Below, piece after piece: positions 1 to 64,000 of a stretch of 64,000 nt of DNA (position 1 is the stretch's first letter; each line of letters opens with the position of its first letter). The stretch is from Ischnura elegans (Eukaryota; Arthropoda; Insecta; Odonata; Coenagrionidae). The stretch lies in the NCBI RefSeq assembly GCF_921293095.1, contig NC_060258.1:4960001-5024000 (forward strand). The letters are read 5' to 3'. The translations under genes and the position numbers were made by a program. The notes under the pieces were generated by a model. It worked only from the letters and a program-made list of their open reading frames with translations, did no database searches and was not told the origin of the DNA.

Positions 1-1303
1 TTTCGTAGCCGTACCTTATGGAGAAGTGGTTAAAAAAAATCGGTTTTAGGTGTCGTTGTCCTGGAAGCCCTTTTATTACTCTACTATTTTGGTAAGAAAT
101 GTACATTTAAAAATTTGAAGTTTTATTGCGGGTGTGTAATTGGGGCAGGATAATTGAACATGACGCGTAAATATAGCCGACACAATTCCCATTCGGAATC
201 AATAAAATTGATACAACTGGGATGAATGGTACACGAAATATACGACTTATTAAGTAATTTTTATTTTTTTGGGGGGGTCACAGGGGGTTTTCGGGGGACC
301 TTAAGTGCTTGTTCTGTATAACGCGGCATCGTTTACCTTGGATAAAAATTTCGGCTCTGTAGCTGTAGTGTAAGCATGCTTTATCGACGGTGTCACCCGT
401 TAAAATTAAATATTCTGCGTTCTCCTGGTAGCGGCGCGTAGGGGCACGAGAAAGACGTCAATCACCTGAATTTGGTGTCCGTACCACGTCGGGAAATGGT
501 AAAAAAAATTCGGAAAAATTTAAAATCGTGTGTTGAGGGATTGCAAACTTCACGGCTGATGTGTTGTAAGTTACCAAACGTTGTAGGAGTCGCAATTTCA
601 ATGGAAATACATAATCGTTAATAACTCGAAATTCTTTCGTCCTTTGGATACATGAAGATAGCCAAAAAATTGAATAAAAAATCTAGTATCTTGCATTTAA
701 GTGAATTTGTCCTACGATTATTGCAAATTGGTGAAAAAAATTCCGAAATTCGGCCCATAAGAAAAGCATTGATAATTTGAAAAAGTTAAAAAAAATACTG
801 TAAATCAAAATATTGCAAATCCGACCACACCAAAAAATCAACCAAAAAATCTAGTGTCTCATACGTAAGGGACTTATTCCTACAACGATTATAAGTTGGT
901 TTTAAAAAAATCCAAAGATAGGCCCATAAGAAAAGCATTGGAAATTTAAAAAAATTATAAAAAATACTTATAAACAAAATATGGCAAAATGTTTCACATC
1001 AAAAAATCGCCCAAAAAATCTAGTTTCCGTCAGTGAAATTTCATGTTCCCGTGACATTTTTAAGTAGGCAAAAAATGGAATATGTTTTAGTCCCATAAGG
1101 CTCCAATGTTAATTCGGATCGATATATCTCGAGAACCGATCGACTTTTTTGAGTTTTCGGACTTTTCCCCCCGATGAATATTTTTTCTCCAGGAACTGTA
1201 AAAATTTCGTCTTCCCAGCACGTCCGGAAGTGGTCGGGAATTTGTATACGTGAATGAGTCAGTGAGTGTGCTATCTGTCACACATCGGGTTGTATATATT
1301 ATA
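1..1303 (-). repeat. AT-rich half of a truncated array unit
   Basis: This is the right-hand 1.3 kb of an AT-rich half-unit whose GC-rich partner lies left of the window. It matches the AT halves at 2829-4564, 6068-7795 and elsewhere almost base for base. It ends, like the others, in a TATA-like stretch directly followed at 1304 by the shared GC terminal hairpins of the next unit. It contains the three ~170 bp direct repeats described for the complete units. No gene is seen. Confidence 0.9.
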
Positions 1304-2828
1304 GACTCGCCGCGCTGCGCGCGCTCGTTAGGGGGCTACGCCCCCTAAAACCCCCCCGCATCCGGCTTCGCCGGCTGCCCCCACCGGACGGCTTCGCCGT
1401 CCCGCCCGCGGCGTCTCGGAACGGCTTCGCCGTTCCTCGTCTGGGGTCGGCTTCGCCGCCCAGATATCGAGGTAGCCCTGTGACGGAGACCCGCTTGTTC
1501 CTCGGAACGGCTTCGCCGTTCACCGTGGGAGGGCGGCTTCGCCGCACATGGGTTACCCGAGTCCCCCCGAGGCGTCCACTCCTGGTAACGGCATCGCCCT
1601 TCCTCTTGATGGGGCGGCTTCGCCGCCCAAGGTTTTCCTATGTCCCCCCGAGCCATCGACTTCTCGGAACGGCTTCGCCGTTCCTCGCCCGTGGTCGGCT
1701 TCGCCGCCCAAGGTTTACCTGTGCCCCCCCGAGCCGTCGCCTCCACCGGACGGCTTCGCCGTCCCACCCGCGGCGTCTCGGAACGGCTTCGCCGTTCCTC
1801 GTCAGGGGTCGGCTTCGCCGCCCAGATATCGAGGTAGCCCTGTGACGGAGACCCTCTTGTACCTCGGAACGGCTTCGCCGGTCATCGTGGGAGGGCGGCT
1901 TCGCCGCCCAAGTGTTACCCGAGTCCCCCCGAGGCTCGACTCTTGGTAACGGCATCGCTCTTCCTCGTGATGGGGCGGCTTCGCCGCCCAAGGTTTGCCT
2001 GGGTCCCCCCGAGCCATCGACTTCTCGGAACGGCTTCGCCGTTCCTTGCCCGTGGACGGCTTCGCCGCCCAAGGTTTACCTGTGTCCCCCCGAGCCGTCG
2101 CCTCCTCGGAACGGCTTCGCCGTTCCTCGCCTGTGGGCGGCTTCGCCGCCCGAGGGTTATCGGCGACCCGAATCCGGCTTCGCCGGCTGCCCCCACCGGA
2201 CGGCTTCGCCGTCCCACCCCCGACGTCTCGGAACGGCTTTGCCGTTTCTCGTCAGGGGTCGGCTTCGCCGCCCAGATATCGAGGTAGCCCTGTGACGGAG
2301 ACCCGCTAGTTCCTGGGAACGGCTTCGCCGTTCCTCGTGGGAGGGCGGCTTCGCCGCACAAGTGTTACCCGAGTCCCCCCGAGGCGTCGGCTCCTGGGAA
2401 CGGCATCGCCCTTCGTCGTGATGGGGCGGCTTTGCCGCCCAAGGTTTACCTGGGTCCCTCCGCGCCGTCGACTTCTCGGAACGGCTTAGCCGTTCCTCGC
2501 CCGTGGTCGGCTTCGCCGCCCAAGGTTTACCTGTGTACCCCCGGGCCATCGACTCCTCGGAACGGCTTCGCCGTTCCTCGCCCGTGGGCGGCTTCGCCGC
2601 CCAGGGGGTATCGTCGCCCTCCCCCCTCGTAAGACACACGTTCGGGTGCTCCGCGTGTCGGGGCGGATTCGCCGCCCGAGGGTTCTCGGAGTTTTTCCTC
2701 GCCTCTGACTCCTCGGAGTGCGTCCGACGTTCCTGGAGCTGGGGGAGCTTCGCCGCCCGGGTTTTCACTCCTTACCAAGCAGTGAGAACTACCGGCTATC
2801 CCCTATCGTTTACGAAGGCTGCCGGGGG
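1304..2828. repeat. GC-rich hairpin minisatellite block (type A)
   Basis: About 35 short palindromes in 1.5 kb, built on the core CGGC-TTC-GCCG with arms of several kinds: GGAACGGC/GCCGTTCC, GGGCGGC/GCCGCCC, GGACGGC/GCCGTCC and CCGGC/GCCGG. A GGAACGG-type and a GGGCGG-type hairpin alternate and are joined by near-constant linkers, giving a period of about 80 bp. A longer sub-pattern starting with the CCGGC hairpin recurs near 1366 and 2172. Long open frames in all six frames come from this repetition. Arg/Pro/Gly-rich translations of both strands change with every unit and match no family I know. Confidence 0.9.
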
Positions 2829-4564
2829 ATAATATTGGAGGATGTAGACGCATGCTAGCCGTGATTGTGGCATCTTTTTAATTTAAAACGATGTTTTTAA
2901 GGTGGTCCTGGGAGTTTCCAGGGTTTTTTTTGTGAGTGTACTGACTACGGTCACAAGCATCCTAAGAAATTACTTAGCGATGAGTCATAGGAGAAGGGAA
3001 TTACTGCTAAAATATGCTAAAACACCAAAGAACATGCTATTTACAGAAAAAAAATAATTTTTTCCCTGGTCTTCTAGGAGGGCACGTGAAATTTAGAGGG
3101 TTTTTCTTGCATAAAAGGTTTTTGTCTACCTACAATAAAAATTCCAGCGATCTAGCTGTAGGGAAACAATGAATTTTCCCGTATTATTAATATTTAGATT
3201 TCCAATTCTGTGTTCTCCACATAGCGGTGCATAGGCGCTTTAATAAGGCATAACTCCTGTGAATTTCGTAGCCGTACCTTATGGGGAAGTGGTTTAAAAA
3301 ATTCGCCTTTAGGTGTCCATGTCCATGAGCCCCTTTTATTACTCTACTATTTTGTTAAGAAATGTACATTTAAAAATTTGAAGTTTTATTGCGGGTGAGT
3401 AATTGGGGCAGGATAATTGAACATGACGCGTAAATATAGCCGACACAATTCCCATTCGGAATCAATAAAAACGATACACCTGGGATGAATGGTACACGAA
3501 ATATACGACTTATTAGGTAATTTTTATTTTTTTGGGGGGTTCACAGGGGGTTTTCGGGGGACCTAAAGTGCTTGTTCTGTATAACGCGGCATCCTTTACC
3601 TTGGATAAAAATTTCGGCTCTGTAGCTGTAGTGTAAGCATGCTTTTTCGACGGTGTCATCCGTTTAAATTAAGTATTCTGCGTTCTCCGGGTAGCGGCAC
3701 GTAGGGGCAACAAAAAGACGTCACTCACGTTAATTTCGTGGCCGTATGTCGTCGGGAAGTGGCAGAAAAAAATTCCGAAAAATTTAAAATCGTGTGTTGA
3801 GGGAATGCAAACTTCACGGCGGATGTATTGTAAGTTACCAAACGTTGTAGGAGTCGCAATTTCAATGGAAATACATAATCGTTAATAACTCGAAATTTGT
3901 TCGTCTTAAGGATACATGAAGATAGCCGAAAAATTGAATAAAAAATCTAGTATCTTGCATTTAAGTGAATTTGTCCTACGATTATTGCAAATTGGTGAAA
4001 AAAATTCCGAAATTCGGCCCATAAGAAAAGCATTGGAAATTTTAAATTGTTAAAAAAAATACTTTTAAACAAAAAATTGCAAAGGCAACCACACCAAAAA
4101 ATCAACCAAAAAATCTAGTGTCTCATACGTTAGGGACTTATTCCTACAACGATTTTAAGTTGGTTTTTAAAAAATCCAAAGATAGGCCCATAAGAAAAGC
4201 ATTGGAAATTTAAAAAAATTATAAAAAATACTTTCAATCAAAATATGGCAAAATGTTTCGCATCAAAAAATTTAACCAAAAAATCTAGTTTCCGTCAGTG
4301 AAATTTCATGTTCCGGTGACATTTTTAAGTAGGCAAATAATGGAATATGTTTTAGTCCCATAAGGCTCCAATGTTAATTCGGATCGATATATCTCGAAAA
4401 CCGATCGACTTTTTCGAGATTTCGGACTTTTCCCCCCGATGAATATTTTTTCTCCACTACCTGTAAAAATTTCGTCTTCCCAGCACGTCCGGAAGTGGTC
4501 GGGAATTTGTATACGTGAATCAGTGAGTGTGCTATCTGTCACACATCGGGTTGTATATAATATA
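1304..4564 (-). mobile_element. Array unit 1 (type A), Helitron-ended tandem unit
   Basis: A complete 3,261 bp unit. Read on the minus strand it starts with TCTATATTATATAC (close to the Helitron 5' consensus TCTMTAYTA), runs through an AT-rich half and then a hairpin-rich GC half. It ends with the hairpin TTAGGGGGC-loop-GCCCCCTAA and a second GC hairpin, ending GGCGAG. The next unit begins at once, with no target DNA between. No canonical Helitron CTRR end is visible at the junction, so the exact end is inferred. The AT half holds two ~466 bp direct repeats (marked by ttctcc...tagcgg near 3213 and 3679) and three ~170 bp repeats marked by AAAAAATCTAGT (near 3940, 4108 and 4282). No transposase is encoded. 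Confidence 0.75.
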
Positions 4565-6067
4565 GACTCGCCGCGCTGCGCGTGCTCGTTAGGGGGCTAC
4601 GCCCCCTAAAACCCCCCGCATCCGGCTTCGCCGGCTACCCCCACCGGACGGCTTCGCCGTCCACCCCGCAACTACTCGGAACGGCTTCGCCGTTCATCGA
4701 CGAGGGGTCGTCTTCGCCGCCCATATATTTAGGCAGCCCTCCGACAGACAGCAGCTGGTTCCTCGGAACGGCTTCGCCGTTCATCGTGTGAGGGCGGCTT
4801 CGCCGCACAAGGGTTACCCGAGTCCCCCCTAGGCGTGGACTCCTGGGAACGGCATCGCCCTTCCTCGTGCCGGGGCGGATTCGCCGCCCAAGGTTTACCG
4901 GTGTTCCCCCGAGACTGCGAAAACTCGGAACGGCTGCGCCGTTCCTCGCCGCCCCCATCGGACGGCTTCGCCGTCCCACCCGGGACTCCTTGGAACGGCT
5001 TCGCCGTTTCTCGTTGTGGGTCGGCTTCGCCGCCCATATGTTGAGGCAGCCATCCAACAGAAACCAGCTGGTACCTCGGAACGGCTTCGCCGTTCATCGT
5101 GTTAAGGCGGCTTCGCCGCCCATGGGTTACCCTGGTCCCCCCGAGGCGTGGACTCCTGGGAACGGCATCGCACTTCCTCGTGGCGGGGCGGCTTCGCCAC
5201 CCAAGGTTTACCGGTGTTCCCCCGCGCCTTCGACAACTCGGAACGGCTGCGCCGTTCCTCGCCTGTGGGCGGCTTCACCGCCCAAGGGTTATCTCGTCGT
5301 AATGGGGCGGCTTCGCCTCCCGAGGTTTACCTATTTCCCCGAGCCATCGCCTCCTCGGAACGGCTGCGCCGTTCCTCGCGTGAGGGCGGCTTCGCCGCCC
5401 AAGGGTTATCGGCGCCCTCCCTCGTTAGCTTCCTCGTAATGGGGCGGGTTCGCCGTCCAGGGTTTACCCGTGTTCCCCCGAGGCGTCGACTCCTGGGAAC
5501 GGCGTCGCCCTTCCGCGTGATAAGGCGGCTTCGCCGCCCAAGGTTTACTGTGTCCCCCCGAGCCGTCGACTCCTCGGAACGGCTTCGCCGTTCCTCGTCT
5601 GTGGGCGGCTTCGCCGCCCAAGGGTTATCGGCGCCCTCCCCCCGTTAGCTTCCTGGTGATGGGGCGCCTTCGCCGCCCAAGGTTTACCCGTGTCCCCCCG
5701 AGGCGTCGACTCCTGGGAACGGCATCGCCCTTCCGCGTGATGGGGCGGCTTCGCCGCCCAAGGTTTACTGTGTCCCCCCGAACCGTCGACTCCTCGGAAC
5801 GGCTTCGCCGTTCCTCGTCTTTGGGCGGCTTCGCCGCCCAAGGGTTATCGGCGCCCTCCCCCCTCGTAAGACACCCATTCGGCCGCTCCACGTGTTGGAG
5901 CGGATTTGCCGCCGGAGGGTTCTCGGAGGTTTTCCGCGCCTCTGACTCCTCGGAATGTCTCCGTCGTTCCTGGGGCGGGGGCAGCTTCGCTAGCGGGGGT
6001 TTCACTCCTCACAGAGCAATGCGTACTACCAGCTTTCCCCGATCGTTTACAAAGGCTGCCGGGGGAG
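4565..6067. repeat. GC-rich hairpin minisatellite block (type B)
   Basis: Same core hairpins as type A, with several GGAACGGC-TGC-GCCGTTCC members in which the loop is TGC instead of TTC while the 8 bp stem stays perfect. The linkers differ from type A (for example caagggttatcggcgccc is frequent). No gene is supported here. Confidence 0.88.
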
Positions 6068-7795
6068 AATGTGGCTGAATGTAGACGCATGCTAGCCGTG
6101 ATTGTGACATTTAAGCTTATGACGATGTTTCGAAGGGGGTCCGGGGGGTTTCCAGGGGTTTTTATGAGTATACTGACAACGGTCGCAATCATCCAAATAA
6201 ATTCCTTAGCGATGAGTCATAGGAGAAGGGAGTTACTGCTAAATATGCGAAAACACCGAAGAACATGCTATTCACAGAAAAAAAATAATTTTTTCCCTGG
6301 TCTTCTAGGAAGCCACGTGAAATATCGAGAATTTGTCTTGCATAAAAGGTCTTTGTCTACCTACAGTAAAAATTCCAGCGATCTAACTGTAGAGGAACAA
6401 TGAATTTTCCCGTATTACTCACATTTAGATAACCAATTATGTGTTCTCCTCATAGCGGTGCATAGGCGCTGAAATAAGGCATAATTAATGAGAATTTCGT
6501 AGCCGTACCTTATGGGGAAGTGGTTAAAAAAAATCGGTTTTAGGTGTCCTTGTCCTGGAACCCCTTTTTATTACTCTACTATTTTGTTAAGAAATGTACA
6601 TTTAAAAATTTGAAGTTTTATTTCGGGTGTGTAATTGGGGAAGGATAATTGAACATGACGCGTAAATATAGCCGACACGATTCCCATTCGGAATCAATGA
6701 AAACGATACAACTGGGATGAATGGTACACGAAATATACGACTTATTAAGTAATTTTTATTTTTTTGGGGGGGTCACAGGGGATTTTCGGGGGACCTAAAG
6801 TGCTTGGTCTGTATAACGCGGCATCGTTTACCTTGGTTAAAATTATCGGCTCTGTAGCTGTAGTGTAAGCATGCTTTTTCGACGGTGTCACCCCTTAAAA
6901 TGTAATATTCTGCGTTCTCCTGGTAGCGGCGCGTAGGGGCACGAGAAATACGTCAATCACCTGAATTTGGTGTCCGTACCACGTCGGGAAGTGGTAAAAA
7001 AAAATTCCGAAAAATTTAAAATCGTGTGTTGAGGGAATGCAAACTTCACGGCGGATGTGTTGTAAGTTACCAAACGTTGTAGGAGACGCAAATTCAATGA
7101 AAATACATAATCGTTAATTACTCGAAGTGTGATTAACATGTGGATATCAAAGGATAGCCAAAAAATTAGGAAAAAAATCTAGTGCCTTGCATTAAATTGA
7201 ATTGGTCCTACGAATATTGCAAATCGGTCAATAAAATTCCCAAAGTGAGCCCATAAGAAAAGCATTGGAAATTTGAAATTGTTAAAAAAAATACTTTTAA
7301 ACAAAAAATTGCAAAGGCGACCACACCAAAAAATCAACCAAAAATTCTAGTATCTCACAAGTTAAGGACTTATTCCTACAACGATTATAAGTTGGTTTTA
7401 AAAAAATCCAAAGATAGGCCCATAAGAAAAGCATTGGAAATTTAAAAAAATTATAAAAAATACATTTAAACAAAATATGGCAAAATGTTTCGCATCAAAA
7501 AATCGGCCAAAAAATCTAGTTTCCGTCAGTGAAATTTCACGTTCCCGTGACATTTTTAAGTAGGCAAATAATGGAATATGTTTTAGTCCCATAAGGCTCC
7601 AATGTTAATTCGGATCGATATATCTCGAAAACCGATCGACTTTTTCGAGTTTTCGGATTTTTCCCGCCGATGAATATTTTTTCTCCACAACCCGTAAAAA
7701 TTTCGTCTTCCCAGCACGTCCGGAAGCAGTCGGGAATTTGTATACGTGAATGAGTCAGTGAGCTATCTGTCACACATCGGGTTGTATATAATATA
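4565..7795 (-). mobile_element. Array unit 2 (type B), Helitron-ended tandem unit
   Basis: A 3,231 bp unit of the same build as unit 1 but of a second subtype. Its hairpin block differs in order and includes TGC-loop hairpins. Its AT half near 7096-7200 has a local variant (gaagtgtgattaacatg) that is otherwise seen only in the partial unit at 49835-51620. It is closest overall to unit 5 (14329-17558) in the GC half. Confidence 0.75.
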
Positions 7796-9320
7796 GACTC
7801 GCCGCGCTGCGCGCGCTCGTTAGGGGGCTACGCCCCCTAAAACCCCCCCGCATCCGGCTACGCCGGCTGCCCCCACCGGACGGCTTCGCCGTCCCGCCCG
7901 CGGCGTCTCGGAACGGCTTCGCCGTTCCTCGTCTGGGGTCGGCTTCGCCGCCCAGATATCGAGGTAGCCCTGTGACGGAGACCCGCTTGTTCCTCGGAAC
8001 GGCTTCGCCGTTCACCGTGGGAGGGCGGCTTCGCCGCACATGGGTTACCCGAGTCCCCCCGAGGCGTCCACTCCTGGTAAGGGCATCGCCCTTCCTCTTG
8101 ATGGGGCGGCTTCGCCGCCCAAGGTTTTCCTATGTCCCCCCGAGCCATCGACTTCTCGGAACGGCTTCGCCGTTCCTCGCCCGTGGTCGGCTTCGCCGCC
8201 CAAGGTTTACCTGTGCCCCCCCGAGCCGTCGCCTCCACCGGACGGCTTCGCCGTCCCACCCGCGGCGTCTCGGAACGGCTTCGCCGTTCCTCGTCAGGGG
8301 TCGGCTTCGCCGCCCAGATATCGAGGTAGCCCTGTGACGGAGACCCTCTTGTACCTCGGAACGGCTTCGCCGGTCATCGTGGGAGGGCGGCTTCGCCGCC
8401 CAAGTGTTACCCGAGTCCCCCCGAGGCTCGACTCTTGGTAACGGCATCGCTCTTCCTCGTGATGGGGCGGCTTCGCCGCCCAAGGTTTGCCTGGGTCCCC
8501 CCGAGCAATCGACTTCTCGGAACGGCTTCGCCGTTCCTTGCCCGTGGACGGCTTCGCCGCCCAAGGTTTACCTGTGTCCCCCCGAGCCGTCGCCTCCTCG
8601 GAACGGCTTCGCCGTTCCTCGCCTGTGGGCGGCTTCGCCGCCCGAGGGTTATCGGCGACCCGAATCCGGCTTCGCCGGCTGCCCCCACCGGATGGCTTCG
8701 CCGTCCCACCCCCGACGTCTCGGAACGGCTTTGCCGTTTCTCGTCAGGGGTCGGCTTCGCCGCCCAGATATCGAGGTAGCCCTGTGACGGAGACCCGCTA
8801 GTTCCTGGGAACGGCTTCGCCGTTCCTCGTGGGAGGGCGGCTTCGCCGCACAAGTGTTACCCGAGTCCCCCCGAGGCGTCGGCTCCTGGGAACGGCATCG
8901 CCCTTCGTCGTGATGGGGCGGCTTTGCCGCCCAAGGTTTACCTGGGTCCCTCCGCGCCGTCGACTTCTCGGAACGGCTTAGCCGTTCCTCGCCCGTGGTC
9001 GGCTTCGCCGCCCAAGGTTTACCTGTGTACCCCCGGGCCATCGACTCCTCGGAACGGCTTCGCCGTTCCTCGCCCGTGGGCGGCTTCGCCGCCCAGGGGG
9101 TATCGTCGCCCTCCCCCCTCGTAAGACACACGTTCGGGTGCTCCGCGTGTCGGGGCGGATTCGCCGCCCGAGGGTTCTCGGAGTTTTTCCTCGCCTCTGA
9201 CTCCTCGGAGTGCGTCCGACGTTCCTGGAGCTGGGGGAGCTTCGCCGCCCGGGTTTTCACTCCTTACCAAGCAGTGAGAACTACCGGCTATCCCCTATCG
9301 TTTACGAAGGCTGCCGGGGG
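7796..9320. repeat. GC-rich hairpin minisatellite block (type A)
   Basis: Near-identical copy of the block at 1304-2828, with the same hairpin order. All open frames here are shared with the other type A blocks and are taken as shadows of the repeat. Confidence 0.9.
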
Positions 9321-11069
9321 ATAATATTGGAGGATGTAGACGCATGCTAGCCGTGATTGTGGCATCTTTTTAATTTAAAACGATGTTTTTAAGGTGGTCC
9401 TGGGAGTTTCCAGGGTTTTTTTGTGAGTGTACTGACTACGGTCACAAGCATCCTAAGAAATTACTTAGCGATGAGTCATAGGAGAAGGGAATTACTGCTA
9501 AAATATGCTAAAACACCAAAGAACATGCTATTTACAGAAAAAAAATAATTTTTTCCCTGGTCTTCTAGGAGGGCACGTGAAATTTAGAGGGTTTTTCTTG
9601 CATAAAAGGTTTTTGTCTACCTACAATAAAAATTCCAGCGATCTAGCTGTAGGGAAACAATGAATTTTCCCGTATTATTAATATTTAGATTTCCAATTCT
9701 GTGTTCTCCACATAGCGGTGCATAGGCGCTTTAATAAGGCATAACTCCTGTGAATTTCGTAGCCGTACCTTATGGGGAAGTGGTTTAAAAAATTCGCCTT
9801 TAGGTGTCCATGTCCATGAGCCCCTTTTATTACTCTACTATTTTGTTAAGAAATGTACATTTAAAAATTTGAAGTTTTATTGCGGGTGAGTAATTGGGGC
9901 AGGATAATTGAACATGACGCGTAAATATAGCCGACACAATTCCCATTCGGAATCAATAAAAACGATACACCTGGGATGAATGGTACACGAAATATACGAC
10001 TTATTAGGTAATTTTTATTTTTTTGGGGGGTTCACAGGGGGTTTTCGGGGGACCTAAAGTGCTTGTTCTGTATAACGCGGCATCCTTTACCTTGGATAAA
10101 AATTTCGGCTCTGTAGCTGTAGTGTAAGCATGCTTTTTCGACGGTGTCATCCGTTTAAATTAAGTATTCTGCGTTCTCCGGGTAGCGGCACGTAGGGGCA
10201 ACAAAAAGACGTCACTCACGTTAATTTCGTGGCCGTATGTCGTCGGGAAGTGGCAGAAAAAAATTCCGAAAAATTTAAAATCGTGTGTTGAGGGAATGCA
10301 AACTTCACGGCGGATGTATTGTAAGTTACCAAACGTTGTAGGAGTCGCAATTTCAATGGAAATACATAATCGTTAATAACTCGAAATTTGTTCGTCTTAA
10401 GGATACATGAAGATGGCCGAAAAATTGAATAAAAAATCTTGTATCTTGCATTTAAGTGAATTTGTCCTACGATTATTGCAAATTGGTGAAAAAAATTCCG
10501 AAATTCGGCCTATAAGAAAAGCATTGGAAATTTTAAATTGTTAAAAAAAATACTTTTAAATAAAAAATTGCAAAGGCAACCACACCAAAAAATCAACCAA
10601 AAAATCTAGTGTCTCATACGTTAGGGACTTATTCCTACAACGATTTTAAGTTGGTTTTTAAAAAATCCAAAGATAGGCCCATAAGAAAAGCATTGGAAAT
10701 TTAAAAAAATTATAAAAAATACTTTCAATCAAAATATGGCAAAATGTTTCGCATCAAAAAATTGACCAAAAAATCTAGTTTCCGTCAGTGAAATTTCATG
10801 TTCCGGTGACATTTTTAAGTAGGCAAATAATGGAATATGTTTTAGTCCCATAAGGCTCCAATGTTAATTCGGATCGATATATCTCGAAAACCGATCGACT
10901 TTTTCGAGATTTCGGACTTTTCCCCCCGATGAATATTTTTTCTCCACTACCTGTAAAAATTTCGTCTTCCCAGCACGTCCGGAAGTGGTCGGGAATTTGT
11001 ATACGTGAATCAGTGAGTGTGCTATCTGTCACACATCGGGTTGTATATAATATAGATGTATATAGATAG
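7796..11069 (-). mobile_element. Array unit 3 (type A), Helitron-ended tandem unit
   Basis: A 3,274 bp unit lying 6,492 bp from unit 1 and nearly identical to it; only scattered single-base changes were noticed over 3 kb. Its right junction with unit 4 is unusual (11041-11071): about 16 extra bases of TATA-like sequence stand between the AT end and the GC hairpins. Confidence 0.75.
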
Positions 11070-12594
11070 GACTCGCCGCGCTGCGCGCGCTCGTTAGAGG
11101 GCTACGCCCCCTAAAACCCCCCCGCATCCGGCTTCGCCGGCTGCCCCCACTGGACGGCTTCGCCGTCCCATCCGCGGCGTCTCGGAACGGCTTTGCCGTT
11201 CCTCGTCAGGGGTCGGCTTTGCCGCCCAGATATCGAGGTAGCCCTGTGACGGAGACCCGCTTGTTCCTCGGAACGGCTTCGCCGTTCACCGTGGGAGGGC
11301 GGCTTCGCCGCACATGGGTTACCCGAGTCCCCCCGAGGCGTCCACTCCTGGTAACGGCATCGCCCTTCCTCTTGATGGGGCGGCTTCGCCGCCCAAGGTT
11401 TTCCTATGTCCCCCCGAGCCATCGACTTCTCGGAACGGCTTCGCCGTTCCTCGCCCGTGGTCGCCTTCGCCGCCCAAGGTTTACCTGTGCCCCCCCGAGC
11501 CGTCGCCTCCACCGGACGGCTTCGCCGTCCCACCCGCGGCGTCTCGGAACGGCTTCGCCGTTCCTCGTCAGGGGTCGGCTTCGCCGCCCAGATATCGAGG
11601 TAGCCCTGTGACGGAGACCCTCTTGTACCTCGGAACGGCTTCGCCGGTCATCGTGGGAGGGCGGCTTCGCCGCCCAAGTGTTACCCGAGTCCCCCCGAGG
11701 CTCGACTCCTGGTAACGGCATCGCTCTTCCTCGTGATGGGGCGCCTTCGCCGCCCAAGGTTTGCCTGGGTCCCCCCGAGCCATCGACTTCACGGAACGGC
11801 TTCGCCGTTCCTTGCCCGTGGACGGCTTCGCCGCCCAAGGTTTACCTGTGTCCCCCCGAGCCGTCGCCTCCTCGGAACGGCTTCGCCGTTCCTCGCCTGT
11901 GGGCGGCTTCGCCGCCCGAGGGTTATCGGCGACCCGAATCCGGCTTCGCCGGCTGCCCCCACCGGACGGCTTCGCCGTCCCACCCCCGACGTCTCGGAAC
12001 GGCTTTGCCGTTTTTCGTCAGGGGTCGGCTTCGCCGCCCAGATATCGAGGTAGCCCTGTGACGGAGACCCGCTAGTTCCTGGGAACGGCTTCGCCGTTCC
12101 TCGTGGGAGGGCGGCTTCGCCGCACAAGTGTTACCCGAGTCCCCCCGAGGCGTCGGCTCCTGGGAACGGCATCGCCCTTCGTCGTGATGGGGCGGCTTCG
12201 CCGCCCAAGGTTTACCTGGGTCCCTCCGCGCCGTCGACTTCTCGGAACGGCTTAGCCGTTCCTCGCCCGTGGTCGGCTTCGCCGCCCAAGGTTTACCTGT
12301 GTACCCCCGGGCCATCGACTCCTCGGAACGGCTTCGCCGTTCCTCGCCCGTGGGCGGCTTCGCCGCCCAGGGGGTATCGTCGCCCTCCCCCCTCGTAAGA
12401 CACACGTTCGGGTGCTCCGCGTGTCGGGGCGGATTCGCCGCCCGAGGGTTCTCGGAGTTTTTCCTCGCCTCTGACTCCTCGGAGTGCGTCCGACGTTCCT
12501 GGAGCTGGGGGAGCTTCGCCGCCCGGGTTTTCACTCCTTACCAAGCAGTGAGAACTACCGGCTATCCCCTATCGTTTACGAAGGCTGCCGGGGG
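11070..12594. repeat. GC-rich hairpin minisatellite block (type A)
   Basis: Type A hairpin block with a handful of point differences from the other type A blocks, such as gcgccttcgccgccc where the others have gcggcttcgccgccc. No gene is supported. Confidence 0.9.
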
Positions 12595-14328
12595 ATAATA
12601 TTGGAGGATGTAGACGCATGCTAGCCGTGATTGTGGCATCTTTTTAATTTAAAACGATGTTTTTAAGGTGGTCCTGGGAGTTTCCAGGGTTTTTTTGTGA
12701 GTGTACTGACTACGGTCACAAGCATCCTAAGAAATTACTTAGCGATGAGTCAGAGGAGAAGGGAATTACTGCTAAAATATGCTAAAACACCAAAGAACAT
12801 GCTATTTACAGAAAAAAAATAATTTTTTCCCTGGTCTTCTAGGAGGGCACGTGAAATTTAGAGGGTTTTTCTTGCATAAAAGGTTTTTGTCTACCTACAA
12901 TAAAAATTCCAGCGATCTAGCTGTAGGGAAACAATGAATTTTCCCGTATTATTAATATTTAGATTTCCAATTCTGTGTTCTCCACATAGCGGTGCATAGG
13001 CGCTTTAATAAGGCATAACTCCTGTGAATTTCGTAGCCGTACCTTATGGGGAAGTGGTTTAAAAAATTCGCCTTTAGGTGTCCATGTCCATGAGCCCCTT
13101 TTATTACTCTACTATTTTGTTAAGAAATGTACATTTAAAAATTTGAAGTTTTATTGCGGGTGAGTAATTGGGGCAGGATAATTGAACATGACGCGTAAAT
13201 ATAGCCGACACAATTCCCATTCGGAATCAATAAAAACGATACACCTGGGATGAATGGTACACGAAATATACGACTTATTAGGTAATTTTTATTTTTTTGG
13301 GGGGTTCACAGGGGGTTTTCGGGGGACCTAAAGTGCTTGTTCTGTATAACGCGGCATCCTTTACCTTGGATAAAAATTTCGGCTCTGTAGCTGTAGTGTA
13401 AGCATGCTTTTTCGACGGTGTCATCCGTTTAAATTAAGTATTCTGCGTTCTCCGGGTAGCGGCACGTAGGGGCAACAAAAAGACGTCACTCACGTTAATT
13501 TCGTGGCCGTATGTCGTCGGGAAGTGGCAGAAAAAAATTCCGAAAAATTTAAAATCGTGTGTTGAGGGAATGCAAACTTCACGGCGGATGTATTGTAAGT
13601 TACCAAACGTTGTAGGAGTCGCAATTTCAATGGAAATACATAATCGTTAACAACTCGAAATTTGTTCGTCTTAAGGATACATGAAGATAGCCGAAAAATT
13701 GAATAAAAAATCTAGTATCTTGCATTTAAGTGAATTTGTCCTACGATTATTGCAAATTGGTGAAAAAAATTCCGAAATTCGGCCCATAAGAAAAGCATTG
13801 GAAATTTTAAATTGTTAAAAAAAATACTTTTAAACAAAAAATTGCAAAGGCAACCACACCAAAAAATCAACCAAAAAATCTAGTGTCTCATACGTTAGGG
13901 ACTTATTCCTACAACGATTTTAAGTTGGTTTTTAAAAAATCCAAAGATAGGCCCATAAGAAAAGCATTGGAAATTTAAAAAAATTATAAAAAATACTTTC
14001 AATCGAAATATGGCAAAATGTTTCGCATCAAAAAATTGACCAAAAAATCTAGTTTCCGTCAGTGAAATTTCATGTTCCGGTGACATTTTTAAGTAGGCAA
14101 ATAATGGAATATGTTTTAGTCCCATAAGGCTCCAATGTTAATTCGGATCGATATATCTCGAAAACCGATCGACTTTTTCGAGATTTCGGACTTTTCCCCC
14201 CGATGAATATTTTTTCTCCACTACCTGTAAAAATTTCGTCTTCCCAGCACGTCCGGAAGTGGTCGGGAATTTGTATACGTGAATCAGTGAGTGTGCTATC
14301 TGTCACACATCGGGTTGTATATAATATA
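11070..14328 (-). mobile_element. Array unit 4 (type A), Helitron-ended tandem unit
   Basis: A 3,259 bp type A unit directly following unit 3. The terminal hairpin near 11096 carries one stem mismatch (TTAGAGGGC against GCCCCCTAA), unlike the perfect stems in the other units. The AT half is almost identical to those of units 1 and 3. Confidence 0.75.
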
Positions 14329-15830
14329 GACTCGCCGCGCTGCGCGCGCTCGTTAGGGGGCTACGCCCCCTAAAACCCCCCGCATCCGGCTTCGCCGGCT
14401 GCCCCCACCGGACGGCTTCGCCGTCCACCCCGCGACTACTCGGAACGGCTTCGCCGTTCCTCGCCAAAGGGGCCGTCTTCGCCGCCCATATATTTAGGCA
14501 GCCCTCCGACAGACAGCAGCTGGTTCGTCGGAACGGCTTCGCCGTTCATCGTGTGAGGGCGGCTCCGCCGCAGAAGGGTTAACCGAGTCCTCCCTAGGCG
14601 TGGACTCCTGGGAACGGCATCGCCCTTCCCCGTGCCGGGGCGGCTTCGCCGCCCAAGGTTTACCGGTGTTCCCCCAGGACTGCGACAACTCGTAACGGCT
14701 GCGCCTTTCCTCGCCACCCCCACCGGACGGCTTCGCCGTCCCACCCGTGACTCCTCGGAACGGCTTCGCCGTTTCTCGTTGTGGGTCGGCTTCGCCGCCC
14801 ATATATTGAGGCAGCCCTCCAACAGACACCAGCTAGTACCTCGGAACGGCTTCGCCGTTCATCGTGTTAGGGTGGCTTTGCCGCCCAAGGTTTACCCGAG
14901 TCCCCCTGAGGCCTGGACTCCTGGGAACGGCATCGCCCTTCCTCGTGGCGGGGCGGCTTTGCCTTCCAAGGTTTACCAGTGTTCCCCCGCGCCTTCGACA
15001 GCTCGAAACGGCTGCGCAGTTCCTCGCCTGTGGGCGGCTTCACTGCCCAAGGGTTATCTTGTCGTAATGGGGCGGCCACGCCTCCCAAGGTTTACCTATT
15101 TCCCCGAGCCATCGCCTCCTCGGAACGGCTGCGCCGTTCCTCGCGTGAGGGCCGCTTCGCCGCCCAAGGGTTATCGGCGCCCTCCCTCGTAAGCTTCCTC
15201 GTAATGGGGTGGGTTCGCCGCCCAGGATTTACCCGTGTTCCCCCGAGGCGTCGACTCCTGGGAACGGCGTCGCCCTTCCACGTGATAGGGCGGCTTCGCC
15301 GCCCAAGGTTTACTGTGTCCCCCCGAGCCGTCGACTCCTCGGAACGGCTTCGCCGTTCCTCGTCCGTGGGCGGCTTCGCCGCCCAAGGGTTATCGGCGCC
15401 CTACCCCCGTAAGCTTCCTGGTGATGGGGCGCCTTCGCCGCCCAAGATTTACCCGTGTCCCCCCGAGGCGTCAACTCCTGGGAACGGCATCGCCCTTCCG
15501 CGTGATGGGGCGGCTTCGCCGCCCAAGGTTTACTGTGTCCCCCCGAACCGTCGACTCCTTGGAACGCATTCGCCGTTCCTCGTCTTTGGGCGGCTTCGCC
15601 GCCCAAGGGTTATCGGCGCCCTCCCCCCTCGTAAGACACCCATTCGGCTGCTCCACGTGTTGGAGCGGATTTGCCGCCCGAGGGTTCTCGGAGGGTTTCC
15701 GCGCCTCTGACTCCTTGGAATGTCTCCGTCGTTCCTGGGGAGGGGGCAGCTTCGCCGCCAGGGTTTTCACTCCTCACAGAGCAATGCGTACTACCAGATT
15801 TCCCCGATCGTTTACAAAGGCTGCCGGGGG
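14329..15830. repeat. GC-rich hairpin minisatellite block (type B)
   Basis: Type B hairpin block, matching 4565-6067 in order but with more scattered substitutions. Several substitutions break stems, for example ggaacgcattcgccgttcc near 15562. Confidence 0.88.
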
Positions 15831-17558
15831 ATAATGTGGCTGAATGTACACGCATGCTAGCCGTGATTGTGGCATTTTAGCTTATGACGATGTTTTGAAG
15901 GGGGTCCGGGGGATTTCCAGGGGTTTTTATGAGTATACTGGCAACGGTCGCAATCATCCAAATAAATTCCTTAGCGATGAGTCATAGGAGAAGGGAATTA
16001 CTGCTAAAATATGCGAAAACACCGAAGAACATGCTATTCACAGAAAAAAATAATTTTTTCCCTAGTCTTCTTGGAAGCCACGTGATATATCGAGGGGTTT
16101 TCCTGCATAAAAGGTCTTTGTCTACTTACAGTAAAAATACCAGCGATGTAACTGTAGGGGAACAATGAATTTTCCCGTATTACTCACATTTAGATTACCA
16201 ATTCTGTGTTTTCCAAATAGCGGTGCATAGGCGCTGTAATAAGGCATAACTAATGTGAATTTCGTAGCCGTACGTTATGGGGAAGTGGTTTAAAAAAATC
16301 GGTTTTAGGTGTCCTTGTCCTGGAACCCCTTTTATTACTCTACTATTTTGTTAAGAAATGTACATTTAAAAGTTTGAAGTTTTATTGCGGGTGTGTAATT
16401 GGGGCAGGATAATTGAACATGACGGGTAAATATAGCCGACACAATTCCCATTCGGAATCAATAAAAACGATACAACTGGGATGAATGGTACACGAAATAT
16501 ACGACTTATTAAGTAATTTTTTTTTTTTTGGGGGGGTCACAGGGGGTTTTCGGGGGTCCTAAAGTGCTTGTTCTGTAAAACGCGGCATCGTTAACCTTGG
16601 ATAAAAATTTCAGCTCTGCAGCTGTAGTGTAAGCATGCTTTTTCGACGGTGTCACCCGTTAAAATTAAATATTCTGCGTTCTCCTGGTAGCGGCGCGTAC
16701 GAGCACGAGAAAGACGTCAATCACCTGAATTTGGTGTCCGTACCACGTCGGGAAGTGGTAAAAAAAAATTCGGAAAAATTTAAAATCGTGTGTTGAGGGA
16801 ATGCAAACTTCACGGCGGATGTGTTGTAAGTTACCAAACGTTGTAGGAGTCGCAATTTCAATGGAAATACATAATCGTTAATAACTCGAAATTCTTTCGT
16901 CTTTTGGATACATGAAGATAGCCGAAAAATTGAATAAAAAATCTAGTATCTTGCATTTAAGTGAAATTGTCCTACGATTAATGCAAATTGGTGAAAAAAA
17001 TTCCGAAATTCGGCCCATAAGAAAAGCATTGGAAATTTTAAATTGTTAAAAGAAATACTTTTAATCAAAATATTGCAAAGACGACCACATCAAAAAATCA
17101 ACCAAAAAATCTAGTACCTCATACGTTAAGGACTTATTCCTACAACGATTATAAGTTGGTTTTAAAAAAATTCAAAGAAAGGCCCATAAGAATAGCATTG
17201 GAAATTTAAAAAAATTATAAAAAATACTTTCAATCAAAATACGGCTAAATGGTTCACATCAAAAATCGGCCAAAAAATCTAGTTTCCGTCAGTGAAATTT
17301 CACGTTCCAGTGACGTTTGCAAGTAGGCGAAGAATGGAAAAAGTTTTAGTCCCATAAGGCTCCAATGTTAATTCGGATCGATATATCTCGAAAACCGATC
17401 GACTTTTTCGAGTTTTCGGATTTTTCCCGCCGATGAATATTTTTTCTCCACGACCTGTAAAAATTTCGTCTTCCCAGCACGTCCGGAAGCGGTCGGGAAT
17501 TTGTATACGTGAATGAGTCAGTGAGCTATCTGTCACACATCGGGTTGTATATATTATA
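14329..17558 (-). mobile_element. Array unit 5 (type B), abuts Helitron copy 1
   Basis: A 3,230 bp type B unit whose right end is fused directly to the 3' end of the Helitron at 17559. The junction sequence is the same as between two array units. The last ~400 bp of its AT half differ by several percent from the matching unit next to the second Helitron (57120-57522), whereas the Helitrons themselves are almost identical. Confidence 0.75.
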
Positions 17559-17678
17559 GACTCGCCGCGCTGCGCGCGCTCGCTAGGGGGCTACGCCCCC
17601 TAGAACCCCCGCCGCGGCCGGCTGCGCCGTCCGCGCCCCGAACGGCTTCGCCGTTCCCCGACTTCGTCGGGTGTCGGC
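17559..17678 (-). promoter_or_regulatory. Helitron 3' terminal and subterminal hairpins
   Basis: On the minus strand this is the 3' end of the element. It holds a perfect 9 bp stem with a three-base loop (17583-17603, CTAGGGGGC/GCCCCCTAG), then a second GC hairpin (CGCGC-GCA-GCGCG on the minus strand). Inside lie an AACGGC-TTC-GCCGTT hairpin at 17641-17655 and a CCCGAC-TTC-GTCGGG hairpin at 17658-17672. Helitron 3' ends typically carry such a hairpin as replication terminator; that function is inferred. The array units have TTAGGGGGC/GCCCCCTAA at the same place, a compensated base-pair change. The same 120 bp is immediately upstream of the plus-strand gene at 17679. Confidence 0.75.
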
Positions 17679-18252
17679 ATGTCCCCCGGTGTGAACCGAA
17701 TCGTGTCGTGCATCAACGGGTAAGTATTCGGAGGGGAAAGGTATCGACCACGTGAGTTTGAACTCCGTACCTCGTTCCGCAGTGCTCTTAAATATGTTTT
17801 CAAATTTTTCGAATGCGGGGGTTGCGTTCCCCTTGTCGATCGTCGAAATCGCCCTGGCGTCGAAGAAGCACCGTTTTCCTCCCCCGCCGATATCCCCTGG
17901 CGATCTCTCACTGTGATAATACTTTCCGGAAAGATTTCGGAGATGGAAACTGGTGCATTGTGCACGTACGTTGACAATAAGGATAATGATTGGGATGCTC
18001 GTGATATATCCCGTTGTGCGGTTTGCATCGTAAGTTTTACCACGGCAAAGAAGTACGAAGAAGAAATTTTCGCTCAAAGTAAGCAATCTTTTTCTCTTTC
18101 TATCGAGCGTACAGATGTTATCACCCACTGCATTTGCCAATCGGAAGCCAAATACGGTGAAGGAAGACATTGGAATCCACGAGCAATCGTTCGTGGAGAG
18201 GAACGCAAAGTCTGCCTTAAGTAATTTTATGCAGTGTTCACCTGCGAAATGA
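17679..18252 (+). CDS. Putative three-exon gene inside the Helitron, antisense to Rep; unknown function
   Basis: Exons 17679-17719, 17783-18029 and 18115-18252 give a 141-residue protein. The introns are 63 and 85 nt, with strong signals: GG|GTAAGT to CCGCAG, and ATC|GTAAGT to CGTACAG after a pyrimidine-rich tract. Phases match at both joins and translation ends in a TGA at 18250. The protein begins MSPGVNRIVSCING, has a FFECGGC stretch, a charged segment VDNKDNDWDARD, further cysteines (SRCAVCI) and ends NFMQCSPAK. I do not recognise a family. It sits between the Helitron terminal hairpins and the 3' side of Rep, on the opposite strand, and is unchanged in the second copy, so it is either a captured host gene or an accessory gene. 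A long minus-strand open frame over the same bases (17583-18338) lacks an ATG at its start and is probably its shadow. No transcript evidence is available. Confidence 0.5.
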
Positions 18253-19128
18253 ATACGGAATCGGAATTGGTTATGCTTGCGTCGTAAAGACGTGGCACTA
18301 ATTGAAAAGTCCGTGAAATGGCTTTCGATTGTTGCCACCCCCTCGCCACGTTGAGGCTGCAGTTAGGATTTGAGAGGGGCATGCACTACAACCACTACTA
18401 AGTATTAGCTAAATGTACACAGACAGATGTCTCTGATATTGAAAGACGCGTACGTATTACTCGTAATAGAGAACGTAGAAATAAATACAAGGCGTCAGTG
18501 ATCATGAAAATCAAGTTTAGGTACATATACATTCACGTAGGTGTGGCAGGAATAGCTGAGATCCTGTGACATGAATTTCAAGCAATGCTAAGATAGAGAA
18601 AACTTTAGTCGTATTTCGTAACTTAATTGCAACAATTTATGTACGTTAGTAAGACGGCTCCAAGTTGATAAATTGATACGCATGCAGATTGTGATTTACA
18701 AGGTTGTAAATAGTTAGAATGCGGTGATATGGTGTGGGAAAGTTGAGTAGCATAACACTGAGAAATATGTAAATATAGGCATAACACGGTGAACATACAT
18801 CACAAAAGATATCATAGCAGTTCCTTTAAAATTAAGTGTATATAAAATGCAGAAAATGTGGTACAAGAAGGGAGAAAGAAACGACTATATTACAGTGCAA
18901 TGTTAATGGAACTAATAATGGTTAATTTTTGTATATTTTCTCTTGTTCATGCGTACTACTTAATGCTATATTTCCAAACTGAAAAGGTAACATGCATAGG
19001 TTAGATGATCATAGTTTTTATGGATTCATTTTTTTGTATTTTCTAATTTTTGGTAAGTTATTGTAAGTGTGCACCTATGACGGTGACATTGTAACGCAGC
19101 GTGTAGGTGAAGGGCTATAAAAAGTTAA
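18253..19128. other. AT-rich Helitron interior, no gene seen
   Basis: About 0.9 kb of AT-rich sequence between the plus-strand gene and the 278-bp repeat block. No open frame, splice series or internal repeat that I can support. It is carried unchanged in the second Helitron copy. Confidence 0.6.
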
Positions 19129-19848
19129 TTTTTAGGCCCATTTTCCATGAGTTATTTCCTCGCAAACGTCCCTGGTGACCTTGTCCCTACTCGAATAATC
19201 CGGAGACCGGCCTGTGGTTACGGCGCTTGGTCTTCGTGATGGTATATACCGATGACGATGGAAGGCAAGCCAGGTTCTTTTGCCACCCTTCTCCACTGAT
19301 ATCACGGAAATGACGGAGTATGGAGATAATTTTTTGCATCCTCGTAAATTAAATGCAATCCAGCGACGATATTGGAATCGGTGACATCACTTCAATAGGT
19401 AGAGAGATATTCTTCGTAGAAATGGACTGTGCGTGTAGTGGGGAAACCCTAGGTGGCCTTCTCCCTACTCCTCGATCCCGGAGACCGGCCTGTAGAAACG
19501 GCACGGGTCTCCCTACGATATATACCGATGGCGATGGAAGGCCGGCGAGGGTCGTCACACTCACACCACTCCACTGTAGTCTTACGAGATGGTAGGCGAT
19601 GTAGGCACTCGTTTGCGTAATCGTTAGTGATATTTAATCCAGCGACGATTATGGATTCGGTGACTTCCCATTAAGCAGGCGATTGTATGTCTTTGCGGAA
19701 ATGTACTCTCCATGCGGTGGAAACACCCAAGGTAGCCTTCTCCCTACTCTACAAATCCGGAGACCGGCCTGTAGACACGGCACCTAGTCTCCCTAATGGT
19801 ATATACCGCTGACGATGCAAGGCACGCTTGGGGTCATCTCAAAGAGAC
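19129..19848. repeat. Three diverged ~278 bp direct repeats inside the Helitron
   Basis: Three copies, the first partial, are marked by ccggagaccggcctgt near 19200, 19481 and 19759 (spacing about 280 and 278 bp), followed by gtatataccg. Copies two and three also share the upstream aatccagcgacgat segment. In copies two and three GGAGACC...GGTCTCC (or GGAGAC...GTCTCC) can fold into a hairpin around the CGGCCTGTAG stretch. The block lies just downstream of the Rep-helicase stop codon on the minus strand. Role unknown; accessory replication or transcription signals are possible. Confidence 0.75.
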
Positions 19849-19871
19849 GTGTGAAATCAATGAACAATTCC

Positions 19872-22800
19872 TCATAGTAAAAGCTCTGGGAAAACCACGT
19901 TTTTGGCGTAAGGTATCCCATCGATGAGTTTCTTCGGCGGAACGAGTACGATTATGTCTTCCGGCCTTCTCACGCGGCTCAATAAAACGTAGAGTAGACC
20001 GTGAGTGAAACAGTCGGTTCTGAGGTCCACTCCGACGTACTCTATAGTCTGGCCCTGGCTCTTATGTCCTGTCATGGAGTATGCTAAGGCCAAGGGGAAC
20101 TGGCGGCGGAGTATTTTAAGCGGAGAACCTTCGGTGAATGGGAATATGAAACTGATCCGGGGTATGCCGATGAGGTGTGTCTTCCCGGGAATTCGGACCG
20201 TGACGAGGCGGCGTGTAATAGCAGTCACGATGACTTTGGTCCCATTCACCAGTCCGTCTGCAATATTCAAATTCCTGATGATTAGGCATACCGATCCGAC
20301 CTTGAGGCGCAAAACGTGGTCCGGAATGCCTTTTCCGGATGCCTTGTTCAACAGTTGGATGTCCACATCGAGTCCCTCGTCGTCTTCTTTGTAGACGCTG
20401 TCGGCGCTCCTCAGCTCATGCAGGCATCCTTCGTAAGAGTCGAGAACTAACTCATTTATTTCCTTGACGTTTACATTCAACGTGGAAAGAATCGCTCTCT
20501 TTGCGCAGAGCTCGGGTTGGCTCAGAACGCAGGGTGGAAAGACCTCGTCGATAAGTTGCCGCAGAGATGTCACAGCCCTTAGTCCTCGAAGTGGTATCAG
20601 CGTCTCTTGTAGCCGTCCCTCGCCGAAGGGGATGGAGTCGATGGTGCCGTTGCCAACCTGGAGGAGGAAGTCGGAGTAATCCTTGCAGTTACTCGTTCGT
20701 TGTGGCGTTGTCAAGGAAAATACCTTGAAGATCCTCCACATCGGTGACGACCGCAGGGAAACACGCGCTACATCTGCGGGGGTGCGCGCTTTTTCCACGA
20801 CGGGTGGGATTTGCCTAAAGTCACCGGAACAGACGAATATCTTTCCTCCGAACGGCAAATCATTATCCATAAGATCCCTAAGTGACCTATCTATAATTTG
20901 AAACAAAAAGTGATGAGCCATCGGTGCCTCGTCGAAGATAATGATTTTTGCTTCTCTCACGAGTTGAGCCCGCTGCGAACCGTTGCTCACGTTCCAATAT
21001 CCAGTTCCGTCCCCTAAATCGAGGGGGAGGCGGAACATGCTGTGGGCCGTAGTCCCTCCTTCCATGTTGGACGCCGCGATCCCCGAGCTGGCAACTGCCA
21101 AAGCAACAAATCCGTGTCCGCGCGCGTACGCTAGAATGACGCTGATGAGTGCGGTTTTTCCATAGCCGCCCGGCCCGTCGAGGAACAATATTCTATCCCC
21201 TCTTATTTCATCCTGGATGAGGGTTTTGACGTGGGAGAAAGCACGTTTCTGGTCCTCGGAAAGCCTTGGCTCCCACTCCTCCACGAAAGACCTCAACTGT
21301 TCCCTTCCGTAACGAACCTGCTCTCTACTCAATTCGGTAGTGTCGTCGTCGACGTGCGGAAGCCCGTGATCGGTGAGACAAGAACCCTGACGCCTGAGGC
21401 TCCTATCGATAGCTAAAAGAGTTAATCGGTACGCTACCTCGGGGTTTTCGGGATGCCGGTCTAAATGATCCTCACTCAGGGCATCCTTAAATTTCTCCCA
21501 AAGGATGGCCGCTGGTGCGCCTACATTGCAGAGAAGAACGAAGAATGACCGCAATGCATTTGCAAGCATGAACGCCGAGGCCTCTTTCATGGCATCGCTG
21601 AATTCCTCCTCGTCCTCGATCAAGCCTAAAGTACGCGCGACTTCCTGAAACGTGCGGCAATGACCTACCCCGCGGGACAAAAGGTCGGCGTAACCACGGC
21701 AAGGAGTGGTCATGAGAAGGATCCTTAAGTAATACTGTTCGCCTCGGTTAGGTGAAATCCAAAGCAACCTACAGACTTTTTCCCCGCGCTTGCGAGCGGT
21801 AACGTAATGCACGCCGTCCGGGTGCTCGAAAAAGACGTCAGTACGCGGAGAACGGGAGTGGACTATGCACGTCTCGTAAAAACTCTGGTACGTCAAGTCG
21901 TCAAAAATGGGGTCTCGCGGACGGTCGAAGTAAATCATTAATTTGGAAGAGGCGGAAGACGCGATTTCTGTCAAATTACTCTCGCGAGGCCTGTATATGA
22001 CTTGTTGTTTCCCTTCCAAGTGGACGGGAAGGCATTCCACGGTGGGCTCCAATTTAGAAATGGGGAACTCAAGCAAACGCCAGCAGGCGTCGCTGGCGCC
22101 TATCATGCGCTTTGTGGCATACTGCTCGACCTCGTTCTCTTGCAATCCTATCGGGGTCACGGTGACGTTTTGCAGTGAGCCACCCTTCATTAGGTATTTA
22201 AACAAATATTTAACTACGCGGCGAGTGGATGCAAGTTCTAAGTTTATGTGCGCCTCGTACTTCAACATCAACGCGGCGTTGTACGGGACCACCCATCCGT
22301 CGTGCACTGTAATTTCCCTGCGTCGCGTGGTGATAATCCCCCGATTCGAATAATTGCGCCTATACTGAACGAAACCTCTTTCGTCCACGTGGGTTGTTTC
22401 GCAAGACGGTTTGGGATAGAATTTACCGCAACAACCTTTCGCGTCATCCCAACATGGAAAGTCGGTGCGGTAGTCGGTACCGCACGGGCCGTGGATCATG
22501 TGTTGCAATACTAATTTCCTAAGTCGTCCACCGGCCTCGTAGTCGGATGGAATGTCTGCGCGAATTACCTCGTCGATTTCTGCCGCTTGTACCGGTTCCC
22601 CTCCGTGTACCTTGAAAACTATGTGCGCGTGAGGCAATCCCCGCATTTGCATTTCGATGACGTAGACGAAGTAGGCGGGGCGCCCAAAAAATGCTCCGCT
22701 ACGCAAGTCCCTTATCAATTCCCCGAGCTTAATGCTAAATATCCTGCAGGCTGTGGAAGGATCACTGCGCTTGCTTCCGTGGGGGCACGCCTTACTATTT

Positions 22801-23135
22801 TCCTCCCAGTGAGCGCTATAGGTAAACGTGAGAAAGTACGTCGGCGCTCCCAACCGCGATACTAGAGCCATGGCGTTCTCGTAGTGGACCTTCATGTACC
22901 GGGGTCCTCCGGTGAACGTGCTCGGAAGGTAAACTTTCCCCGGACGCACGCCACCTTCTCCTTGAACTGTTTCGTCACCCTCGATATCTCGTCGAACCTG
23001 TCCTTGTTCCTGTCTTCCTACGTCTATCAGTTCGTCCAGAGGTGCGATCCGCGTGGCGGTTGCGGAGGAGGATCGCATCTGGGAATAGCGGATGAAACGT
23101 AGCCGCTCTTCTTCGTACCGGGCGAACATTTCCAC
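19872..23135 (-). CDS. Helitron Rep-helicase, catalytic part (HUH Rep + PIF1 helicase)
   Basis: A 1,087-residue frame starting MEMFARYEEERLRF. The Rep region has the HUH motif GLPHAHIVF (His169, His171) and the two-tyrosine motif VVKYLFKYLMKGG (Tyr310, Tyr314), which cut and join single-stranded DNA in rolling-circle transposition. A PIF1-type superfamily 1 helicase follows: Walker A GPGGYGKT at 654-661, Walker B IIFDEA at 732-737, CSGDFRQIPPV at ~769-779, and C-terminal MTGHKSQGQT and LLSRVRRPEDI motifs. All key residues I can check are intact. The same frame continues upstream as the zinc-finger part (23148-24407), separated by one TAG and four further codons before the ATG at 23135. The combined ~1,490 residues match the usual size of an animal Helitron protein, so the start here may be secondary. 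It acts in the nucleus to mobilise the element. Confidence 0.93.
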   Translation of the reverse strand: MEMFARYEEERLRFIRYSQMRSSSATATRIAPLDELIDVGRQEQGQVRRDIEGDETVQGEGGVRPGKVYLPSTFTGGPRYMKVHYENAMALVSRLGAPTYFLTFTYSAHWEENSKACPHGSKRSDPSTACRIFSIKLGELIRDLRSGAFFGRPAYFVYVIEMQMRGLPHAHIVFKVHGGEPVQAAEIDEVIRADIPSDYEAGGRLRKLVLQHMIHGPCGTDYRTDFPCWDDAKGCCGKFYPKPSCETTHVDERGFVQYRRNYSNRGIITTRRREITVHDGWVVPYNAALMLKYEAHINLELASTRRVVKYLFKYLMKGGSLQNVTVTPIGLQENEVEQYATKRMIGASDACWRLLEFPISKLEPTVECLPVHLEGKQQVIYRPRESNLTEIASSASSKLMIYFDRPRDPIFDDLTYQSFYETCIVHSRSPRTDVFFEHPDGVHYVTARKRGEKVCRLLWISPNRGEQYYLRILLMTTPCRGYADLLSRGVGHCRTFQEVARTLGLIEDEEEFSDAMKEASAFMLANALRSFFVLLCNVGAPAAILWEKFKDALSEDHLDRHPENPEVAYRLTLLAIDRSLRRQGSCLTDHGLPHVDDDTTELSREQVRYGREQLRSFVEEWEPRLSEDQKRAFSHVKTLIQDEIRGDRILFLDGPGGYGKTALISVILAYARGHGFVALAVASSGIAASNMEGGTTAHSMFRLPLDLGDGTGYWNVSNGSQRAQLVREAKIIIFDEAPMAHHFLFQIIDRSLRDLMDNDLPFGGKIFVCSGDFRQIPPVVEKARTPADVARVSLRSSPMWRIFKVFSLTTPQRTSNCKDYSDFLLQVGNGTIDSIPFGEGRLQETLIPLRGLRAVTSLRQLIDEVFPPCVLSQPELCAKRAILSTLNVNVKEINELVLDSYEGCLHELRSADSVYKEDDEGLDVDIQLLNKASGKGIPDHVLRLKVGSVCLIIRNLNIADGLVNGTKVIVTAITRRLVTVRIPGKTHLIGIPRISFIFPFTEGSPLKILRRQFPLALAYSMTGHKSQGQTIEYVGVDLRTDCFTHGLLYVLLSRVRRPEDIIVLVPPKKLIDGIPYAKNVVFPELLL

Positions 23136-23147
23136 TTGCCACGCCTG

Positions 23148-24407
23148 CTATAAACGCCCCAAGTGGGAAAATCGGCATTCGGACAGCAGTAGGCATCTTG
23201 CGTAGTTGAACTGCGTGAGCTTTCTTCCTTGGTTATCCTTCATTCCCACGTGCCAACCCAAATTACCGTGGGGGTAGAGCAACGGATATTGGAACGGCTC
23301 CATAAGAGGACTCAAGAGGTCTATTGAGGACGGTCTTCGGTCACTCCTCTTCCATATTGTCAATTTCCTAGGATCGTATGCTGCGTCCTCCGTGCTCATG
23401 GCGGCGTGCACCTCGATACCAGTTTGTCTATCTCCAAGTCTCGGACCGTGAGTGGATCTGCTCGTCACTTCGAAAGTGAGGTGCGCGTCGATTGATGGCT
23501 CCGCACTCAGGCGACGGAATTCCTCGATGAACGGATTCACACTTGTGATGTAACAGTCAATTTCTTCAATGACGTCCGTGCTGAGCGTTCTTCCCAGCGC
23601 TATGTTTCTTCGTTCTTCGCCGTCGTCTATGTAAAGGCGACAGCGGTTCACGAACTGAGTATTACCTCCTCTCGTGGTGAACCTTTGCCCTCGAGCTTCC
23701 AGAGCGTGCACATGATGGTACATCCTACCTTCTATCTTAAAAAATGACAGCCCACTTGGGTGCCTGTACCCACCACTGACCTCTAGCGCGCAGAAGGCGA
23801 ACAGGTCGTTGTACGCTCGCGATCTACCCAAGAATGCTCTATTGGAATAAAACGGTGCGTCTAGGGAAGGCAGCCGCTGCACATTAAACGATCCCTCCCC
23901 GCAGCACCACTTTCTACGTTCCTTCTCCTCGTCGAAAAGCCTAGCGCCACAGTGAGAGCATCGATGCACGCCTTCTTCCCAAAGCGATACCCTCTTCAAC
24001 TTGAAAGGCGCGACGTCGTCCAGAGCCGCTCCATTCCAATAGGCCATGGGGCCATTGCTAACTATCTTTTTTCCGAGAGCAGCGGGAATGTGCCTCATGG
24101 TCTGTAAATCCGGATTACGCAACCTGTACCTCACCGACGTCTGCCGCGATGCCTCTGGATCGATCTCCTGCAATCGACTGATAGCAATCGTTTGAACCCT
24201 CGGATGCGTCGTTGCGTATTTCCTTACGGCTTCCCTGTTAACCTCCGGGTGCTCGGTAGCGTACTTTTGCACGGCTTCCCTGTGAACCTCCGGGTGATCG
24301 GCGGCGTACCTCCTCACGGCTTCCCTATTCACTTCTGGATTGTCTTGGCTGTAGCGACGAACTGAGCCCAGGTTAACGTCTGGTCTCTTTGTTGCATATT
24401 TTTTTTT
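23148..24407 (-). CDS. Helitron Rep-helicase, N-terminal part (repeats and zinc finger), ends at amber codon
   Basis: Open frame from an A9 run (24399-24407) to a TAG at 23148-23150. It begins with five or six copies of a ~14-residue repeat of the form KYATxHPEVNREAV, then a less regular repeat, then a zinc-finger-like cluster HRCSHCGARLF...KWCCGEG. After that comes the region typical of Helitron proteins upstream of the Rep domain (NDLFAFCALEVSGGY, SFFKIEGRMYHHVHAL). There is no ATG at the start of this frame. It overlaps the end of the protease-like ORF by a shift of one base at the A9 run, so it may be made by frameshifting there or be the result of one indel. After the TAG the same frame resumes as QAWQVEMFARYEEERL, which fits Helitron proteins without a gap. 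The identical TAG is present in the second copy. Confidence 0.85.
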   Translation of the reverse strand, partial: KKKYATKRPDVNLGSVRRYSQDNPEVNREAVRRYAADHPEVHREAVQKYATEHPEVNREAVRKYATTHPRVQTIAISRLQEIDPEASRQTSVRYRLRNPDLQTMRHIPAALGKKIVSNGPMAYWNGAALDDVAPFKLKRVSLWEEGVHRCSHCGARLFDEEKERRKWCCGEGSFNVQRLPSLDAPFYSNRAFLGRSRAYNDLFAFCALEVSGGYRHPSGLSFFKIEGRMYHHVHALEARGQRFTTRGGNTQFVNRCRLYIDDGEERRNIALGRTLSTDVIEEIDCYITSVNPFIEEFRRLSAEPSIDAHLTFEVTSRSTHGPRLGDRQTGIEVHAAMSTEDAAYDPRKLTIWKRSDRRPSSIDLLSPLMEPFQYPLLYPHGNLGWHVGMKDNQGRKLTQFNYARCLLLSECRFSHLGRL

Positions 24408-25306
24408 GCGGCCGCTACCTGCTCGTCTCTCGTGGTATCCAGTACCTTCGGTCTTCCGCGTTTGACCTTCTTGGGGCGACCCTTTCCTTTTCCGGTCACG
24501 GGAGGAGCAGTGAGTGGATTATCTAATGTAAATAATACGACAACAGGTTTCATGTGAAGCAGTTTGGGATCCTGAGTGATGCTGCTCCGTGAATGAATAC
24601 CTGTAATTTCCGTAGCGGCGATCGTCCTTTGGCTACATGCTGCAGAAGAGGAAACGTCCGCTGGGCGTGTGAAAATGAGCCGTGTAATGGTGTATTGGTT
24701 TTGATCAGGGCTGTAATTGTTAGATGAAAGAAGCATAGAGGCCAGAGATGCGTACGTGTGGCATTTAAACAAGCTGGCCCTACCGTCGCCACAGGTTCGG
24801 TAGTCGTAGTCCACAGCATGAGAGTCGAATAAGTAAATGTTGCCACATCGGCGCCAAAAGCTAACTGAACGGAGACGACCGGTGAAAATGAAAGCAATGT
24901 CATTTTGGGTTTGTGATAGGAGGTTCTCAAGGACATGTGATAGTGACCTGACGTATTCCTCGACATCTGAGATAGTGAGCGGATAAATGCCGTAGTGCAC
25001 GTCTGATACGGCGATGTGGACTACGTTTCCCATTACCTTTAACACCTGGGGTAATTCTTCCGGGAAAAGGTAACGTTCTACGCCCCCAATTGAATCATCT
25101 CGCAAAGTTCTATATATCCGGTTTCCGCAGAAAAGGAGTGAATTTATTACGTCCGTATTGAATTTTCCGTCGATGAAGCCCCAAACTGCCGCGCAGGAGG
25201 AGTTCACTACACATTGTGAACCTGCACTCCAACCGAAAAGGTCGTAGTTGCCCTGATGGATAGACCCCGCAGCAACGCAGGAGAACCCCCTAGAGCGCGT
25301 ATGCAT
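24329..25306 (-). CDS. C76-like cysteine protease (deubiquitinase-type) ORF of the Helitron
   Basis: A 325-residue frame from the first ATG (MHTRSRGFSC). The open frame extends a further 49 codons upstream without an ATG and crosses a possible splice acceptor at about 25419, so there may be a 5' exon. The domain shows GSIHQGN (Gln18), GSQCVVNS (Cys32) and LFDSHAVD (Asp161, His163). The order and spacing of Gln, Cys and Asp-x-His resemble the catalytic set of the herpesvirus tegument deubiquitinases (peptidase family C76), which also occurs in eukaryotic mobile elements. A basic AT-hook-like linker GKGRPKKVKRGRPK follows, then DNA-binding-type repeats in the next frame. It overlaps the zinc-finger frame at an A9 run and was probably once one fused protein with Rep-helicase. 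Function in transposition is unknown; processing the polyprotein or removing ubiquitin are guesses. Confidence 0.7.
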   Translation of the reverse strand: MHTRSRGFSCVAAGSIHQGNYDLFGWSAGSQCVVNSSCAAVWGFIDGKFNTDVINSLLFCGNRIYRTLRDDSIGGVERYLFPEELPQVLKVMGNVVHIAVSDVHYGIYPLTISDVEEYVRSLSHVLENLLSQTQNDIAFIFTGRLRSVSFWRRCGNIYLFDSHAVDYDYRTCGDGRASLFKCHTYASLASMLLSSNNYSPDQNQYTITRLIFTRPADVSSSAACSQRTIAATEITGIHSRSSITQDPKLLHMKPVVVLFTLDNPLTAPPVTGKGKGRPKKVKRGRPKVLDTTRDEQVAAAKKNMQQRDQTLTWAQFVATAKTIQK

Positions 25307-25453
25307 CGCGGAAGGTGAAAAAAGTATCAGAGGCAGATTGTGTTTATACTCACTTATTGGAAGAGACTGTTGGATGTAAGGAAATTCAAACACCTGGATA
25401 GGGAGTCCTCGGTATAACCTGTAAATGATTATTGCAATATCACAGTGAAACAA

Positions 25454-27467
25454 ATATTGAAGTACTGGATAGGAACTGAGTTCGTTAAAAGTACTGCGAA
25501 AAACCGATCAGCGTTAGCTATTCACGTCAATAACTGAATTTGTACGAATAATGCAATGTACTCCAGTGGCCATAGCTGAAGTGGAAATAATAGCTGGAAT
25601 AAACTTTAATACAAGAACTCAGAAAAGAAAGGGAAACGTTATGAAGTGCATGCATGAAGACCTTGTGGCGTATTCCGATCAAAGAAGGTAATGAGGTATG
25701 TTTTCATTTGGAAAACCTGTTGGAAAATGTAATTATCTCAATATGAAAGTTTTAACAGAGAAAATACGTTTGTACACGGCACAGATAAGTGAATTTGGCG
25801 ACATTGATACGTTGGTGAAGGGGTAGAGGTGAGCTACTGCGTGAATGAATGATTCAAAGTGTAAGGAAAAGCGAAAAATGAAACAATGGAATGTACGAAG
25901 AAACGTAATCGTCAATGTAGTCAGAGCGTAGGGAAATAACGGGAAAGGAGGGAAACGCCTTGGAGACTGAACGACACATCCGAATAAAAGTAAGGGCACT
26001 TACAAGGATATAGGGAGAAAGGAAGGTAAATGAGTAACAATGCAGCCGATGATCAAAATGTTAGGCAATATTTCTCAGGTGTTTGTCATTAGCATAACGC
26101 AAGTGCTTCATCAGTACGATGACAATTGAAGAAGGGAAGGTGAAGGTCTGAATAATACAACATGAGCAGGCATGGACAGGAATGTCCCAGTTTTGAGTGT
26201 ATTAAGGGCACACCGTAAAAAATGGAAGGAGCGTGATATTTATGTGAGAGACATGCACGTCAAAGAATCAGCTCTTGTAGAACGTGAAGAAGTGAATACA
26301 TATCTGTGTGACGACGTATAAGATGTAAAGAAAATGGAATTGAAATGAATGTTAATTTTTTGTCGTGTACAGTAACAGTAATCACAAGTTACAGGAAAGA
26401 AATGGGAAAGGAAAATGATCATTACGCGACAAGGACACACCTAAGGGAATTCAGTTGGCGTCAATGATTTCCCTACAACTAAAATAATCAACTGGATATG
26501 AATAGATTGCAAATTCGATGGAAGTCAGCGACAGTGATGTCATTTGCTTTACGAGGAAGGGTAGCAATACGATATCCCCCTATAGAGGCAACGTCATGTG
26601 TCATTTTGGAGAGCAATGAACGGCAGTGTTCCGTTTCGAGGTACTAGTCCAGGAAATGAAGGAAGGTGTTTGTCTAGCAAATTCTTATAAGCGAATGGAT
26701 TTACTGGAAATGTTAACAGCAGGTAGGGAGTAGACCAAGGATCGAAATCTAAATCATTTGGAAGGGCGCGGAACTACAAATTTTAGAAAATGTAGGTCAT
26801 ACGCGAAGGAAACCTTAGGAATGTAATTGTTTGATATCCTTTGACAACGAAAACGAACCGAGAGACGCCATCTCAATGTAAAGCTTTTGTTTTGAAAGAC
26901 TAAATTCTAGAAAATCATATCGAGTGACGAAGACTGGAATTTTCGCTTAAAAATTAAGTACCAATAATTTCATTTTTTTAAGAATCTATTTTAAGATACT
27001 TCCAAACGATCTTAATGATCTGAACGATGATAATGTAAGCAAGTCATTACAAAAAAGAGTTCTGTCCCTACTTTTTCTACGAAAACATCAGTGATAAGAA
27101 CAACATAACTAACACCGTAGCTACAATTGATCGTGTTCCCTTAAATTTCCCTAAATGAAGTAGCTATCAACGAATGATAGTGTTATTAATTTAAATTACT
27201 TAATTTTGAAAATTTTTGATGTTAAAAAAAGAACGGATGTTATGTAATTGCGTAGAAAATGCACTTTTGATCTAAGTAAGTGAAGCGCACTAGAAAAAAG
27301 AATAAATGTTTGGGTAACGAATTTTAGCATAACATTCATTTTGCTCAATAGTAAAAAATTCGGAAATTACTACGTTTTGCACATTTTGACCTTTCTTTCC
27401 TGGACTATATGGATAAATGAAGTAATTTCCTTCGTAAACACATTTCTAAACGCTAAAATTCAGGATG
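25454..27467. other. AT-rich DNA, no gene seen; should hold the Helitron 5' end
   Basis: About 2 kb with low complexity, stop-rich in all frames, without recognised motifs. The Helitron 5' terminus and any 5' exon of the protease gene should lie here or just beyond, but I could not place either. Confidence 0.5.
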
Positions 27468-27567
27468 ATGATGAGTAACGCTTCATGTAGTACGTTATGC
27501 ATTCGGGAAGCGACACTGATAGGTATTAATAAATTCATTGCGCGAGGTGCATATTGTAATAACGCTG

Positions 27568-28616
27568 AAGCCCGTATGACACTTCCCAATTTATTGGCCA
27601 ATTGGATTGTGGACCCACTGACACACACCAATTCCTATCCCAATATCCATTTCACAATATGGGACACTATTTATTGCCCAATCTGGAATTTAGAACAGGT
27701 TCTATTTTCTCGCGGCCAATCTCCAATCAGAAATCAGTCTTCTCGACTACTAGTGCCCAAAACTAGAAGCTCTTGGCAAAGCATTCGGTTTGGCTATTAA
27801 GGCCGCTTTACACGTGAAGGATCATTCGAATGACCATCATTAACCGTGTATAACGGAAAATTCCTGCATTCGAATGAAATTTCAGGCCTGTTCTAATTTG
27901 CTTGAATGATATGAGCGCACGGCGTCCATCTTGCCATTGGCATCCACCTCGGAATTTTAATATAATAGATAAAAACTTTGGAAGCATAGCAACCCATGAA
28001 ATAGCTCAAATAATTAATATGTACTTTGAGAGAACATAAATTCACGAACATCAACTATGTAAAGTCGGTAATTCGGAAATTACATTTCGGATATTTAATG
28101 AATAAAAACGTCGTGTTTCTCCTCGATTGCGTCGACATTTGGTTTAATTTACATTTATTAAACTATATTTCATGATTTGAGAGCAAAAATGTCGGGTGAA
28201 AGTCCCAATTAATGACACAATCTCTGTTTATTCGATGAACTCATTGCAGCCAAAACGAGCCGCTACGTTATCTTGGCTCACGTATGGGATCACAATATTG
28301 CCTATCTGTAATCATTCAAGGAACTCACCCGAATGAAATTTCGAGAAAATCTTTGCAACCCCTCGAAATAGTTATTAATTTTACAATTATTATGCCACCT
28401 CCCATTCTGTACCTCATTTGCAATCAATCTGCGTTTTCAGATGCTCTTTTGTCATTTTGGGTTATGTGGCGTTCTCTAGCGGGATATTAGAACACTTGAA
28501 CGGCCAATATTGGTGTAAATATTGTTACGTGTCGTACGATGCGTAAGGCCCAATATTTAAACCAATATTTCGCGCCGATATATTGGGCAATACATTGGGA
28601 AGTGTCACACGGGCTT
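27568..28616. mobile_element. Possible DNA transposon remnant with ~23 bp inverted ends
   Basis: The left end aagcccgtatgacacttccc (27568 on) and the right end gggaagtgtcacacgggctt (ending 28616) are inverted copies with one mismatch over about 23 bp, enclosing 1.05 kb. Several further CCCAAT/ATTGGG boxes lie just inside both ends. No matching target-site duplication is visible in the flanks and no transposase is encoded, so this may be a non-autonomous element or two nested ones. A second typical-looking boundary, ggccgctttacacg, lies inside at about 27801. Confidence 0.5.
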
Positions 28617-28907
28617 AAGGGTAGTGACACGCTCGTAACACTGCAAGAATATCGGATGAATGATATGGGAATTCCATTCGAAAGATGTTCGGTATGAATT
28701 TTCGGTTTTAAACATGTATTTCGATTAATCGCGGTATGTTTTTTTGGAGAGAGAGTTAAATATGCAAATGGATAGTGATGAGAGTAAAGTAAATATTTAA
28801 CTTCCACACATTTCTAATTACTTAAGTACCGACCCGGTTTCGACACGTAATCTCATTATCACGGTAGAAAATTGGCATTCCTCGTTCTACGCATACACCG
28901 TCCAGCA

Positions 28908-29110
28908 AGGGAAGGGTGGGGTGGAATGGATGAAAAGGGAGTGGGGGAGACACTTTGACTAAAAAGGTGGGTAATAGCGAATGTGTTTGAAGGAAAGGGT
29001 AGGAATAATCGCATTTACGTAATCCCTCGTCCCCCCTCCTTACCTATTACCCAAGTTTTTATTGAAACTGTCTCTCCCACTCCCTTTTCATCCTTTCCAC
29101 CACACCCTTC
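28908..29110. repeat. Fold-back (long hairpin) element
   Basis: About 70 bp at 28908-28977 (including gatgaaaagggagtggggga) recurs as its reverse complement at about 29043-29110, with a 65 bp loop between. Arm identity is high with a few mismatches, so the transcript or single strand could form a long stem. No coding content. Confidence 0.7.
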
Positions 29111-29134
29111 TCTTACTTGAAGGTATATATGGAA

Positions 29135-29349
29135 CATGTAAGCAGGGGCGGATCCAGGATTTCTTTCTGGGAGGGGCACAAGCAAGGCTGTATCCAGGAT
29201 TTTGTTCAGGGGGGGGCACAAGGATACCTTGTTATACAAAACGAACGAAATTATAATGGGACCGTATTAAAAATCTATCATATTTTTAAGGGTCTGGGGG
29301 GGCACGTGCCCCCGTGCCCCCCCCCCCTGGATCCGCCTATGCATGTAAG
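29135..29349. mobile_element. hAT-type MITE with 8 bp target-site duplication
   Basis: The element body is 29143-29341 (199 bp). It starts CAGGGGCGGATCCAGG and ends CCTGGATCCGCCTATG, near-perfect terminal inverted repeats. It is flanked on both sides by CATGTAAG (29135-29142 and 29342-29349). An 8 bp duplication and CAGGGGCGGA-type ends are characteristic of the hAT superfamily. An inner partial copy of the left end lies at about 29183-29222. It is too short to code for a transposase. Confidence 0.85.
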
Positions 29350-30700
29350 GCCAAATTCGTACCTTGATAATGACAGTGCGGGTGGAGAACGAGTCGATAC
29401 TTAAGTAAATGACATTGTGTGTCAGTTTATGAGTTAAGGTTATTCTCATGGATATTAAACATTTCTAGAAAACACGCCGGACACTGATAAATTGATATAG
29501 CTCGTAAATGCTATTTTGTTCACATGAAGTAAGCTCTCATGCGTAGATTCAAATGTGAAGTGAGGTAAGCGGTAACTTTTACCTTCTTCATAAATAACAT
29601 ATCCACACAGACAAACTTAATGAGTAGGTGAACGAGACCTCAGGCAACTATGACGGAATAGCCCGTGGTATTAGATGAGATGACATTCGAGCACGGGGGA
29701 TAAGGTGACATTGAAAATAATAATCGTTATGAGAATTCACAAGTTCACCTGACATTGAATGTGGTGATTCGTACCCCCGAAAAACTCCCCCCCTCATACG
29801 GAAGATGCTGCTATATGTCCCCGGAGCAGTCAACCGCATATATCGCCTCACAAGTAAGCTCACTTATGTCAGGCAAACATAACCACTGGCCCCACCACTC
29901 GTGCTCAAAACATCCCTCTCCACGCTGCAGAGCTCAACAGCCGACCGCTCCACCCCGACCACCGACGGAAGTGGCCTTCCTTCGGTTACCCTCGTAACTT
30001 AGGCAGTCGGGACAGAAGAGGAGTAGAATTTCAAATAAAATTCGAGCGTAAATGTGAAGGGATGTTATGCCAAGTAGCAATATCATTCGCCAATGGTTAA
30101 TTTCGATGAATACCCCTTTCAAGGAAAGTAATTGTGATTCAGTATTTCTTACAATGAAAGTAATTGGGATGCGTTAATTGAATATAATTATAAATTAACC
30201 ACCGTGCAGGTTAGTTGAATGAATATGAATGTACTCTCGCGAAAAGGAAAGGAATGTACGGAATCCGGATTGTATCTCTTTCTGCAGTAACTCTTTAACT
30301 AAAGGGACCTGACAATGTTAATTCAAATTCGCTGTAATACGTAATGGATATCCGAAATGATATCAATTACGACGATTGGTTACGTTAAAATATCCATATC
30401 CACATGGATGCACTGCCTATTCATTTATACGCCATTGGTAAATGAATGTGAATAACAAGTGTGCCACACGTGTGCAACAAGGGCGCCACCCCGCACCGCG
30501 GCGCCGCTGAAGTACGGCCCGCACCACTTACTGGAGACTTCCCCTCCACCCCCTCCCCTCCCTCGGCAATGACTTTGCTCTTTGGTATGCAGCGCTGTCT
30601 TGTAACACGTGTAATCTAGTAACGGAATAAAATTTTCATGGTATATCATAACAGTCGTATCACAGAAACATTGTCAATTAGGTCAAATTAATTTGCAGCT
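29350..30700. other. AT-rich DNA, no gene supported
   Basis: About 1.35 kb without a supported gene. A segment at about 29750-29960 weakly resembles 33950-34160 (both have cggaag...ctcac...cactggc in the same order), suggesting an old dispersed repeat. Around 30480-30560 there is a GC-rich pocket with no recognisable content. Confidence 0.5.
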
Positions 30701-30829
30701 ATTGTTTTGCAGTATTTTTACTCTAAATCAGTAAATATATATCTGCCATTTCTTAGAGCTGCGTCTTTCCGCCCACTAAATTTAGTTACTGACGAAGGCT
30801 TCCCGTTGCCTTTCATACCCACATACCTA

Positions 30830-32720
30830 ATTCAAGTGAACGAAGGAGGACCGAAGGCAAGGGGATTTTTTCGCCTCTTGGGGTACAAACGCCCGAGGGC
30901 CCGACAATTAGCCGGGTCTCCGAAAGACCACGCGAGAATCGTGTGTCAGCGATCCATAATTCTTCATTCAGACGTTTTGCAAAATAAAATTTTGTTCGTT
31001 TCTCGAAAAATATGAATCAAGTTTTGAATTGTTCGTCTTCAGAACAGCGGTTAGAATTTTTAACTGAAATTCTGCGATCAATTTTAACGTATTTAAGGAT
31101 TTTCGCCCCGACGTCAGTATGAAGAGAAGAGGAACGACAGACCCTTCGATAAGTTACGAAGCTATGAATTCCATCAAACCGAATGTATCCATAACAATAC
31201 AGAGTTTGACAATAAAAACCAAACCAGCAATCACCTTCGTAAAAGGAATCATACCTTCGATGAAAGTTACCGAACTCACTATCGTATTGAACTGTATCCG
31301 TTATTTTTACAAAACACTTTTCTGCCATGCAAATACCACTGTCATCATAGTCTCAGTGTCGCTAGTCATCAGTATGGTTTGCACGTGAAGTAGGTCGTTG
31401 TACTTTTGATTGACTAGAGAAACCTAAGTTTGGTCGTCAACTCATTAAAATCGAAAATAATCAAAGAGAAGAAAATTCTCGCGCAAGTAGCTGTAAATAG
31501 CATCGCTTAGTCAAACTACATAAACGAATGACTACGATATAAGTTAAAGACGGGAGAGCAGAGCCATTCTTTCAAAATGTGAACATGCAATAAAAGGAAT
31601 GTCTCTCACTGTAGTTTGTAATGCGCGCCTCAGCTGTAGGAAGGGTGAAACGGTCATGATAAATAAGTCACAGAAATGCACTAAGAGCGAGGAACTTGCG
31701 TTGAACATGAAAACGGTGAATATATACGTCAATGTACCGTACAACGCTTTCTTAGAAAGTGAAATGATGGCAGTTGGTGACAATGTTTTCCGTTTTCCTG
31801 CGCAATGAACTTAAGACTAAGTGATGGACAAATTCAACGATGATAGTCCACGGCATGGACCGTCGGTTAGGCAAAACACCTTCCTTACGTGCGGTCAACC
31901 AATACAATTTGAATTTTTACTTTGTGCTAAAGTATTTGTTACTTAAGATATGGATGGGGAACTAATGAAACATTTATTCCATTTTAATTACACGTCCAAA
32001 TTTCGAGGGTAGATTTACCGTTCTTTTCAACGGAGTTGTTATTTGCATATACAGCTAACGCGTGATGGTGTTTATTGGAAGAAAACATTTTCTAATGCAA
32101 TGTTGATTACAACAGGTATGCGCTACATTCACTTCTGCAATCGTCTTCAGAGCAGCGGTTACAAGTTTTAACTAAAATTCTGCGATTTATTTTCAAGTTT
32201 TTAAGGATTTACGGCCCGACAACAACAAGAGCATTTTTGCTGCTTATATCAGTTGATATTGACGCTAGAAATTCTTTTAAATTTGAAAATTGTCATAACG
32301 AAACGAAGAATTCAATTTCAAGAACAAAATTTACGGTCAGACAACAATTACCCACATACCTTTTTCAAGCGAAGGAAGGAGGAACGAATGACGGAGGGCC
32401 CTGCTATTAGACGGGTGTCCGAACGCCCACGCGAGCAGCGCGGGTCAGTGGTCAATAATTGTTAATCCAGCCGTTTTGAAAAATAAATATTTGTTCATTT
32501 CTCGAAATATATTAATCAAGAATTGAATTGTTCGTCTTCACAGCAGGGGTTACAAGTTTAAACTGTAAATCTGCGATCAATTGTTACGTTTTTAAGGATT
32601 TTCGCCCCGACGTCGACAAGAACCTTTTCGATGCTAATATCTGCTGATATTGACGCTAGAACTCCGTTCAAAATTTGAAAATTCTCATGATTAATCGAAG
32701 AAATCAATTCAAGACTGAAA
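30830..32720. repeat. Diverged satellite-like repeats (first cluster)
   Basis: At least three copies of a ~380-430 bp unit marked by gttcgtttctcgaaaaatat followed by tcgtcttcagagcagcgg (31030, 32144, 32532) and ttctgcgatcaattttaacg. Each is preceded by a GC-rich stretch ending in cacgcgag...gggtcagtgg. Copies differ by 10-25 percent by eye. Small open frames here differ from copy to copy and are not annotated. Confidence 0.7.
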
Positions 32721-34359
32721 CAACGTTTATGACATTTAAGTATTAAAGGTTATACTTTTAAGTAGGCGTTATAAAATTTCTTGGAAGTATATGTTTTCAC
32801 AAAACGTAAACAATAACGTGGAGGGGGAGAAATGAACGCAAATGAAACGATACTGTGAAACTGTGTAGCAGGATAAGGTGGGGAAAATTGCGCTATGATA
32901 TTTGAGAAGAAAATGTACACTTAGAGCGCATGAAAGAGTATGTGCTCGCCAAAAAATATTGCAACACGATTTATAGTTTTTTAAATATCTTTATATTTCA
33001 TTTCCAAAAAGAAAAGTTTATCGATTTTGAAATCTCTATGCCGAACACGCCGAAAAAAAATGTACGTGGTGACCTGTAATTAGTCATATACTCCTAATTT
33101 TTTCATATCATTAAAATAGGTTGAACACGTTATAAAGCAGGGGTAACTGTTTGCGCCATTTGCATCTATGTATTCCATGAGGACTTTCATCTGTATATGG
33201 AAAGCAAGGACTAACTATTGACAAGTTGTTAATAGTGTGCCGGTCACTGCGAGGATATAACGGGACAAAAATTCAGCTGAGTTTGATGAAAGAAGTTTTA
33301 AAAAGTAAATGACGCGGTTTAGGTTAATGATATTTTTTGACGTAAATGAATATACCAGTGTGACCGAGGGAACGAAATTGCGCGATGTGACAAGCGTACG
33401 AAAGTGCAGTCAAATTTTTGTCGTGTAAATCGGTGAGTTGCTAGAATGCAAGGATGGGAGATCACAAAATATCCCGTGCTATATTCCCAAATTGTGACTC
33501 TCACAATTTCAACGAATGTTTTTATTGATAACATACGCTATGATGTGACCTATATAAACGGCCTCAGTGCAAGGTCAGGAATACTAAAAGAAGACAATGC
33601 ACCAACTATCACCAATTAATCATTCTAGTCATCAGATATGAGAAAATACCTTTGCGATAGACCTTGTATGCCTCAAAGTTTGACGAAATAAAGAAAACGG
33701 TTATGAAAATTAACTACTGTCATTTTGAGTGTGATGGACATTGTTGTTGTTAGTATTTATAGTCAATGAATGATATTGGAAACGGGTCAATAATCAGTAA
33801 TCGATTTCACAACGTTGAACTACATAAAGTTGAAAAGAATTTCCACAGTTAAGTACATATCTCGGAATCGCGGGCGACATCGGAGGAAGTATAATTTCTT
33901 CGCCAAACGTAACGTGGCATCCACCGCAATAACAAAATAGAGAGAAATCGTTGTACTAACCAGAAATCAGTGCGGTGATTTACAGCCCCAAGACACGTCC
34001 CTTCTCACACGGAAGAATCTGCGCGAAGTTCCTGGAAAAGGCAACTGCAGGTATTTACCCCACAGATAAGTTCACTTCACTCAATGCAAATGAGAGGACA
34101 CTGGCACAAAGGATGCGTTTCTCTCGAGTACTGATTTGGAAGTGACGCCCTGCTCTCACTTGCCACCCTCAACACCTTCCCCCCCCCCCTGCGTGTTGAA
34201 AAGCACCCATTCCACGCCCTACCTCGCTACAGCCAACCAATCCTAGCCAACGCGACGTCAACGCGACATCGTTCGCTGTCTTTGAATGTAACATTATCGT
34301 AATGCAATTGTCTACGAATGTTTTAAAACGAGGAATGGATACAAAATGATGTTACGTAT
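32721..34359. other. AT-rich DNA, no gene supported
   Basis: A TATA-like box (tatataaacg near 33553) and an AATAAA near 33687 lie 130 bp apart, but the frame between them is only 14 codons, so I do not call a gene. The rest is featureless except for the weak resemblance of 33950-34160 to 29750-29960. Confidence 0.5.
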
Positions 34360-35160
34360 GGTGAAACCATATTTATATTTTCAACACTTATTCCAATTTA
34401 TTCAAATTCAGCTAAAATAAAATGGAAGCGCCCAGTGTACTGTAATCATAATTCAAAATCGATCGTTCATTTAGGCGTCTGCGACTCCGACATGAAGGCG
34501 AAGAAAGAACCATCGCGTGATTAACATAATTTTCCCCGAAGTATAGGATACAATATCGATAGTAGATGACGTTCATGGAAAAATTCAGCTTATTTGGATA
34601 GCCGCACGGCACGGCAGATTATAAGAGGTAAGCTGCTGCGCAAGGAATTGACATCAGGCGCCTAAGTTTAAACTTCATAGGTTTCATTTCACCAGTACGA
34701 TGGTAGATAGTCGTGTCCAGTACACGCAGGAGGAATTATTGCAAAATTAACAAAATCCTTATTTTTCATCGCAGAAACACCGTTCGAGTTCCTACTTGAT
34801 GGCATGATTTGCCGGAGTGCGATGAAAACAATCAATTTCTGATGACGGGATAGGTTGATAGAGTTCCAAATTGTAGTAGGATCGGTCACTTTTTGGGAGG
34901 TACGCGCCCCGCTGGTAGGGCCGAGGAGAGGGACCTGCGTTGGTGAGTTCGTCGATGTTAGAGTCCGGGTACAATAACCCTCGGGAATCCTTCGGCGAAA
35001 GTGCTGACCGCATGGCACCTTCAATATTTCTAGTTGAGAGTATTTTTAAGAATATCCGAAAATCAAAATTAAGAGAAGCAGTTTAAATATGTTTCCTTCC
35101 GTTCTAAATCCCAGGTAATGTACAGCGAAAGGAAACGAATTTAAGTAATACTTTAAATAG
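34360..35160. repeat. ~0.8 kb dispersed repeat, copy 1
   Basis: Matches 43130-43935 over its whole length with several percent divergence. Shorter versions of its first part (marked by cgttcatttaggcgtctgc) occur at 44880-45160, 45830-45990, 47510-47800 and 49740-49833. The GC-richer part around 34795-35013 is open on the minus strand for 73 codons (beginning MRSALSPKDS) in both copies. Most differences there change amino acids, so it behaves like neutral repeat DNA. Confidence 0.75.
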
Positions 35161-35283
35161 CGAAATAATTATATAGATAAAATAAACATCGAAAAGGTTA
35201 GAAAGTAATTCGTAACCCCTGTCTCCCAAAGACTGAAAGCGGTAAGCGTCCGCGTTCAAAAATTGTCAATCCAGGAGTTTTGA

Positions 35284-37333
35284 GAACGACCACACGAGCA
35301 GTGTGGGTTGGGTCGGCGGTCAGTTATTGTTTATTCATCCCTTTAGCGAAATAAAGTTGTGTTCGTTTCTCGAGAAATGTGAAACAAGAATGGTATCGTT
35401 CGTCTTCAGAGCAGCGATAACAATTTTTGAACGAAGTTCTGCGATCAATTATAAGGTTTTTAGAAATTTCCGTCCTTATGTCAACGTGAGTAATTTCGAC
35501 GGTTACTTGGGCTGATATTGACGTTATAACTTCGTTTAAAATTTAAGATTTCTCATGATGAATGGAGGAACGCAATTTCAAGATTAAAATTTAGGTTCAA
35601 TGAACAATTATCCACTTTGCTGTTTCACGTAAACAGAGGAGGCCCGGAGGGAAGGAGACATTTCAACAAGATGCAATTCAATAAAAAAAATTGCAAATAC
35701 AAAATACAGAGTTAGCAAATTCATTGTGTCATCATATACATATCTGAGGAAACACGTAAATATGAATTAGATAATCCAATCAGCATAAATCTTTGCGTTA
35801 GTATTAACGTTTCTCGGACGTCTGTCAATGGGTGAAGTTGTATTCCTTTCCACGCATTCGAATTATGACGAGGAAAAATTAATTCCAGCTTCAAGTCCCA
35901 TTTTTTATAATTGACGAATTTCAACAGTTACTCTTTGATAATATGTTCTACTGCTGAGTTACTGTGAATGACATTAATTACTCTACGCTGCTATGTCGTT
36001 GGTGATTAAATATTGTAATTGCATTAAGTAGGTTACATAGTATTGGGGAATGTGTTTGTCGGCAATGTGGTTCATGTTTAGGGCATACCTCCCTATGCAG
36101 GTGTACCCGCCTCAGAGAAAGCATCTCCCACCACCCCTCCTCCCCATTCAAAAACTTGGAAAACCCAAGTCTACGCCGGGTTAGAGATTTCGCAATGGCG
36201 GGCGGCCGCCTCGGCCCAACGGACACCCCTGCGCCGCGCCGGCAAGGTCATTGAACACTCCATCGGCTCTTTGTTGACTTTGAGCCCTCGGAAAGGAAAA
36301 ACCCCTTTCGCTTGCGACGAAAAATGGGTTACCGCCACGTGGAATTTTAAGTGTGTATGTGTAAACTGAAAATATGCGGAATTTCACCCTTCGAATTCTT
36401 GTCAGGGTTTTTTTAATAATTGGCATGAAGTGTCCCCAAATAATTCGAAGATGAAATACAGACGATAAGAAGAAATACATGACATAGGAAGAGCATGCAC
36501 AAAGATATGTATTTATAGGAAATCGTAGCGAAATAATTATATAGATAAAATAAACATCGAAAAGGTTAGAAAGTAAGTCGTAACCCCTGTCTCCCAACGA
36601 CTCTCAAAGCGGAAAGCGACCGCGCTCATAAATTGTCAATCTAGGAGTTTTGCGAAATATTTTCACGTTCCCTTCTAGAAAAAGATAACTCAAGGATGGA
36701 ATTGTTCGTGTTAAGAGTAGCGCTTACACTAAAAAAATTCTAATGTAACTATCAACCTTTGTATGGTGTTCCGCCGGAGCGTCAATAAGGAAAATGTTCT
36801 TGCATACATAGGTTGAAATTGACGTTAGAACGTCGTTCAAAGTTTCGAAATTCTCATAATGAAACGAGGACTTCGATTGCAAGTCTGCAATTTACGTTTA
36901 CTGGACAATTATCCACATAGATATTTGATATAAGGTAATCAGGCCATAACGCAGGAGCGTCACGGTGGTTTTACGGTGGAATCGCCCGAGGGCTGAGCAG
37001 GTACCTGTATCGCAGGTCTGTGAACGAACCCCAGAGGCTCGTGGGCCGGCCGTGACGAATTGTTTATGCAGTAGTTTTGCGAGATAAATTTTTGTTCGTT
37101 TCTCGAAAAATGTAAATCATGAATGCCATTGTTCATCTTCAAAGCAGCCATAACAATTTTTAAACGAAGTTCTGCGATCAATTTTAACGATTTTACCCAT
37201 TTCCGCCCTGAAGTCAACATGAATAAATTTACTGCTTACTGTCGCTAATATTGTCGGTAGAACTTGGTTCAAAATTTGAGATTTGTCATGATGAATCGAG
37301 GAATTCAATTCCAAGAATGAAATTAAAGTTCAA
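35284..37333. repeat. 2.05 kb direct duplication, copy 1 (period 2,162 bp)
   Basis: Nearly identical to 37446-39495; I noticed only a few substitutions and one small indel. It contains three satellite-like units (35399, 36700, 37129) and a GC-rich stretch (36140-36400) related to 44160-44420. The copies are separated by 112 bp that look like the rest of the repeating unit. No gene is supported. Confidence 0.88.
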
Positions 37334-37445
37334 TCAACAATTAGCCACATAGCTATTTCACATAAAGAAAGAAGGCCCTTAAGGACGGGGATTACTCCCT
37401 CTTGGGAAGTAATCGCCCCGGGCCCTTCCAGTCAACGGGGACTGT

Positions 37446-39495
37446 GAACGACCACACGAGCAGTGTGGGTTGGGTCGGCGGTCAGTTATTGTTTATTCAT
37501 CCCTTTAGCGAAATAAAGTTGTGTTCGTTTCTCGAGAAATGTGAAACAAGAATGGTATCGTTCGTCTTCAGAGCAGCGATAACAATTTTTGAACGAAGTT
37601 CTGCGATCAATTATAAGGTTTTTAGAAATTTCCGTCCTTATGTCAACGTGAGTAATTTCGACGGTTACTTGGGCTGATATTGACGTTATAACTTCGTTTA
37701 AAATTTAAGATTTCTCATGATGAATGGAGGAACGCAATTTCAAGATTAAAATTTAGGTTCAATGAACAATTATCCACTTTGCTGTTTCACGTAAACAGAG
37801 GAGGCCCGGAGGGAAGGAGACATTTCAACAAGATGCAATTCAATAAAAAAAATTGCAAATACAAAATACAGAGTTAGCAAATTCATTGTGTCATCATATA
37901 CATATCTGAGGAAACACGTAAATATGAATTAGATAATCCAATCAGCATAAATCTTTGCGTTAGTATTAACGGTTCTCGGACGTCTGTCAATGGGTGAAGT
38001 TGTATTCCTTTCCACGCATTCGAATTATGACGAGGAAAAATTAATTCCAGCTTCAAGTCCCATTTTTTATAATTGACGAATTTCAACAGTTACTCTTTGA
38101 TAATATGTTCTACTGCTGAGTTACTGTGAATGACATTAATTACTCTACGCTGCTATGTCGTTGGTGATTAAATATTGTAATTGCATTAAGTAGGTTACAT
38201 AGTATTGGGGAATGTGTTTGTCGGCAATGTGTTTCATGTTTAGGGCATACCTCCCTATGCAGGTGTACCCGCCTCAGAGAAAGCATCTCCCACCACCCCT
38301 CCTCCCCATTCAAAAACTTGGAAAACCCCAGTCTACGCCGGGTTAGAGATTTTGCAATGGCGGGCGGCCGCCTCGGCCCAACGGACACCCCTGCGCCGCG
38401 CCGGCAAGGTCATTGAACACTCCATCGGCTCTTTGTTGACTTTGAGCCCTCGGAAAGGAAAAACCCCTTTCGCTTGCGACGAAAAATGGGTTACCGCCAC
38501 GTGGAATTTTAAGTGTGTATGTGTAAACTGAAAATATGCGGAATTTCACCCTTCGAATTCTTGTCAGGGTTTTTTTAATAATTGGCATGAAGTGTCCCCA
38601 AATAATTCGAAGATGAAATACAGACGATAAGAAGAAATACATGACATAGGAAGAGCATGCACAAAGATATGTATTTATAGGAAATCGTAGCGAAATAATT
38701 ATATAGATAAAATAAACATCGAAAAGGTTAGAAAGTAAGTCGTAACCCCTGTCTCCCAACGACTCTCAAAGCGGAAAGCGACCGCGCTCATAAATTGTCA
38801 ATCTAGGAGTTTTGCGAAATATTTTCACGTTCCCTTCTAGAAAAAGATAACTCAAGGATGGAATTGTTCGTGTTAAGAGTAGCGCTTACACTAAAAAAAT
38901 TCTAATGTAACTATCAACCTTTGTATGGTGTTCCGCCGGAGCGTCAATAAGGAAAATGTTCTTGCATACATAGGTTGAAATTGACGTTAGAACGTCGTTC
39001 AAAGTTTCGAAATTCTCATAATGAAACGAGGACTTCGATTGCAAGTCTGCAATTTACGTTTACTGGACAATTATCCACATAGATATTTGATATAAGGTAA
39101 TCAGGCCATAACGCAGGAGCGTCACGGTGGTTTTACGGTGGAATCGCCCGAGGGCTGAGCAGGTACCTGTATCGCAGGTCTGTGAACGAACCCCAGAGGC
39201 TCGTGGGCCGGCCGTGACGAATTGTTTATGCAGTAGTTTTGCGAGATAAATTTTTGTTCGTTTCTCGAAAAATGTAAATCATGAATGCCATTGTTCATCT
39301 TCAAAGCAGCCATAACAATTTTTAAACGAAGTTCTGCGATCAATTTTAACGATTTTACCCATTTCCGCCCTGAAGTCAACATGAATAAATTTACTGCTTA
39401 CTGTCGCTAATATTGTCGGTAGAACTTCGTTCAAAATTTGATTTTCTCATAATGAATCGAGGAATTCAATTCCAAGAATGAAATTAAAGTTCAAT
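37446..39495. repeat. 2.05 kb direct duplication, copy 2
   Basis: Second copy of 35284-37333. Its right end stops abruptly at 39495, where the sequence turns into unrelated AT-rich DNA. The high identity points to a recent tandem duplication or to recent correction between the copies. Confidence 0.88.
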
Positions 39496-39908
39496 GGATG
39501 GAGTACTTGTTTTAAGCGTTACATATTCACTACATGGTCGCTTGCAGTTATGAATTTCTTTTCTATTTACTGGGGAAACTGTTATCCGATTTTAAGCCCT
39601 TATAAAACCTCCCCTAATGTGGCCGATACCCTTTGAAACCATGTCTAGATGAGCCGCGTAGCATGTGTAGTACGCTGCTCAGCCGCCTTTGGTGCTCCAA
39701 CGGAAGTGACTTCTGTTTCCTGAGAACATGAAGCAGGGGCAAGTTTTCCAACTAACAGCAATGCATCATGTCTTCATTAATTTCCTGGGAAATTCCTTAA
39801 TAAAGTACGCCATAACTAGTAAATTCTGTGAAATGATAATGAAGTAAACGGTTAACTTGTGGCTGGATGCATGACTGCAAAGTACGGGTGCAACGACGCT
39901 GTAATAAA

Positions 39909-40150
39909 GGGCGGCTTCCGTGCCAGGATTGTCACTCCTCACCAGGAAATGCGTACTGACAGCTGTCCCCCATCGTTATTGGTCACTATCGTCCAAAGGA
40001 ATTCCTCAACGATGATGCAAAGGGTTACGGAATTAGTACTCCATTATGCGAAAGCGACAGAAAAGGAGGGTATTTACAGAAAAGAAATATTTTTCCCAGG
40101 TGTTACGGAAAGGTTCGTGAAATTTGTGGTTAAAATGTCAAGAAAATTTA
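39909..40150 (-). mobile_element. Old, decayed relic of the array unit
   Basis: This stretch aligns with the GC/AT boundary region of the array units (as at 55724-56060): ggcggcttccgtgcc, then tcactcctcac, aaatgcgtactgacagctg, then gaattcct...cgatga, tatttacagaaaagaaatat and cccaggtgtt...cgtgaaatt. Identity is perhaps 70-75 percent by eye with an internal gap of about 120 bp. It is therefore much older than the array and shows that the family was active here before the present amplification. Confidence 0.65.
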
Positions 40151-40487
40151 AGATTTTTATATGAAAGGCCTACGAAAGGGGATTGGAAATGGAAGAGAAA
40201 GCATTAATTTTAGAATAAAATCACTAAATTGAGCATTAAGCACAGTTCAAAGGACTTAAGCCATTAAAATAATGAAATTTTGATGAAAATAATTGCAAGC
40301 AGTGATTTAAAATTGATAATAACATGACTTAATATTTTTCATCCGCGCATGTATCTTGAATAATAATTTCATTGATAAATATGCACGCTTGCATATATAT
40401 TTAACCTATTAATGTAAATAAATTCATTTTTTGCCCTCAATTAATTTAAAATTTGTATTTTGTTGACCAACGCAAGCCTGTCCCTGC

Positions 40488-40684
40488 CTGGGGCAGAGTG
40501 GGACATTTTTCATCGAAGAAGAAACGTAAGTATTTCAACTGTTTTGAGTGAAATGTATTACTTGCGGTTTTTTTTATAAGTTTTAGAATATATTCTCCAA
40601 GCAGTGAGACCAAAATTTTTCGTTTACCAATTAATCTGAGGAAAATTTAAAATAAAATGCTACAACTGTCCCACTGTGCCCCAG
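40488..40684. mobile_element. MITE-like element with ~18 bp inverted ends
   Basis: The left end ctggggcagagtgggaca and the right end tgtcccactgtgccccag are inverted copies with one or two mismatches, 197 bp apart. A right-half copy is present at about 48110-48160, as part of the longer duplication. No target duplication could be fixed, so the superfamily is not assigned. Confidence 0.55.
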
Positions 40685-41737
40685 TCTCCCCTATCGTTTA
40701 AAATATTCCGCCCTCTTCACTTCTGACATTAAGCAATCAGTGCCTAATTCCAGTGAAGCTGCAATTCATAGTTTTAATACAGTTTTGTTTAAATTTTGAA
40801 ATCATGAACGTAATTTGCGACCTATGAAAGTGTTAATACACAACTTACTTCATATTTAATAATTGTTACCACCTTTTCTGCACTGGGCCTATTTGTGCTT
40901 GTAATATCAGGGGTAGAATGTTTTTGATAAAGTTAAAAGTCATCCATTTGAAGTTTGAATGAGTTTATACCAGTTTTTCCACGCCACCCGAGAGGTAACT
41001 GGCAAGGCGCGTTTCCCTTTTTTATACGTAGACGTAACGGAAAAGGGATCCCCACGCCCCAGTTGAAAATATCCCCAAGTTTACCGGCCGAGAGAGCACA
41101 GCGAACGTAAAGACAATATTTTTCAACTGGCACATAGGCCTACTTGTAACCGACAAACACAAAGACACACACAGCCATTCACGCATCACATTCACACGTG
41201 CAAGCACTCCCTACCACACACTCCTCTCCAAGCATTCCATCACCACCTCCATCCCCCTCTGATTAAGGTGGACACCGTCGGGACGGCGACGATTACCTTT
41301 ACCCATATACCTGTACGGAAGAAGGAAAGGAAATGAAAACAACCTTCATTGGGCATTGGAAAAGCATATGAGAATGAAATACCAACCTCTCAAAAAATGT
41401 GTCGTCTACCCCACCGTGATGGACAAGAAAAGGAGTTGTGATATCTACGACCCGGATCCCCCCTGTAAAGGAAGTCAGTTATGAGAGGAACGGTTAACGT
41501 CATCCAGCATACGTGAGTGCGAATACTGTGTAATATCTTACATCTGTAATACCGGTGTAGCCACCGTCCCAGCGCCAGTACGTGTCTCCTGTATATGACA
41601 TTACGCCACATAGCTGGCGCTGGAGGTATTGTCAGGAAGGTAACTGCAGGGGCCAACACCCGCAGCTTCATTATTAATCGATGTATATCGGCCCTCAACG
41701 TTCGATATACGCAATCCTGGATGAAAGGGGAGAAATA
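40625..41737. repeat. 1.1 kb direct repeat, copy 1 (pairs with 48105-49211)
   Basis: Nearly identical to 48105-49211. It covers the last three exons of the SGNH hydrolase gene and its 3' flank, and breaks off in intron 2 of that gene. The break at 41737 marks where the duplicated segment ends. Confidence 0.85.
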
Positions 41738-42210
41738 ATACGTTATTCTCCGCGAGAGAGGAGTTGGAATCCGCTGACGCTCTCTTTCACGGAAAAGTGT
41801 AAATAGGAACACTTACATTACGGAGGTCGTTCGACCCGATAAGGACGATCACAGGCTTTGCAAAATAACCGTGGTCATCCACGAGTCTCCTCAATTGGAG
41901 GACTGTCTGCCCCGATACACATAACCCGATGCGGGCAGGGCGAACTGTTGTGAGAAATCACAGGTGATGAGCAGGAAGAGAAGTTATTGGAAAAGGTACT
42001 TCATCATAGTATAAGTATGTACTTACCTCCCTCCATCCGCCACCCCAAATACGCACCCAGGCGCACCATATGGGAGTCGCCCAGGAGCTGATGTCCGCAC
42101 ATAACTGGCCCTTCCATCGTCGGCAACGGGTAATGGACAGCGGCAGGGTTTCTACAGGAGCGCACGATATCCTTCCAACGTCCTTGCTGAGATGCAGATG
42201 ACGTTCGCAT
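41211..42210 (-). CDS. SGNH/GDSL-type hydrolase, five exons
   Basis: Minus-strand exons 42210-42027, 41944-41817, 41716-41542, 41462-41387 and 41310-41211 give 220 residues. The four introns are 82, 100, 79 and 76 nt, all GT-AG with good consensus (for example G|GTAAGTAC; TTTCATCCAG|G), and phases 1, 0, 1, 2 all agree. The protein has the full SGNH set: GDSH (44-47, catalytic Ser46), SGQT (Gly73), GSND (98-101, Asn100) and DGVH (199-202, Asp199 and His202), plus TIPPAP and VVDITTPF as in esterase-type members. The length is normal for the family. The start at ATG 42210 is the only one in frame in exon 1; an upstream ATG at 42336 with a good Kozak context is in frame but soon stopped, so a further 5' exon or a uORF is possible. 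No signal peptide is seen. Substrate unknown (ester or acyl bonds). Confidence 0.85.
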
Positions 42211-42339
42211 GCTACGTAGCACCCCTTCTCCGCCGCTTCGCCCACTCCTAAACCTTCAAACCTTCCCACTATACGCCGGACGGACGTGTCTCGTAGCTCC
42301 CACCACCTAAACCCCGCCTTCCGTGGGAGGAGTCATGGC

Positions 42340-43129
42340 GGCTGACAACCACGTAACAGCTGAAGTATGATCCACCTCTGGCATAATTGGCAGGGGTTTA
42401 TAAATCACGAATATACAGCACGCAATTGGAATCGTACATGCTCATCACACGGTGGAAAGGAAGTGTATCGAATAATTTTCTACTGTTTATGTAAATGGAA
42501 GAAAGCATGCACATTTTTTGCCCAACCTTTCCATTTCCGTTACACAAATGATACATTAACAGTTGATGGATACTTTAAGAATTTCCGAGACTTCCAATCA
42601 ATGAAAGTAGTTTCTAAATATTAACTTCCGTTTTAAAGAAATATAAAAGCGCAATAATTTAATAATTTGCTTGAAGTGTCCCCTAAAACTTCCGAGACGA
42701 TGGTATTGTAATTGCCTACGAATGTTGTAAAAGGAGGGATGGATACAAAATGATGATATTTATTTAAAAGAATTAATGCAATTATGAATTGATTGCCTTA
42801 AAGCTTTGCAATGTTTTTCAGGAAATAACAATATTAAAATTGAGATCCATACACGTAATATAATATCGCTTAATATATTCCCCCCCCCCTCCACTGCAAA
42901 TACTAAGCAGTCATTGCCTTTTTTCAGTGAAGCTGCAATTTTTTGGCATGATATGGTATTATTAGATTAGATTATTTTGATCAAAATTCGTTCAACTGAG
43001 AAGCACATGAAAGCAGCTCAGTGTTACAATGATATCGAAATTCTTAATTAATAAAACTTTTAACAGCGAAAATTCAACGACATTCCATTCAAGATAATTC
43101 ATTTCTCCATGGCTAATTTATCCGAAATA
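42340..43129. other. AT-rich DNA with dispersed repeat segment
   Basis: Upstream of the hydrolase gene no further exon could be supported. The stretch from about 42740 onwards (aatgcaattatgaattgatt, then actgcaaatactaagcagtc) recurs at 46340-46560 and, in part, at 49205-49740. Confidence 0.55.
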
Positions 43130-43935
43130 CGTATGGTGAAACCATATTTATATTTTCAACACTTATTCTAATTTATTCAAATTCAAGTAAAATAAAATGG
43201 AAGCGCTCAGTGTACTGTATTCATAATTCAGAATCGACCGTTCATTTAGGCGTCTGCCACTCCGACATGAAGGCGAAAAAAGAACCATCGCGTGATTAAC
43301 ATAGTTTTCCCCGATATATAGGATACAATATTGGTAGTAGATGACGTTCATGGAAAAATTCAGCTTATTTGGATAGCCGCACGGCACGGCAGATTATAAG
43401 AGGGAAGCTGCTGCGCAAGGAATTGACATCAGGCGCCTAAGTTTAAGCTGCATAGGTTACATTTCACCAGTACTCTGGTACATACTCGTGCCCAGAACAC
43501 GCAGGAGGAATTATAGAAAAATTAACAAAATCCTTATTTTTCATCGCAGAAACACCGTTCGAGTTCCTACTTGATGGCATGATTTGCCGGAGTGCGATGA
43601 AAACATTCAATTTCTGATGACGGGATAGTATGATAGAGTTCGAAAATGTAGTAGGATCGGTCACTTTTTCGGAGGTACGCGCCCCGCTGGTAGGGTCGAG
43701 GAGAGGGACCTGCGTGGGTGAGTTCGCCGATGGTGGAGTCAGGGAATAATAACCCTTGGGAATCCTTCGGCGAAAGTGCTGACCGCATGGCACCTTCCTT
43801 ATTTCTAGTTGAGAGTATTTTTAAGAATATCCAAAACTAAATATTAATAGAAGCAGTTTAAATATGTTTCCTTCCGTTATAAATGCAAAGTAATGACAGC
43901 GAAAGGAAATAAATTTCATAAATACTTTAAATACA
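43130..43935. repeat. ~0.8 kb dispersed repeat, copy 2
   Basis: Second copy of 34360-35160, same orientation, with the same 73-codon minus-strand frame (43567-43788) differing at about a dozen residues. Taken as non-coding. Confidence 0.75.
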
Positions 43936-44204
43936 TTTTCACGACCAATTACTGATTGCATTTGATTTCCGAATAATGTTACTAAACGTGGAATAATTAT
44001 CGTTATGTGTACGTGCCGTATAGTGAAATACATTCAGCTATCATAATTTCCGTACGTGCAATCAAATCGAATTCTTTATGTATAGCGTATGTGCACGGTA
44101 CGTGGGAATCGATAGTAGTAACCTACGTTTTTCCAATGCATTTGTACCCATGACAGATCCCCCATTCAAAATATTTGGAAAACCCCAAGTCTACGCCAGA
44201 ATGC

Positions 44205-45409
44205 GGACCCCTCCCCCAGGCAACACACAACTGCCAGCGCTGCGCGGGCAAGGTCGTTGAGCACTCTAGCAGCCCATTGTTGATGGAAAGCCTTCTGAAA
44301 AGAATATCCCCGCTTGAGACGAAGGGATGCCGCCAAAAGGATATTTGAATGTGCATGTGAAAATCCAAAATAACTATACTTTCACCCTTCTCTGTCTTTT
44401 GCGGGTTTTCCCAACGCTTTTCACCCCATTCGTGTCCTTTCCATCCTGCGTGTCGCATTTCTCGATCCACCCACCCTTTTAATACAACACCGTACGGTAA
44501 TGTACGCGACAAATGTGAATATTGTACGCCACAGAGGATGACATGAGAACGTCTACGCGAACATGCTCGCGTAGACGTCAAGGCGATAAACCAACCGTCG
44601 GGCAATGAAAATGGTTTTCCTCGAAATATAGGATACAATATTCAGAATGCATTTGACATTATTTAGCTCATTTCTCAATTAATAATGTATCTAAAAATCA
44701 CGATACCATCCCGTCCGATTATATAGCTTCTCCCAAATTAAATATAAATTTTCACTATGAAAAATCAAAGACGTTCCATTCCAGATAATTCATTTCTCCA
44801 TGACTATTTCCTCCGAAATACGAATGATGAAAGGAAAATTATATTTCCGACAATTATTCCAATTTATTGTAATTCAAGTAGAATTACATCAAAGTGACCG
44901 GTGTACTGTAACCATAATTCAAAATCGATCGTCCATTTAGGCGTCTGCGACTCGGACATGAAGGCGATGAAAGAACCATTGCGTAATGAACATAGTTTAT
45001 CTCGAAATATAGGATACAATATTGATAGTGCGTTCTCGGAGAAAATGATCTTATTGGTATAGCCACAGGGCATGGCAGATTGAAAAAGTAAAGTGACGAA
45101 TTGCAGATTGCATTTGATTTCTTGAACGAGGTATGTTACTAAACGTGGAATAATCAATGTTATGTGTACGTGCCGGATGAGAAAGGCATTCAGCTTTCAT
45201 AATTCCCGTATGTAGAATCAGTTCAATTTTCTAGCGTGACGTATCATATGTGCACGCTAATTGTGTTTTTTGTGCTTCACGCTGTAATGCTTTTTTTTTT
45301 AACTGGTGAATTTCCAAAACTTCCAATTAATAAACGCATTTTCAAAATGTTATCTTCCGTTTTCAAAGAAATTGAAGTACATTAGTTGATAAATGTTCAT
45401 GAATGATGC
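44205..45409. repeat. 1.2 kb direct repeat, copy 1 (pairs with 46827-48029)
   Basis: Nearly identical to 46827-48029 apart from a two-base difference in a T run and a few substitutions. The first 240 bp are a GC-richer stretch related to 36140-36400 and 38302-38560. A 171-codon minus-strand frame here has no ATG at its start, is not shared with the related copies and is not called. Confidence 0.85.
44549..44578. repeat. Perfect 12 bp inverted repeat, 6 bp loop
   Basis: ACGTCTACGCGA, loop ACATGC, then TCGCGTAGACGT. It is repeated unchanged at 47171-47200 inside the second copy of the 1.2 kb repeat. It could fold as a hairpin; role unknown. Confidence 0.8.
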
Positions 45410-46826
45410 CAAAAAGTTCCGTAACGAAAAGCAACGACGCGAAGGACCACTGTCTCTTAACGACGAATAAAGCAGTAGGCGTCGTGTGACAATATCGGAT
45501 ATAAACTGTTGAAGAATTGAATGCGTAGTTCCTTATCTTTCATTTAGTTTCACTTATAAATACATAAGTTAAGAATAGATTATGGTTGCGGCCACATTAT
45601 CACCTTTGCTATTCTCATGAATGTATTTCTGCAACACGATGGCAGTTGATTTATTTCATATAATATAGCTCATTTGCAATCGACAATGTATGTAAATGTC
45701 ACTTCAAAATCCCGTCCGAGTATATAGCTGTTCCGTAGATAAATAAAACTTTTAACAGGGAAAATTCAACGACGTTCCATTCAAGATAATTAATTTCTCC
45801 ATGGCTATTTTATCGGAAATACGTATAGTGAAACCATATTTATATTTTCAACACTCATTCCAATGTATTCAAATTCAAGTAAAATAAAATCAAAGTGGCC
45901 AGTGTACTGTAATCATAATTCAAAATCGATCGTTCATTTAGGCGTCTGCCACTCGGACATGAAGTCGAAAAAAGAACCATCATACAGAAATAGCAAATTT
46001 ATTTTAACGATAAAATAAGAAACGAATGGGTTATAAATTAATTCGGAGACCCTGTCTCCGAACGAATGTGAAAGCAGTAAGCGTCCGCGGTCATTAATTG
46101 TTTATGCATGCGTTTTGCGAAAAATCTTCTTGTTCCTTTCTCGAAAAATATAAATTAAGAATGACATTTTTTGTCTTCAGAGCAGCGATTACAATTTTTA
46201 AACAAAGATCTGTGATCAATTTTAACGTATTCATCCATTTTCGCCCTGACGTCAACGCGACATCGTACGATGTCTATGCATGTAACATTATGGTAGTGTA
46301 ATTGTCTACGAATGTATTAAAACGAGGAATGAATACAAAATGATGTTATTTATTTAAAAGAATTAATGCAATTATGAATTGATTGCCTTAAAGCTTCAAT
46401 ATGTTTTTCAGGAAATAACAATATTAAAATAGAGATCCATACACGTAATATAATATCGCTTAAAATATTCCGCCCTCTTCACTGCAAATATTGAGTAGTC
46501 ACTGCCATTTTTTTTGTGAAACTGCAATTTATTGCATGATATAATTTCATTAAAAATTTAAAATCATATACGGAATTATTGACCTATGAAAGTGTGAACA
46601 CAAAGCTTAGTTGATATTTAATAATTATTACCACCTTTTCTGCATTTGGCGTAGTTGTGCTATATTGTCTTAAAACTCTTCCTGCAACTCTTCTTATTTT
46701 CCACTACATGTTATTTAGTCACGAGTTGTTACATGCGTATGAATATGCGTTAATATGCATGTAACAGTTTCGTAAATGGGTTCTCGGACGTCCGTCAATC
46801 GGTAAAGATGTGTTCCTTTGCGCTGT
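45410..46826. other. AT-rich mosaic of repeat fragments
   Basis: No gene. It holds another piece of the 0.8 kb repeat family (45830-45990), one satellite-like unit (46080-46270, with tcagagcagcgattacaatt) and a segment (46340-46560) shared with 42740-42960. Confidence 0.6.
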
Positions 46827-48029
46827 GGACCCCTCCCCCAGGCAACACACAACTGCCAGCGCTGCGCGGGCAAGGTCGTTGAGCACTCTAGCAGCCCATT
46901 GTTGATGGAAAGCCTTCTGAAAAGAATATCCCCGCTTGAGACGAAGGGATGCCGCCAAAAGGATATTTGAATGTGCATGTGAAAATCCAAAATAACTATA
47001 CTTTCACCCTTGTCTGTCTTTTGCGGGTTTTCCCAACGCTTTTCACCCCATTCGTGTCCTTTCTATCCTGCGTGTCGCATTTCTCGATCCACCCACCCTT
47101 TTAATACAACACCGTACGGTAATGTACGCGACAAATGTGAATATTGTACGCCACAGAGGATGACATGAGAACGTCTACGCGAACATGCTCGCGTAGACGT
47201 CAAGGCGATAAACCAACCGTCGGGCAATGAAAATGGTTTTCCTCGAAATATAGGATACAATATTCAGAATGCATTTGACATTATTTAGCTCATTTCTCAA
47301 TTAATAATGTATCTAAAAATCACGTTACCATCCCGTCCGATTATATAGCTTCTCCCAAATTAAATATAAATTTTCACTATGAAAAATCAAAGACGTTCCA
47401 TTCCAGATAATTCATTTCTCCATGACTATTTCCTCCGAAATACGAATGATGAAAGGAAAATTATATTTCCGACAATTATTCCAATTTATTGTAATTCAAG
47501 TAGAATTACATCAAAGTGACCGGTGTACTGTAACCATAATTCAAAATCGATCGTCCATTTAGGCGTCTGCGACTCGGACATGAAGGCGATGAAAGAACCA
47601 TTGCGTAATGAACATAGTTTATCTCGAAATATAGGATACAATATTGATAGTGCGTTCTCGGAGAAAATGATCTTATTGGTATAGCCACAGGGCATGGCAG
47701 ATTGAAAAAGTAAAGTGACGAATTGCAGATTGCATTTGATTTCTTGAACGAAGTGTGTTACTAAACGTGGAATAATCAATGTTATGTGTACGTGCCGGAT
47801 GAGAAAGGCATTCAGCTTTCATAATTCCCGTATGTAGAATCAGTTCAATTTTCTAGCGTGACGTATCGTATGTGCACGCTAATTGTGTTTTTTGTGCTTC
47901 ACGCTGTAATGCTTTTTTTTAACTGGTGAATTTCCAAAACTTCCAATTAATAAACGCATTTTCAAAATGTTATCTTCCGTTTTCAAAGAAATTGAAGTGC
48001 ATTAGTTGATAAATGTTCATGAATGATGC
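46827..48029. repeat. 1.2 kb direct repeat, copy 2
   Basis: Second copy of 44205-45409, offset about 2,622 bp. Both ends switch abruptly to other repeat fragments. Confidence 0.85.
47171..47200. repeat. Perfect 12 bp inverted repeat, second copy
   Basis: Same palindrome as at 44549-44578, carried by the 1.2 kb duplication. Confidence 0.8.
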
Positions 48030-48104
48030 GCCTAAAATCTTTGCAATGTTTATCAGGAAATAACAATATTAAAATTGAGATCCATACACGTAATATAATA
48101 TACC

Positions 48105-49211
48105 AATTTTTCTGAGGAAAATAAAAATTAAATGCTAAAACTGTACCACTGTGCCCCAGTCTCCCCTATCGTTTAAAATATTCCGCTCTCTTCACTGCTG
48201 ACATTAAGCAATCAGTGCCTAATTCCAGTGAAGCTGCAATTCATAGTTTTAATACAGTTTTATTTAAATTTTGAAATCATGTACGTTATTTGCGACCTAT
48301 GAAAGTGTTAATACACAACTTACTTCATATTTAATAATTGTTACCACATTTTCTGCACTGGGCCTATTTGTGCTTGTAATATCAGGGGTAGAATTTTTTT
48401 GATAAAGTTAAAAGTCATCCATTTGAAGTTTGAATGAGTTTATAGCAGTTTTTCCACGCCACCCGAGAGGTAACTGGCAAGGCGCGTTTCCCTTTTTTAT
48501 ACGTAGACGTAACGGAAAAGGGATCCCCACGCCCCAGTTGAAAATATCCCCAAGTAAACCGGCCGAGAGAGCACAGCAAACGTAAAGACAATATTTTTCA
48601 ACTGGCACATAGGCCTACTTGTAACCGACAAACACAAAGACACACACAGCCATTCACGCATCACATTCACACGTGCAAGCACTCCCTACCACACACTCCT
48701 CTCCAAGCATTCCATCACCACCTCCATCCCCCTCTGATTAGGGTGGACACCGTCGGGACGGCGACGATTACCTTTACCCATATACCTGTACGGAAGAAGG
48801 AAAGGAAATGAAAACAACCTTCATTGGGCATTGGAAAACCATATGAGAATGAAATACTAACCTCTCAAAAAATGTGTCGTCTACCCCACCGTGATCGACA
48901 AGAAAAGGAGTTGTGATATCTACGACCCGGATCCCCCCTGTAAAATAAGTCAGTTATGAGAGGAACGGTTAACGTCATCCTGGTACGTGAGTGCGAATAC
49001 TGTGTAATATCTTACATCTGTAATACCGGTGTAGCCACCGTCCCAGCGCCAGTACGTGTCTCCTGTATATGACATTACGCCACATAGCTGGCGCTGGAGG
49101 TATTGTCAGGAAGGTAACTGCAGGGGCCAACACCCGCAGCTTCATTATTAATCGATGTATATCGGCCCTCAACGTTCGATATACGCAATCCTGGATGAAA
49201 GGGGAGAAATA
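48105..49211. repeat. 1.1 kb direct repeat, copy 2 (pairs with 40625-41737)
   Basis: Carries the 3' part of the hydrolase gene. Its break at 49211 lies within intron 2, after which the sequence continues into the 313 bp tandem repeat. Confidence 0.85.
48686..49190 (-). pseudogene. 3' partial copy of the SGNH hydrolase gene (exons 3-5)
   Basis: Minus-strand exons at 49190-49016, 48937-48862 and 48785-48686 match exons 3-5 of the gene at 41211-42210. All frames and splice sites are kept and the same stop is used. Exon 3 looks identical. Exon 4 has one change (FLVHHGG to FLVDHGG) and exon 5 another (DGVHLNQ to DGVHPNQ). Exons 1 and 2, with the catalytic Ser and Asn, are absent because the duplication starts in intron 2, so it cannot make an active enzyme by itself. 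Very recent by its near identity. Confidence 0.85.
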
Positions 49212-49741
49212 CTGCAATTTATTGGCATGATATGGTATTATTAGATTAGATTATTTTGATCAAAATTCGTTCAACTGAGAAGCACATGAAAGCAGCTCAG
49301 TGTTACAATGATATCAAAATTCTTAATTAATAAAACTTTTAACGGCGAAAATTAAACGACATTCCATTCAAGATAATTCATTTCTCCATGGCTACTTTAT
49401 CCGGAATACGTATAGTGAAACCATATTAAAATTGAGATCCATACACGTAATGTTTTATCGCTTAAAATGTTCCCCCCCCCCTCCACTGCAAATACTAAGC
49501 AGTCATTGCCTTTTTTTAGTGAAACTGCAATTTATTGGCATGATATGGTATTATTAGATTAGATTATTTTGATCAAAATTCGTTCAACTGAGAAGCACAT
49601 GAAAGAAGCTCAGTGTTACAATGATATCAAAATTCTTAATTAATAAAACTTTTAACAGCGAAAATTGAACGACATTCCATTCAAGATAATTCCTTTCTCC
49701 ATGGCTACTTAATCCGAAATACGTATAGTGAAACCATATTT
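49212..49741. repeat. Two tandem ~313 bp repeats
   Basis: 49212-49428 and 49525-49741 share ctgcaatttattggcatgat through agtgaaaccatatt with few differences. A related older copy is at about 42920-43150. Confidence 0.8.
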
Positions 49742-49834
49742 ATATTTTCAAAACTTATTCCAATTTATTGAAATTCAAGTAAAATAAAATGGAAGCGCCC
49801 AGTGTACTGTAATCATAATTGAAAATCGATGGTT

Positions 49835-51620
49835 CACAGAGCAATACGTACTACCAGCTATCCCCCATCGTTTACAAAGGCTACCGGGGGATAATGAGGC
49901 AGAATGTAGACGCATGCTAGCCGTGATTGTGGCATTTTAGCTTATGACGATGTTTTGAAGGCGGTATGGGGGGTTTATAGGGGTGTTATGGAGTGTACTG
50001 ACAACGGTCACTATCATCGAAATAAATTCCTTAGCGATGAGTCATAGGAGAAGGGAAATACTGCTAAAATATACGAAAACACCAAAGGACATGCTATTTA
50101 CAGAAAAAAAATAATTTTTCCCTGGTCTTCTAGGAGGCCACATGAAAGTTAGAGAAGTTTGCTTGCATAATAGGTATTTGTCTACCTACAATAAAAATTC
50201 CAGCGATCTAGCTGTAGGGGAAGAATGAATTTTCCCGTATTACTCACATTTATATTACCAATTCTGTGTTCTCCACATAGCGGTGCGTAGGCGCTGTAAT
50301 AAGGCATAATTCGTGTGAATTTCGTAGCCGTACTTTATGGGGAAGTGGTTTAAAAAAATCTCTTTTAGGTGTCCATGTCCTGGAAGCCCTTTTATACCTC
50401 TACTATTTTGTTAAGAAATGTACATTTAAAAATTTGAAGTTTTATTGCGGGTGTGTAAATGCGGCAGGATAATTTAACATGACGCGTAAATATAGCCGAC
50501 ACGATTCCCAGTCCGAATAAATAAAAACGATACAACTGGGATGAATGGTACACGAAATATACGACTTATTAAGTAATTTTTATTTTTTTTGGGGGGGTCA
50601 CAGGGGGTTTTCGGGGAATTTAAAGTGCTTGTTCTGTATAACGCGGCATCGTTTACCTTGGATAAAAATTTCGGCTCTGTAGCTGTAGTGTAAGCATGCT
50701 TTTTCGACGGTGTCACCCGTTTAAATTCAATATTCTGCGTTCTCCTGGTAGCGGCGCGTAGGGGCACGAGAAAGACGTCAATCACCTGAATTTGGTGTCC
50801 GTACCACGTCGGGAAGTGGTAAAAAAAAATTCCGAAAAATTTAAAATCGTGTGTTGAGGGAATGCAAACTTCACGGCGGATGTGTTGTAAGTTACCAAAC
50901 GTTGTAGGAGTCGCAAATTCAATGAAAATACATAATCGTTAATTACTCGAAGTTTGATTAACATGTGGATATCAGAGGATAGCCAAAAAATTAAGAAAAA
51001 AATCTAGTATCTTGCATTAAATTGAATTGGTCCTACGATTATTGCAAATTGGTCAAAAAAATTCCCAAAGTGAGCCCATAAGAAGAGCATTGGAAATTTT
51101 AAATTGTTAAAAAAAATACTTTTAAACAAAAAATTGCAAAGGCAACCACACCAAAAAATCAACCAAAAAATCTAGTATCTCATAAGTAAAGGACTTATTC
51201 CTACAACGGTAATAAGTTGGTTTTAAAAAAATCCAAAGATAGGCCCATAAGAAAAGCATTGGAAATTTAAAAAAATTATAAAAAATACTTATAAACAAAA
51301 TATGGCAAAATGTTTCACATCAAAAAATCGGCCAAAAAATCTAGTTTCCGTCAGTGACATTTCACGTTCCCGTGACATTTTTAAGTAGGCAAAAAATGGA
51401 ATATGTTTTAGTCCCATAACGCTCCAATGTTAATTCGGATCAATATATCTCGAAAACCGAACGACTTTTTCGAGTTTTCGGATTTTTCCCCCCGATGAAT
51501 ATTTTTTCTTCACCCACGGTGAAAATTTCGTCTTCCCAGCACGTCCGGAAGTGGTCGGGAATTTGTATACGTGAATGAGTCAGTGAGCTATCTGTCACAC
51601 ATCGGGTTGTATATAATATA
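49835..51620 (-). mobile_element. Partial array unit (AT half, type B-like)
   Basis: The second array starts abruptly here: host repeat DNA (cataattgaaaatcgatggt) switches to cacagagcaatacgtactac, the last bases of a GC half, followed by a complete AT half. The AT half carries the variant otherwise seen only in unit 2 (gaagtttgattaacatgtgg). The GC half is missing. Confidence 0.85.
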
Positions 51621-53123
51621 GACTCGCCGCGCTGCGCGCGCTCGTTAGGGGGCTACGCCCCCTAAAACCCTCCCGCATCCGGCTTCGCCGGCTGCCCCCA
51701 CCGGACGGCTTCGCCGTCCCACCCGCGGCGTCTCGGAACGGCTTCGCCGTTCCTCGTCAGGGGTCGGCTTCGCCGCCCAGATATCGAGGTAGCCCTGTGA
51801 CGGAGACCCGCTTGTTCCTCGGAACGGCTTCGCCGTTCACCGTGGGAGGGCGGCTTCGCCGCACATGGGTTACCCGAGTCCCCCCGAGGCGTCCACTCCT
51901 GGTAACGGCATCGCCCTTCCTCTTGATGGGGCGGCTTCGCCGCCCAAGGTTTTCCTATGTCCCCCCGAGCCATCGACTTCTCGGAACGGCTTCGCCGTTC
52001 CTCGCCCGTGGTCGGCTTCGCCGCCCAAGGTTTACCTGTGCCCCCCCGAGCCGTCGCCTCCACCGGACGGCTTCGCCGTCCCACCCGCGGCGTCTCGGAA
52101 CGGCTTCGCCGTTCCTCGTCAGGAGTCGGCTTCGCCGCCCAGATGTCGAGGTAGCCCTGTGACGGAGACCCTCTTGTACCTCGGAACGGCTTCGCCGGTC
52201 ATCGTGGGAGGGCGGCTTCGCCGCCCAAGTGTTACCCGAGTCCCCCCGAGGCTCGTTCCTGGTAACGGCATCGCTCTTCCTCGTGATGGGGCGGCTTCGC
52301 CGCCCAAGGTTTGCCTGGGTCCCCCCGAGCCATCGACTTCTCGGAACGGCTTCGCCGTTCCTTGCCCGTGGACGGCTTCGCCGCCCAAGGTTTACCTGTG
52401 TCCCCCCGAGCCGTCGCCTCCTCGGAACGGCTTCGCCGTTCCTCGCCTGTGGGCGGCTTCGCCGCCCGAGGGTTATCGGCGACCCGAATCCGGCTTCGCC
52501 GGCTGCCCCCACTGGACGGCTTCGCCGTCCCACCCCCGACGTCTCGGAACGGCTTTGCCGTTTCTCGTCAGGGGTCGGCTTCGCCGCCCAGATATCGAGG
52601 TAGCCCTGTGACGGAGACCCGCTAGTTCCTTGGAACGGCTTCGCCGTTCCTCGTGGGGGGGGGGCTTCGCCGCACAAGTGTTACCCGAGTCCCCCCGAGG
52701 CGTCGGCTCCTGGGAACGGCATCGCCCTTCGTCGTGATGGGGCGGCTTCGCCGCCCAAGGTTTACCTGGGTCCCTCCGCGCCGTCGACTTCTCGCCCGTG
52801 GTCGGCTTCGCCGCCCAAGGTTTACCTGTGTACCCCCGGGCCATCGACTCCTCGGAACGGCTTCGCCGTTCCTCGCCCGTGGGCGGCTTCGCCGCCCAGG
52901 GGGTATCGTCGCCCTCCCCCCTCGTAAGACACACGTTCGGGTGCTCCGCGTGTCGGGGCGGATTCGCCGCCCGAGGGTTCTCGGAGTTTTTCCTCGCCTC
53001 TGACTCCTCGGAGTGCGTCCGACGTTCCTGGAGCTGGGGGAGCTTCGCCGCCCGGGTTTTCACTCCTTACCAAGCAGTGAGAACTACCGGCTATCCCCTA
53101 TCGTTTACGAAGGCTGCCGGGGG
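51621..53123. repeat. GC-rich hairpin minisatellite block (type A)
   Basis: Same order as the other type A blocks, but one complete hairpin has been lost at about 52794. There cttctcg is followed at once by cccgtgg; in the other blocks a 21 bp hairpin plus its linker stands between. Confidence 0.9.
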
Positions 53124-54780
53124 ATAATATTGGAGGATGTAGACGCATGCTAGCCGTGATTGTGGCATCTTTTTAATTTAAAACGATGTTTTTAAGGTGG
53201 TCCTGGGAGTTTCCAGGGTTTTTTTGTGAGTGTACTGACTACGGTCACAAGCATCCTAAGAAATTACTTAGCGATGAGTCATAGGAGAAGTAAATTACTG
53301 CTAAAATATGCTAAAACACCAAAGAACATGCTATTTACAGAAAAAAAATAATTTTTTCCCTGGTCTTCTAGGAGGGCACGTGAAATTTAGAGGGTTTTTC
53401 TTGCATAAAAGGTTTTTGTCTACCTACAATAAAAATTCCAGCGATCTAGCTGTAGGGAAACAATGAATTTTCCCGTATTATTAATATTTAGATTTCCAAT
53501 TCTGTGTTCTCCACATAGCGGTGCATAGGCGCTTTAATAAGGCATAACTCCTGTGAATTTCGTAGCCGTACCTTATGGGGAAGTGGTTTAAAAAATTCGC
53601 CTTTAGGTGTCCATGTCCATGAGCCCCTTATATTACTCTACTATTTTGTTAAGAAATGTACATTTAAAAATTTGAAGTTTTATTGCGGGTGAGTAATTGG
53701 GGCAGGATAATTGAACATGACGCGTAAATATAGCCGACACAATTCCCATTCGGAATCAATAAAAACGATACACCTGGGATGAATGGTACACGAAATATAC
53801 GACTTATTAGGTAATTTTTATTTTTTTGGGGGGTTCACAGGGGGTTTTCGGGGGACCTAAAGTGCTTGTTCTGTATAACGCGGCATCCTTTACCTTGGAT
53901 AAAAATTTCGGCTCTGTAGCTGTAGTGTAAGCATGCTTTTTCGACGGTGTCATCCGTTTAAATTAAGTATTCTGCGTTCTCCGGGTAGCGGCACGTAGGG
54001 GCAACAAAAAGACGTCACTCACGTTAATTTCGTGGCCGTATGTCGTCGGGAAGTGGCAGAAAAAAATTCCGAAAAATTTAAAATCGTGTGTTGAGGGAAT
54101 GCAAACTTCACGGCGGATGTATTGTAAGTTACCAAACGTTGTAGGAGTCGCAATTTCAATTGAAATACATAATCGTTAATAACTCGAAATTTGTTCGTCT
54201 TAAGGATACATGAAGATAGCCGAAAAATTGAATAAAAAATCTAGTATCTTGCATTTAAGTGAATTTGTCCTACGATTATTGCAAATTGGTGAAAAAAATT
54301 CCGAAATTCGGCCCATAAGAAAAGCATTGGAAATTTTAAATTGTTAAAAAAAATACTTTTAAACAAAAAATTGCAAAGGCAACCACACGAAAAAATCAAC
54401 CAAAAAATCTAGTGTCTCATACGTTAGGGACTTATTCCTACAACGATTTTAAGTTGGTTTTTAAAAAATCCAAAGATAGGCCCATAAGAAAAGCATTGGA
54501 AATTTAAAAAAATTATAAAAAATACTTTCAATCAAAATATGGCAAAATGTTTCGCATCAAAAAATTGACCAAAAAATCTAGTTTCCGTCAGTGAAATTTC
54601 ATGTTCCGGTGACATTTTTAAGTAGGCAAATAATGGAATATGTTTTAGTCCCATAAGGCTCCAATGTTAATTCGGATCGATATATCTCGAAAACCGATCG
54701 ACTTTTTCGAGATTTCGGACTTTTCCCCCCGATGAATATTTTTTCTCCACTACCTGTAAAAATTTCGTCTTCCCAGCACG
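51621..54780 (-). mobile_element. Array unit (type A), second locus, right end deleted
   Basis: Close copy of units 1, 3 and 4 (few differences noticed). Its AT half stops at cttcccagcacgtc, about 97 bp before the normal unit end, and is joined directly to the interior of a type B hairpin block. Confidence 0.8.
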
Positions 54781-55794
54781 TCTCGTTCCTCGCCGGCTTC
54801 GCCGTCCCACCCGGGACTCCTCGGAACGGCTTCGCCGTTTCTCGTTGTGGGTCGGCTTCGCCGCCCATATATTGAGGCAGCCCTCCAACAGACAGCAGCT
54901 AGTACCTCGGAACGGCTTCGCCGTTCATCGTGTTAGGGCGGCTTCGCCGCCCAAGGGTTACCCGAGTCCCCCCGAGGCGTGGACTCCTGGGAACGGCATC
55001 GCCCTTCCTCGTGGCGGGGCGGCTTCGCCGCCCAAGGTTTACCGGTGTTCCCCCGCGCCTTTGACTACTCGGAACGGCTGCGCCGTTCCTCGCCTGTGGG
55101 CGGCTTCACCGCCCAAGGGTTATCTCGTCGTAATGGGGCGGCTTCGCCTCCCAAGGTTTACCTATTTCCACGAGCCATCGCCTCCTCGGAACGGCTGCGC
55201 CGTTCCTCGCGTGAGGGCGGCTTCGCTGCTCAAGGGTTATCGGCGCCCTCCCTTGTAAGCTTCCTCGTAATGGGGCGGGTTCGCCGCCCAGGGTTTACCC
55301 GTGTTCCCCCGAGGCGTCAACTCCTGGGAACGGCGTCGCCCTTCCACGTGATAGGGCGGCTTCGCCGCCCAAGGTTTACTGTGTCCCCCCGAGCCGTCGA
55401 CTCCTCGTCTGTGGGCGGCTTCGCCGCCCAAGGGTTATCAGCGCCCTCCCCCCGTAAGCTTCCTGGTGATGGGGCGCCTTCGCCACCCAAGGTTTACTGT
55501 GTCACCCCGAACCGTCGACTCCTCGGAACGGCTTCGCCGTTCCTCGTCTTCGGGCGGCTTCGCCGCCCAAGGGTTATCGGCGCCCTCCCCCCTCGTAAGA
55601 CACCCAATCGGCTGCTCCACGTGTTGGAGCGGATTTGCCGCCCGAGGGTTCTCGGAGGGTTTCCGCGCCTCTGACTCCTTGGAATGTCTCCGTCGTTCCT
55701 GGGGCGGGGGCAGCTTCGCCGCCAGGGTTTTCACTCCTCACAGAGCAATGCGTACTACCAGCTTTCCCCGATCGTTTACAAAGGCTGCCGGGGG
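54781..55794. repeat. GC-rich hairpin minisatellite block (type B, shortened)
   Basis: Besides the left truncation it lacks one 21 bp hairpin at about 55405 and one ~80 bp unit near 55485, compared with 4565-6067. Confidence 0.88.
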
Positions 55795-57522
55795 ATAATG
55801 TGGCTGAATGTAGACGCATGCTAGCCGTATTGTGGCATTTTAGCTTATGACGATGTTTTGAAGGGGTTCCGGGGGTTTCCAGGGGTTTTTATAAGTATAC
55901 TGACAACGGTCGCAATCATCCAAATAAATTCCTTAGCGATGAGTCATAGGAGAAGGGAATTACTGCTAAAATATGCGAAAACACCGAAGAACATGCTATT
56001 CACAGAAAAAAAAATATTTTTTTCCCTGGTCTTCTTGGAAGCCACGTTAAATATCGAGGAGTTTTCTTGCATAAAAGGTCTATGTTTACCTACAGTAAAA
56101 ATTCCAGCGATCTAACTGTAGGGGAACAATGAATTTTCCCGTATTGCTCACATTTAGATTACCAATTCTGTGTTCTACACATAGCGGTGCATAGGCGCTG
56201 TAATAAGGCATAACTAATGTGAATTTCGTAGCCGTACCTTATGGGGAAGTGGTTAAAAAATATCGGTTTTAGGTGTCCTTGTCCTGGAACCCCTTTTATT
56301 ACTGTACTATTTTGTTAAGAAATGTACATTTAAAAATTTGGAGTTTTATTGCGGGTGTGTAATTGGGGCAGGATAATTGAACATGACGGGTAAATATAGC
56401 CGACACAATTCCCATTCGGAATCAATAAAAACGATACAACTGGGATGAATGGTACACGAAATATACGACTTATTAAGTAATTTTTATTTTTTTGGGGGGG
56501 TCACAGGGGGTTTTCGGGGGACATAAAGTGCTTGTTCTGTAAAACGCGGCATCGTTAACCTTGGATAAAAATTTCGGCTCTGCAGCTGTAGTGTAAGCAT
56601 GCTTTTTCGACGGTGTCACCCTTTAAAATTAAATATTCTGCGTTCTCCTGGTAGCGGCGCGTACGGGCACGAGAAAGACGTCAATCACCTGAATTTGGTG
56701 TCCGTACCACGTCGGGAAGTGGTAAAAAAAAATTCGGAAAAATTTAAAATCGTGTGTTGAGGGAATGCAAACTTCACGGCGGATGTGTTGTAAGTTACCA
56801 AACGTTGTAGGAGTCGCAATTTCAATGGAAATACATAATCGTTAATAACTCGAAATTCTTTCGTCTTTTGGATACATGAAGATAGCCGAAAAATTGAATA
56901 AAAAATCTAGTATCTTGCATTTAAGTGAAATTGTCCTACGATTATTGCAAATTGGTGAAAAAAATTCCGAAATTCGGCCCATAAGAAAAGCATTGGAAAT
57001 TTTAAATTGTTAAAAAAAATACTTTTAATCAAAATATTGCAAAGACGACCACATCAAAAAATCAACCAAAAAATCTAGTACCTCATACGTTAAGGACTTA
57101 TTCCTACAACGATTATAAGTTGGTTTTAAAAAAATTCAAAGATAGGCCCATAAGAAAAGCATTGGAAATTTTAAAAAAATATAAAAAATACTTACAAACA
57201 AAATATGGCAAAATGTTTCACATCAAAAAATCGGCCAAAAAATCTAGTTTTCGTCAGCGAAATTTCATGTTCCAGTGACGTATATAAGTAGGCGATGAAT
57301 GGAAAAAGTTTTAGTCCCATAAGGCTCCAATGTTAATTCGGATCGATATATCTCGAAAACCGAACGACTTTTTCGAGTTTTCGGATTTTCCCCCCGATGA
57401 ATATTTTTTCTTCACCCACGGTGAAAATTTCGTCTTCCCAGCACGTCCGGAAGTGGTCGGGAATTTGTATACGTGAATGAGTCAGTGAGCTATCTGTCAC
57501 ACATCGGGTTGTATATAATATA
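54781..57522 (-). mobile_element. Array unit (type B), left end deleted, abuts Helitron copy 2
   Basis: Type B unit lacking the first ~390 bp of its GC half, so the terminal hairpins at this junction are gone. The AT half is complete and joins the Helitron at 57523 exactly as unit 5 joins copy 1. Confidence 0.8.
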
Positions 57523-57642
57523 GACTCGCCGCGCTGCGCGCGCTCGCTAGGGGGCTACGCCCCCTAGAACCCCCGCCGCGGCCGGCTGCGCCGTCCGCGC
57601 CCCGAACGGCTTCGCCGTTCCCCGACTTCGTCGGGTGTCGGC

Positions 57643-58216
57643 ATGTCCCCCGGTGTGAACCGAATCGTGTCGTGCATCAACGGGTAAGTATTCGGAGGGG
57701 AAAGGTATCGACCACGTGAGTTTGAACTCCGTACCTCGTTCCGCAGTGCTCTTAAATATGTTTTCAAATTTTTCGAATGCGGGGGTTGCGTTCCCCTTGT
57801 CGATCGTCGAAATCGCCCTGGCGTCGAAGAAGCACCGTTTTCCTCCCCCGCCGATATCCCCTGGCGATCTCTCACTGTGATAATACTTTCCGGAAAGATT
57901 TCGGAGATGGAAACTGGTGCATTGTGCACGTACGTTGACAATAAGGATAATGATTGGGATGCTCGTGATATATCCCGTTGTGCGGTTTGCATCGTAAGTT
58001 TTACCACGGCAAAGAAGTACGAAGAAGAAATTTTCGCTCAAAGTAAGCAATCTTTTTCTCTTTCTATCGAGCGTACAGATGTTATCACCCACTGCATTTG
58101 CCAATCGGAAGCCAAATACGGTGAAGGAAGACATTGGAATCCACGAGCAATCGTTCGTGGAGAGGAACGCAAAGTCTGCCTTAAGTAATTTTATGCAGTG
58201 TTCACCTGCGAAATGA
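57643..58216 (+). CDS. Putative three-exon gene inside Helitron copy 2; unknown function
   Basis: Exons 57643-57683, 57747-57993 and 58079-58216, the same model as at 17679-18252, with the same splice sites, phases and 141-residue product. Being unchanged adds no independent support, since the whole element is almost unchanged. It would make two copies if both are transcribed. Confidence 0.48.
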
Positions 58217-59098
58217 ATACGGAATCGGAATTGGTTATGCTTGCGTCGTAAAGACGTGGCACTAATTGAAAAGTCCGTGAAATGGCTTTCGATTGTTGCC
58301 ACCCCCTCGCCACGTTGAGGCTGCAGTTAGGATTTGAGAGGGGCATGCACTACAACCACTACTAAGTATTAGCTAAATGTACACAGACAGATGTCTCTGA
58401 TATTGAAAGACGCGTACGTATTACTCGTAATAGAGAACGTAGAAATAAATACAAGGCGTCAGTGATCATGAAAATCAAGTTTAGGTACATATACATTCAC
58501 GTAGGTGTGGCAGGAATAGCTGAGATCCTGTGACATGAATTTCAAGCAATGCTAAGATAGAGAAAACTTTAGTCGTATTTCGTAACTTAATTGCAACAAT
58601 TTATGTACGTTAGTAAGACGGCTCCAAGTTGATAAATTGATACGCATGCAGATTGTGATTTACAAGGTTGTAAATAGTTAGAATGCGGTGATATGGTGTG
58701 GGAAAGTTGAGTAGCATAACACTGAGAAATATGTAAATATAGGCATAACACGGTGAACATACATCACAAAAGATATCATAGCAGTTCCTTTAAAATTAAG
58801 TGTATATAAAATGCAGAAAATGTGGTACAAGAAGGGAGAAAGAAACGACTATATTACAGTGCAATGTTAATGGAACTAATAATGGTTAATTTTTGTATAT
58901 TTTCTCTTGTTCATGCGTACTACTTAATGCTATATTTCCAAACTGAAAAGGTAACATGCATAGGTTAGATGATCATAGTTTTTATGGATTCATTTTTTTG
59001 TATTTTCTAATTTTTGGTAAGTTATTGTAAGTGTGCACCTATGACGGTGACATTGTAACGCAGCGTGTAGGTGAAGGGCTATAAAAAGTTAATTTTTA

Positions 59099-59812
59099 GG
59101 CCCATTTTCCATGAGTTATTTCCTCGCAAACGTCCCTGGTGACCTTGTCCCTACTCGAATAATCCGGAGACCGGCCTGTGGTTACGGCGCTTGGTCTTCG
59201 TGATGGTATATACCGATGACGATGGAAGGCAAGCCAGGTTCTTTTGCCACCCTTCTCCACTGATATCACGGAAATGACGGAGTATGGAGATAATTTTTTG
59301 CATCCTCGTAAATTAAATGCAATCCAGCGACGATATTGGAATCGGTGACATCACTTCAATAGGTAGAGAGATATTCTTCGTAGAAATGGACTGTGCGTGT
59401 AGTGGGGAAACCCTAGGTGGCCTTCTCCCTACTCCTCGATCCCGGAGACCGGCCTGTAGAAACGGCACGGGTCTCCCTACGATATATACCGATGGCGATG
59501 GAAGGCCGGCGAGGGTCGTCACACTCACACCACTCCACTGTAGTCTTACGAGATGGTAGGCGATGTAGGCACTCGTTTGCGTAATCGTTAGTGATATTTA
59601 ATCCAGCGACGATTATGGATTCGGTGACTTCCCATTAAGCAGGCGATTGTATGTCTTTGCGGAAATGTACTCTCCATGCGGTGGAAACACCCAAGGTAGC
59701 CTTCTCCCTACTCTACAAATCCGGAGACCGGCCTGTAGACACGGCACCTAGTCTCCCTAATGGTATATACCGCTGACGATGCAAGGCACGCTTGGGGTCA
59801 TCTCAAAGAGAC
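59099..59812. repeat. Three diverged ~278 bp direct repeats, copy 2
   Basis: Same block as at 19129-19848. The repeats differ from one another far more than from their counterparts in the other Helitron, so the triplication predates the split of the two Helitron copies. Confidence 0.75.
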
Positions 59813-59835
59813 GTGTGAAATCAATGAACAATTCC

Positions 59836-62800
59836 TCATAGTAAAAGCTCTGGGAAAACCACGTTTTTGGCGTAAGGTATCCCATCGATGAGTTTCTTCG
59901 GCGGAACGAGTACGATTATGTCTTCCGGCCTTCTCACGCGGCTCAATAAAACGTAGAGTAGACCGTGAGTGAAACAGTCGGTTCTGAGGTCCACTCCGAC
60001 GTACTCTATAGTCTGGCCCTGGCTCTTATGTCCTGTCATGGAGTATGCTAAGGCCAAGGGGAACTGGCGGCGGAGTATTTTAAGCGGAGAACCTTCGGTG
60101 AATGGGAATATGAAACTGATCCGGGGTATGCCGATGAGGTGTGTCTTCCCGGGAATTCGGACCGTGACGAGGCGGCGTGTAATAGCAGTCACGATGACTT
60201 TGGTCCCATTCACCAGTCCGTCTGCAATATTCAAATTCCTGATGATTAGGCATACCGATCCGACCTTGAGGCGCAAAACGTGGTCCGGAATGCCTTTTCC
60301 GGATGCCTTGTTCAACAGTTGGATGTCCACATCGAGTCCCTCGTCGTCTTCTTTGTAGACGCTGTCGGCGCTCCTCAGCTCATGCAGGCATCCTTCGTAA
60401 GAGTCGAGAACTAACTCATTTATTTCCTTGACGTTTACATTCAACGTGGAAAGAATCGCTCTCTTTGCGCAGAGCTCGGGTTGGCTCAGAACGCAGGGTG
60501 GAAAGACCTCGTCGATAAGTTGCCGCAGAGATGTCACAGCCCTTAGTCCTCGAAGTGGTATCAGCGTCTCTTGTAGCCGTCCCTCGCCGAAGGGGATGGA
60601 GTCGATGGTGCCGTTGCCAACCTGGAGGAGGAAGTCGGAGTAATCCTTGCAGTTACTCGTTCGTTGTGGCGTTGTCAAGGAAAATACCTTGAAGATCCTC
60701 CACATCGGTGACGACCGCAGGGAAACACGCGCTACATCTGCGGGGGTGCGCGCTTTTTCCACGACGGGTGGGATTTGCCTAAAGTCACCGGAACAGACGA
60801 ATATCTTTCCTCCGAACGGCAAATCATTATCCATAAGATCCCTAAGTGACCTATCTATAATTTGAAACAAAAAGTGATGAGCCATCGGTGCCTCGTCGAA
60901 GATAATGATTTTTGCTTCTCTCACGAGTTGAGCCCGCTGCGAACCGTTGCTCACGTTCCAATATCCAGTTCCGTCCCCTAAATCGAGGGGGAGGCGGAAC
61001 ATGCTGTGGGCCGTAGTCCCTCCTTCCATGTTGGACGCCGCGATCCCCGAGCTGGCAACTGCCAAAGCAACAAATCCGTGTCCGCGCGCGTACGCTAGAA
61101 TGACGCTGATGAGTGCGGTTTTTCCATAGCCGCCCGGCCCGTCGAGGAACAATATTCTATCCCCTCTTATTTCATCCTGGATGAGGGTTTTGACGTGGGA
61201 GAAAGCACGTTTCTGGTCCTCGGAAAGCCTTGGCTCCCACTCCTCCACGAAAGACCTCAACTGTTCCCTTCCGTAACGAACCTGCTCTCTACTCAATTCG
61301 GTAGTGTCGTCGTCGACGTGCGGAAGCCCGTGATCGGTGAGACAAGAACCCTGACGCCTGAGGCTCCTATCGATAGCTAAAAGAGTTAATCGGTACGCTA
61401 CCTCGGGGTTTTCGGGATGCCGGTCTAAATGATCCTCACTCAGGGCATCCTTAAATTTCTCCCAAAGGATGGCCGCTGGTGCGCCTACATTGCAGAGAAG
61501 AACGAAGAATGACCGCAATGCATTTGCAAGCATGAACGCCGAGGCCTCTTTCATGGCATCGCTGAATTCCTCCTCGTCCTCGATCAAGCCTAAAGTACGC
61601 GCGACTTCCTGAAACGTGCGGCAATGACCTACCCCGCGGGACAAAAGGTCGGCGTAACCACGGCAAGGAGTGGTCATGAGAAGGATCCTTAAGTAATACT
61701 GTTCGCCTCGGTTAGGTGAAATCCAAAGCAACCTACAGACTTTTTCCCCGCGCTTGCGAGCGGTAACGTAATGCACGCCGTCCGGGTGCTCGAAAAAGAC
61801 GTCAGTACGCGGAGAACGGGAGTGGACTATGCACGTCTCGTAAAAACTCTGGTACGTCAAGTCGTCAAAAATGGGGTCTCGCGGACGGTCGAAGTAAATC
61901 ATTAATTTGGAAGAGGCGGAAGACGCGATTTCTGTCAAATTACTCTCGCGAGGCCTGTATATGACTTGTTGTTTCCCTTCCAAGTGGACGGGAAGGCATT
62001 CCACGGTGGGCTCCAATTTAGAAATGGGGAACTCAAGCAAACGCCAGCAGGCGTCGCTGGCGCCTATCATGCGCTTTGTGGCATACTGCTCGACCTCGTT
62101 CTCTTGCAATCCTATCGGGGTCACGGTGACGTTTTGCAGTGAGCCACCCTTCATTAGGTATTTAAACAAATATTTAACTACGCGGCGAGTGGATGCAAGT
62201 TCTAAGTTTATGTGCGCCTCGTACTTCAACATCAACGCGGCGTTGTACGGGACCACCCATCCGTCGTGCACTGTAATTTCCCTGCGTCGCGTGGTGATAA
62301 TCCCCCGATTCGAATAATTGCGCCTATACTGAACGAAACCTCTTTCGTCCACGTGGGTTGTTTCGCAAGACGGTTTGGGATAGAATTTACCGCAACAACC
62401 TTTCGCGTCATCCCAACATGGAAAGTCGGTGCGGTAGTCGGTACCGCACGGGCCGTGGATCATGTGTTGCAATACTAATTTCCTAAGTCGTCCACCGGCC
62501 TCGTAGTCGGATGGAATGTCTGCGCGAATTACCTCGTCGATTTCTGCCGCTTGTACCGGTTCCCCTCCGTGTACCTTGAAAACTATGTGCGCGTGAGGCA
62601 ATCCCCGCATTTGCATTTCGATGACGTAGACGAAGTAGGCGGGGCGCCCAAAAAATGCTCCGCTACGCAAGTCCCTTATCAATTCCCCGAGCTTTATGCT
62701 AAATATCCTGCAGGCTGTGGAAGGATCACTGCGCTTGCTTCCGTGGGGGCACGCCTTACTATTTTCCTCCCAGTGAGCGCTATAGGTAAACGTGAGAAAG

Positions 62801-63099
62801 TACGTCGGCGCTCCCAACCGCGATACTAGAGCCATGGCGTTCTCGTAGTGGACCTTCATGTACCGGGGTCCTCCGGTGAACGTGCTCGGAAGGTAAACTT
62901 TCCCCGGACGCACGCCACCTTCTCCTTGAACTGTTTCGTCACCCTCGATATCTCGTCGAACCTGTCCTTGTTCCTGTCTTCCTACGTCTATCAGTTCGTC
63001 CAGAGGTGCGATCCGCGTGGCGGTTGCGGAGGAGGATCGCATCTGGGAATAGCGGATGAAACGTAGCCGCTCTTCTTCGTACCGGGCGAACATTTCCAC
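59836..63099 (-). CDS. Helitron Rep-helicase, catalytic part, copy 2
   Basis: A 1,087-residue frame with the same protein sequence as 19872-23135. The HUH pair, the tyrosine pair, Walker A and B and the C-terminal helicase motifs are all present. The upstream frame is again separated by a TAG at 63112-63114. Confidence 0.93.
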   Translation of the reverse strand: MEMFARYEEERLRFIRYSQMRSSSATATRIAPLDELIDVGRQEQGQVRRDIEGDETVQGEGGVRPGKVYLPSTFTGGPRYMKVHYENAMALVSRLGAPTYFLTFTYSAHWEENSKACPHGSKRSDPSTACRIFSIKLGELIRDLRSGAFFGRPAYFVYVIEMQMRGLPHAHIVFKVHGGEPVQAAEIDEVIRADIPSDYEAGGRLRKLVLQHMIHGPCGTDYRTDFPCWDDAKGCCGKFYPKPSCETTHVDERGFVQYRRNYSNRGIITTRRREITVHDGWVVPYNAALMLKYEAHINLELASTRRVVKYLFKYLMKGGSLQNVTVTPIGLQENEVEQYATKRMIGASDACWRLLEFPISKLEPTVECLPVHLEGKQQVIYRPRESNLTEIASSASSKLMIYFDRPRDPIFDDLTYQSFYETCIVHSRSPRTDVFFEHPDGVHYVTARKRGEKVCRLLWISPNRGEQYYLRILLMTTPCRGYADLLSRGVGHCRTFQEVARTLGLIEDEEEFSDAMKEASAFMLANALRSFFVLLCNVGAPAAILWEKFKDALSEDHLDRHPENPEVAYRLTLLAIDRSLRRQGSCLTDHGLPHVDDDTTELSREQVRYGREQLRSFVEEWEPRLSEDQKRAFSHVKTLIQDEIRGDRILFLDGPGGYGKTALISVILAYARGHGFVALAVASSGIAASNMEGGTTAHSMFRLPLDLGDGTGYWNVSNGSQRAQLVREAKIIIFDEAPMAHHFLFQIIDRSLRDLMDNDLPFGGKIFVCSGDFRQIPPVVEKARTPADVARVSLRSSPMWRIFKVFSLTTPQRTSNCKDYSDFLLQVGNGTIDSIPFGEGRLQETLIPLRGLRAVTSLRQLIDEVFPPCVLSQPELCAKRAILSTLNVNVKEINELVLDSYEGCLHELRSADSVYKEDDEGLDVDIQLLNKASGKGIPDHVLRLKVGSVCLIIRNLNIADGLVNGTKVIVTAITRRLVTVRIPGKTHLIGIPRISFIFPFTEGSPLKILRRQFPLALAYSMTGHKSQGQTIEYVGVDLRTDCFTHGLLYVLLSRVRRPEDIIVLVPPKKLIDGIPYAKNVVFPELLL

Positions 63100-63111
63100 T
63101 TGCCACGCCTG

Positions 63112-64000
63112 CTATAAACGCCCCAAGTGGGAAAATCGGCATTCGGACAGCAGTAGGCATCTTGCGTAGTTGAACTGCGTGAGCTTTCTTCCTTGGTTAT
63201 CCTTCATTCCCACGTGCCAACCCAAATTACCGTGGGGGTAGAGCAACGGATATTGGAACGGCTCCATAAGAGGACTCAAGAGGTCTATTGAGGACGGTCT
63301 TCGGTCACTCCTCTTCCATATTGTCAATTTCCTAGGATCGTATGCTGCGTCCTCCGTGCTCATGGCGGCGTGCACCTCGATACCAGTTTGTCTATCTCCA
63401 AGTCTCGGACCGTGAGTGGATCTGCTCGTCACTTCGAAAGTGAGGTGCGCGTCGATTGATGGCTCCGCACTCAGGCGACGGAATTCCTCGATGAACGGAT
63501 TCACACTTGTGATGTAACAGTCAATTTCTTCAATGACGTCCGTGCTGAGCGTTCTTCCCAGCGCTATGTTTCTTCGTTCTTCGCCGTCGTCTATGTAAAG
63601 GCGACAGCGGTTCACGAACTGAGTATTACCTCCTCTCGTGGTGAACCTTTGCCCTCGAGCTTCCAGAGCGTGCACATGATGGTACATCCTACCTTCTATC
63701 TTAAAAAATGACAGCCCACTTGGGTGCCTGTACCCACCACTGACCTCTAGCGCGCAGAAGGCGAACAGGTCGTTGTACGCTCGCGATCTACCCAAGAATG
63801 CTCTATTGGAATAAAACGGTGCGTCTAGGGAAGGCAGCCGCTGCACATTAAACGATCCCTCCCCGCAGCACCACTTTCTACGTTCCTTCTCCTCGTCGAA
63901 AAGCCTAGCGCCACAGTGAGAGCATCGATGCACGCCTTCTTCCCAAAGCGATACCCTCTTCAACTTGAAAGGCGCGACGTCGTCCAGAGCCGCTCCATTC
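63112..64000 (-). CDS. Helitron Rep-helicase, N-terminal part, copy 2 (runs off window)
   Basis: Same frame as 23148-24036, containing the zinc-finger-like cluster HRCSHCGARLF...KWCCGEG and ending in the same amber codon. The 14-residue repeats and the junction with the protease ORF lie beyond 64000. Confidence 0.88.
   Translation of the reverse strand, partial: NGAALDDVAPFKLKRVSLWEEGVHRCSHCGARLFDEEKERRKWCCGEGSFNVQRLPSLDAPFYSNRAFLGRSRAYNDLFAFCALEVSGGYRHPSGLSFFKIEGRMYHHVHALEARGQRFTTRGGNTQFVNRCRLYIDDGEERRNIALGRTLSTDVIEEIDCYITSVNPFIEEFRRLSAEPSIDAHLTFEVTSRSTHGPRLGDRQTGIEVHAAMSTEDAAYDPRKLTIWKRSDRRPSSIDLLSPLMEPFQYPLLYPHGNLGWHVGMKDNQGRKLTQFNYARCLLLSECRFSHLGRL

Follow-up and report, generated by a model that had tools for sequence, protein, structure and literature searches.

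Arrays of GNA-Loop Hairpins in Helitron-Related Repeat Units of Ischnura elegans

Among the hallmarks of Helitrons is a hairpin close to the 3′ end; the look that is required of it is poorly defined. In Helraiser, the palindrome spans 19 bp, has the loop ATT, and lies 11 nt from the CTAG end. This hairpin is described as the transposition terminator: A change of the loop that includes the base pair at the loop foot acts as a deletion, a foreign stem with an unchanged loop retains about 90% activity, and bypass of the terminator takes downstream DNA along (PMC4778049). Head-to-tail Helitron arrays are regarded as support for rolling-circle copying (PMC5876387), and tandem repeats within or derived from Helitrons as well as tandem Helitron arrays have been described for plants, bats, oyster, and Drosophila DINE-TR1 (PMC12628747, PMC8268682, PMC5876387). 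In the passages searched of the literature on Helitrons and such hairpin sequences, we found no hairpin array of the type reported below.

Here, we analyzed a stretch of 64,000 nucleotides of Ischnura elegans (the window; G000:C13:4960001-5024000) together with the 1.72 Gb assembly of 110 contigs, which was searched as a whole. For the dense hairpin block at positions 1304-2828 we consider the following explanation probable: The block forms the subterminal region at the 3′ end of non-autonomous Helitrons, a family mobilized by the adjacent RepHel Helitron; its terminator-type hairpins were multiplied by copying, and those of the array now mostly decay as ordinary copies do, with constraint on the terminal one.

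Tandem units and autonomous Helitrons in the window

Five head-to-tail units of ~3.2 kb each, all on the - strand, span positions 1306-17560 (1306..4566, 4567..7797, 7798..11071, 11072..14330, and 14331..17560), and each is composed of an AT-rich part and a GC-rich hairpin block. The first whole unit starts with TC..., ends with ...CGAG, and is directly fused to its neighbor; its hairpin block (1306..2848, -) makes up the 3′ portion when read on the Helitron strand and has 30 exact CGGC-NNN-GCCG cores. Within this block, the tandem structure (1499..2624, -) comprises 81-bp monomers with two hairpins apiece and a 451-bp higher-order repeat. The third unit carries an additional 5′-end piece (11057-11071) at its right end ahead of the next unit, and the fifth adjoins an autonomous Helitron. 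Hairpin units form another array at about 49.8-57.5 kb (annotated feature 51623..57524, -), and both arrays adjoin an autonomous Helitron on the - strand. The boundary between two units reads ...GCGCGGCGAG at the end of one and TC...TATATACAACCC at the start of the following one on this strand, and one of the eight head-to-tail junctions in the window has 15 additional bases. A partial second 5′ end, similar to a 5′ variant beside other Helitron copies, was observed at the junction 11038-11072. Genome-wide, GGAACGGCTTCGCCGTTCC occurs at 3,125 sites and its reversed control at none.

The autonomous Helitron, which we term F1 (17561..27127, -), has its 3′ end at 17561, and its homology to one other copy stops at 27127. 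Comparison of these two copies places the 5′ end probably at this position, with TCTAGCTACGG in L038 aligned to TGTAGCTACGG in the window. A second autonomous F1 copy (57525..64000, -) runs beyond the window. As in the Helitron superfamily, the Rep/helicase ORF (19872..23135, -) encodes Helitron_like_N and PIF1 domains (PF14214, E 1.9e-28; PF05970, E 9.3e-50), and a hairpin is present close to the 3′ end; the translation shows the motifs HAH and KYLFKY. The units share the CGAG end and the terminal hairpin with this autonomous element, which identifies them as its non-autonomous counterparts, and the ORF list (at least 150 aa) contains no Rep/helicase ORF within them. The 3′ terminus is CGAG in F1, F2, F3 (the latter two being older families), and the units, instead of the canonical Helitron1 CTRR. 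Because of this CGAG end, which is read from one clean outer flank (L017) and from the junctions, we do not file the element as a canonical Helitron1. The end was set at CGAG because in L017 unrelated DNA starting with T directly follows it. In seven of eight separate autonomous loci, the Helitron 3′ end is joined, as judged by eye, to an apparent unit 5′ end: A group of four similar copies on C13 (taken as a single locus), L013-L016, L059, and L060 are joined, and L017 is unjoined. A protein search with 42 scored matches from 2,448 candidates yielded Helitron groups of 98-100%, 83-84%, 71%, and 46-47% identity plus a partial match at 96%. For the F4 Helitron (~47% identity), L061 and L062, which extend to 2.8 kb past the ORF of one copy, yielded no 3′ end.

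Several further features of the window were recorded alongside. An ORF upstream of the Rep ORF (24329-25453, -) matches Herpes_teg_N (PF04843, E 5.6e-8), which may be cysteine-protease-like, and a 45-bp tandem repeat (24226-24326) lies mostly within the second Helitron ORF. Segmental duplication ~40 kb apart, which includes the autonomous Helitron, relates 14839-24036 to 54819-64000 and 24037-34000 to locus L018; the part past 24037 has 99.96% identity over 9,964 bases. Moreover, there is a direct duplication of 2.05 kb (35281-37334 and 37443-39495, 99.5% identity), and two duplicated pairs are found at 44202-45409 and 46824-48029 (99.2%) and at 40625-41737 and 48101-49211 (97.6%).

Density and loop class of the hairpins

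The 1,525 bases of window 1304-2828 comprise 30 exact CGGC-NNN-GCCG cores, or 33 if up to one stem mismatch is allowed, and 200 dinucleotide shuffles of the block gave a mean of 0.29 exact cores and a maximum of 2; perfect stems of at least six pairs number 21, compared with a shuffle mean of 2.97 and a maximum of 11. The original prediction of about 35 hairpins per 1.5 kb was thus right about the density but somewhat too high in number. Its several self-complementary arm kinds were recovered, among them GGAACGGC, GGGCGGC, GGACGGC, and TTAGGGGGC, as was its full range of loops: The 167 exact cores of the whole window display TTC (146), TTT (8), TGC (8), TTA (3), TAC (1), and TCC (1). The cores are likewise plentiful in 20 dispersed units (L039-L058), with 8-29 exact cores per 1,700-base excerpt and 8-30 in the units overall.

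On the Helitron strand, one loop class prevails. Inner arms with at least six pairs fall into 22 kinds, of which eight were seen in at least three contexts; GNA is the commonest loop in all eight, although several of them have the CGGC core in common and are not independent. Their middle bases cover all four possibilities (GAA, GCA, GTA, and GGA), and the loop is closed by C-G in seven and by T-A in one (GGCGGT). A ninth kind, CCCGAC, is found in F1 only and has the loop GAA; the remaining 13, each in one or two contexts, have no GNA loop. Among 893 hairpins with at least five pairs, for which the loci were oriented by their majority loop, 826 present GNA on the Helitron strand, which together with the C-G closure of seven of the eight common kinds corresponds to a C(GNA)G triloop. 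Another 57 carry other loops, most commonly AAA (26), a product of CpG decay, and the remaining 10 are reversed, eight of them amid reversed neighbors and two adjacent in L047. The latter two (~701-840) lie within a normal block and perhaps mark a small local inversion.

Loop events in the array on the tree of the 81-bp monomers, described below, affect the middle base 18 times and the outer bases 18 and 27 times, the 27 at a CpG. Because they show no preference for the middle base, GNA in the array may simply be the identity of a founder. Perfect GGAACGGC hairpins were considered as independent support for GNA and rejected in this capacity: A sample of 242 contains 224 GNA and 18 other loops, with three TTC (GNA on the opposite strand), but by kind there are 4 GNA versus 8 other. 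For GGAACGGC-NNN-GCCGTTCC, the 100 matches listed among 4,321 all have GNA (GAA, GCA, GGA, or GTA), come from one contig, and are in many cases situated in arrays; as the stem is palindromic, sites may count on both strands, so that 4,321 is not a site total. A DNA folding program assigned equal energy to both strands for the four hairpins tried and, for this reason, does not bear on GNA or strand preference.

Change in the array hairpins and in the terminal hairpin

The original prediction had proposed that stems stay paired, and its suggested check was whether paired substitutions exceed chance. The former does not agree with the frequent variants that hold unrepaired mismatches: Unique monomer rows contain 80 C-C and 100 T-C among 4,500 pairs. 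Column 18 of the first hairpin is C in 117 of 608 rows with a partner column that is mostly C, and column 33 is T in 118 of 701 rows with a partner that is almost always C. The C-C mismatch in column 18 also characterizes a widespread ATC-loop variant (1584-1603 and 8076-8095), and in the copy at 8076-8095 a C>G change re-pairs the mismatch.

The latter was examined on a monomer tree from 713 matches, 524 of which are gap-free over both hairpins, with 300 of those unique; another 189 rows were dropped for gaps in columns 3-47, and slid partner columns served as control. The first hairpin underwent 104 one-sided and 2 two-sided changes, 1 of which keeps the pair, and the second 106 and 2, of which none keeps it. 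Since the slid controls contain 0-3 two-sided and 0-1 pair-keeping changes, we directly observed no excess of paired changes among the 300 unique monomers (210 one-sided, 4 two-sided, 1 pair-keeping). Likewise, the 175 pairs in the four long blocks of the window had undergone no two-sided and 4 one-sided changes, and variable columns amount to 4 of 350 in stems, 3 of 75 in loops, and 18 of 1,055 in spacers. Across the tree, ~7.3 changes per column fall on stems, 10.5 on loops, and 11.1 on near spacers, so that the loops are no more variable than the spacers. For the array, tree and block comparisons thus largely gave the outcome that the original prediction had named as contrary to it, i.e., changes without pairing partners. 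A contrast between internal and terminal positions was rejected: Its odds ratio of 0.44 (p 6e-6) against all spacers became 0.65 (p 0.087) against well-aligned spacers and 0.69 (p 0.14) on a tree of well-aligned columns, and it is not relied upon. As a test of constraint versus recency for the stems, it is not significant against well-aligned spacers, than which the stems changed just somewhat less. Separately, non-CpG transitions on the + strand of the 81-bp monomers from the sampled loci number 46 C>T versus 15 G>A in stems and 15 C>T versus 53 G>A in spacers, as raw counts regardless of base content.

These data bear on the possible, if unlikely, reading that the hairpins of the array work together, namely as extra or decoy terminators or as roadblocks by which the displaced strand stays folded, which would favor read-through into the next unit and joint travel of the units, with selection on the fold. 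The lower rate of change in stems than in loops and near spacers speaks for it, as do the nearly uniform loop polarity with GNA in 826 of 893 hairpins and the unit 5′ ends directly after autonomous 3′ ends in seven of eight separate loci. It is opposed by the single pair-keeping double among 214 tree events and the window blocks with 4 one-sided and no two-sided changes, by the common unrepaired mismatch variants (117 of 608 and 118 of 701 rows), and by the fact that units with as few as 8 and as many as 30 exact cores have spread; polarity and loop are moreover explicable by plain descent.

The terminal hairpin was approached by a comparison of families, in which the differences listed here were directly observed. 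In the first unit, TTAGGGGGC-GTA-GCCCCCTAA (1328..1348, -), the presumed rolling-circle terminator, is flanked by a near-terminal hairpin CGCGC-GCA-GCGCG (Helitron strand; 1311..1323, -), which occurs in units and F1 and is absent from the F2 and F3 copies examined, and by the first internal hairpin CCGGC-GAA-GCCGG (1362..1374, -), a candidate seed that aligns with the sole internal hairpin of those copies. The stem of the terminal hairpin is TTAGGGGGC/GCCCCCTAA in five of six units, the copy at 11072 differing by one base, and CTAGGGGGC/GCCCCCTAG in the two autonomous copies of the window. A second unit family has TTAAGGGGC-GGA-GCCCCTTAA, and F2 and F3 have AGGGGGC-GGA-GCCCCCT. The original prediction of a compensated change between the Helitron and the units (CTAGGGGGC/GCCCCCTAG to TTAGGGGGC/GCCCCCTAA) is therefore confirmed and joined by a second case, TTAAGGGGC/GCCCCTTAA; the pairs altered on both sides between families number two, few events that lie below statistical testing.

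Across the genome, 888 places match the terminal frame GCTCG-N4-GGGGC-N3-GCCCC-N4-AACCCC; since these copies are related to one another, they do not represent independent events. With longer flanks, the exact unit form has 307 matches, and 43 of the 100 listed terminal hairpins of this form have another within 10 kb. Among 100 listed frame places, 95 have perfect nine-pair stems, TTAG.../...CTAA or TTAA.../...TTAA, and 5 are otherwise. On the Helitron strand, 872 of the 888 have the loop G-N-A; in terms of the + strand, the middle base is G or T in 31, the first base is changed in 4, and the third, a CpG, in 12. A and C are the two common states of the middle base, and its 31 variants are spread over nine contigs and over either stem form, with 20 of them on contig C19. 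By family, the loop is GGA in the F2 and F3 copies, GTA in F1, and GTA, GGA, GCA, or GAA in units. This pattern is suggestive of a terminal loop that varies mainly at its middle base and retains G-N-A. Of the earlier proposal that the folded form matters, one half appears to hold: The fold most likely matters at the terminal hairpin but not demonstrably in individual array hairpins.

We regard it as unlikely that the array is a plain minisatellite, which grew from a palindromic seed by slippage or unequal exchange and in which shape is irrelevant to copying or function, terminal hairpin included. Tandem periods of 81-451 bp, array loop events without middle-base preference, and single stem changes on the monomer tree that chiefly break pairs (174 versus 10 that restore them) are all in line with such an origin. 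It does not account well for a terminal hairpin in which two pairs changed with compensation between families and the loop varies mostly at its middle base, for common arm kinds that are all self-complementary and share one loop class, or for the demonstrated role of the 3′ hairpin in Helraiser (PMC4778049).

The original prediction had also offered that the copying mechanism favors palindromes, which received little support, since 2 of 893 hairpins, adjacent in one locus, seem flipped among normal neighbors. Template switching between the arms during replication, which would make and mend stems so that palindromes persist without selection, is improbable. The mechanism was put forward for RNA hairpins on the basis of their reconstructed histories (PMC8794818) and might be favored by single-stranded replication, and the perfect arms are indeed diverse outside the common CGGC core; but a swap of arms can invert loops, and we found 10 of 893 reversed, eight amid reversed neighbors and two in L047 amid normal ones, with pair-restoring changes as rare as 10 against 174 breaking ones. 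That the hairpins act as RNA, either as small-RNA precursors or as structured transcripts, is highly improbable: The excess of G.T over A.C leaf mismatches on the + strand (119 versus 84) speaks for it, and against it stand the lack of an Rfam match at gathering score within the window and a conserved loop class that is a DNA-stable triloop on the opposite strand.

Growth of the array and comparison with known systems

Returning to the favored explanation of terminator-type hairpins multiplied by copying, we directly observed a graded series of hairpin numbers. F2 and F3, each represented by one copy and one 2-kb stretch, have two hairpins: The 3′ ends of the 84% and 71% groups (L059 and L060) comprise the terminal hairpin and one CGGC-NNN-GCCG at the aligned place, with the loop AAA in L059 and GAA in L060. 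The F1 3′ end has five. In addition to its terminal hairpin CTAGGGGGC-GTA-GCCCCCTAG (17583..17603, -), it contains CGGC-GCA-GCCG (17619..17629, -), which has a longer perfect stem in L013 and L015; GAACGGC-GAA-GCCGTTC (17640..17656, -), the inner arms of which are those of the first monomer hairpin; and CCCGAC-GAA-GTCGGG (17657..17671, -). Decay is visible in F1 copies with the loop GCC in the CGGC internal hairpin (L016, L017) and GAT in the CCCGAC hairpin (L009), and another F1 hairpin has a G-T pair in L014 and L016. The suggestion that a Helitron 3′ end with like hairpins was the seed is supported by the five hairpins of F1 and by the alignment of the single internal hairpin of F2 and F3 to the first internal hairpin of the units, and the intermediate expansions that were to be sought in other Helitron families are present as a progression from two (F2/F3) to five (F1) to 8-30 cores (units).

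By analogy with Helraiser, we infer that the outermost hairpin is the rolling-circle terminator; the paired stem change of the terminal hairpin and the conservation of its loop class fit the behavior of the Helraiser terminator. Its structure would be constrained such that pairing and the G-N-A loop are kept while the stem letters differ by family. The other hairpins would have been multiplied from one or a few internal ones by tandem duplication (periods of, e.g., 81, 220, 313, and 451 bp), the probable route being slippage or renewed priming where stable hairpins formed during a single-stranded stage of the element. In this process, stable hairpins on the displaced strand may have promoted the duplication of the very segments that bear them. 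Dense hairpins need not mean selection on every one of them, which corrects the earlier idea.

The loop class invites a further comparison. The stability of the minihairpin CGCGAAGCG is generally shared by the C(GNA)G class, and such minihairpins have natural uses, e.g., in phage N4 promoters. CGCGAAGCG itself has been named an extraordinarily stable minihairpin with a Tm of 88.5 °C (PMC10527192). The commonest hairpin here, CGGCGAAGCCG on the Helitron strand, contains GCGAAGC and thereby the minihairpin d(GCGAAGC), which in the literature consulted otherwise appears as a chemical or biotechnological motif and is here part of a natural element. We put forward, as a tentative and rather unlikely idea, that some Helitrons use a C(GNA)G minihairpin as terminator, favored because it would fold on the displaced strand and resist single-strand binding protein, and that arrays of tens of terminators would tune the rolling-circle stop and thereby give rise to tandem arrays of units. 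One genome provides 888 terminal hairpins from several families for defining the Helitron 3′ hairpin, and a candidate loop rule (G-N-A with a free middle base) together with a series from two to thirty hairpins makes both the rule and the route of expansion testable.

With Helraiser and Helibat1, as far as they are described in the sources consulted, the present element shares a palindrome near the 3′ end of a RepHel element, exchangeable stem letters, an important loop, and head-to-tail junctions. It differs from Helraiser in its GNA loop, its CGAG end, and up to ~30 more hairpins ahead of the terminal one. Compared with Helitron-derived arrays and satellites, the repeated item is here a terminator-like hairpin next to the 3′ end, with a further tandem level formed by whole units. 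The structure is thus one of known themes, Helitron 3′ ends and Helitron-borne tandem repeats, in a new form.
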